A stretch of DNA of 34,091 bases, from positions 1 to 34,091 of the forward strand of contig DASPUT010000162.1 in NCBI GenBank assembly GCA_035622735.1, given 5' to 3'. The notes under the pieces are model-generated. The model was not told where the DNA came from. It saw nothing but the letters and a program-made list of their open reading frames with translations, and did not search any database. How positions within the stretch are numbered: position 1 is the stretch's first letter; every line of letters begins with the position of its first letter. This DNA is from Thermodesulfovibrionales bacterium (GTDB taxonomy: Bacteria; Nitrospirota; Thermodesulfovibrionia; Thermodesulfovibrionales; UBA9159). The translations under genes were made by a program, and so were the position numbers. Positions 1 through 34,091 of the stretch are shown piece by piece.

Positions 1-280
1 TAATGATCTGGTACAAAGACGCACCCTTTGAACAGAGTGTTCCTTCGTTGATTGGATGCTCCGGGTCACCTTCCGTGTTGACAACCTTCCCATCCTTCAC
101 GGAGACGAGGATGCCACAGCCAACGGAACAATAAGGACATACCGTAGTCGTCTCTTTTGCGCCTTTAATCCTCAGCCCCTGAGCGTGGGCCTTCACAGGA
201 TCGAGGTTGACTCCGAGCGATCCAAGCGCGAGAGTTCCGCCGGACAATTTTAGGAAATTACGGCGTGATATCTGCATCAT
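1..280 (-). CDS. Formate dehydrogenase catalytic (alpha) subunit, N-terminal part; runs off the window edge
   Basis: Partial gene: about 93 N-terminal residues are present and the rest lies beyond base 1. Translating the complement from the paired ATG codons at 280 and 277 gives a twin-arginine signal (SRRNFLKLSGG, followed by an Ala/Leu/Gly-rich stretch), so the enzyme is probably exported folded to the periplasm. Next comes the N-terminal [4Fe-4S] motif of molybdopterin oxidoreductases (CPYCSVGCG, with a fourth Cys in GTLCSKGA). The sequence resembles FdnG/FdhA of membrane-bound formate dehydrogenases, which oxidise formate and pass electrons to a beta ferredoxin subunit and the quinone pool. 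A GAGGAGGAG Shine-Dalgarno lies just upstream and is better spaced for the second ATG (277). Whether the enzyme carries selenocysteine or cysteine at the active site cannot be seen. Another Tat-exported molybdopterin enzyme is possible. Confidence 0.85.
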   Translation of the reverse strand, partial: MMQISRRNFLKLSGGTLALGSLGVNLDPVKAHAQGLRIKGAKETTTVCPYCSVGCGILVSVKDGKVVNTEGDPEHPINEGTLCSKGASLYQII

Positions 281-469
281 TCTCCTCCTCTTTAAAGGGC
301 CGTACACCCGTGAGCAGTGCGCCACGGCCACGTTGATACATTGCGTACCGTGATGAATTTGTTAAGGGAGTCTCCGCGTTGTGCAGTACTTCATACCTGG
401 TGCGTAAAGAACCTGCATTTCACCTGCAGAAGCGAGTAGTGATAACCACATCATGACTATTAAAAAAAA

Positions 470-498
470 ATTATAGGTTTATGAAAAAAATATGTCAA
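470..498 (-). promoter_or_regulatory. Consensus sigma-70 promoter for the formate dehydrogenase gene
   Basis: On the minus strand TTGACA (498-493) and TATAAT (475-470) are separated by exactly 17 bases, a perfect consensus housekeeping promoter. The -35 hexamer overlaps the stop codon of the upstream EF-G gene. The expected start of transcription near 463 leaves a leader of about 180 bases before the dehydrogenase start codon. That leader holds only short inverted repeats and no RNA element I recognise. Confidence 0.7.
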
Positions 499-2588
499 CC
501 CTTTTCTTCTTTAGCAGCCGCCTTCTCGGCGATTATCTTCTGGGCCAGGTGTGCCGGCAGTTCTTCATAGTGGGAAAATTCCATGGAATAGAGTCCCCTG
601 CCCGAGGTGACACTCTGGAGCTGGTTCGCGTATGTCAGCATCTCCGCCATCGGGACGAGAGCCATGATCTTCTGGTTGCCTCCCGCCTGGGGTTCGACGC
701 CCTGCACCTTACCCCTCTTCGCGTTCAGGTCTCCGATGACAGAACCGAGGGTATCGTCCGGAGTTGTTACTTCCACCTTCATAATCGGCTCGAGCAAAAC
801 AGGTTTTGCGTCGTGTACGACTTTCTTGATCGCCATCGAGCCGGCAATCTTGAATGCCATTTCCGAGGAGTCAACGGAGTGGTAAGAACCGTCATAGAGG
901 CTTACCCGGAAATCCACGAGTGGGTATCCCGCGATGACCCCTTCGTGCATCGCCTCGACGATACCCTTTTCGACGGCAGGAATATACTGGCGGGGGATAA
1001 CCCCCCCGACTATCTTGTCTACGAACTCGAATCCGCCCCCTCTCGGCAGCGGCTCAATTTCTATCCAGCAGTCTCCGTATTGCCCTCTTCCGCCTGATTG
1101 TTTCTTGTATCTTCCCTGTCCGCTCGCGGAAGCCTTGATCGTCTCACGGTACGGGATTTTGGGAGTCTTCATGATTACTTCCACCCCGAACTTTCTCTTC
1201 AGCCTCTCGAGGGTGACTTCAAGGTGAACCTGTCCCATCCCGGAGAGGAGCATCTCCTTCGTTTCTTCATCGCGGTGAAATTTCAGAGTCGGGTCTTCTT
1301 CGAGTATCCTGTGGAGTGCGGAGCTGACCTTATCTTCATCTCCTTTTGACTTGGGTGCTATGGCATAGGAAATGATCGGCTCCGCAAATTTGACCTTCTC
1401 GAAGACGATGGGACCGGACTCATCCGAGAGCGTGTCGCCGGTGTTCGTCTCCTTCAGTTTGGCAACAACGCCGATTTCACCGGGACCGATCAATTGCGCC
1501 GGAACCTGTTTTTTCCCGAGGAGATAAAAGACTTGGCCTATCCTCTCCTTTGTCCCTGCTGTCGTGTTCAGGACGGAGGAGTCTGCCTTGAGGGTCCCTG
1601 AATAGACCCTGAAGATCGAGAGTTTTCCCGCGTAAGGGTCAGCGATGGTCTTAAAGATATAGGCAGAGAATGGGTCCTTTTCATCGGGTCTTCTCTCTAT
1701 CTCCTTGCCGTCTTTCGTCTGCTTGCCTTTAATCGGCGATATTCGGGCCATCTCAACAGGAGAAGGGAGACAGAGCACTATCGTGTCGAGGAGTTCTGCC
1801 ATCCCGATGGTCTTTGCCGCCGACCCACAGGCAACAGGGATGAACCTGCGGGTGAGCGACCCTTCCTTTATCCCTCTGACGATCTCGTCGTCTGTCAGAG
1901 CGCCGCCATCGAGATAGCGTTCGAGGAGTGCGTCGTCGGATTCGGCGATCTTTTCGATGAGTCTTTTCCTGTAGCCCTCAGCCTCGGCAAGGAGTGCGGC
2001 GGGTATCTCAGTCGATGTGGGTTTCCCGCCTGAGAACGTGAGGGCCTTCATGGAGCGGATATCGATGATGCCTGAAAAGGTATTGCCCGCACCGATAGGC
2101 ATCTGGAGCGGTATCGCCTCTGTTTCGAAAGACTTTTCCACTTCCGATAGGGCCCGAGCAAAGTTGGCGTTGTCCTTATCCATCTTGTTCACAAATATAA
2201 TTCTCGGAATCTCGAATTCGCACGCATATTTCCAGACTTTTTCGGTCTCAGCCTTCACCCCGGAAATTGCACTCACAATGATGACTGCCCCGTCGACTCC
2301 TCTCAGGCAGCCCCTGGTATCTTCGAGGAAATTTATGAAGCCGGGGGTGTCGATGATGTTTATTCGGTGACCGTTCCAGGCGCAGAAAGCAAGAGACGAC
2401 GAGATAGTTATCTTTCGGGCAATCTCCTCCGGTTCAAAGTCGGTGGTAGATGTCCCGTTGTCCACCGAACCCAGTCTGTCGATCGAGCGGGCAGCAAAGA
2501 GAGTGGCTTCGGTCAATGAGGTCTTCCCCGCACCCCCATGCGCGATGACAGCAACGTTGCGAATCTTTGACACGTCAAAGTTGGCCAT
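495..2588 (-). CDS. Elongation factor G paralogue (EF-G2-like translational GTPase)
   Basis: The product is 697 aa, the usual EF-G length, with the full EF-G domain order: GTPase (about 1-280), beta-barrel, domain III, domain IV and the C-terminal ferredoxin-like fold. The P-loop reads AHGGAGKTS rather than the AHIDAGKT of canonical EF-G. The switch I region has ARKITIS where the canonical factor has RGITI. Switch II (DTPGFINF) and the G4 motif (NKMD) are intact. These changes are typical of the second EF-G family found beside a normal fusA in many bacteria. Members bind the ribosome, but their role in translocation or ribosome recycling varies. The gene stands alone, with a 294-base gap upstream and a GGGGG Shine-Dalgarno five bases before the ATG. 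A canonical fusA would be expected elsewhere in the genome. Confidence 0.9.
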   Translation of the reverse strand: MANFDVSKIRNVAVIAHGGAGKTSLTEATLFAARSIDRLGSVDNGTSTTDFEPEEIARKITISSSLAFCAWNGHRINIIDTPGFINFLEDTRGCLRGVDGAVIIVSAISGVKAETEKVWKYACEFEIPRIIFVNKMDKDNANFARALSEVEKSFETEAIPLQMPIGAGNTFSGIIDIRSMKALTFSGGKPTSTEIPAALLAEAEGYRKRLIEKIAESDDALLERYLDGGALTDDEIVRGIKEGSLTRRFIPVACGSAAKTIGMAELLDTIVLCLPSPVEMARISPIKGKQTKDGKEIERRPDEKDPFSAYIFKTIADPYAGKLSIFRVYSGTLKADSSVLNTTAGTKERIGQVFYLLGKKQVPAQLIGPGEIGVVAKLKETNTGDTLSDESGPIVFEKVKFAEPIISYAIAPKSKGDEDKVSSALHRILEEDPTLKFHRDEETKEMLLSGMGQVHLEVTLERLKRKFGVEVIMKTPKIPYRETIKASASGQGRYKKQSGGRGQYGDCWIEIEPLPRGGGFEFVDKIVGGVIPRQYIPAVEKGIVEAMHEGVIAGYPLVDFRVSLYDGSYHSVDSSEMAFKIAGSMAIKKVVHDAKPVLLEPIMKVEVTTPDDTLGSVIGDLNAKRGKVQGVEPQAGGNQKIMALVPMAEMLTYANQLQSVTSGRGLYSMEFSHYEELPAHLAQKIIAEKAAAKEEKG

Positions 2589-2882
2589 GTAATCCCCCTT
2601 CTATAATCTATTTATGGAATATTCAGTACGTAACCTCAGAGCGTGCGAAAACGAGAACCCGGATTCTCAGCCAGAGGGTCCTCAAGGTTTCCGTAATTTT
2701 AATCTTTAAGAGAGAAATACGCAAGGGCTTGAAATCATTTCCGGAAGAGAAGACGGGTTCCTCAGAAGAAACTCTTCATGTGAGCCTCCTTCCTCTCTGC
2801 GGGAATGATCAAGGCGCCTCGGTCAGACTGCTGCGAACTTTCAAGATCATACAAAACGGCTCCGGAAGCATCTCTTGACAGA
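2589..2882. other. Intergenic region between rseC and the EF-G gene
   Basis: No convincing gene. On the minus strand there is a clear AGGAGG (2790-2785) followed five bases later by ATG at 2779 and a stop after only five sense codons (2762). It could be a leader peptide or a chance match. A weak promoter (TTACGT, 17 bases, TAGATT) lies close to the EF-G start codon. No obvious terminator follows rseC. Confidence 0.35.
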
Positions 2883-3305
2883 TTATTCGAGAATTTCCTC
2901 GATCGTCGGTTTGTATTCTATATTTTTCTCCGCCCTGACGCTCCATATCCTGATGAGGAGGAAGGATAGCAGAAAGGCCCCGAAGCCCGAGACTGCGGAA
3001 AGGATATCCGGGTCTGCCTCTCTGAAGAGCCCGCTCAGAAACTCTTTTCCGATCACGGCGCCGATAACGAGAGCGAGAGTCGGTACCCCGTACACGAGCA
3101 GGGCACCCTTAAGGTACGAGTAAGGCTTCATCACCACCTTCACCTTCTGGCCTATCGCGGCACGTATCGTATTAACCGCTTCTATCTCTGCCCCGGATTC
3201 AGTGAGTTTACACCCTGCCCGGCATTGGTCGCAGGCAGATTTTCTTTCTACGGAGACCACAGCTATAATGCCGTTTACCGCCTTGACGATTCCGATTTCA
3301 TCCAT
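2883..3305 (-). CDS. rseC: SoxR-reducing system protein RseC family
   Basis: A small inner-membrane protein of 140 aa. The N-terminal cytoplasmic part has the family Cys cluster (CDQCRAGC, about residues 25-32). Two membrane helices follow (about 66-88 and 101-120), then a short charged tail. RseC/MucC proteins are linked to the Rsx/Rnf-associated reduction of SoxR and to sigma-E control in proteobacteria; in anaerobes they often accompany Rnf-type electron transfer. No rsx or rnf gene is in this window, so its partner here is unknown. It is the last gene of the leftward run after panD, with an 88-base gap and a weak GAGG before the ATG. Confidence 0.85.
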   Translation of the reverse strand: MDEIGIVKAVNGIIAVVSVERKSACDQCRAGCKLTESGAEIEAVNTIRAAIGQKVKVVMKPYSYLKGALLVYGVPTLALVIGAVIGKEFLSGLFREADPDILSAVSGFGAFLLSFLLIRIWSVRAEKNIEYKPTIEEILE

Positions 3306-3393
3306 TGTCCTCGCGAGTGAGCCTGTAGCTCCGAGCGGAAAAGGGCAGGCCCGTTTCTCCTCTCATCTCTGCGTCTGCAGCCGAGACGCTCTT

Positions 3394-3744
3394 TTATCGA
3401 ACAACCCTGTTGTTCTGGTCGAGACGAATGATCGTCGGTCTGAAATCGGTAAGGTCCTCGGACGCGAAGTAGCTGTAACAGAATATAATCACCTTGTCGC
3501 CGACTACGCCTTTCCTCGCCGTCGGCCCGTTCAGACAGATTTCTCCGCTCTTCGCCTTCCCGGGCATGACGTAGGTTTCGAATCGCTCGCCGTTGTTCAG
3601 ATTGCTCACCATCACCTGTTCGAAGGGGAGGATGCCACTCTCCTGCAGGAGGTCAGAGTCTATGGTTATGCTGCCTTCATACGCGAGATTCGAGTCGGTA
3701 ACCGTTGCCATATGGAGTTTTGCTCTCAGGACGCAGCGTAGCAT
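3394..3744 (-). CDS. panD: Aspartate 1-decarboxylase (pyruvoyl enzyme precursor)
   Basis: PanD converts L-aspartate to beta-alanine for pantothenate and coenzyme A synthesis in the cytoplasm. The 116-aa length is normal. The self-cleavage site is present as YEGS, with Gly24-Ser25 at the position where Ser25 becomes the pyruvoyl group. Lys9 and Tyr58 (in FETYV) match the catalytic Lys and the conserved Tyr. The C-terminal part is the usual double-psi barrel sequence. The gene starts 9 bases after the gatC stop, so the two are almost certainly co-transcribed. The other pantothenate genes are not nearby. Confidence 0.96.
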   Translation of the reverse strand: MLRCVLRAKLHMATVTDSNLAYEGSITIDSDLLQESGILPFEQVMVSNLNNGERFETYVMPGKAKSGEICLNGPTARKGVVGDKVIIFCYSYFASEDLTDFRPTIIRLDQNNRVVR

Positions 3745-3753
3745 AATGATCTT

Positions 3754-4032
3754 CTATTCGATGATCTTGGGGACCCTGAAGAAATTGCCTGACCTGTCCG
3801 GTGCATTCGCAAGGGCGGCGCGAAGGGGAAGGGAACTTCTCAGAGCGTCCTCCCTCATCACGTTGTTCATCTCAAGGACGTGGGAGGTCGGGTCAACCCC
3901 GGAAGTATCGAGTTCATTGAGTTTCCTCACATACTCGAGAATGCCGCCGAGCTGGCCCGAAAACAGTTCTTTCTCGCTTTCCGAGAGTGAAAGCCGCGCA
4001 AGATGCGCGATATGTTCTACCGGTATTTTCAG
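3754..4032 (-). CDS. gatC: Asp/Glu-tRNA amidotransferase subunit C; probable CTG start
   Basis: GatC is the small subunit of the GatCAB amidotransferase that turns Glu-tRNA(Gln) and Asp-tRNA(Asn) into Gln- and Asn-tRNA. The family core is clear: HIAHLARLSLSESE near the start, LGGILEYVRKLNELDT in the middle and a C-terminal RVPKIIE. The start is unusual. The only ordinary start codon in frame is a TTG at 4065, inside the end of pcrA and with no spaced Shine-Dalgarno. A CTG at 4032, eight bases downstream of an AGAGGA that overlaps the pcrA stop, gives the normal family N-terminus (LKIPVEHIAHLARL). I place the start there, as an inference. gatA and gatB are not in the window. Confidence 0.85.
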   Translation of the reverse strand: MKIPVEHIAHLARLSLSESEKELFSGQLGGILEYVRKLNELDTSGVDPTSHVLEMNNVMREDALRSSLPLRAALANAPDRSGNFFRVPKIIE

Positions 4033-4042
4033 TTCGATTCCT

Positions 4043-6163
4043 CTATATCTTTTCGAGATTAGCAAACCTGAGAACGAGTTTCTTTATTCCTATATTGGGG
4101 AAGTTTACCGTGACTTTTTGCTCTTCGCCGTCGCCGTAGCAGTCCCTCACAACACCGACTCCCCATTTCGGATGCCGTACCCGGCACCCCGCCACATAGG
4201 GGAAGACGCGTTTTGACGAATCCGCATCCCTTCTTGCAGGGGCCTGCGCAAGGGAAGTGCGAGTCGATTTCTCAATCCACTGACAGCACTCCTTCGGGAC
4301 ATCGAAGAGGAAACGTGACGGTTCCTGATTCTGGACTTTTGTGTAGAGCCTCCTCTTGCCGGCACCGGTGAGGAGAAGGACATCCTTCGCCCTCGTCATG
4401 CCGACATACAAAAGTCGCCGTTCTTCATTGATTTCATCGGGACTGTCGAGAGCCTTAAAATAAGGCAGCACGCCTTCTTCGAGGCCGATGACGAACACGA
4501 CGGGGAATTCAAGCCCCTTAGCCGTATGGAGCGTCATAAGGGAAACAGCGTTCTCCTTTGGGGAATCGTCAAGGTTCGTGAGGAGGGCGACTTTTTCGGC
4601 GAAATCCTTGATGCCGGTATTTGCGGCAGACGCAATGAGTTCATCGACATTCTCATTTCTCTCTTCATCAATGAACTCACGGTAACCCGTCCTGTCGATA
4701 ATATCCTTGAGCATCTCGGCTGCCGTCTTATATTTTTCAGACGCCACGTCTTCGATGAGGCGGATGAATTGCTCAAGACGGTCTGTGATATCCTGCGATT
4801 TCTTGAGCGCCGATTTGTTGGTCTTCATCGTCGATTTCAATGCCTCGAAGAGGCTGAGGGATCTCTTCTTGGCCTCCTGTTCTATCCTCGACAACGTGGC
4901 GGCACCTATTCCCCTCGGAGGGCAATTGATTATCCGTCTGAAACTCACGTTGTCATAGTGATTCAGGATAAGGCGCATATAGGCGATAATGTCTTTAATC
5001 TCCTTCCTCTGGTAGAAGGCGATGCCGCCCAGAATGCGATAGGGTATCCCCTCGTCCCTCAGTTTCTCCTCCACGGCACGCGACTGGATGTTGACCCGAT
5101 AGAGCACGGCAAAGTCTCTGTACTCGTACGCTCCTTTCAGGTAGAAATCCTTTATGGTCTTTGCAATGTGCTGTGCCTCCTCGTCTTCGCTGCTGAGCCA
5201 ACAGTGGTACACCCGCTCTCCGCATCCCCTACCCGTCCAGAGTTTCTTCTCTTTCCTGATGGGATTTCTTGCGATGACTGCGCCGGCCACATCGAGGATA
5301 TTCTGCGTCGAGCGGTAATTCTGTTCGAGGCGTATTATCCTTGCACCGGTAAAATCTTTTTCAAAACGGAATACGTTTGTAACATCAGCACCACGGAACC
5401 GGTAGATGCTTTGATCATCGTCACCTACGACGGTAACATTCCGGTGGGCAGAAGCGAGCAGTCTCAAGAAGCGGTACTGGGCATAATTGGTGTCCTGGAA
5501 TTCATCAACAAAAATGTACTGGAATTCGTCCTGATACTTTTTCAGGATTTCGGGATGTTTCTCGAAAAGCGTAAGCGTGAGACAGATGAGGTCATCGAAA
5601 TCGAGGGCATTACACTTCTTCAGTTCGTCCCGATAACGCAGATAGACGCGCGCGAGCTTTTCATCGAATCCGAAGCCGTCGCCGGTCGAGAGGAATTCTT
5701 CCGGACCGATAAGGGACGATTTGAGGGCGCTGATCCTCGCTGCGACGCCGCGGTAAAGGGCTTCGTGGATCTTAAATTCCCGCAGGATATGCCGTATGAG
5801 ATTACGCTGATCATCATCGTCGTATATCGAGAAATCGCGCGAGTATCCCATGGCGTCGATCGTCTTCCTGAGTATCTTGCTGCACTGTGAATGAAAGGTC
5901 CCGACCCAGGAGCCATGCATATCCTTTCCCGTCAGCGACGAAATTCTCTCTTTCATTTCATTGGCCGCCTTGTTCGTGAACGTCACGGCGAAAATGGATT
6001 TGTTGGTGAGGCGCTTTGCCTTCAAGAGGTACGCAAACTTGTGCGAGATAACCCTCGTCTTCCCGCTCCCCGCACCTGCGAGTATCAGGAGAGGGCCTTC
6101 GGTATGGAGAAGGGCATCGCGCTGCTGGGGATTCAAACCTTCTAATAAGCTGTCTTTCGGCAT
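4043..6163 (-). CDS. pcrA: ATP-dependent DNA helicase, UvrD/PcrA family
   Basis: A superfamily 1A 3'-5' DNA helicase of 706 aa, the usual PcrA length. Visible motifs, in order: the Q motif LNPQQRDALLH; Walker A GAGSGKT (about residues 31-37); motif Ia FTNKAANEM; motif II DEFQDTN; motif III GDDDQSIYRFRGAD; motif IV EQNYRS; and motifs V/VI near TLHTAKGLEF and RRLLYVGMTRAKD. The C-terminus (about 650-706) has the Tudor-like domain (VRHPKWGVGVV) that in PcrA contacts RNA polymerase, consistent with roles in nucleotide excision repair and in clearing transcription-replication conflicts. It lies 84 bases downstream of glmS. Its end overlaps the Shine-Dalgarno of gatC, indicating translational coupling. 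The ATG has no strong Shine-Dalgarno. Confidence 0.96.
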   Translation of the reverse strand: MPKDSLLEGLNPQQRDALLHTEGPLLILAGAGSGKTRVISHKFAYLLKAKRLTNKSIFAVTFTNKAANEMKERISSLTGKDMHGSWVGTFHSQCSKILRKTIDAMGYSRDFSIYDDDDQRNLIRHILREFKIHEALYRGVAARISALKSSLIGPEEFLSTGDGFGFDEKLARVYLRYRDELKKCNALDFDDLICLTLTLFEKHPEILKKYQDEFQYIFVDEFQDTNYAQYRFLRLLASAHRNVTVVGDDDQSIYRFRGADVTNVFRFEKDFTGARIIRLEQNYRSTQNILDVAGAVIARNPIRKEKKLWTGRGCGERVYHCWLSSEDEEAQHIAKTIKDFYLKGAYEYRDFAVLYRVNIQSRAVEEKLRDEGIPYRILGGIAFYQRKEIKDIIAYMRLILNHYDNVSFRRIINCPPRGIGAATLSRIEQEAKKRSLSLFEALKSTMKTNKSALKKSQDITDRLEQFIRLIEDVASEKYKTAAEMLKDIIDRTGYREFIDEERNENVDELIASAANTGIKDFAEKVALLTNLDDSPKENAVSLMTLHTAKGLEFPVVFVIGLEEGVLPYFKALDSPDEINEERRLLYVGMTRAKDVLLLTGAGKRRLYTKVQNQEPSRFLFDVPKECCQWIEKSTRTSLAQAPARRDADSSKRVFPYVAGCRVRHPKWGVGVVRDCYGDGEEQKVTVNFPNIGIKKLVLRFANLEKI

Positions 6164-6247
6164 GGGGGATCGCTTCTATAATACCATAAATGGCAGGACG
6201 GACGCCAAAATTTCATGACCATACCAAAGACACGCTCCGGTCCCTGA

Positions 6248-8074
6248 TTATTCAACGGTAACGCTCTTCGCCAGATTCCTCGGCTGATCAACGTCACACC
6301 CCCGTAATACGCCGATGTGATATGCGAGGAGTTGCAGAGGCACGGTCAGCAGGATTGGCGTCAGATAGGCATTGGATGGCGGAACGGACATAGAGAAATC
6401 AGAGAGTGCAGGAACCTCACGATCTCCGGCGTTCACGAGAGAGACGACTTTGCCGCCCCTGCTCTTCACTTCCTGGATGTTGGAGATTATCTTTTCGCGG
6501 AGCGTATCTTTCGGCGCCAGGACGACGACCGGAAGTTCTTCGTCTATCAGCGCTATGGGCCCGTGCTTCATCTCTCCGGCGGGATACCCTTCCGCATGAA
6601 TATAGGAGATTTCTTTGAGTTTGAGCGCACCTTCGAGGGCAATGGGGTAATCGATGCCCCTGCCGAGGTAGAGAAAGTCGTCTGCCTTGCAGAGGGCCTT
6701 CGCCATGGTTTCTATATCTTCGTTGCGTTCAAGGATCTGTTCCACTTTGTCGGGGAGAGAGAGCAACTCCCTCAAGAGGAGACCGGCCTTCTCTCCCGAC
6801 AGGGCGCCCGTTGTCGAACCCACTGCCACGGCAAACAGGTAAAGCCCGATGATCTGGGAGGTGAAGGCCTTTGTGGATGCGACACCGATTTCAGGGCCGG
6901 AGTGGGTATAAAACACGGCGTCTGCTTCCCTCACCGATGAGCTTCCGACCACATTGCAGATACTGAGGACTTTCGCACCAATCTTCCTCGCCTCCTTCTG
7001 GGCAGCAAGGGTGTCGGCGGTTTCCCCTGACTGGGTTATCGCTATGAGGAGGTCGCCCGGTTTTATGAGGGGGTTTCGGTACCTGAATTCCGAAGCCACA
7101 TCGACCTCGACGGGGACCCGTGCGATATTTTCGATGGTGTATTTGCCGACGAGGGCTGCGTGCCATGAGGTGCCGCAGGCGACGATGAAGATCTTCCCGA
7201 TAGCCTTTAGATCGTCTTCCGTGAGACCGAACTCTTCCAGGTTCACTTCTCCTCTTTCCGCACTGAACCGTCCCCTCAGCGTATCCGCAATCGCCCGCGG
7301 CTGCTCGTAGATCTCTTTCAGCATGAAGTGTTTATATCCGCCTTTTTCCGCCATGGAAGGGCTCCACGATATGGACGTCACCTCTTTCTGGATCGGGACC
7401 CCTTCGAGCGTCGTTACCATGACACCGTCATCGGTCAGAATCGCCATCTCCCCGTCGTCGAGGAACATCACCCGTTTCGAGTGATTGAAGAAGGCCGGCA
7501 CGTCGGAAGCGATAAAGTATTCCCCGTCACCGAGGCCGACGCAGAGGGGACTATCTTTCTTTACGCCGATGACCTTGCCTTCTTCTTTTTCACTGATCAC
7601 CGCGAGGGCATAGGCACCCCTGACGTCTCTCAGGGCGTCCCGGACAGCATCTTCCAAAAGACGCCCCTCCGAATATTTGTGAATGAGGTGGCACAATACC
7701 TCCGTGTCCGTTTCAGAGGTGAAACGGTACCCTTCCGCAATGAGCATTTGTTTCAACTCCAGGTAATTTTCGATTATCCCGTTATGGGCGATGACTATCC
7801 CGCCGGACCTGTGGGGATGCGCATTCTCCTCCGAAGGTTTCCCGTGAGTCGCCCAACGCGTATGTCCTATGGCGGTTCGGCTTTCCCCGCTATCTCTTCC
7901 AAAGAGGCTGAGGAGGTCATTCACCTTGCCTTTGCACCTCTTGATCGCTATCTTTCCTTCGGAAAAATAGGCTAGCCCTGCTGAGTCATAGCCCCTGTAT
8001 TCAAGGCGCTTGAGTCCTTCCAGCGCAACCGGGATGGCGTCTCCCTTTCCCGTATATCCGATTATCCCGCACAT
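6248..8074 (-). CDS. glmS: Glutamine-fructose-6-phosphate aminotransferase (isomerising)
   Basis: GlmS makes glucosamine-6-phosphate from fructose-6-phosphate and glutamine, the first step to UDP-GlcNAc for peptidoglycan and LPS. The start is set by chemistry: the mature protein must begin with Cys1 after Met removal, and the ATG at 8074 gives MCGIIGYTG. A TTG five codons upstream is rejected. The 608-aa protein has the N-terminal glutaminase domain (RWATHG, then HNGIIENY) and two SIS domains (CGTSWHA; SQSGETADT-type loop seen as TQSGETADT). The C-terminal tail CDVDQPRNLAKSVTVE is the conserved tail that closes the active site. It follows glmU after 48 bases, a standard pairing of amino-sugar genes. 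Confidence 0.97.
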   Translation of the reverse strand: MCGIIGYTGKGDAIPVALEGLKRLEYRGYDSAGLAYFSEGKIAIKRCKGKVNDLLSLFGRDSGESRTAIGHTRWATHGKPSEENAHPHRSGGIVIAHNGIIENYLELKQMLIAEGYRFTSETDTEVLCHLIHKYSEGRLLEDAVRDALRDVRGAYALAVISEKEEGKVIGVKKDSPLCVGLGDGEYFIASDVPAFFNHSKRVMFLDDGEMAILTDDGVMVTTLEGVPIQKEVTSISWSPSMAEKGGYKHFMLKEIYEQPRAIADTLRGRFSAERGEVNLEEFGLTEDDLKAIGKIFIVACGTSWHAALVGKYTIENIARVPVEVDVASEFRYRNPLIKPGDLLIAITQSGETADTLAAQKEARKIGAKVLSICNVVGSSSVREADAVFYTHSGPEIGVASTKAFTSQIIGLYLFAVAVGSTTGALSGEKAGLLLRELLSLPDKVEQILERNEDIETMAKALCKADDFLYLGRGIDYPIALEGALKLKEISYIHAEGYPAGEMKHGPIALIDEELPVVVLAPKDTLREKIISNIQEVKSRGGKVVSLVNAGDREVPALSDFSMSVPPSNAYLTPILLTVPLQLLAYHIGVLRGCDVDQPRNLAKSVTVE

Positions 8075-8122
8075 GACAGCAGTCAGCAATCGGAGGATGG
8101 CTTCATAAAGCAGCCTTCCCGG

Positions 8123-9538
8123 CTACCTGACACGCTTCTGCCTCCCACCCTTCTTTTTTTCTCCCTTCCCCGTTAGGCCTTTCTTCAGCACCCAATTTCT
8201 TATGTTCTTCTGCGGCACCCTCGAAAGCGCCAGCGACATCGGAGGAACAGGTTCCGTTATCGTGGAGCCTGCACCGACATACGCTCCCCTTCCGATCGAA
8301 ACGGGCGCGATGAGCTGTGTGTCGCTCCCGATAAAGACGCCGTTCTGAATCTCTGTCCGGTGCTTCTCTTTCCCGTCATAATTACAGGTTATGGTCCCGG
8401 CGCCGATATTCACGTCCTTTCCCACGAGCGCATCTCCGATATAGCTCAGATGCGATGCCTTCGTTCCGTCGCCAACGACAGACTTTTTTATCTCCACAAA
8501 ATTGCCTATCTTTGCACGGGAGCCTATCGATGACCCCGGCCGTATATGCGCAAAAGGTCCGATCTGCGCATTCTTCTTTATCTCCGATTGTTCTATGACG
8601 GATGAATCTTTTACCGTCGTATTGTCTCCGATCACGCTTCCGGTGATGCGCACATTGGGATATACCGTGCAGCCGCGGCCGATACGGCTGCCCCTCTCAA
8701 GATAAACATTTGGATAAACGAGCGTGTTCCTCCCGACCTCCACCCCCGCATGGATGTGAACCGAAACGGGATCGATAAAATCGACTCCGCCCCTGATCAG
8801 GTCGTTGACGATCCTCTCCTGCATGACCCGCTCGGCCCTCAAGAGTTCCTGCCGCTTGTTCACCCCCACGAGTTCATCCTCTGATCCGATACCGTAAACC
8901 CCTACGCGCAGATCTTCCTTTGCAGCTATCTCGACGAGGTCGGTCAGATAGTATTCTCCCTTCGACTTGTTTATCCGGATCCTTAAAAGAAGCCTTGTGA
9001 CGGGTGCGCTGACCGCATAAATCCCGCTATTAACCTCCCGGATTTCTTTCTGTTCGGGAGAAGTATCTCTCTCTTCGATGATCTGCCGGACCCTGCCGGA
9101 ATCGTCTCTCACGATTCTGCCATAGGACGAAGGATCGCCCGCGAAGAAGGAAAGGACAGACAGGGAGTCCGCATGTTTTCTTGACCGCTCCAAGAAATGT
9201 TTCAGGGTATTCACGGTAATCAGGGGAGTGTCTCCGTTCAGTACAAGTATCGTCCCTTCAAAACTACCGAGGAGCGGGAGGGCCTTCAAAAGGGCATCAC
9301 CCGTCCCTTTCGGCTCTTTCTGCACCGCGTAGGAAATCCGGGAGCCGGTGACGGCACGCCTGATCTGCTCGGAATGTTTTCCGACAACGATGACTGTTCT
9401 TTCCGGATTGACCCCTTCGACCGCGTCGAGGACATACTGGAGCATCGGCCTGCCGCAGAGCTCATGAAGGACCTTCGGCTTCGAAGAGTACATCCTCTTT
9501 CCGAGACCGGCCGCCAGCACAACGCAGGCTATTGGCAT
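8123..9538 (-). CDS. glmU: Bifunctional GlcNAc-1-P uridyltransferase / GlcN-1-P acetyltransferase
   Basis: GlmU carries out the last two steps to UDP-GlcNAc. The 471-aa protein starts with the nucleotidyltransferase domain (LAAGLGKRMYSSKPKVLHEL, then EPKGTGDAL and LNGDTPLI). It ends in a left-handed beta-helix of hexapeptide repeats (from about residue 250), with the acetyltransferase motif NYDGKEKHRTEI and the serine region FIGSDTQL. The C-terminal extension is rich in Lys and Arg (KKGLTGKGEKKKGGRQKR), somewhat longer and more basic than usual. The start overlaps the end of the DUF502 gene by 10 bases, so the two are co-translated. glmS follows directly. Confidence 0.97.
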   Translation of the reverse strand: MPIACVVLAAGLGKRMYSSKPKVLHELCGRPMLQYVLDAVEGVNPERTVIVVGKHSEQIRRAVTGSRISYAVQKEPKGTGDALLKALPLLGSFEGTILVLNGDTPLITVNTLKHFLERSRKHADSLSVLSFFAGDPSSYGRIVRDDSGRVRQIIEERDTSPEQKEIREVNSGIYAVSAPVTRLLLRIRINKSKGEYYLTDLVEIAAKEDLRVGVYGIGSEDELVGVNKRQELLRAERVMQERIVNDLIRGGVDFIDPVSVHIHAGVEVGRNTLVYPNVYLERGSRIGRGCTVYPNVRITGSVIGDNTTVKDSSVIEQSEIKKNAQIGPFAHIRPGSSIGSRAKIGNFVEIKKSVVGDGTKASHLSYIGDALVGKDVNIGAGTITCNYDGKEKHRTEIQNGVFIGSDTQLIAPVSIGRGAYVGAGSTITEPVPPMSLALSRVPQKNIRNWVLKKGLTGKGEKKKGGRQKRVR

Positions 9539-10146
9539 CTCTCCGCCTCGAGAATCTTCGAAGGTGCCGCGATGCCTCCGGAGAGGATAATCTTAATGCC
9601 TTCCTCTATAGGTATGTCCGTATAAATGATGTCTGTTTCCCGAAATAGCACGATCTCCCCGAGGTAGAGGTTGTTCGTGGGGATATAGACGGCCCTGAGG
9701 CATAATTCACTGCGATTCTTTTCAGACTTTATCGTGCATTCCTTTGTGAGGAAACCAAAGGAAAACGATCCCTGTCTCGGGTATTCGACCACGACAAATT
9801 CCCTGAATGAACTCTTGTTCTCCGGTGAGAAGGCGTCGACGAGATGCTTCACCGCCGTATAGAAGCCTTTAATCACGGGGATCTTCAGGAAGAGTCTCTC
9901 CAGGAAGCCGATCACCTTTTTCCCGAAAACATTCGTCGAGATGAAGCCGGTGATGAACACGAGAATGACGGCCGATATGAATCCGAGTCCCGAGACGTGA
10001 TAGCCGAGGATATTGTCGAAAAAAGGAAGGAGCCCATCAACAAACTTGAAAAACCAGACGATCGCCCAGATGGTTATTATGCCGGGAATCGTAATGACGA
10101 GCCCGGCAAGAAATCTCCTCTTGATGGTGCTGCGGATAGAGGTCAT
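9529..10146 (-). CDS. DUF502 family membrane protein
   Basis: A 205-aa protein with two membrane helices (about residues 12-33 and 53-76) and a conserved cytoplasmic part with the DUF502 signature (IPVIKGFYTAVKHLVDAF). The family is widespread, largely uncharacterised, and related to plant COV (LCV) proteins. It starts one base after the yebC stop and overlaps glmU by 10 bases, so it sits inside a tight yebC-DUF502-glmU-glmS operon. Its position beside UDP-GlcNAc synthesis may hint at a cell-envelope role, but this is only context. Confidence 0.85.
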   Translation of the reverse strand: MTSIRSTIKRRFLAGLVITIPGIITIWAIVWFFKFVDGLLPFFDNILGYHVSGLGFISAVILVFITGFISTNVFGKKVIGFLERLFLKIPVIKGFYTAVKHLVDAFSPENKSSFREFVVVEYPRQGSFSFGFLTKECTIKSEKNRSELCLRAVYIPTNNLYLGEIVLFRETDIIYTDIPIEEGIKIILSGGIAAPSKILEAERCQ

Positions 10147-10147
10147 C

Positions 10148-10903
10148 TTATCTTTCTGCCTTGGTCATGACCTCATCGGGCACGTCAAAATTCGCATACA
10201 CGTTCTGTACGTCTTCATTCTCTTCGAGGATTTCTATGAGCTTCATCGTCTGCTCCGCGGTCTTTTCATCGAGAGGGACATAGCTCTTCGGGAGCATCGT
10301 CGTCTCTGCAAGGGAAACAGCTACGCGCGATCCCTCAATGGCCGTCTTCACGGCGTTCAGATCCTCCGGCGACGTGATCACCTCGTAACTGTCTTCCCGG
10401 GGATCGTTCCTCATGTCGAGGGCTCCGGCATCGAGAGCGACGGTCATCAGGGCGTCCTCGTCGGTCTTGTTCTTTTCGACAAGGATGTATCCCCTTTTTT
10501 CGAACATCCAAGATACGCATCCGGCCTCACCCATGTTCCCGCCGTGCTTCGACATGATATGCCGTATCTCGGAGACCGTCCTGTTCTTATTGTCGGTGAG
10601 CACTTCGATGAGAACGGCGACACCGCCGGGACCGTATCCTTCATAGATGAACTCTTCGTATGTCGTCCCGGGCAATTCCCCGGTACCCTTCATAATGGCC
10701 CGTTTAATATTGTCATGAGGCATGTTAACCTCTTTCGCCTTCTCGATCGCAGTCCTGAGCCGCGGATTGCCTTCAGGATCACCTCCGCCGAGCCGTGCGG
10801 CGATGGAGATTTCCTTGACGATCTTGGTGAATACCTTGCCCCGTTTCGCATCTGTATGAGCCTTTTTGTGCTTGATCTGAGCCCATTTCGAATGTCCCGC
10901 CAT
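10148..10903 (-). CDS. yebC: YebC/PmpR family regulator or translation factor
   Basis: A 251-aa cytoplasmic protein with the hallmark N-terminus [22 protein letters not shown] through [16 protein letters not shown], and the family acidic C-terminal domains. YebC proteins were annotated as DNA-binding transcription regulators. More recent work on the family (human TACO1 and bacterial YebC) points to helping ribosomes translate difficult stretches such as polyproline. The start is the ATG with a GGAGGG nine bases upstream. It is the first gene of the yebC-DUF502-glmU-glmS cluster. A ruvC neighbour, common elsewhere, is not present. Confidence 0.95.
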
Positions 10904-11053
10904 GATTTATTTCCCTCCGCTGCTGGTCCATTATTCTACCACAGGAGACGCCCTTTTTTTAAGACTGAAAGGAGGATGTCGGAAGTCCGTATCGTAAGCC
11001 AGGCAGGAGAAATGAACCCTCATGCTGCCGTCAAAGAACCGGCCGCTTACCTT

Positions 11054-12418
11054 TTACTCAATGCCGTAATCCTTTATCTTGGTAAGAAGGGTCTTATAAC
11101 TCACCGTGAGCAGTTCTGCGGCCCTGCTCTTGTTCCCCTTCGTTTCCCGCAAGGCCTTTCTTATCCTCCGGGTCTCTGCAAGCCTCACCGCCTCCTTCGT
11201 GGTCTCCTCGAGGGTCCCCTCCATCGGTAGGTCGTGTATTGTTGACGCGCCGGCGCCTTGGGGCAGCGAGATATGCTCCGGGGTGATCATGCCGCCGTCA
11301 CAGAGGATCACGGCCCGTTCAATGGTATTTTCGAGTTCTCTCACATTTCCCTTCCACGGGTATTTCATGAGCAGGTCGATCGCTTCAGGAGAGATACTCT
11401 TCGCTGCCGTCTTAATCTCAGCGGAGTATTTCTTCGCAAAGAAATCGGCTAGCAACGGTATGTCTTCAGCCCGTTCCCTCAGGGGAGGAATCGATAACGG
11501 GAAGACGCTAATTCTGTAGTAGAGGTCTTCCCTGACGCTCCCGTCCGCCACAGCCTTCTCGATCTCCTTGTTTGTCGCGGCGATAACCCTTACGTCGACA
11601 CTGATCGGCTTCAATCCGCCGATACGCTCTATCTCACCTTCCTGTATCACCCTGAGGATCTTTGCCTGAAGGGAAATGTTCATTTCCGCAATCTCGTCGA
11701 GGAATATCGTCCCCCGGTCCGCAAACTCGAACTTACCGATCTTTCGCGCCTCCGCACCGGTGAATGCACCTTTTTCGTACCCGAAGAGTTCCGATTCCAG
11801 AAGCTCCCCCGGTATCGCGGCGCAGTTGATCGGGACAAAGGGATTATCTTTTCTCGGACTGACGAAATGGATCGCCCTGGCAAACAGCTCCTTTCCCGTC
11901 CCGCTCTCGCCGAGGAGGAGCACGGTAGTCTTTGCCGGAGCAACCTTCTGGATCTTCTGCGCCACGTCGGTGATTTCTTTGCTCTTCCCGAGTATCTTCG
12001 GCATTCCGATTACGGACGAAAGCTCTTCCTTCAAGAGGGTGTTCTCGGCGATGAGCCGCTGGTTATCTATCGCCTTCTTTATGAGATGGAGGAGGTGATC
12101 GGTGTCGAATGGCTTCGTGATGAAATCAAAGGCGCCCTCCTTTATCGCCCTTACCGCCAGGTCTACGGAGCCGAAGGCGGTCATGAGTATCACCGGTATG
12201 AGGGGGTTCTCTTCCTTCACCGCCATGAGGACATCCATGCCGTTTTTCTGGGGGAGTTTCAGGTCGGTGAGGACAAGGTCAATTTTGTCGGTTCTCACTT
12301 TCCTAATCCCTTCCGTGCCGTCCCGTGCGATGACAGGGCGATACCCCGCGGTCTCGATAGTCTCCTTCAGCATCTGCGCCATCGACTCTTTGTCTTCAAC
12401 GATGAGGATTGATTCCAT
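11054..12418 (-). CDS. Sigma-54-dependent response regulator (NtrC family), no kinase nearby
   Basis: A 454-aa transcription activator. Residues 1-120 are a receiver domain (ILIVEDKE, phospho-acceptor Asp52 in LVLTDLKLP, the MTAFGS and ITKPF loops). Residues about 140-370 are an AAA+ sigma-54 interaction domain with Walker A GESGTGKE, the GAFTGA loop that touches sigma-54 and Walker B FLDE. The C-terminus is a Fis-type helix-turn-helix ([20 protein letters not shown]). The start is the ATG at 12418, which gives a normal receiver N-terminus and overlaps the end of alaC by 23 bases; longer forms from upstream codons are rejected. No histidine kinase lies in the window, so its signal is unknown. 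It should activate -24/-12 promoters, but I saw no clear one here. Confidence 0.93.
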
Positions 12419-13583
12419 GGAGAGCCTTTCTGATCCCCCGCGCGGCCTGCCGTATCCTGTGCTCGTTTTCGACGAGGGCAAATCGTATGAAGTCGTCTCC
12501 GCCCTCGCCGAAGCCTATCCCGGGGGAGACGGCGACGCCGGCCTCCTTAATGAGGAACTTGCTGAATTCGAGAGAACCCATCTTCTTGAACGGCTCCGGA
12601 ATTTCTGCCCACACAAACATCGTCGCCTTGGGCGGTTCGAGGTTCCAGCCGTCCTTATGAAGCCCCTTGATGAGGGCATTTCTCCGGGACTCGTAGGTCT
12701 TTCGAATATCAGCAACGCAATCCTGGGGCCCTCTGAGGGCGATGATGCTCGCGATCTGAATTGGCTGAAACATCCCGTAATCGAGATAACTCTTAATCTT
12801 TGTGAGAGCGCCGACCATTTCCCTGTTACCGCAGCAGAACCCGACCCTCCATCCAGCCATGGAGTAGCTCTTCGTGAGCGAGAAGAACTCGACCCCAACA
12901 TCCTTAGCACCGTGAGCCTGGAGGAAGCTCGGGGCTCGGTATCCGTCAAAACAGAGATCCGCATAGGCGAAATCATGGATCACGAAGATATCGTGTTCCT
13001 TCGCGAATGCCACGACCTTCTGAAAGAAATCGAGTTCAATGCACTCCGTTGTGGGGTTGTGGGGGAAATTTATCGTGAGCATCTTTGGTTTGGGCCATGA
13101 CGACTTGAACGCCTTTTCCATCTCCTCGAAAAAATTATAGCCCCTCCCTGTCGGGATATATCTCACCTCGGCTCCTGCAAGGATCGCACTGTAGGGGTGA
13201 ATGGGATAAGCAGGGGTCGGTGTCATGACGACGTCGCCGGGACCGAGTATGGCGTATGCGAGGTGGCTTAATCCTTCTTTGGCCCCGATCGTTGCGACAA
13301 CCTCTGTCTCGGGATCCAAGTCGACATCATACCGCCGCTTGTACCATTCGGTAATGGCGATTCGCAACTGCGTTATGCCCCGTGATGCCGAGTAGCGGTG
13401 GTTCTTCGGATTGTTTGCCGCCTCACAGAGCTTGTCTACGATATGTTTTGGTGTCGGGAGGTCGGGATTCCCCATGCCGAGGTCTATGATGTCCTCGCCC
13501 TTCCTCCTCGCGTCCATCTTCAGGGCGTTTACGATGGCAAAAACGTATGGCGGAAGCCTTTTTATCCTGTTGAATTCTAACAT
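12396..13583 (-). CDS. alaC: AlaC-type PLP aminotransferase (alanine / LL-DAP aminotransferase family)
   Basis: A fold-type I PLP aminotransferase of 395 aa, strikingly like E. coli AlaC, including the N-terminal [22 protein letters not shown] and the end motif [18 protein letters not shown]. The Schiff-base lysine is Lys238 in [15 protein letters not shown], and the PLP-contacting motif is HDFAYAD. AlaC makes alanine from pyruvate and glutamate; close relatives act as LL-diaminopimelate or aspartate aminotransferases, so substrate choice is not settled by sequence alone. A GAGGAG precedes the ATG. It heads the leftward run, and the response regulator starts inside its 3' end. Confidence 0.88.
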
Positions 13584-13652
13584 GCGTACTCCTCAGCACA
13601 TAATGGGTCTAATCGAGACAAGTCTTAATATACCAGATTTGTTACGCTTTTG

Positions 13653-14648
13653 CTAAGAACGAAGACCTCTGCGCTCCAGGAAATTCATCACTTCCGATCT
13701 CACCGTTTCATGAAAGAGTATCCCGGCATGATTGACGGCAAAGATCCGATGTTCATGGTCCCAGGGAAGTCTTGAGCTCTCAAGAGAGACGAGGCCATCT
13801 CCCTTCCCGTTCTTCATCTCGTCCGGGAGAAACCTTTCCGGGATGACGTTCTCAAAAACTTGAGGAAAGGAAAGAACCTCCTGTGGTTTCATTCCGTCTT
13901 CTTCCACCCCATTTGGTACCATCCGATAAAGAGAAAAGAGCTTCGGGTCTTTCCCCCCTGCCGAAAAGTACCGTACTCCTTCGATCGGCTTATCATTGAG
14001 GGACCTGAAGAAGAGGGCATCGGGAAGCAACTCTTTGACCGCCCGGCTCGAGAGAAATTCAGCGATCCTCTTTATGGTATATGATACGGTTCCCTTCTCC
14101 GGCTCGAACAGAAGCTGGTTCAGAAGAGCGGCTACTGGCGAGAGGTAAGTTGCCCATAGGGCCATTCTGCTCCCCTTGTGGGGCGTCGCAAGCGTGAGCA
14201 GGCTCCTCACCCGGTCGTCTCCGGAGGCGAGGTACGCCCGCGCGATGAGACCGCCCCTGCTGTGGCCGATAAGGATTATCCCTGACTTGCAGAAATCCCT
14301 GTAGAGTGTCGTGACACGCCGCAGTTCCGAGACCGCCACTCGTATGCCGGATGCTGGTCGCTGCTGGTTCCACGTGATGACCGTATGCCCCCGTTCTTTG
14401 AGGTCGTGAAAGAGCGTCGTGAGGTTCTCGGGGGGGGTGCCGAAGGAAAATCCCCTCCCTTCAGCCTGTTCATTCGTGTCTAGTCTCTCGGGTTTTTCGC
14501 TGACAAGCAGACTGACCGGAACCCTGCCGCCGAGCAGCCTCGACTCTTGCGGGGATACCCATATTCGCTGGTCCATTCCGAGCCCGTGGATGAAGACAAC
14601 GGCAGGCTTGTCTCCGGATCCCTCGATGATTGTCGTGTCGAGTTTCAT
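13653..14648 (-). CDS. Alpha/beta hydrolase, lipase/PGAP1-like
   Basis: A 331-aa alpha/beta hydrolase with no signal peptide. The oxyanion region is VFIHGLGMDQRIW (about residues 17-29). The nucleophile elbow is GHSRGG, with the Ser at about residue 148, followed by ATPHKGSRMA as in esterases and PGAP1-like lipases. A C-terminal NHAGILFHETV supplies the likely catalytic His. The substrate is unknown. It is divergent from the dsrH operon, with 112 bases between the start codons, and is followed by alaC after 69 bases. Nothing ties it to sulfur metabolism. Confidence 0.8.
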   Translation of the reverse strand: MKLDTTIIEGSGDKPAVVFIHGLGMDQRIWVSPQESRLLGGRVPVSLLVSEKPERLDTNEQAEGRGFSFGTPPENLTTLFHDLKERGHTVITWNQQRPASGIRVAVSELRRVTTLYRDFCKSGIILIGHSRGGLIARAYLASGDDRVRSLLTLATPHKGSRMALWATYLSPVAALLNQLLFEPEKGTVSYTIKRIAEFLSSRAVKELLPDALFFRSLNDKPIEGVRYFSAGGKDPKLFSLYRMVPNGVEEDGMKPQEVLSFPQVFENVIPERFLPDEMKNGKGDGLVSLESSRLPWDHEHRIFAVNHAGILFHETVRSEVMNFLERRGLRS

Positions 14649-14695
14649 AGGCCTAAGTTATAACAAAAGCTAATGAATTTATAAAGGATTTTTTA

Positions 14696-14725
14696 TTTAC
14701 AATTTCCCTGTCCAAGTGATATAAA
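14696..14725 (+). promoter_or_regulatory. Likely promoter of the dsrH-dsrE-dsrF-tusA operon
   Basis: TTTACA (14696-14701) and TATAAA (14720-14725) are 18 bases apart in an AT-rich stretch, about 35 bases before the dsrH start codon. An AGGAGG Shine-Dalgarno (14748-14753) follows. Confidence 0.55.
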
Positions 14726-14760
14726 ATACAACTCCCAAAAATTTCCCAGGAGGTATCTCC

Positions 14761-15057
14761 ATGAAACTATGTGTGCTTGTCAGCGACTTCAGGAATATGG
14801 ATGACACATTATCACGACTGAAGGCGGATAAACTCGGCGTCTTCCTCGTCAGCAACGGTGTATACCACGCAGCGCTAAAAGAGGGCGGCAAGAAATCTTC
14901 GATCCTGGAAAAATCTCCCCACCTCTACGTGCTCTCTGAAGACCTGGAGTCAAGGGGATTTTCCGAGAGTGAAATTGACACCAGAGTGAGATCCATAACA
15001 TACAGCGGCCTCGTCGATTTGCTATTCAACGAATACGAAAAAATTATTTGGATTTAG
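14761..15057 (+). CDS. dsrH: DsrH/TusB-like sulfurtransferase-complex subunit
   Basis: A 98-aa protein of the TusB/DsrH family. The diagnostic blocks are VFLVSNGVYHAAL, HLYVLSEDLESRG and the C-terminal ITYSGLVDLLFNEY ending in an aromatic residue. With DsrE and DsrF it should form the DsrEFH (TusBCD) heterohexamer that takes persulfide sulfur from TusA-type donors and passes it to DsrC. In Allochromatium vinosum DsrH an active Cys20 is present; by eye the aligned residue here is Thr16, and the only Cys is Cys4. It is first in a four-gene operon, with 8 bases to the next start codon. Start ATG with a good AGGAGG. Confidence 0.85.
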   Translation: MKLCVLVSDFRNMDDTLSRLKADKLGVFLVSNGVYHAALKEGGKKSSILEKSPHLYVLSEDLESRGFSESEIDTRVRSITYSGLVDLLFNEYEKIIWI

Positions 15058-15065
15058 GAGGTATC

Positions 15066-15428
15066 ATGGCCAAACTCACCATTGGTATTTTTTCATCACT
15101 TGTCGGTTCTCTCTCCCTCGATTTCGCGGTTAAACTCTCACAAGCCGCTATAAAGAAGGGACACTCAGTAGATTTCTGGCTGTCGGGGAACGCAACGATG
15201 CTTTCCAAGAAAGGCCAGCGGTCTTTTAAGGACTATTCTGCACTCCAAAAGCCCGTTCAGGAACTTTTGGCGACCGGGAAGTTTCAGATAACCGCGTGTG
15301 AGGCGTGTGCTGAGGCAAGGGGATTTCATAAGGAGGATACCATGGAGGGGTGCAAGCGCCACAGCATGGACTGGTACCTCGCAAGCTGCTTCAGTGCAGA
15401 CAGGGTTCTCCACATAGGAGGTGATTAA
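15066..15428 (+). CDS. dsrE: DsrE/TusD-like sulfurtransferase subunit
   Basis: A 120-aa DsrE/TusD-type protein with a Rossmann-like fold. The sulfur-carrying cysteine of TusD/DsrE is conserved in the motif ITACEACAEARGF (about residues 77-89), so this is the catalytic subunit of the DsrEFH complex. A further Cys-rich tail follows (GCKRHSMDWYLASCF). The start is the ATG at 15066, preceded by TAGGAGGT; an upstream in-frame TTG is not needed. It begins 8 bases after the dsrH stop, and dsrF begins one base after its own stop, so the operon is tight. Confidence 0.9.
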   Translation: MAKLTIGIFSSLVGSLSLDFAVKLSQAAIKKGHSVDFWLSGNATMLSKKGQRSFKDYSALQKPVQELLATGKFQITACEACAEARGFHKEDTMEGCKRHSMDWYLASCFSADRVLHIGGD

Positions 15429-15429
15429 T

Positions 15430-15843
15430 ATGGCAACAAAAAAACTTTCATTCATCGTGAAGAGTCTCCCCTATAAAACCGAGGCGTCGAGGCTCGCGTT
15501 AACACATGCCATCGCAAGTCAGACCGTAGAGATTTACCTGGAAGACGGTGACATGGTGGAACCGGTTCTCGCATTCATGGGTGATGGCGTGTTAAACTGT
15601 CTCAAGGACCAAACCGCCATGAACCTTTACGGAGTGACCAGTCTTGAGCAACATATAAAGAATTCGTTGCTCCTTGACTTAAAGGTGATAATCTGTAAAG
15701 AGGATGTGGAGAAGTTTGGTCTTTCCGAAGACGCATTGATTATGGATGCCGAAGATATCGGGGGAGAGACGAAGGCCAGCATCGCACCATTCAGCGAGAT
15801 TATGAAGGAGATGGACTCTTCTGACCATCTCCTATTCTTTTAA
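15430..15843 (+). CDS. dsrF: DsrF/TusC-like sulfurtransferase-complex subunit
   Basis: A 137-aa DsrE-family protein that best fits DsrF/TusC. It has FIVKSLPYKTEASRLALTHA at the N-terminus, GDGVLNCLKDQTAMNLYG in the middle and a C-terminal KVIICKEDVEKFGLSED block. DsrF is the non-catalytic partner in the heterohexamer. The start chosen is the ATG at 15430, served by the AGGAGG at the end of dsrE; an in-frame GTG three codons upstream overlaps dsrE and is less likely. The protein ends in an acidic, Met-rich tail. tusA follows 9 bases later. Confidence 0.85.
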   Translation: MATKKLSFIVKSLPYKTEASRLALTHAIASQTVEIYLEDGDMVEPVLAFMGDGVLNCLKDQTAMNLYGVTSLEQHIKNSLLLDLKVIICKEDVEKFGLSEDALIMDAEDIGGETKASIAPFSEIMKEMDSSDHLLFF

Positions 15844-15852
15844 GGAGGAACT

Positions 15853-16098
15853 ATGGGAGAACTGAGCACTGCAACACCGACAGAAACACTTGATGTCCTT
15901 GGAAGGGTATGTCCATACCCTCTCGTCTTGACAAAAAAAGCGATGGAGAAATTGCCCAGTGGAGCCGTCATTAAGGTGTTATGTGATGCGCCTGCGTCGG
16001 CTGAGGACTCTATTCCAAGGTATGCGGAGAAACAGGGTTTCAAGTTCGAATCCGTGAGGCACGAGGGCTACTGGGAGCTGTACATACAGAAGAAGTAA
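15853..16098 (+). CDS. tusA: TusA-family sulfur carrier protein
   Basis: An 81-aa TusA/SirA-family protein with a two-layer fold. The sulfur-binding motif is CPYP in LDVLGRVCPYPLVLTKKAM (about residues 13-31), matching the family CPxP with the active Cys in the first loop. TusA proteins carry persulfide sulfur from rhodanese or desulfurase donors to DsrEFH and on to DsrC, or to tRNA thiolation. Placed last in the dsrHEF-tusA operon with an AAGGAGG Shine-Dalgarno, a role in supplying DsrEFH is the natural reading. Confidence 0.93.
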   Translation: MGELSTATPTETLDVLGRVCPYPLVLTKKAMEKLPSGAVIKVLCDAPASAEDSIPRYAEKQGFKFESVRHEGYWELYIQKK

Positions 16099-16149
16099 AA
16101 AGTCCCCGGAGATTCCCTCCCCGGCAACTTTCGTCTTTCTGTAAATGAT

Positions 16150-16181
16150 GAAGGGGGATGCTATGAATGGCATCCCCCTTC
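16150..16181. terminator. Perfect hairpin between tusA and the ferredoxin gene
   Basis: A perfect 12-base stem, GAAGGGGGATGC (16150-16161) with GCATCCCCCTTC (16170-16181), around an 8-base loop. It sits between two convergent genes and would end transcription from either side. There is no long T tract, so termination strength is uncertain. Confidence 0.7.
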
Positions 16182-16207
16182 AGGTTACCCTGCGAACGTC
16201 CCTGACC

Positions 16208-16393
16208 CTACATCTCTTTTATCGTTATCGCAGTCGAAGGGCAGACGCCGAGACAGCTCTCGCAAAAGACACACTCCGCCGTCTGATACGGATCTGACTT
16301 GCTCTCCTTCATCTGAAATACGCCCTGCGGACAGGCATTCACGCATTCCTCGCAGCCTTCGCATGTAGCCGTGTTTACCGATACCATATACAC
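16208..16393 (-). CDS. 2[4Fe-4S] ferredoxin
   Basis: A 61-aa clostridial-type ferredoxin with two complete cluster motifs, CEGCEECVNACP (about residues 11-22) and CVFCESCLGVCP (about 41-52). It would be a low-potential one-electron carrier in the cytoplasm. The best start is the GTG at 16393, which follows a strong GGAGGTGAT by six bases; the ATG two codons on is too far from it. It is a single-gene unit, convergent with tusA and divergent from the VOC gene. Possible partners in the window are the flavoproteins at 17179-18420 or formate metabolism, but nothing proves either. Confidence 0.92.
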   Translation of the reverse strand: MYMVSVNTATCEGCEECVNACPQGVFQMKESKSDPYQTAECVFCESCLGVCPSTAITIKEM

Positions 16394-16530
16394 TTAAGAA
16401 TCACCTCCCAAATTTTTTTCCTATTCTGAATAAAAGGCATTCCAGAAATCAATTTGACCTTACATTTTGATTTATTGTTCCTTATCACCGATAATAGGGG
16501 GGAAAGAGAGCCATTGAAGGAGGCCCCTTG

Positions 16531-17115
16531 ATGAAATACACCGGAATCAACCACTTGGCTATGGCGACGGGAGACATGGATAAGACAATCCGTTTCTGGA
16601 GGGACCTGCTCGGAATGAGATTGATCGTCGGGTTGGGAAAACCCGGGTACAGGCATTACTTTTTCGAAATATCGGAGAACGACCTCATAGCTTTCTTTGA
16701 GTGGCCGAAGGTTGAGCCTGTTCCTGAGAAAGAGCACGGCTATCCAGTAGCCGGACCCGTAGTCTTCGATCATGTCTCTTTCGGGCTCGAGACCGAAGAT
16801 GCGCTCTGGGAATTAAAAGACAGACTTGATGCCGCAGGGTTCTGGGTCTCCGAGATCATCGACCATGGATTCATTCACTCTCTCTACTCCTACGACCCCA
16901 ACGGAATCCCCATAGAATTCAGTCATCCTGCGGAGGGCGTCAATGTCCGTAATGACCCCACAATGGCCGATTCCGCCCCTTCACTGATAAGCAGGGAAGG
17001 ACCCGAGCCCCATCCCGAAGAATGGCCCAATGTGGAGCGGCCTACCCCCCGCAGCGAGGGGAAGACTTATCCCGGTGTCGGGAGCGAGCTGTTTCATGGG
17101 ATAGAGAAGACATAG
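16531..17115 (+). CDS. VOC-superfamily (glyoxalase/dioxygenase fold) protein
   Basis: A 194-aa protein. Residues about 1-128 form one vicinal-oxygen-chelate domain: the N-terminal GINHLAMATGDMDKTIRFWR, a central FDHVSFGLE and a terminal YDPNGIPIEFS. His9 (INHLA), His86 (DHVSF) and Glu126 (IEFS) are plausible metal ligands. The remaining 65 residues are Pro- and Glu-rich and look disordered. The reaction cannot be told from the fold; relatives include glyoxalases, fosfomycin-resistance enzymes and extradiol dioxygenases. Start ATG at 16531 with AAGGAGG seven bases upstream. Confidence 0.8.
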   Translation: MKYTGINHLAMATGDMDKTIRFWRDLLGMRLIVGLGKPGYRHYFFEISENDLIAFFEWPKVEPVPEKEHGYPVAGPVVFDHVSFGLETEDALWELKDRLDAAGFWVSEIIDHGFIHSLYSYDPNGIPIEFSHPAEGVNVRNDPTMADSAPSLISREGPEPHPEEWPNVERPTPRSEGKTYPGVGSELFHGIEKT

Positions 17116-17176
17116 CGGCACCGCACAAAAGAGAGTATCCTCTCTGTCAGGATAAGACGCTATTCTTCCGGTGCCG
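17116..17176. terminator. Nested hairpin between convergent genes
   Basis: CGGCACCG (17116-17123) pairs with CGGTGCCG (17169-17176) and encloses a smaller hairpin, GAGAG-TATC-CTCTC (17131-17144). The structure fills the space between the VOC gene and the leftward flavoprotein gene. No T tract is seen, so its role as a terminator is inferred from position. Confidence 0.4.
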
Positions 17177-17178
17177 GC

Positions 17179-17856
17179 TTAGCCGTACGGTCTACGGTCA
17201 AGTCTCGACCGGCATCCTTCTCTCTTTGCCTTACGTCTCCAACCCATATCTCCCATGAATGTATAGAGCCATCGGGGGATAAAAGGTCTTGCCATGAGGG
17301 CCGTTGCTGTTTCCGGCACTGATCTCCCTTCAATGATAGCGGCGGCTGAGAGATCGAGGGCCCTTCTCAGATGCCGAGCCCTACCCCCTGCCTTTTCGAG
17401 TGGCTGACCTCCGATCGCTTCGCCGCCTCCGAAGGCGAGACCTCCTGCCCAGGCAAAGCCGGTTTCTTTTGCGAAGCGTCTGGAGATTGCGAGGGCCGTT
17501 TCGCTCTGACGGGCCTCGGGAAACCCTGAATTCGCAATGGCAAGAAACTCCTGCCTCCTCACATCGGGTCGCCCCTTTCGATCTTCTGCGATAGCCTCGA
17601 GGGCCCTGATAACAGGAGTCGGAAGGCTGTCGATATAGAGCGGAAATGTAAGAACAATGATATCCGCGCCTTCTACTCCACGGAGTAATTTCTCCATGCC
17701 GTCCCGGGATGAGATGGATTGACTGATGAGAATCCTATCCGCCTCCATTCCCTTCTCTTTAACCTTCTCAAGCAGATAGGTGCCGATAGATTCTGATGTG
17801 CTTTTCCCCCTTTTCGGACTCCCGACGAGGAGCAGCATTTTTCTTGTTGTGCCCAT
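17179..17856 (-). CDS. Flavodoxin-fold NAD(P)H oxidoreductase
   Basis: A 225-aa flavodoxin-like protein. The FMN phosphate loop is LLVGSPKRGKSTSES near the N-terminus, and the second flavin loop is TFPLYIDSLPTPVIRAL (about residues 70-86). A third loop, NSGFPEARQSE, is followed by a Gly-rich segment, FGGGEAIGG. The C-terminal 60 residues are basic and aromatic. It probably reduces a quinone, nitro compound or metal using FMN; the substrate is unknown. It starts 6 bases after the stop of the next gene upstream, so it is the second gene of a two-gene unit under the TetR-like operator. Confidence 0.75.
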   Translation of the reverse strand: MGTTRKMLLLVGSPKRGKSTSESIGTYLLEKVKEKGMEADRILISQSISSRDGMEKLLRGVEGADIIVLTFPLYIDSLPTPVIRALEAIAEDRKGRPDVRRQEFLAIANSGFPEARQSETALAISRRFAKETGFAWAGGLAFGGGEAIGGQPLEKAGGRARHLRRALDLSAAAIIEGRSVPETATALMARPFIPRWLYTFMGDMGWRRKAKREGCRSRLDRRPYG

Positions 17857-17862
17857 GTTTTT

Positions 17863-18420
17863 TCACCTGCCTTCCGATAAAAGGGTATGTATCGTTTCCC
17901 TCATTTCCTGAGGTGTCTGGGTACCGTAAAGAAATCCTGCTGCGAAGGCAGGACTATGAAAATTGATGGCATTCTGCTTCACGAGGGTCCGGAATATCTG
18001 TTCGTTCTCCTCATCACGGTCCGGGAGACTCCCGATGGCGAGGAGGCTGGGGTACCTGCCATAACGCGGCTTATGGTGAATCTCCCCGGAAATTTTCTTA
18101 AAGAAGGGAGAGTTGAGCGGGATGAGTCTGTCGACCGCCTTCTTGAGTTCCGACGAGTATCCGCCGAAGGTCACCGGCGTCACAAGAAGGAGAAGGTCAC
18201 TCCGGATGACCAGTCGTGCGATGTCCCTTCCCGCATCGTTGATGACACAGATGCCGGGCGTCTTCACCCAGCACCCGAAACATCCCATACATCCCCCAAC
18301 TTTCGTGTTCCGGAGAACGAACGAATCAACCTGCCATGCCCTTTCCTTCATCTCTTCTTCAAGAAGCACTTTCATGGGAGCATTATCTGCCCCCCATCCG
18401 TCCAGAACTGTGACTCTCAT
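17863..18420 (-). CDS. Iron-sulfur flavoprotein-like NADPH-dependent FMN reductase
   Basis: A 185-aa flavodoxin-fold protein. A Cys cluster CMGCFGCWVKTPGIC (about residues 44-58) matches the compact motif that in archaeal and clostridial iron-sulfur flavoproteins binds a [4Fe-4S] cluster, or that in related proteins forms redox disulfides. The flavin loop is TPVTFGGYSSELKKAVDR. The N-terminal phosphate loop is unusual (DGWGADNAP). It would move electrons between a ferredoxin or NAD(P)H and an unknown acceptor. It is first in the operon with the flavoprotein downstream, and has AAGGAGG before the ATG. The promoter 75 bases upstream carries the putative TetR operator. Confidence 0.75.
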   Translation of the reverse strand: MRVTVLDGWGADNAPMKVLLEEEMKERAWQVDSFVLRNTKVGGCMGCFGCWVKTPGICVINDAGRDIARLVIRSDLLLLVTPVTFGGYSSELKKAVDRLIPLNSPFFKKISGEIHHKPRYGRYPSLLAIGSLPDRDEENEQIFRTLVKQNAINFHSPAFAAGFLYGTQTPQEMRETIHTLLSEGR

Positions 18421-18492
18421 TGCAACCTCCTTGTTTCAGCCGCGGTCTTCATCATAGGTTCTGTTTCCGACGGCAGCATTACCGATGTTCGT

Positions 18493-18521
18493 TAACTAAA
18501 CGTTGTTTACTCTGGTGCCAA
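18493..18521 (-). promoter_or_regulatory. Promoter and operator of the flavoprotein pair
   Basis: On the minus strand TTGGCA (18521-18516) and TAGTTA (18498-18493) are 17 bases apart. Between them lies the palindrome TAAACnnnGTTTA (18497-18509). The same 13-base palindrome sits at the tetR promoter, so the regulator at 18528-19145 probably blocks both. Confidence 0.6.
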
Positions 18522-18527
18522 AAAAAT

Positions 18528-19145
18528 TTATCGCTCTTCCTGCAACAGGGGTCCGAGGAAGAACGCAAGGGCTCCCTGAACGATCAACGGCATCTTCTCT
18601 TCGGGAAACATGGCACACCGCTCCCTGATAATCAGTGATGCGATTCCGTGCACATGGGACCATAAAGAGAATGTCGCCACATCGAGGTCCCCCCCGGGGA
18701 GCCTCCCCGCCTCCATACAGTCCTTCACATTTTCCCTCAGGAATTCATAAGAACGCCTTCCGATGTGCCATTCCTCTCTCTGCCGGATCTTCTTTGCAGG
18801 CCCTCTCATGATGAACATCAGGTCATAGTATTCGGGGTTCTCCAGGGCGAATTCGACATAGACCTGACCATGTCTTTTCAGACGGCGCAAGGGGTCCTTT
18901 ATCGAAAGGACAGTCTGCTGGCGTTTATAAAACTCTTCGAACCCCTTCTCATGGAGCGCATAGAGGATTTCATCCTTGTCTCTAAAATGGAGGTAGATGG
19001 TTGCAGGGCTGTATTCGATCTCCTCGGCGATCCTCCTGAGGGTAATCCGCTCATATCCCTCTTTGAGAAAGAGCTTCATCGCTGCCGTCAGGATGAGGTC
19101 CCGGAGCCTTTCCTTTTCCCGCTCTTTTCTGTCCGCAATTCCCAT
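18528..19145 (-). CDS. TetR/AcrR family transcriptional regulator
   Basis: A 205-aa repressor. Residues about 10-55 are the TetR DNA-binding domain, with the signature helix-turn-helix ITLRRIAEEIEYSPATIYLHF and the family KDEIL continuation. The C-terminal ligand domain resembles the group with a WHG-type segment (LWSHVHGIASL). The ligand is unknown. It lies upstream of the two flavoprotein genes on the same strand, 107 bases away. The same palindrome TAAACnnnGTTTA is found in its own promoter and theirs, so autoregulation and control of the flavoproteins are likely. Confidence 0.9.
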   Translation of the reverse strand: MGIADRKEREKERLRDLILTAAMKLFLKEGYERITLRRIAEEIEYSPATIYLHFRDKDEILYALHEKGFEEFYKRQQTVLSIKDPLRRLKRHGQVYVEFALENPEYYDLMFIMRGPAKKIRQREEWHIGRRSYEFLRENVKDCMEAGRLPGGDLDVATFSLWSHVHGIASLIIRERCAMFPEEKMPLIVQGALAFFLGPLLQEER

Positions 19146-19162
19146 GGCTTACTAAAAAACAC

Positions 19163-19191
19163 AGTTTACTTTCTAAACGTAGTTTATCAAA
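19163..19191 (-). promoter_or_regulatory. tetR promoter with operator palindrome
   Basis: On the minus strand TTTGAT (19191-19186) and TAAACT (19168-19163) are 17 bases apart, with TAAACGTAGTTTA (19174-19186) inside the spacer. An extra half-site, GTTTA (19164-19168), overlaps the -10. Confidence 0.6.
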
Positions 19192-19302
19192 TTAGGGATA
19201 GGCCGTCAAGGGGTTTTTTATGATGAGGAACGTCACCGCGCGTCTTACTGGCGTAGAGATCATGAAGCGCGGGGGATACGAGTGCGACTTTTTTCGATCC
19301 TC

Positions 19303-19926
19303 TCAATCTAAATATCGGATCTTCATGTCTAGCGGCTGTTTTTGTGGTCCCGCGCCGGGCTTCGCGGCATAACCGACAGGAACCACGGCCATGAATTCTC
19401 CGTCTGGCTCTCCGAGGAATCGGAGGAGGTCATCCTTGATAAGGTAGAGAATTCCGAGCCATACCGTCGAGAGCCCGATCGATGTTGCCGCCAGCAGCAG
19501 GTTCTCGACGGCAGCCGCGGAACTCTGGATTTCCATGGTGCGGAAAAAATCCTGAGCCAGATCCTTTTCAACTCTAAAGAGCTCTGTGCCGTGCCTAATG
19601 AGATCGCCGGTATTGGCGATGGCGATGACAACGGGCGCTCCCGCGACCGACCTCGCGGCCATGCGGAGAAGGGCCGATGCCGGGCGCGGAAATCCCTCCG
19701 ATCTGGATGAGACGAGATTAGCCAGTTCCTGCTTCTTCCTGTGTCGCAAGACGACAAACCGCCAGGATTGCTGGTTGTGAGCGGAAGGCGCCTCATTCGC
19801 AGCCTTAAGCAAGACTTGTATCTGGTCGTCAGATACTTCTTGTTTCGTAAAAGACCTGCTGCTGTGCCGGCGTCTGATGGTTTGCAACGTATCGTTCGGC
19901 AAAAAGACAGAATCTATGGGTGTCAC
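19303..19926 (-). CDS. Nitroreductase-family FMN enzyme
   Basis: A 207-aa nitroreductase-fold protein. The FMN phosphate motif is RRRHSSRSF (about residues 18-26), followed by APSAHNQQSWRFVVL, then AVENLLLAATSIGLSTVWLG and a C-terminal VPVGYAAKPG. Such enzymes use NAD(P)H to reduce nitroaromatics, quinones or unsaturated substrates, and some act in cofactor metabolism; the substrate here is unknown. It is a single gene, divergent from the MFS transporter. It follows the same redox-detoxification theme as the neighbouring flavoproteins but does not carry the TetR palindrome upstream. Confidence 0.87.
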   Translation of the reverse strand: MTPIDSVFLPNDTLQTIRRRHSSRSFTKQEVSDDQIQVLLKAANEAPSAHNQQSWRFVVLRHRKKQELANLVSSRSEGFPRPASALLRMAARSVAGAPVVIAIANTGDLIRHGTELFRVEKDLAQDFFRTMEIQSSAAAVENLLLAATSIGLSTVWLGILYLIKDDLLRFLGEPDGEFMAVVPVGYAAKPGAGPQKQPLDMKIRYLD

Positions 19927-20100
19927 GCGTCACCTCCGTACCAGAGACAGAGTTGCAGAGAATATTGCCTGTAATGTATCACAGAAAAGAAGATGAGGCA
20001 ATGCCTTCCCGCGGGAGAACGCCGCAGCCCATCGATTTTCTATCCCGGAAGGGTTTTATCCAAGTTTTCCTGAAACGAATCGCACCGGGGTGGATGTTTT

Positions 20101-20109
20101 TGCTATAAT
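20101..20109 (+). promoter_or_regulatory. Extended -10 promoter of the MFS transporter
   Basis: TGCTATAAT (20101-20109) is a near-perfect extended -10 element, about 49 bases before the transporter ATG. No good -35 is present, which extended -10 promoters do not need. Confidence 0.45.
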
Positions 20110-20157
20110 AGCGCCCGGAAAGAATCTAACTTTCAGGAATGAGGAGAGGAGCGCATA

Positions 20158-21438
20158 ATGGGTAAGAAAGGATGGGTGGTGGTTTTCGGCGGCATGGGCC
20201 TCAATCTGGCGCTCGGGATTTTATACGCCTGGAGTATCTTCGGTAAACAGCTTACCGAGGCGGTGGACAAGGGGGGATTCGGCTGGTCGAAAACAGAGGC
20301 GACTATTCCCTACACGGTGGCGATAGCCTGCTTCGCAGCCATGATGGTGCCTGCCGGACGTCTTCAAGATAGGTTCGGACCGCGCATCGTTGCGACCTGC
20401 GGAGCGATCCTGACCGGGATAGGGCTTATCATCGCAAGTTTCGGAAACCCCGGAACCATTGTGCCTGCCCTGATCGGGTTCGGCCTTTTCGCGGGGACAG
20501 GCATCGGACTCGGGTATGCCTCGGCGACGCCGGCGGCGGTCAAATGGTTTCCGCCCGAGAAGAAAGGGCTCGTTACCGGACTCGTGGTGGCCGGGTTCGG
20601 CCTCGCGCCCGTATATATCGCCCCTCTTTCGAAGCATCTTCTCACTGCGTACGGAATCAGCAATTCCTTCCGGATTCTCGGGATCGCATTCGTGATCGCG
20701 ACGACGATCTTCGCACAGTTCATCAAAAATCCGCCCGCGCCCATACAACCTCAAAGGAACGCCGGACCGGGGACCATCATAAAATCTTCTCACAAGGACT
20801 ATTCGTGGCGGGAGATGGTGAGGTCCCCCCAATTCTATCTGCTCTACATTCAGTATGCCTGCGCGGCTACCGCCGGGCTCATGATCATCGGGCATCTTGC
20901 AAAGATTGTCGCCCTCCAGTCGGGAAATACCATTAAGATCGGCTTTCTCTTTGTCGCGCTTCTCGCGGTCTTTAACGCCTGCGGGCGGGTTGTTGCCGGT
21001 ATCGTGTCCGATTATATCGGAAGGATTGTCACCTTGGCCTTTGTCTGCATCCTGCAGGCCCTTATTATGTTCTTCTTTCCCCAGTTCGGTACTATTACCG
21101 CCTTCATTCTCGGATCGGCAATGGTCGGTTTTAATTACGGTGCCTGTCTTTCGCTTTTTCCTGCCTCGACAGCAGACTATTGGGGCATGAAGAATCTCGG
21201 GTTGAATTACGGGATTCTCTTTACGGCATGGGGTCTGGGAGGAGTCTTCGGCCCTCTCCTAGCCGGGAAGATCGCCGATGCGACCGGCTCTTACACGACG
21301 GCATACTATATCGCGGCTACGTTTTTGCTACTCGCTGCCTTTCTCGCGATGTTCAGCTACATCGGCATTTCCGTGAATGTTCCCGAAAAGGAGATCACGA
21401 TTAGAATCGGAAAGAAAAGGGCGACTGAGACCGTTTAG
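20158..21438 (+). CDS. MFS transporter, oxalate/formate antiporter (OFA) family
   Basis: A 426-aa inner-membrane protein with 12 predicted helices. The N-terminus (VVVFGGMGLNLALGILYAWSIF) and the loop PAGRLQDRFGPR after helix 2 are typical of the OFA family, as are FGLFAGTGIGLGYASATPAAVKWFP and the C-terminal half with GRVVAGIVSDYIGR. OFA members exchange small carboxylates such as oxalate/formate or pyruvate, so the substrate is not certain. The formate dehydrogenase at the window edge makes a formate link tempting but unproven. It has GAGGAGAGGAG before the ATG and no partner gene in its unit. Confidence 0.88.
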   Translation: MGKKGWVVVFGGMGLNLALGILYAWSIFGKQLTEAVDKGGFGWSKTEATIPYTVAIACFAAMMVPAGRLQDRFGPRIVATCGAILTGIGLIIASFGNPGTIVPALIGFGLFAGTGIGLGYASATPAAVKWFPPEKKGLVTGLVVAGFGLAPVYIAPLSKHLLTAYGISNSFRILGIAFVIATTIFAQFIKNPPAPIQPQRNAGPGTIIKSSHKDYSWREMVRSPQFYLLYIQYACAATAGLMIIGHLAKIVALQSGNTIKIGFLFVALLAVFNACGRVVAGIVSDYIGRIVTLAFVCILQALIMFFFPQFGTITAFILGSAMVGFNYGACLSLFPASTADYWGMKNLGLNYGILFTAWGLGGVFGPLLAGKIADATGSYTTAYYIAATFLLLAAFLAMFSYIGISVNVPEKEITIRIGKKRATETV

Positions 21439-21453
21439 CGGTCAACCCGATGT

Positions 21454-21927
21454 TCACTCACAGGCGAAAAAGGTGACGTAAGCCCCCACCTTTGAAACGC
21501 CTGCGACTCGTATCTTTTTGTCCAACATGTTCTCGTTGTGCCCCTTTGACTCTTTCCATCCTTCGAATTGGGCCGCAGCCGTCGAATAATTCCATCCGAC
21601 ATTTTCGACACAGCACATGCGACCCGAGCGACGAAACCTCTCGCCAAAATTATCGTGAGTCAGTCTTTCAGTCTCGCACATGTACTGACTATGGCTTTTT
21701 GCCAGCGTACGGGAAGCTGCATGAAGCGATAGAGGCTTCAGACCGTTCTTCTGGCGATACCGGTTGATTTGATTCAAGAGCTCCTCTTCAAAGGCTGGAG
21801 GAGGCTCCCCGCAGATCTCATGATGCGCTGCGAACAGAGGATGGAGTAACGGGAAAAGGACGACAAGGAACGTCAGGACAGCGATGAAGGACCGCAACGT
21901 TGTTTCTTTCTCCGTTTCACCGGTCAT
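21454..21927 (-). CDS. Secreted CAP-domain (SCP/PR-1-like) protein
   Basis: A 157-aa protein with an N-terminal signal peptide (hydrophobic segment about residues 12-33, ending ...LFAAHH). A compact CAP domain follows: LLNQINRYRQKNGLKPLSLH, then LAKSHSQYMCETERLTHDNFGERF, CVENVGWNYSTA and GHNENMLDKKIRVAGVSKV. His in LTHDN and His in GHNENM are the usual cavity residues. There are five Cys in the mature part, some of which may pair in the periplasm. CAP proteins bind lipids or act on envelopes, but the bacterial ones are poorly understood. It is convergent with the MFS transporter, with 15 bases between the stops. Confidence 0.85.
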   Translation of the reverse strand: MTGETEKETTLRSFIAVLTFLVVLFPLLHPLFAAHHEICGEPPPAFEEELLNQINRYRQKNGLKPLSLHAASRTLAKSHSQYMCETERLTHDNFGERFRRSGRMCCVENVGWNYSTAAAQFEGWKESKGHNENMLDKKIRVAGVSKVGAYVTFFACE

Positions 21928-22078
21928 CTGGTATCAATAGTAACGAAAAGATTGCGGAAGAGCAATAAAAAAAGAACGGATGTTTCGAGGGGCAAGGATT
22001 CTTTTTTTGAGCGGGTTTTAGCGAAGATTTAGCGTGAAATTTGAAAGGGGAAAATTCTGTCGAGTATCCTGAAGGCCT

Positions 22079-22120
22079 CCAGCAGTTCCCGATCAGTCAG
22101 GAAGTCTCGGGAACCGCTGG
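22079..22120. repeat. Long imperfect hairpin downstream of the small membrane-protein genes
   Basis: CCAGCAGTTCCCGA (22079-22092) faces TCGGGAACCGCTGG (22107-22120): 14-base arms with one mismatch around a 14-base loop. It lies in the 225-base gap after the 22153-22551 gene and could be a terminator or an RNA-stability element. No T tract follows. Confidence 0.5.
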
Positions 22121-22152
22121 ACATCTTCATGCGCTGCGCGATCCATCTGCCG

Positions 22153-22551
22153 CTATTTCTCTCCTTCCGCTTTCTTCGGCGCTTTCTTCCGTTTCTTACC
22201 GCCGAGATAGGCCTCAGTCGGTCTCCATCCGAAGGCAGCGCCCCTTCCCGCAACATTCATCAGCCCGCCAACCGCTGCAGAACCGATCGCCGCAAAAAAG
22301 GCAAAGGGAAGGGCAACAACATAAGCGATGCCGATGAATGGGGCTGCGACTATCTTTCCGATGGTCCTTGCCGTTTCCCTGTAGCCGGTCTTCCTGATAT
22401 AGTCCTTGTCTTCCCTGGCCGCATTCGCCAGTGCCGCAAACGGTTTCGGTTTTAGCGCCTCTGCAAAGAGGATATACCCGGCGATGAACATGATCGAAAG
22501 AATGTACTCTACCCCCTTGACGTGTGTCACAAAATCATAGAGCGTATTCAT
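22153..22551 (-). CDS. Small membrane protein with C-terminal GWRP motif (paralogue A)
   Basis: I do not recognise this family. The protein is 132 aa. It has a first membrane helix (about residues 15-33), a charged linker with RKTGYRETA, a hydrophobic hairpin (about 68-98) and a basic tail. Its second half is clearly related to the neighbouring 22618-22860 gene: APFIGIAYVVALPFAFFAAI against GPFLGLLYAIALPFIGIATI, and FGWRPTEAYLGGKKRKK against FGWRPLESHLGGKKRRK. It differs in carrying the extra N-terminal helix. The two genes are in tandem with about 66 bases between them, implying duplication. The basic tail should face the cytoplasm. Confidence 0.7.
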   Translation of the reverse strand: MNTLYDFVTHVKGVEYILSIMFIAGYILFAEALKPKPFAALANAAREDKDYIRKTGYRETARTIGKIVAAPFIGIAYVVALPFAFFAAIGSAAVGGLMNVAGRGAAFGWRPTEAYLGGKKRKKAPKKAEGEK

Positions 22552-22617
22552 GGTTTCCTCCTTTTCCTTCGCGTCTTCTTACCAAAGGGCTAATGCGTTT
22601 ATATTTTGCCCCGACAG

Positions 22618-22860
22618 TCACTTCGGGGTCTCTTTCCTTCTCTTCTTTCCTCCGAGATGGGATTCTAACGGTCTCCATCCAAAGGTCGCGAGATTTCCGA
22701 CGAGGGAAAAGACACCCCCCAAAACCTTCCTCCCTATCAGGGCCGCTATTGTTGCGATGCCGATGAAAGGCAGCGCTATGGCATACAGAAGCCCGAGAAA
22801 CGGTCCCACTGCCAAACTCGAGATGGTTCCTCTTACCCTATGTCCTTCTTCTGCCGTCAT
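22618..22860 (-). CDS. Small membrane protein with C-terminal GWRP motif (paralogue B)
   Basis: Unrecognised family. The protein is 80 aa from the ATG at 22860, which has AGGGGTG seven bases upstream; an ATG at 22902 would add 14 residues but has no Shine-Dalgarno. It has a hydrophobic hairpin (about residues 15-47), then LATFGWRPLESHLGGKKRRKE at the C-terminus. It is the shorter paralogue of the 22153-22551 product and precedes it on the same strand. No enzyme motif, Cys pair or heme motif is present, so a structural or accessory membrane role is more likely than catalysis. Confidence 0.65.
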   Translation of the reverse strand: MTAEEGHRVRGTISSLAVGPFLGLLYAIALPFIGIATIAALIGRKVLGGVFSLVGNLATFGWRPLESHLGGKKRRKETPK

Positions 22861-23047
22861 GACATTCACCCCTTTCTCTCTTATTTTGTCCTCTTGATCC
22901 ATTTATATCAGACTGCAGGGGGGAATGTAATTGGAACAAATTCCTATTTTTAGGGGGAAATTGTCTTAGGAAGCCTTCAGAAAGAGTAGGGCGTGTTGCA
23001 AACCGATCTGAGGCCTTTACTGCTGCCGCCGGGGCATTGAAAAAGCA

Positions 23048-23740
23048 TCAGTCTCCGGTGGGAGATATCTGGAATTCTATGATGGAGTCGAGTCCCAATA
23101 AAGTCTGGGAAAGACGCTGTATGTTTTCTTCCCGCTGCGTGCGGATCGTCATCTCGTATTCGAAAAATCTTCCTCCCTCCAGAAGACGATGGCTTAAGTT
23201 TGCGATGCTGAACCCGTGATCACTGATGAGAGTCTTCAAGTCCCTTTCGGGCATTACCTTGTCCCGATGAAAGCGGAGTGAGTGATGCGCATAGATAAGT
23301 GTCGGCATTCTTGATTCGATCCAGCGAAAGACGGAGAGCGTACCGAGGGTGAGTATCGTCACGATGAAGACGGCGTCGTAAAAACCGACGCCTGCAAGTA
23401 TCCCGATAGCCGCAGTTATCCATATTGACGCGGCGGTGGTCAGCCCCCGTACGGAGAGTCCCTCCTTCATGATGACCCCCGCGCCCAGGAACCCGATGCC
23501 GGTCATGATTCCCTGAGCCATGCGCGTCGGATCGACCTTCACGGTTTCGAACATAGCGCTGGTGAACCATTTCTCCTGATAGATTGTGACCAGCATGAGG
23601 AGGCTTGAAGCGAGGCATACGAGGGTGTGCGTGCGAAACCCGGCGGGGCGACCGTGGTACGTCCTTTCGAACCCGACCATCCCGCCAGCTGCCATTGCTG
23701 CCAAGAGCCGCGTAACGATGTTTACTGTCTCACTGCTCAT
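23048..23740 (-). CDS. MgtC/SapB family membrane protein with C-terminal ACT-like domain
   Basis: A 230-aa protein. Residues 1-145 are the MgtC-type membrane domain with the signature motifs GGMVGFERTYHGRPAGFRTHTLVCL and GIMTGIGFLGAGVIMKEG, then GLTTAASIWITAAIGILAG. Four to five helices are expected. The remaining 80 residues form a soluble domain resembling the ACT-like tail of MgtC. In enteric bacteria MgtC inhibits the ATP synthase and affects Mg2+ and phosphate physiology; most environmental members are uncharacterised. It stands alone, with 145 bases to the next gene on one side and 296 on the other, where I see no gene. Confidence 0.9.
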   Translation of the reverse strand: MSSETVNIVTRLLAAMAAGGMVGFERTYHGRPAGFRTHTLVCLASSLLMLVTIYQEKWFTSAMFETVKVDPTRMAQGIMTGIGFLGAGVIMKEGLSVRGLTTAASIWITAAIGILAGVGFYDAVFIVTILTLGTLSVFRWIESRMPTLIYAHHSLRFHRDKVMPERDLKTLISDHGFSIANLSHRLLEGGRFFEYEMTIRTQREENIQRLSQTLLGLDSIIEFQISPTGD

Positions 23741-24036
23741 CGTCGGGATCCTGAAGAAGAGAATTTTGGATCGTCATTGAGTTTTCTGTATCCAGATCGC
23801 CAATGATAATCTTCATATTTCGTTAGTATATCACAGGCGCGACTTTCAGCTCTAAAGGCAAAAGGAGAAATAGTGTGACTCACTTTCTCGGCAGTGAAGA
23901 CGACGAAGGGTGCCTCGATTCCAGTCGTCACACGGAATGATTACTTCTTGATTTCATTCAATTCCTTGGCGAAAATAAAGAATGAAACCAGGAGACTCGG
24001 TGTGAGGTTAGTAAAATACAACCAAGGAGGAGACGA

Positions 24037-24360
24037 ATGGGATTGGAGTCCAATAGACAGGACCCTGTTGCAACAGATGGGGACAAGTATTCGGTTGTTC
24101 TGGAAAACGAACGCGTTAGGGTGCTCAGGTACCATGACAGGCCTGGAGACAGAACTTTACAACACGCTCACCCTGATTACGTCTTGTACGCAGAGTCTTC
24201 TTTCAAGCGCCGATTGATATTTCCTGATGGTAGTAAGCATGAGGTCGACGTCAAAGCGGGGAGTATCGTTTGGATGAAAGGGCATATCCACATAGGCGAA
24301 AACATAGGAGATACGAATACTGACGTAATATTTGGCGAACTGAAGGAAAATAGAACTTAA
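24037..24360 (+). CDS. Small single-domain cupin protein
   Basis: A 107-aa protein that is one cupin beta-barrel. Motif 1 is reduced: PGDRTLQHAHPDYVLY gives two His (about residues 43 and 45) but lacks the usual Glu, which is replaced around Tyr/Leu. Motif 2 is DVKAGSIVWMKGHIHIGENIG with a His near 88-90. It may bind a metal, but catalysis is doubtful. The start follows AAGGAGGAG. It is convergent with the octaheme cytochrome gene across a 301-base gap, and there is no operon partner. Confidence 0.72.
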   Translation: MGLESNRQDPVATDGDKYSVVLENERVRVLRYHDRPGDRTLQHAHPDYVLYAESSFKRRLIFPDGSKHEVDVKAGSIVWMKGHIHIGENIGDTNTDVIFGELKENRT

Positions 24361-24661
24361 GACATTACGGAAAAGAATCCAAAATAATTATATTGAAACG
24401 ATCGAAGGCGTCCAGCCGACCTGCCGCGCCCATCATTTCAGGGATGCCTCTCACCCGGATCACAGTCAATGGATTCGACAGACGCGCAGAGAAGAGGCTT
24501 TGATCCGTCAACGGGCCTTCTGCGACTGACAAATCGGGGCTTTTTGTTGTCTACGCGCCGGACGGGAGATCTCTCGCATCAAAGGCAGCAGTCATTCCCT
24601 GTTAGTGTCGCTCATCCAAGAATTCAAGCTCTCCCATGGTGCCGTCAAATGCGGAGCACGT
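24361..24661. other. Gene-free gap between the cupin and the octaheme cytochrome
   Basis: 301 bases between two convergent genes. Open frames here are short and have no recognisable domain or Shine-Dalgarno. I see no clear terminator hairpin, tRNA or repeat. It may hold decayed coding sequence, but I found no detectable relative. Confidence 0.5.
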
Positions 24662-26179
24662 TCATTTGATTTCTTTCCCCTTTAGATTCTTCTTCAGTTC
24701 TATCCAGTCCTTCATGTGACTCAGGTTCTCGCTGAGATACCACCAGCCATTCTTAAAGGAAGAATAGTCGGGAGCTCCGGTCATTGCGGAAGAATATCTT
24801 ATTGAATTGCAATAAAAAAGCCATTGTTTCACCCACATTTTTTCTATTGTTTCATCAAAGGGATTTGTTTTGTCCTCTATCCCGGAAGCCCAGGCGTCAA
24901 GAAGAAGCTTTGTGGCTGCAAGGGTCATTTCATTTGTCTCTTTTACCGTATTTTCGAGTTTTGCAAAGTGGCCGTTTATCCAATCGATGTTGTGGCAGCT
25001 GTTACAGACGCTTTTCATGGTATTCATTCTTCTTTCCTGTTCCGATCCACCGATAAGATACTCCGATGCCTGTTCACCCGTGAAGGCCGTAGGCAGCGGC
25101 AGCCCGTCCTTGTTCCTTATGATCGTTGTATCCCCCGACTTAGGCTGGGGATGGCTGTATACAAGACCAAACAGCCGGACCCAGAGTCTGGCACCGAAGT
25201 CATGCGTTCTTTCTGTAATCACTTTGCCATCGGAGGAGACGATGAGGCTATTGTGGCAGACAGCACAGGATGGCGTTTTAAAGTCTCTTCCGACTGTCCA
25301 TGGAACCGCATTGAACTCCCATTCATGCTCCTTGGAGAACAAGATGTCCCCGTGCTTGCTCTCCTCATAGACGTCCCACGCGGGCGTGTCCGGCTCCAGA
25401 TGGCACTGGGCGCACGTATGGGGCTTTCGAGCGGTTTCTATGGAAAAGCTGTGCCTCGGGTGGCATGCCGAGCATGAACCTTTGCTGCCGTCAGGGTTCT
25501 CCCTGCCCACCCCCTGATTCGGCCAGTTCGTGAGGTCGGGGAACATCAACTCTCCCATCTTGGTGTTTACCTTTTTCAATCCTCTTGACTCGACATTTGT
25601 TCCGTGGCATCCGAGGCATGTCTCGCGGAGAGTGTCGTCAGAGGCCTTCTCGGATGAGATCTTTCCGTCCTTTATCTTCTTGAGGCCGGTTACGGTGTCA
25701 ACTAATGCATGATAGACAGGGTTCCCCATCAGGTTCTTAACGGCATTGGCCTTCTTGGTCCCGGAAAATTGATCTGCCTCAACAGGGTGACAGGTCCTAC
25801 AGTCACTCGGAGAAACAACCACATTTATTTTAAATCCCATATGTTCAAAATTATCCCTGTGCTTTTCAGGGTTCTGTCTGTGGCATTCGTAGCATCCGAC
25901 AACGTATCCTGAAAATGCCTCAGGCAATGTATCCGTCGAGATCCTCCGCTCGAGAATGCCTCTTTTCATGGCATCTTCCGGTTTTGTTCTTGAGTGCCTG
26001 CTGGAAAGCCAGTCCTCAACGATCCCGGGCGTAAACATTTTATGACAAGCTACGCAGGCCCGCGTCTGTGGACTCAAGGGAGTCACATCTTCCTTCTCTT
26101 TTTTTTCAGATGCGACACCAAAAGTTGTAAAGACAACAATAGTCAGTAAAGCGATGCTGAATCTGATTATATCTGTCAT
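24662..26179 (-). CDS. Octaheme cytochrome c, hydroxylamine-oxidoreductase-like
   Basis: A 505-aa secreted cytochrome. A signal peptide covers residues about 1-24. Eight CxxCH heme motifs start at about residues 42, 96, 127, 188, 236, 256, 305 and 392. The block ACVACHKMFTPGIVEDWLSSRH around the first heme and the C-terminal GAPDYSSFKNGWWYL helix are typical of the HAO family (multiheme cytochrome with a P460-type or reductive site). Family members oxidise hydroxylamine or hydrazine, or reduce nitrite or hydroxylamine; the type depends on a cross-linking Tyr I cannot place by eye. The start is the ATG at 26179 with AAGGAGGTG; an ATG seven codons upstream is rejected. No quinol-oxidising partner gene sits beside it. 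Confidence 0.85.
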   Translation of the reverse strand: MTDIIRFSIALLTIVVFTTFGVASEKKEKEDVTPLSPQTRACVACHKMFTPGIVEDWLSSRHSRTKPEDAMKRGILERRISTDTLPEAFSGYVVGCYECHRQNPEKHRDNFEHMGFKINVVVSPSDCRTCHPVEADQFSGTKKANAVKNLMGNPVYHALVDTVTGLKKIKDGKISSEKASDDTLRETCLGCHGTNVESRGLKKVNTKMGELMFPDLTNWPNQGVGRENPDGSKGSCSACHPRHSFSIETARKPHTCAQCHLEPDTPAWDVYEESKHGDILFSKEHEWEFNAVPWTVGRDFKTPSCAVCHNSLIVSSDGKVITERTHDFGARLWVRLFGLVYSHPQPKSGDTTIIRNKDGLPLPTAFTGEQASEYLIGGSEQERRMNTMKSVCNSCHNIDWINGHFAKLENTVKETNEMTLAATKLLLDAWASGIEDKTNPFDETIEKMWVKQWLFYCNSIRYSSAMTGAPDYSSFKNGWWYLSENLSHMKDWIELKKNLKGKEIK

Positions 26180-26211
26180 AGACACCTCCTTGCATGGCAA
26201 AATCTAAAGAG

Positions 26212-26649
26212 AAAAATCAACAGACAACAGCTTTGCCGAAACATCTCCCACACGAAAGCACCCTGTCTCTCGCAATTACTTTTTTATAATGTAATTTTCT
26301 CATATAATCAATTCTTTTCAAGCCGCGTCTCTTTTGGGCCGGATTGGCAAGATGTTTCACTTAGAAAATGCGATTCTTCAGCAGGATGATTATGCGAACT
26401 TGTTTTGTAGTGAGATCGCTTGCATTTCAGTGCGCGTCTGATTGTGATGGAAGTCAGTCCATAGATCAAAAATCTGCCGATGTGGTGTATGGATGAAGTC
26501 TTGTCGAGTTTCACTTTCCTGAAAGTGTCGACGCGTCGGAACAGTCCGTGGAGCGATTCTTAGTCCGGGATTTGTGTTTACAGATGGCGTAGACACAAAT
26601 CCGCTTTACAGCACTCTATCCTACTATCGCTCTCACATTAAGAAATAAT
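26212..26649. other. Gene-free region upstream of the octaheme cytochrome
   Basis: About 440 bases without a convincing gene. It contains the cytochrome promoter (26283-26311) and, farther out, a 14-base inverted repeat with one mismatch, GGATTTGTGTTTAC (26568-26581) with GTAGACACAAATCC (26589-26602), around a 7-base loop. Two overlapping minus-strand frames of about 68 codons lack Shine-Dalgarno sites and domains and are not called. Confidence 0.5.
26283..26311 (-). promoter_or_regulatory. Sigma-70 promoter of the octaheme cytochrome gene
   Basis: On the minus strand TTGATT (26311-26306) and TATAAA (26288-26283) are exactly 17 bases apart in an AT-rich stretch. The expected transcript has a leader of about 95 bases before the ATG at 26179. 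Confidence 0.65.
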
Positions 26650-26678
26650 GAGGGCCCATCCTTACGGAATGGGCCCTC
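26650..26678 (-). terminator. Rho-independent terminator of the dsrMKJOP operon
   Basis: A perfect 10-base GC-rich stem (GAGGGCCCAT at 26650-26659, ATGGGCCCTC at 26669-26678) with a 9-base loop, 26 bases past the dsrP stop. On the minus strand it is followed by a T-rich run, ATTATTTCTT. Confidence 0.8.
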
Positions 26679-26704
26679 TCATGCGACAATTTTGCAGGAT
26701 TTCT

Positions 26705-27877
26705 CTAATGTTCCAACTCTATCCCTTCCGTCTCTTCCCTGACCGTGACGGCGACCTTATAGAGGATCGTCAGTATCAGAAATCCCATCGCCCAGACCCC
26801 GAGAGATATCACGATTTCGGGAGCGGTCGGCCAGTATTCGGTTATCGTCTCGAAGGGGTTCGGTATAAATCCGCCGATGACTAATCCAAATCCCTTGTCG
26901 ATCCAGAGCGAAATAAAGACTGCGACACAGGCGAGTGCCAGCGTCGGTTCGGCCTTACGCGTAGAGGGATTAACAAGGAGAATGAGGGCTATCGCGGCGA
27001 GCACCGCAGACAACCACATCAGGGGAACGAGTTTCGCGTATTTGGCGATTCCTGAGTAAAGGTAGACGAAGGAATGCATATGGCCGGGTACGCCGCTGTA
27101 AAAGGCGGTGAAGAACTCGAGACCGAGGAAGAAGACATTTGCGATCATCGCATAGGTCACGATCTTCCCCAAGGCCAGAATCGGCTCTCTGCCCGGATCG
27201 AATTTCGTCAGCTTCCGCACGATCAAGGCGAGTATGACGAGCAGCGCAGGTCCGCCCGCAAAGGCAGAGGCGAGAAAGCGGGCAGCCATTATGGCACTCA
27301 ACCAGAAATGCCTTCCGGGAAGTCCGGCGTAGAGAAAGGCCGTTACCGTATGGATGCTGAAGGCCCACGGGATGGAAATGTAGATTAACGTCTTTATCCA
27401 CTGCGGAGGTTTCACCCCTTTGTGGTCCGAACTCAAGGTGATCCAGCCGATGAGGATGTTGAGCACGAGATACCCGTTCAAAACAAGCATATCCCAAAAC
27501 ATGATCGAGTTAGGGGTCGGATGGAGGATGACGTTCAGGACGCGCCTCGGCTGCCCCATATCGATAAAGATGAAGAGCATGCACATCGTTACAGCCGATA
27601 CCGCCAGGAACTCTCCGAGGATGACGATCTTCCCGAATTTTCTGAAGTCATGGAGGTAAAACGGTATGACAAGCATCACCGCGGAAGCCGCCACACCCAC
27701 AAGGAAGGTGAACTGGCCGATATAGAGGCCCCATGAAACATCCCTGCTCATGCCGGTTATTCCGAGACCGTAGTCAAACTGCCTGAGGTAAGCGATAAAG
27801 CCGGCTCCTATCACGGCGAGCAGAAAGAATATCCATGTCCAGTACTTCCGGCTTCCGACCAGAGCCTTTTCAAGCAT
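26705..27877 (-). CDS. dsrP: DsrP, NrfD-like membrane subunit of the DsrMKJOP complex
   Basis: A 390-aa integral membrane protein of the NrfD/PsrC family with about ten helices (for example [20 protein letters not shown] and [19 protein letters not shown]). It exchanges electrons with menaquinol on the periplasmic side and works with the ferredoxin subunit DsrO and the triheme DsrJ. Its start codon overlaps the end of dsrO by 8 bases (ATGCTTGA), indicating translational coupling. It is the last gene before the terminator. The N-terminus [19 protein letters not shown] and the helix with [11 protein letters not shown] are as in known DsrP proteins. There is no sign of truncation. Confidence 0.96.
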
Positions 27878-28697
27878 GTTCCTTACCTCCTATGATGTAA
27901 TAGACACTGGGCTGCGTGCCGAGCTCCGGTTTGCGCCGGATACTGAAGTGCGACCCGAGGATCTTTCTCACCTCGGAATTGGAGTCTTCGAGGTCGCCGA
28001 AATACATCCCCGGTTCCGTGCCCTTTTCTTTCGCCATCTCCCTGGCGGCCTCGACACATGCCGGGATGAGACCCTTCGCAAGCCTCTCGAAGCAGAAGGT
28101 GCATTTTTCGACGACACCCTTCGTCCTCGTGGGGTACTCCACGTTCTCCTCCTTGATGAAGGGGCGCGGGTCCCTCCAGTTGAAGCTCCTCGCTCCGAAA
28201 GGGCAGGCCGCCATGCAGAACCTGCAGCCGATACAACGGTGCTGGTCCATCATAACTATCCCGTCACTCTTCCTCTTAAAGGTGGCCTTCGTGGGACAGA
28301 CCCTCACGCAGGGAGGATTGTCACAGTGATTACAGAGCACGAGAAAAGGCTTCTCTTTCATTTCCTCCGGCAGGAAACTATTCTCCTGCCCCGGGAAGAC
28401 ATGCTCATAGGTGTCCGACCATATCCACTTTATCTCGTCCTTCGGGTTGCCGAAATCAGGGACATTATGGATGCTGTGGCAGGCGCGCATCACCTTCTTA
28501 TAGTCTTCATCGGTCTTGAACTTGGACATATCGACCACCATGGACCATCTCTTCGCCGTGAGGGCTTTCTCGTCGGACAGAACGTGGGAAGCCTCCAGTT
28601 CACCCCTCCGGAGGCCGCTGACGAGCGCCGAACCCCCGAGCCCCAGAACGGCAGAAATCCCTGCAACCTTTATAAACTCTCTTCTGTTCATGCTCAT
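27870..28697 (-). CDS. dsrO: DsrO, periplasmic iron-sulfur subunit of DsrMKJOP
   Basis: A 275-aa ferredoxin-like protein. The twin-arginine signal [20 protein letters not shown] at the N-terminus sends it folded to the periplasm. Four cluster-binding stretches are visible: [34 protein letters not shown] with a later Cys, and a Cys in the first quarter (RACHSIH). The start is the ATG at 28697, which overlaps the dsrJ stop as ATGA and has GGAG eight bases upstream; a longer form from 28766 would put residues before the Tat motif. It passes electrons between DsrJ and DsrP. Confidence 0.96.
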
Positions 28698-29098
28698 GAC
28701 TCTTTCTCCTTCGGCGCTATATGGCAATTCCAGCAGTAGGGGTTCACCGCCAAGTAGGTGTGGCACGCATCACAGAACTTCTTCTTGTTGGAATGGCAGT
28801 GCATGCACGTGTTTTGAAGACTGATCGTATATTGCTTTCCCTCAGAATTTACATAGAGTCTCTGGCCGTCCCGCACCGCCGAGTCCCTCCATTCATTGAG
28901 CAATTTCATGTGCTCGGCCCTCATAAACGCCTTCGACTCGACGCACTTCTTCTCCGCCAGCTTCTGGATTTCGGGGGTATCGATCTTCGGTTCCGGCGCG
29001 ACATTGGCCTTCCCGATATTCAGGAGAAAGGGCAAGGTTACCAGACCGACGAAGATGACGAGCCCGAGGATGATTTTGCCTCCGTTATAGATCTTCAT
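28694..29098 (-). CDS. dsrJ: DsrJ, triheme cytochrome c of DsrMKJOP
   Basis: A 134-aa protein with an uncleaved N-terminal membrane anchor (about residues 8-26) and a periplasmic domain with three heme motifs: CMHCH (98), CDACH (109) and CWNCH (122). Cys52 in KKCVESKAFMRAEHM corresponds in position to the cysteine that ligates one heme in A. vinosum DsrJ (His/Cys ligation), a hallmark of this subunit. Its ATG shares a base with the dsrK stop (TAATG) and its stop overlaps dsrO (ATGA). DsrJ is essential for sulfur oxidation in phototrophs; its redox partner in the periplasm is unknown. Confidence 0.96.
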   Translation of the reverse strand: MKIYNGGKIILGLVIFVGLVTLPFLLNIGKANVAPEPKIDTPEIQKLAEKKCVESKAFMRAEHMKLLNEWRDSAVRDGQRLYVNSEGKQYTISLQNTCMHCHSNKKKFCDACHTYLAVNPYCWNCHIAPKEKES

Positions 29099-30711
29099 TA
29101 CTCGGTGGCCTCCTTTCCGGGAAGGGGTTCAAGCCGTAAATCGAGCGTCCTCTCCTTCTCCCCCTTCATCACGAGGGCGTTCCCGAGCAGTTCGGTAACT
29201 CCCGCAACCCCTACCCCGGGGACCCAGTATTCGAGCGAGCTCGAGATCGTCGCCCGGTCGATGGCGCAGATGTTCGCGCACATATTCACGCCGTAGTGTT
29301 CCTGGACGTGCTTCACCGCGTTCGCCCTCGGGAACCCTCCGCGCATCCTCAGTTCCATATTCTCCGAAGCGTTCAGGCCGGTGCCGCTCCCGCAGCAGAA
29401 GGTCTTCTCCCTAATCGTGTCCTCGGGCATCTCGAAGAAATGGTTGCAGACATTCCTGATGATGTATCTGGGCTCTTCGAGGAGCCCCATGCCGCGTGAA
29501 GTATTGCATGAGTCATGGAAGGTCACCTTGAGGTGGTCGTTCCGGCTCGGGTCGAGCTTCAGCTTTCCGTTCTTGATGAGGTCAGCGGTGAACTCGGAGA
29601 TGTGAAGCATCTTTGTGGATTTTGCGTTCTCGAATCTCGTTCCCGTTATCGGGGAAACGGGCTCACTGAGAAAGTCGGCAGGGCCGTTCCAGGTGTCCAT
29701 GTACTGGTTGAGCACCCTCCACATATGGCCGCATTCTCCCCCGAGGATCCATTTTACCCCCAGCCTCTTCGCTTCGGCGTATATCTTTGAGTTCAATCTC
29801 TTTGCCATCTCATTCGTAGAGAAGAATCCGAAGTTTCCGCCTTCGGAGGCGTAAGTGCTCCAGGTGTAGTCGAGTCCGAGTTCGTGGAAGAGCATGAGGT
29901 AGCCCATCGCCGTGTAGGTGCCTGGATTCGCGAAGAGGTCCCCGGAAGGGGTGACGAAGAGTATCTCCGCTCCTTTCCGGTTAAAGGAGGGATCGATCCG
30001 TATCCCCGTTATCGTCTCTATGTCGTCGAGGAAAAACTCGAGGCTCGATTTGATGGTATGGGGTTCGAGCCCGAGATGGTTCCCCTTCATGTAGCACGCA
30101 GCTACCGGCCCCGCGATCCATCCGATCTGAAGACCGAGCATGTTGGTGAGTTCCCTCCCCATCATGGTGATCTCGGCCTGGTCGATGCCGTAGGGGCAGA
30201 AGATCGAGCAGCGCCGGCATTCGGTGCACTGATAGAAGTAGTACCACCACTCCTTCAGCACATTGACGGTGAGGTCCCTTCCCCCCGCGAGTTTCTTCAG
30301 TATCTTGCCGGCGAGGGTGAAATTACCCCGGTACACGGACCGCAACAGCTCAGCCCTCAAAACCGGCATGTTTTTGGGGTCTCCACCGCCGACGAAGAAA
30401 TGGCACTTGTCGGCGCAGGCGCCGCACCTGACACAGATGTCCATGAAAAGCTGGAATGAACGATACCTCTTGAGGAGCGTCCTCATCCCCTCGAATATGA
30501 TCTCCTGCCAATTTTCGGGAAGCTTCCAGTCTTCGTCAGCCGGCCTCCACTCCCGCCCGTAGGGGAAGCCGACCGTTTCGAGGTCTTTCGCCTTTGCCGC
30601 ATGGCAGAACATGTTATCCCTGATCTCGACGGGGGTGTCCATCCAGTGCGTCTTAGGGGGTACATACTGAATGCTTGACAGCTCTGTTGGTTTAGCCGTA
30701 AATTTTGCCAT
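29098..30711 (-). CDS. dsrK: DsrK, HdrD-like catalytic subunit of DsrMKJOP
   Basis: A 537-aa cytoplasmic iron-sulfur protein, related to the heterodisulfide reductase subunit HdrD, that acts on the DsrC disulfide or trisulfide. Two [4Fe-4S] motifs lie at CVRCGACADKC (about 93-103) and CTECRRCSIFCP (about 162-173). The C-terminal half has the HdrD-type cysteine-rich region: GGECGHMW, FHDSCNTSRG and CCGSGTGLN, then MCANICAID, which binds the noncubane-type active cluster. It follows dsrM by 2 bases and is joined to dsrJ by a one-base overlap. Length and motifs match DsrK of sulfate reducers and sulfur oxidisers, with no missing residue seen. Confidence 0.97.
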   Translation of the reverse strand: MAKFTAKPTELSSIQYVPPKTHWMDTPVEIRDNMFCHAAKAKDLETVGFPYGREWRPADEDWKLPENWQEIIFEGMRTLLKRYRSFQLFMDICVRCGACADKCHFFVGGGDPKNMPVLRAELLRSVYRGNFTLAGKILKKLAGGRDLTVNVLKEWWYYFYQCTECRRCSIFCPYGIDQAEITMMGRELTNMLGLQIGWIAGPVAACYMKGNHLGLEPHTIKSSLEFFLDDIETITGIRIDPSFNRKGAEILFVTPSGDLFANPGTYTAMGYLMLFHELGLDYTWSTYASEGGNFGFFSTNEMAKRLNSKIYAEAKRLGVKWILGGECGHMWRVLNQYMDTWNGPADFLSEPVSPITGTRFENAKSTKMLHISEFTADLIKNGKLKLDPSRNDHLKVTFHDSCNTSRGMGLLEEPRYIIRNVCNHFFEMPEDTIREKTFCCGSGTGLNASENMELRMRGGFPRANAVKHVQEHYGVNMCANICAIDRATISSSLEYWVPGVGVAGVTELLGNALVMKGEKERTLDLRLEPLPGKEATE

Positions 30712-30713
30712 GG

Positions 30714-31715
30714 TTACTCCTTTTCCACCGGTATCCCAGCCTCTTTCATCTTTGCCCTGAAGTCATCCTCATATTCCTCATAGGTGTGCACCTTTACCGG
30801 GTAATTCCAGGGATTGACGTGCCTCACCATGCGACTGTTGTTCGGCATGTTCCTCGTGGGGCTCAGGAAAACGCCCCCCATATGCATTAGCTTGCTGAAC
30901 GGGAAATAGGCGAAGAGGATGCTGATCAGGAAGAGATGGACGTAAAATATCCCGCCGATCTCTTCCATCTTCTTGAGATCTATGGGATGAAAACTGACCA
31001 GTCCCATGGTCAGCTCCTTCACGCCTTCTATGTTCACCTTGAAGAAATATCTCATGAGAACTCCCGACACGGCGATGCCGAGGATGAGAAAGAGGGGGAA
31101 GTAGTCCGCCGGCAATGAGATATATTTCAGCTGCGGTATGAATACCCTCCTGAGGAAGAGATAGGTTACCGCCGCTATGATGACCCCATCCGATATGAAG
31201 AAGAGGGGGACTCCTATCTGCATGAAACTGTCGAGGCCTTCTATCCCCTGAACAGCGGCGGGGACTTTCTCCATGAAGAATCTCAGGTGCCTCACGACGA
31301 TGATGAGAAAAGACCAGTGGAAGGCAAGTCCGGCCAGCCAGAGCCATTTCGCCTCGCCGTAAGCGAGCTTTGACCCTTCGTGAAGCTGCGTCTTCAGGTT
31401 CCTGAAAAGGGAGCGGAAGAGAAGGACTTCAAGCGCCATTCTTCCGATAACGCCGAGGGTTCCGGAGGGGTTTTCGAGTCTGTTCTGCTTGATCCATGGC
31501 AAGGACTTCTGCTGGCCGCAGGTGCTCGGTATGCAGAACGGAACCGGTGCACTTCCCCATCGCAAAACTTTCAGAACGAACCCGCCGATGAACGTGATGA
31601 CGGCCGCGTAGGGAATGATAACCCCGAACAGGACGTACAGGTTTACCGCCTTTACCCCCACGAATGCTATCAGTACAAGGGTTACGACTGCAGAGAAAGC
31701 AAATATCGATCCCAT
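30714..31715 (-). CDS. dsrM: DsrM, cytochrome b (NarI-like) subunit of DsrMKJOP
   Basis: A 333-aa membrane protein with a NarI-type diheme cytochrome b domain in the second half. His residues in AFHWSFLIIVVRHLRFF and VHLFLISILFAYFPFSKLMH are the likely heme ligands. Two further helices at the N-terminus come before a cytoplasmic loop with CIPSTCGQQ. It exchanges electrons with menaquinone and hands them to DsrK, its dedicated partner, which starts 2 bases downstream. The ATG is preceded by ACGAGGTAA. It is the first gene of dsrMKJOP; the RsbRD_N gene lies 53 bases upstream and is probably in the same transcript. Confidence 0.96.
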   Translation of the reverse strand: MGSIFAFSAVVTLVLIAFVGVKAVNLYVLFGVIIPYAAVITFIGGFVLKVLRWGSAPVPFCIPSTCGQQKSLPWIKQNRLENPSGTLGVIGRMALEVLLFRSLFRNLKTQLHEGSKLAYGEAKWLWLAGLAFHWSFLIIVVRHLRFFMEKVPAAVQGIEGLDSFMQIGVPLFFISDGVIIAAVTYLFLRRVFIPQLKYISLPADYFPLFLILGIAVSGVLMRYFFKVNIEGVKELTMGLVSFHPIDLKKMEEIGGIFYVHLFLISILFAYFPFSKLMHMGGVFLSPTRNMPNNSRMVRHVNPWNYPVKVHTYEEYEDDFRAKMKEAGIPVEKE

Positions 31716-31768
31716 GGTATTACCTCGTTTTGTTCTGACGTTAACACAACGGCCTTTGCCGGACCCCT

Positions 31769-32278
31769 CTATTGCTCATTGACCTCACGCACCAGCTTTG
31801 CCCTCTGCAAGAGCCGGTACGTCATATTTCGCGCCTCGTTTGCCTTCAGCTCATAAATCTTCTCGCGGCACGTCACGTAGATATCAAAGGCGATAAGGGT
31901 GAGGAGATCTATTCTCGATTCGAGGGTCAGCAGTTCTTCGGATACCCCGAGCCTCTCCTCTTCAGCTATTTCTCTGATTACTTTCTTCAGGTCCAGCATG
32001 AAGGCGAGGGCCTTCGAAGGGGCGAGGTCCTGGACCGCCCTGATTCTGATAATGCCGTCGAGGAGGGGAGAGAATTGGTCTTCAGGGAGTTCCCGGAGGA
32101 GTCCGTCAAGGATACCCGCCAACCCCTGGGAAATGGTATGCCCGACCGGATTGGTAAACTGCTTTTTCGTATCTTTCAGGAAGGAGGTCACTTCCGAAGC
32201 GTAGGACCCCAAGGCTATCTCAAACCACCTCTCTAAAATCTCCTCGCGCCTTTTCAAAAGGAGATCCTTGAGATCCAT
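31769..32278 (-). CDS. RsbRD N-terminal-domain protein preceding dsrM
   Basis: A 169-aa all-helical protein resembling the RsbRD_N domain (start MDLKDLLLKRREEILERWFE). No STAS domain is attached, so it is a stand-alone sensor-like helical bundle. The ATG at 32278 has GGAGGTGAAG directly upstream; longer forms start inside the repeat and are rejected. I recall similar genes directly upstream of dsrM in sulfate reducers. No function has been shown; a regulatory or assembly role for the Dsr complex is an inference from position. It is 53 bases before dsrM on the same strand. Confidence 0.8.
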   Translation of the reverse strand: MDLKDLLLKRREEILERWFEIALGSYASEVTSFLKDTKKQFTNPVGHTISQGLAGILDGLLRELPEDQFSPLLDGIIRIRAVQDLAPSKALAFMLDLKKVIREIAEEERLGVSEELLTLESRIDLLTLIAFDIYVTCREKIYELKANEARNMTYRLLQRAKLVREVNEQ

Positions 32279-32348
32279 CTTCACCTCCCCTTTCCCCCTG
32301 AAGCTCTCCGCCGGACAGCGAATACCTTCATCTTTGATCGACCTGTCC

Positions 32349-32402
32349 CGCTCTACTCGCAACGACAGGAAGCGGTTCCATCATGTCATTGCGAGTAGAG
32401 CG
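32349..32402. repeat. Inverted repeat with TGTCATTGCGAG core (REP-like)
   Basis: Arms of 19 bases (32349-32367 and 32384-32402, one mismatch) face each other across 16 bases. The arm core TGTCATTGCGAG is a motif I recall from dispersed palindromic repeats in several sulfur-bacterial genomes. It lies between dsrC and the RsbRD_N gene and may also act on the mRNA. Confidence 0.7.
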
Positions 32403-32492
32403 TCAGCACAAGGCGGCACGGTTATGTTCTTCTCTTTTTCAGCGGCACCGCACGGTCGTAAAGACTTCTTTTCTTCTCTGTCTCCTTATCGG

Positions 32493-32828
32493 CTACACGC
32501 ACCCTGTCGGCTTCGGCAGTCCGGCTATCTTGCAAGCCTGTTTTGCAGGCCCGCCCGGATAGAGTTCGTAGAGGTATTTCGTGTTTCCCTTTTCAGGACC
32601 CATGACCTTGCCGATCTCTTTTACGAGAATCTTTATCATCGGAGCGATCTGGTATTTCTGGTAGTAATCCCTGAGGAAATTGACGACTTCCCAGTGGGCG
32701 TCGGTCATCTCGACTTCCTCTAACTTTGCGATATGCGCTGCAAGCTCCTTGTTCCAGTCATCGAGATTTACCAGGTATCCGTCCTCGTCGATCTCGTACT
32801 GTTTCCCCTGAAATTCCATTGTCGGCAT
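32493..32828 (-). CDS. dsrC: DsrC sulfur-carrier / sulfite reductase gamma subunit
   Basis: A 111-aa DsrC with both conserved C-terminal cysteines: CysB at residue 99 and CysA at residue 110, the penultimate residue (KQACKIAGLPKPTGCV). It therefore should form the intramolecular disulfide and carry the DsrC trisulfide made by DsrAB, and can act as DsrK substrate and DsrEFH acceptor. The swivelling-arm core (EMTDAHWEVVNFLRDYYQKY) is typical. It lies upstream of the RsbRD_N gene and dsrMKJOP but is separated from them by 214 bases and an inverted repeat. A GGAG Shine-Dalgarno precedes the ATG, and a good promoter sits in the gap upstream. Confidence 0.97.
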   Translation of the reverse strand: MPTMEFQGKQYEIDEDGYLVNLDDWNKELAAHIAKLEEVEMTDAHWEVVNFLRDYYQKYQIAPMIKILVKEIGKVMGPEKGNTKYLYELYPGGPAKQACKIAGLPKPTGCV

Positions 32829-32934
32829 AATGCACTCTCCTTTCTCATTTTTTCCTAAAGGGAAGGAATGAACTTCCTTTTAAGCCTTGGTTTCCGGCTC
32901 GACTCTCATCGGGATATGCGACTGAGGTATAAAG

Positions 32935-32962
32935 ATAATACAAGATTATCATGATGGTCAAA
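32935..32962 (-). promoter_or_regulatory. Likely sigma-70 promoter of dsrC
   Basis: On the minus strand TTTGAC (32962-32957) and TATTAT (32940-32935) are 16 bases apart in the AT-rich gap before dsrC. The leader would be about 100 bases. Confidence 0.55.
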
Positions 32963-32993
32963 TAAAAATAACTTATTGATGAATTTGTCCTGT

Positions 32994-33350
32994 TTATTTA
33001 TGGCCTTCTCGTGCCTTGATAAACACCATCTTGCCGGTAAGCTCGACCCGGCGCATCTCTTTCACGGTCGACAACCTGCGGGTTCTCGCGTCATACTGGA
33101 GAATGACTTCGTCATATCCTTCTTCGGGAACCTGATTCCAATCTTCTCCGTACGCGAGAGCGAGTGCGTCGAGATACGCCTCGCCGACATTGTGACCTGT
33201 CAGATCGAGTGAAAAGACCGCGCCGCAGCCGCATCTGCCACCGATGCACTCACCCAAAGCCGTCTTCATGGGCTCGGGTTCGCTGAGGAATTCGCGACAG
33301 AACGGACATTTCGCGACTTCATCTTTGTCTTCTCTTATCCGTGGCTTCAA
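32994..33350 (-). CDS. Cys-rich small protein, zinc-ribbon-like, upstream of dsrC
   Basis: An uncharacterised 118-aa protein. The N-terminal half has CPFC (about residues 15-18) and a later GECIGGRCGCGAVF (about 33-46), a pattern that fits a zinc ribbon or a small metal site. The C-terminal half has conserved-looking acidic, aromatic and basic residues (LALAYGEDWNQVP, YDEVILQYDARTRRL). The only usable start before the cysteines is a TTG at 33350, just after an in-frame stop, with no clear Shine-Dalgarno. It lies between the HEAT-repeat gene and dsrC on the same strand, so it may act with the Dsr system. Confidence 0.65.
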   Translation of the reverse strand: MKPRIREDKDEVAKCPFCREFLSEPEPMKTALGECIGGRCGCGAVFSLDLTGHNVGEAYLDALALAYGEDWNQVPEEGYDEVILQYDARTRRLSTVKEMRRVELTGKMVFIKAREGHK

Positions 33351-33403
33351 TCGAGATCACGCGCCGAAAGACCGACTATCATAGAATGGAACGTGGGGAA
33401 ATG

Positions 33404-34054
33404 TCAAAGGGATTCGGGAAAACAATGCAACGCTGCGATTGCGGCATCTCCAACCGTCTTTTCCCGCAATTCGCATCCTTCGTAAAGGATAATCTTATCT
33501 CTATCGGAGGTCATGAGCCCGATCTTATCTTTCACCTCCGCGATCCTCATCTGTGAGAGGGCCTGCACCGCCAGGCCCCTGACTTGAGGGTCCTTATCGC
33601 CGAGGCATTTCACGGCGAGATCGGCGGCTCCCTCGACGTTGTCGATCCCTGCTTCGGCAATCCTCCCCATCGCCCAGAGAACGCCTTTCAGGAACATCTC
33701 TTCCTCATGGAATGAAAGGATGATGGGGGGGATATCCTCAAACGCCCATGGATGATTTCTGACGATCTCACCGAGCATCTCCGGCGCACTCCATCCTATG
33801 CCCCCCGATTCTTCACTGAGAGACCAAAGCAGACGCTGGACGATAGCTCTTACGGTGGCAGGGTCTCTTTCCGCAACGGCGCCGGCTGCCTTTCCCATGG
33901 CCTCTATCGCCCTCCAGCAGAGGACGTCTTCCTTGTCGTATGCGATGGAAATGAGGACGCTGAAGACCTTTCTGTTCTCGATCGCGAGCCGGGTCACCGT
34001 TTCGAAGTCCGATGTCAGCAACGCACGCTGAACTTCTCCCTTGAGCGGGGTCAA
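33404..34054 (-). CDS. HEAT-repeat (DVU-type) protein upstream of the dsr genes
   Basis: A 216-aa protein made of alpha-helical HEAT-like repeats, for example ALSQMRIAEVKDKIG preceded by KDPQVRGLAVQAL, CWRAIEAMGKAAGAVAERDP and MLGEIVRNHPWAFEDI. No catalytic motif, Cys cluster or membrane segment is seen, so it is likely a scaffold or adaptor. The start is a TTG at 34054 with AAGGAGG five bases upstream. It is first of the leftward set HEAT, Cys-rich protein, dsrC. Its upstream neighbour is outside the window. Confidence 0.75.
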   Translation of the reverse strand: MTPLKGEVQRALLTSDFETVTRLAIENRKVFSVLISIAYDKEDVLCWRAIEAMGKAAGAVAERDPATVRAIVQRLLWSLSEESGGIGWSAPEMLGEIVRNHPWAFEDIPPIILSFHEEEMFLKGVLWAMGRIAEAGIDNVEGAADLAVKCLGDKDPQVRGLAVQALSQMRIAEVKDKIGLMTSDRDKIILYEGCELREKTVGDAAIAALHCFPESL

Positions 34055-34091
34055 GTCATCCTCCTTTTAGGTGCAAGAACTAATACTTTCC

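Follow-up and report, generated by a model that had tools for sequence, protein, structure and literature searches.

A dsrHEF-tusA sulfur relay operon linked to a reductive-type dsr superlocus in the Thermodesulfovibrionales

The window, by which we mean the whole stretch of 34,091 nucleotides that was analysed, is contig C162 of a 2.60-Mb metagenome-assembled genome (MAG) of the order Thermodesulfovibrionales (Nitrospirota), which is 95.1% complete and 2.15% contaminated. Positions 14761-16098 of its forward strand hold dsrH, dsrE, dsrF and tusA in a tight operon with intergenic gaps of 8, 1 and 9 nt (Table 1); a GTG at 15421 is an alternative start for dsrF. A four-gene operon of this kind had been proposed in a sequence-only reading of the window, and all of its genes are found at that place and on that strand, with domain matches that agree.

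Table 1. Genes and features of the relay, of the dsr region and of the paralogous loci (window positions, unless a locus is named)
Feature	Position	Strand	Length and evidence
dsrH (TusB-like subunit)	14761..15057	+	98 aa; PF04077 1.7e-11, TIGR03011 5.2e-13; profile match 2hy5_C DsrH 9e-8
dsrE (TusD-like, catalytic subunit)	15066..15428	+	120 aa; C78-E-A-C81; PF02635, TIGR03012 1.6e-5
DsrE CEAC codons (Cys78-Glu-Ala-Cys81), inferred sulfur-transfer site	15297..15308	+	alignment and conservation
dsrF (TusC-like subunit)	15430..15843	+	137 aa from ATG; PF02635, TIGR03010 6.5e-7
tusA	15853..16098	+	81 aa; Cys20 in C-P-Y-P motif; PF01206 5.9e-22
Two-[4Fe-4S] ferredoxin	16208..16393	-	61 aa; in relatives the next gene downstream of dsrP, same strand as dsr
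Insertion separating relay and ferredoxin from dsrP	16450..26600		missing from the superlocus of most relatives
dsrP	26705..27877	-	NF045798 1.8e-147
dsrO (ferredoxin-like subunit)	27870..28766	-	Fer4 domains; between dsrP and dsrJ; synteny
dsrJ (multihaem c subunit)	28694..29098	-	CXXCH motifs; position; synteny
dsrK	29098..30711	-	NF045796 1.4e-218
dsrM	30714..31715	-	NF038037 6.2e-165
RsbRD_N-domain protein in dsrT position	31769..32362	-	PF14361
dsrC, inferred sulfur acceptor	32493..32828	-	111 aa; CX10C tail Cys99/Cys110; TIGR03342 2.7e-49
Two small conserved dsr-superlocus genes (118 aa; HEAT repeat)	32994..34054	-	synteny
Paralogous stop-containing dsrE	L088 ~6.2 kb; L089:5081-5434; L090:4754-5110; L091; L092; L093		

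The best NCBIfam models are TusD for DsrE and TusC for DsrF, and the equivalog cut-offs are missed by DsrE (24.8 of 89 bits), DsrF (29.3 of 94) and DsrH (49.0 of 49.2). Since the first two scores are far under their cut-offs and that of DsrH marginally so, the relay is not close to type I DsrEFH or to TusBCD. The best NCBIfam match of TusA, to the YedF N-terminal model at 51.6 bits, is under its cut-off too. A PDB profile search with DsrF gave no match; a structure search did. The top PDB matches of the AlphaFold models of DsrE and DsrF include chains of DsrEFH (2HY5), TusBCD (2D1P) and YchN, with 2HY5_A the best match for DsrE (pLDDT 88.8); for DsrF, YchN and 2HY5 chains come top, and 2HY5_B has the highest query TM-score among the top three. 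The adjacency of genes for all three subunit folds (DsrE, DsrF and DsrH) identifies the product as a DsrEFH-fold complex, type left aside.

In the PDB, a profile of 24 DsrE sequences matches YchN (1JX7) and Allochromatium vinosum DsrE (2HY5_A); its alignment to the latter sets Cys78 of the relay protein against the sulfur-transfer Cys78 of A. vinosum. Both Cys78 and Cys81 are invariant in the 24 homologues, forming a C-x-x-C, and Cys96 and Cys108 vary; the earlier description of an intact DsrE cysteine motif (CEACAEARG) is thus borne out. Type I DsrE has alanine in place of Cys81, whereas YchN has a C-x-x-C like that of the relay. The order has another, paralogous relay (L088-L093), arranged ArsR-dsrE-F-H, next to which lie an RND transporter gene, a DsrE2-like gene and one for an SQR-like flavoprotein. 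In 6/6 of these loci dsrE has an in-frame stop exactly at the first active-site cysteine, the codon being TGA in 5/5 of those read, and the residues after it are GGC (UGGC), or UTGC-like in L088. This paralogue is predicted to be a selenoprotein with a Sec-x-x-Cys (U-x-x-C) site; U-x-x-C DsrE-like selenoproteins are already known (PMC1088965). The exchange of Cys and Sec supports a catalytic role for the first position, and by analogy the second cysteine of DsrE may resolve the first Cys or Sec. The DsrH search gave no Sec-type relay in the window's genome. We reject an assignment of this second DsrH set to the YTD cluster, as its genes are ArsR-EFH-SQR-like-RND. A wider reading, one part of which makes the U-x-x-C relay beside the SQR-like gene an oxidative counterpart, seems to us quite improbable when its parts are taken jointly.

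The relay shares the window with dsrMKJOP (26705-31715) and dsrC, as had been observed earlier, at distances of 10.6 kb and about 16 kb respectively; the dsrC is of CX10C type. Between dsrC and dsrM, where published Nitrospirae synteny has dsrT (PMC5812927), lies the gene for an RsbRD_N-domain protein. The spacing of about 10 kb to dsrMKJOP was correctly noted as a distance; it does not represent the arrangement of the family, as the gap is a local insertion. The inserted genes encode a glyoxalase, two flavoproteins, TetR, a nitroreductase, MFS, CAP and MgtC proteins and a multihaem cytochrome. The last (512 aa, 24662-26200) has a weak match to hydrazine dehydrogenase. The same glyoxalase adjoins the ferredoxin in G059 (L132), and the insertion may therefore be shared.

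The remainder of a Dsr pathway is found on other contigs of the MAG. Contig C193 (L010) carries dsrA, dsrB, a 72-aa dsrD adjoining dsrB, and cbiA(dsrN). In relatives, cbiA(dsrN)-dsrD-dsrB-dsrA come next after the two small genes with which the window ends, and are contiguous with them in L122 and L126; we sought an overlap between the window end and the C193 sequence and found none, so that the adjacency is drawn from the synteny of these two loci only. The dsrD profile has DsvD (1UCR) as its best PDB match (1.7e-7), and the single protein falls short of the Pfam cut-off (22.9, with 24.2 required). In a DsrA tree with phage Lau218 rDsrA as the oxidative reference, the host groups with Desulfovibrio vulgaris and Archaeoglobus fulgidus in the reductive clade, with an SH-aLRT of 100 on the dividing branches; the opposite clade contains the phage sequence and members of the phylum with dsrL, some of which have type I dsrEFH. 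Scans for DsrA gave no relative on viral contigs and none on plasmids. Contig C98 encodes sat-aprB-aprA-qmoABC (order read from ORF sequences). The sequence-only reading had named dsrAB, dsrD, aprBA/qmo, sat and dsrL as genes to look for and had suggested placing DsrA in the oxidative/reductive tree; all are present apart from dsrL, which was not found in a search of the host genome, and together the reductive DsrA, dsrD, CX10C dsrC, dsrMK(JOP), sat, aprAB and qmo amount to a reductive Dsr pathway. Two candidates for dsrL (L116 and L117) were rejected: they lack the C-terminal ferredoxin domain, and their identity to DsrLs is 34-38%, where DsrLs among themselves reach 51% or more. The genome also encodes NapA (1404 bits), a CtaD-like haem-copper oxidase (658 bits) and, on C26, MnmA. 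Its five DsrC-family genes comprise the window copy and one on C182, both CX10C, a TusE-like paralogue on C170 (L114) whose C-terminus has only one Cys, and two without the pattern.

We considered whether C193 is a contaminant, given that its DsrA is 90% identical to that of family f12 and 77% to that of G004 in its own family, and rejected this, since G049, G017 and G059 share the allele at 91-93%. The host's family has two dsrAB alleles, that of the host, G017, G049 and G059 (91-93% in DsrA, ~90% to f12) and that of G004, G029 and G039 at 75-77%, a pattern which suggests that dsrAB has been exchanged between families. A second, very divergent DsrAB-like pair (DsrA identity 33%) lies outside the reductive locus in two genomes (L123, G017:C73; L133, G120:C25). 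The MAG also contains a second abhydrolase/dsrHEF-tusA/ferredoxin block of the same gene order on a 3.1-kb contig (L011, G000:C111:1-3102), with relay proteins 70-84% identical to those of the window; contamination from a related genus is the likelier explanation, rather than true duplication.

Comparison of window and C193 proteins by tblastn with 38 relatives' loci, 13 dsr-region stretches and further family members reveals a common layout, smc | dsrA-B-D-cbiA-(HEAT, 118-aa gene)-dsrC-dsrT-dsrM-K-J-O-P-ferredoxin, followed by a convergent tusA-F-E-H. In L074-L081, L083, L085 and L086 the dsr superlocus ends with the relay. The order H-E-F-tusA is identical in all 38/38 loci of the GTDB scan, which excludes chance; having dsrH first and tusA last had been remarked on as a departure from the A. 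vinosum order, and while that order is present it is the normal one across the Thermodesulfovibrionales rather than a peculiarity. Within the fetched flanks, dsrMKJOP genes (or a DsrMK variant) are seen in 16/38 loci and the ferredoxin in 20/38. The linkage can be even tighter than in the window, which strengthens the earlier assignment of the relay to the Dsr pathway: in L018, K-J-O-P-ferredoxin-H-E-F-tusA are all co-directional, and in L108 (G153:C132), from another class of the phylum, dsrA-B-D-cbiA-dsrC-ferredoxin-H-E-F-dsrT-dsrM occupy one strand, with no tusA seen beside that operon. In samples of some families (f3, f13, f2 and f4) the relay is away from dsr genes. In L080, L028 and L081 a DsrMK pair that is divergent (32-47% identity) and has no JOP genes takes the place of dsrMKJOP, and the ferredoxin and tusA-F-E-H are retained alongside. 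Two f12 genomes have a chemoreceptor-like membrane protein pair and a multihaem c-type cytochrome between dsrD and cbiA (L076:4081-5999, L079:13012-14971).

Among 150 genomes of the order, dsrA is found in 143 and DsrH in 113, the DsrH counts including the second, paralogous subfamily and thus being upper bounds for the relay, uncorrected for relatedness. DsrH is sparse in f9 (1/16) and f10 (2/18), jointly 3/34, and occurs in 110/116 of all others. The f9 family is probably Thermodesulfovibrio. We infer that f10, whose DsrA sequences group with D. vulgaris, is the SM23-35 family; published work ascribes laterally acquired dsrAB to that family and reports that dsrEFH is absent from it. MnmA was matched in 150/150 genomes, and so also in the 37 in which DsrH is missing (15/16 of f9 and 16/18 of f10 among them); 138 of the 150 score over the cut-off.

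We propose that the operon would encode a DsrEFH-type heterotrimeric sulfurtransferase together with its TusA donor, serving a dissimilatory Dsr pathway with reductive-type DsrAB. Sulfane sulfur, with polysulfide, S0 or thiosulfate as candidate sources, would be loaded on TusA Cys20, handed to DsrE Cys78 and from there to the CX10C tail of DsrC; the resulting DsrC-persulfide would be oxidised by DsrMKJOP to the DsrC-trisulfide, from which DsrAB would release sulfite, and AprBA/Sat with QmoABC would form sulfate. The sulfate-reduction pathway would in this way be run oxidatively via the relay, possibly with nitrate or oxygen as acceptor, or would provide the oxidative arm of a disproportionation. 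According to the text of Plum-Jensen et al. (2026; PMC13293266), a homologous type II complex transfers sulfur in vitro between TusA and DsrE both ways and from DsrE to DsrC one way, the TusA-DsrE step depending on the DsrE cysteine. The genomic tie of the relay to DsrC and DsrMKJOP, taken with the type II chain, makes the same chain the best reading for the host relay. Sulfur delivery from TusA through DsrE to DsrC, feeding a reductive-type Dsr pathway that runs oxidatively or in disproportionation, has in our estimate a probability of roughly two in three. The direction in which DsrAB works is not evident from sequence, and we share the caution of the sequence-only reading on the direction of flow; by analogy, the one-way transfer to DsrC in the type II homologue and the existence of acceptors favour oxidation or disproportionation, and both the transfers in this lineage and their direction are inferred. 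Counting against the proposal are the presence of dsrD and the failure to find dsrL, both typical of reducers, the families with the relay away from dsr, the families f9 and f10, which run Dsr without it, and the second copy on C111.

The chemistry would be alike as far as DsrC, and the net outcome opposite, if the relay were a reductive accessory that supplies DsrC with sulfane sulfur (of polysulfide, S0 or thiosulfate origin), with DsrMKJOP reducing the DsrC-persulfide to sulfide. Loading of DsrC in vitro leaves its subsequent fate unfixed, and the reductive DsrA, the presence of dsrD, the missing dsrL and the ferredoxin gene tied to relay and dsr operon would all suit such a role, as would the C-x-x-C of DsrE and the Sec-x-x-Cys of its paralogue, which suggest redox chemistry beyond transfer. 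Against this, among the 46 characterised type II DsrEFH cultures in the text of PMC13293266, most sulfate reducers are not dependent on S0 reduction, several of the five cultures tested there oxidised sulfur, and the host genome encodes NapA and a terminal oxidase, so that we regard a reductive accessory as possible but unlikely.

The sequence-only reading had held that a purely reductive dsrAB with dsrD, together with a DsrE failing to pass sulfur to DsrC, would assign the relay to tRNA thiolation or another task. The reductive dsrAB and dsrD are indeed present, but that conclusion does not follow from them, since DsrC receives sulfur from the type II homologue in vitro and is also the partner indicated by the surroundings of the operon. 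A TusABCDE-like housekeeping role, in which the relay would supply MnmA for 2-thiouridine synthesis, could draw on the protein families shared with Escherichia coli TusBCD, on the MnmA gene and on the TusE-like DsrC paralogue; it is made very improbable by the occurrence of MnmA throughout the order, also in genomes without the relay, by neighbours that are dsr genes rather than mnmA or iscS, and by a best DsrC candidate of CX10C rather than TusE type. We give equally little credence to delivery of sulfur to some other biosynthetic process (cofactor, Fe-S or selenium metabolism) with a merely historical dsr linkage: the YedF-like score of TusA and the loss of linkage in the f3 and f13 samples would fit it, while the conserved dsr-linked ferredoxin argues for the Dsr role, as do L018 and L108, two separate lineages whose dsr operons include the relay in the same orientation.

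Environmental surveys assign sulfate reduction or sulfur oxidation by dsrEFH, dsrD and DsrAB type, and here one superlocus, in a layout common to many members of an order, combines a marker of reducers (dsrD) with one of oxidisers (dsrEFH). The use of DsrEFH as a marker of oxidative Dsr metabolism, adopted in the first interpretation of this window, is outdated, as type II DsrEFH occurs mainly with reductive dsrAB (in 73.9% of genomes, according to the text of PMC13293266) and does so in the host. Both dsrD and dsrE have been reported absent from most Thermodesulfovibrionia (PMC11033732), for which the low scores of DsrD (22.9 against 24.2 in Pfam) and DsrE (24.8 against 89) offer a plain reason. 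The relay also provides a genomic handle on reversed sulfate reduction in mesophilic Nitrospirota, a question posed in PMC5812927.

The kind of relay described here is already covered by the type II DsrEFH of Plum-Jensen et al. (2026), which co-occurs with reductive DsrAB and whose subtype 1, as that text has it, is mostly from Nitrospirota and closest to type I. A dsr superlocus with a dedicated ferredoxin and an invariant C-x-x-C was not found in the literature searched, which included the text of PMC13293266; the dsr-linked arrangement with these two features, and the reason that surveys missed dsrE and dsrD, are apparently new relative to that text. As type II is described there, it shares with the host relay three DsrE/F/H-fold subunits that resemble type I little, a single transfer cysteine in DsrE, a tusA in the operon and reductive dsrAB in the genome. 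By its low type I identity, syntenic E/F/H with tusA and reductive dsrAB the relay would belong to type II, for whose HMMs the authors set a score above 80 bits. The described cable-bacterial cluster, by its locus tags, runs in the order yeeE, tusA, dsrEFH, whereas the host operon is H-E-F-tusA, with no Sulf_transp gene near it in the window or the compared loci (a truncated one, a yeeE fragment, is on C114), and differs further in its tie to dsrABDNCTMKJOP and ferredoxin and in its invariant C-x-x-C.

Type I of the sulfur oxidisers, represented by A. vinosum 2HY5 and, within the same phylum, by G160 (L102), has the same fold, subunit set, Cys78 position and proposed partner DsrC, and from it the host relay departs in falling under every NCBIfam equivalog cut-off, in gene order, in the extra Cys81 and in accompanying a reductive DsrA and dsrD in place of oxidative dsrAB and dsrL. 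E. coli TusBCD (2D1P) likewise shares the fold and subunit set; its acceptor and context are TusE and MnmA, where those of the host relay are a CX10C DsrC and a dsr operon. The YTD cluster (yedE-tusA-dsrE-chp), a marker of disproportionation (PMC12998232), also brings together tusA and DsrE-fold genes in bacteria with reductive dsrAB, but the host relay has no YedE neighbour. Closest in its surroundings is the dsr locus of 'Candidatus Sulfobium' (PMC5812927), which shares the dsrABDN-C-T-MKJOP synteny, sat-aprBA, qmoABC and nitrate reduction; there sqr is the sole gene of oxidative metabolism reported, and the relay is not described.
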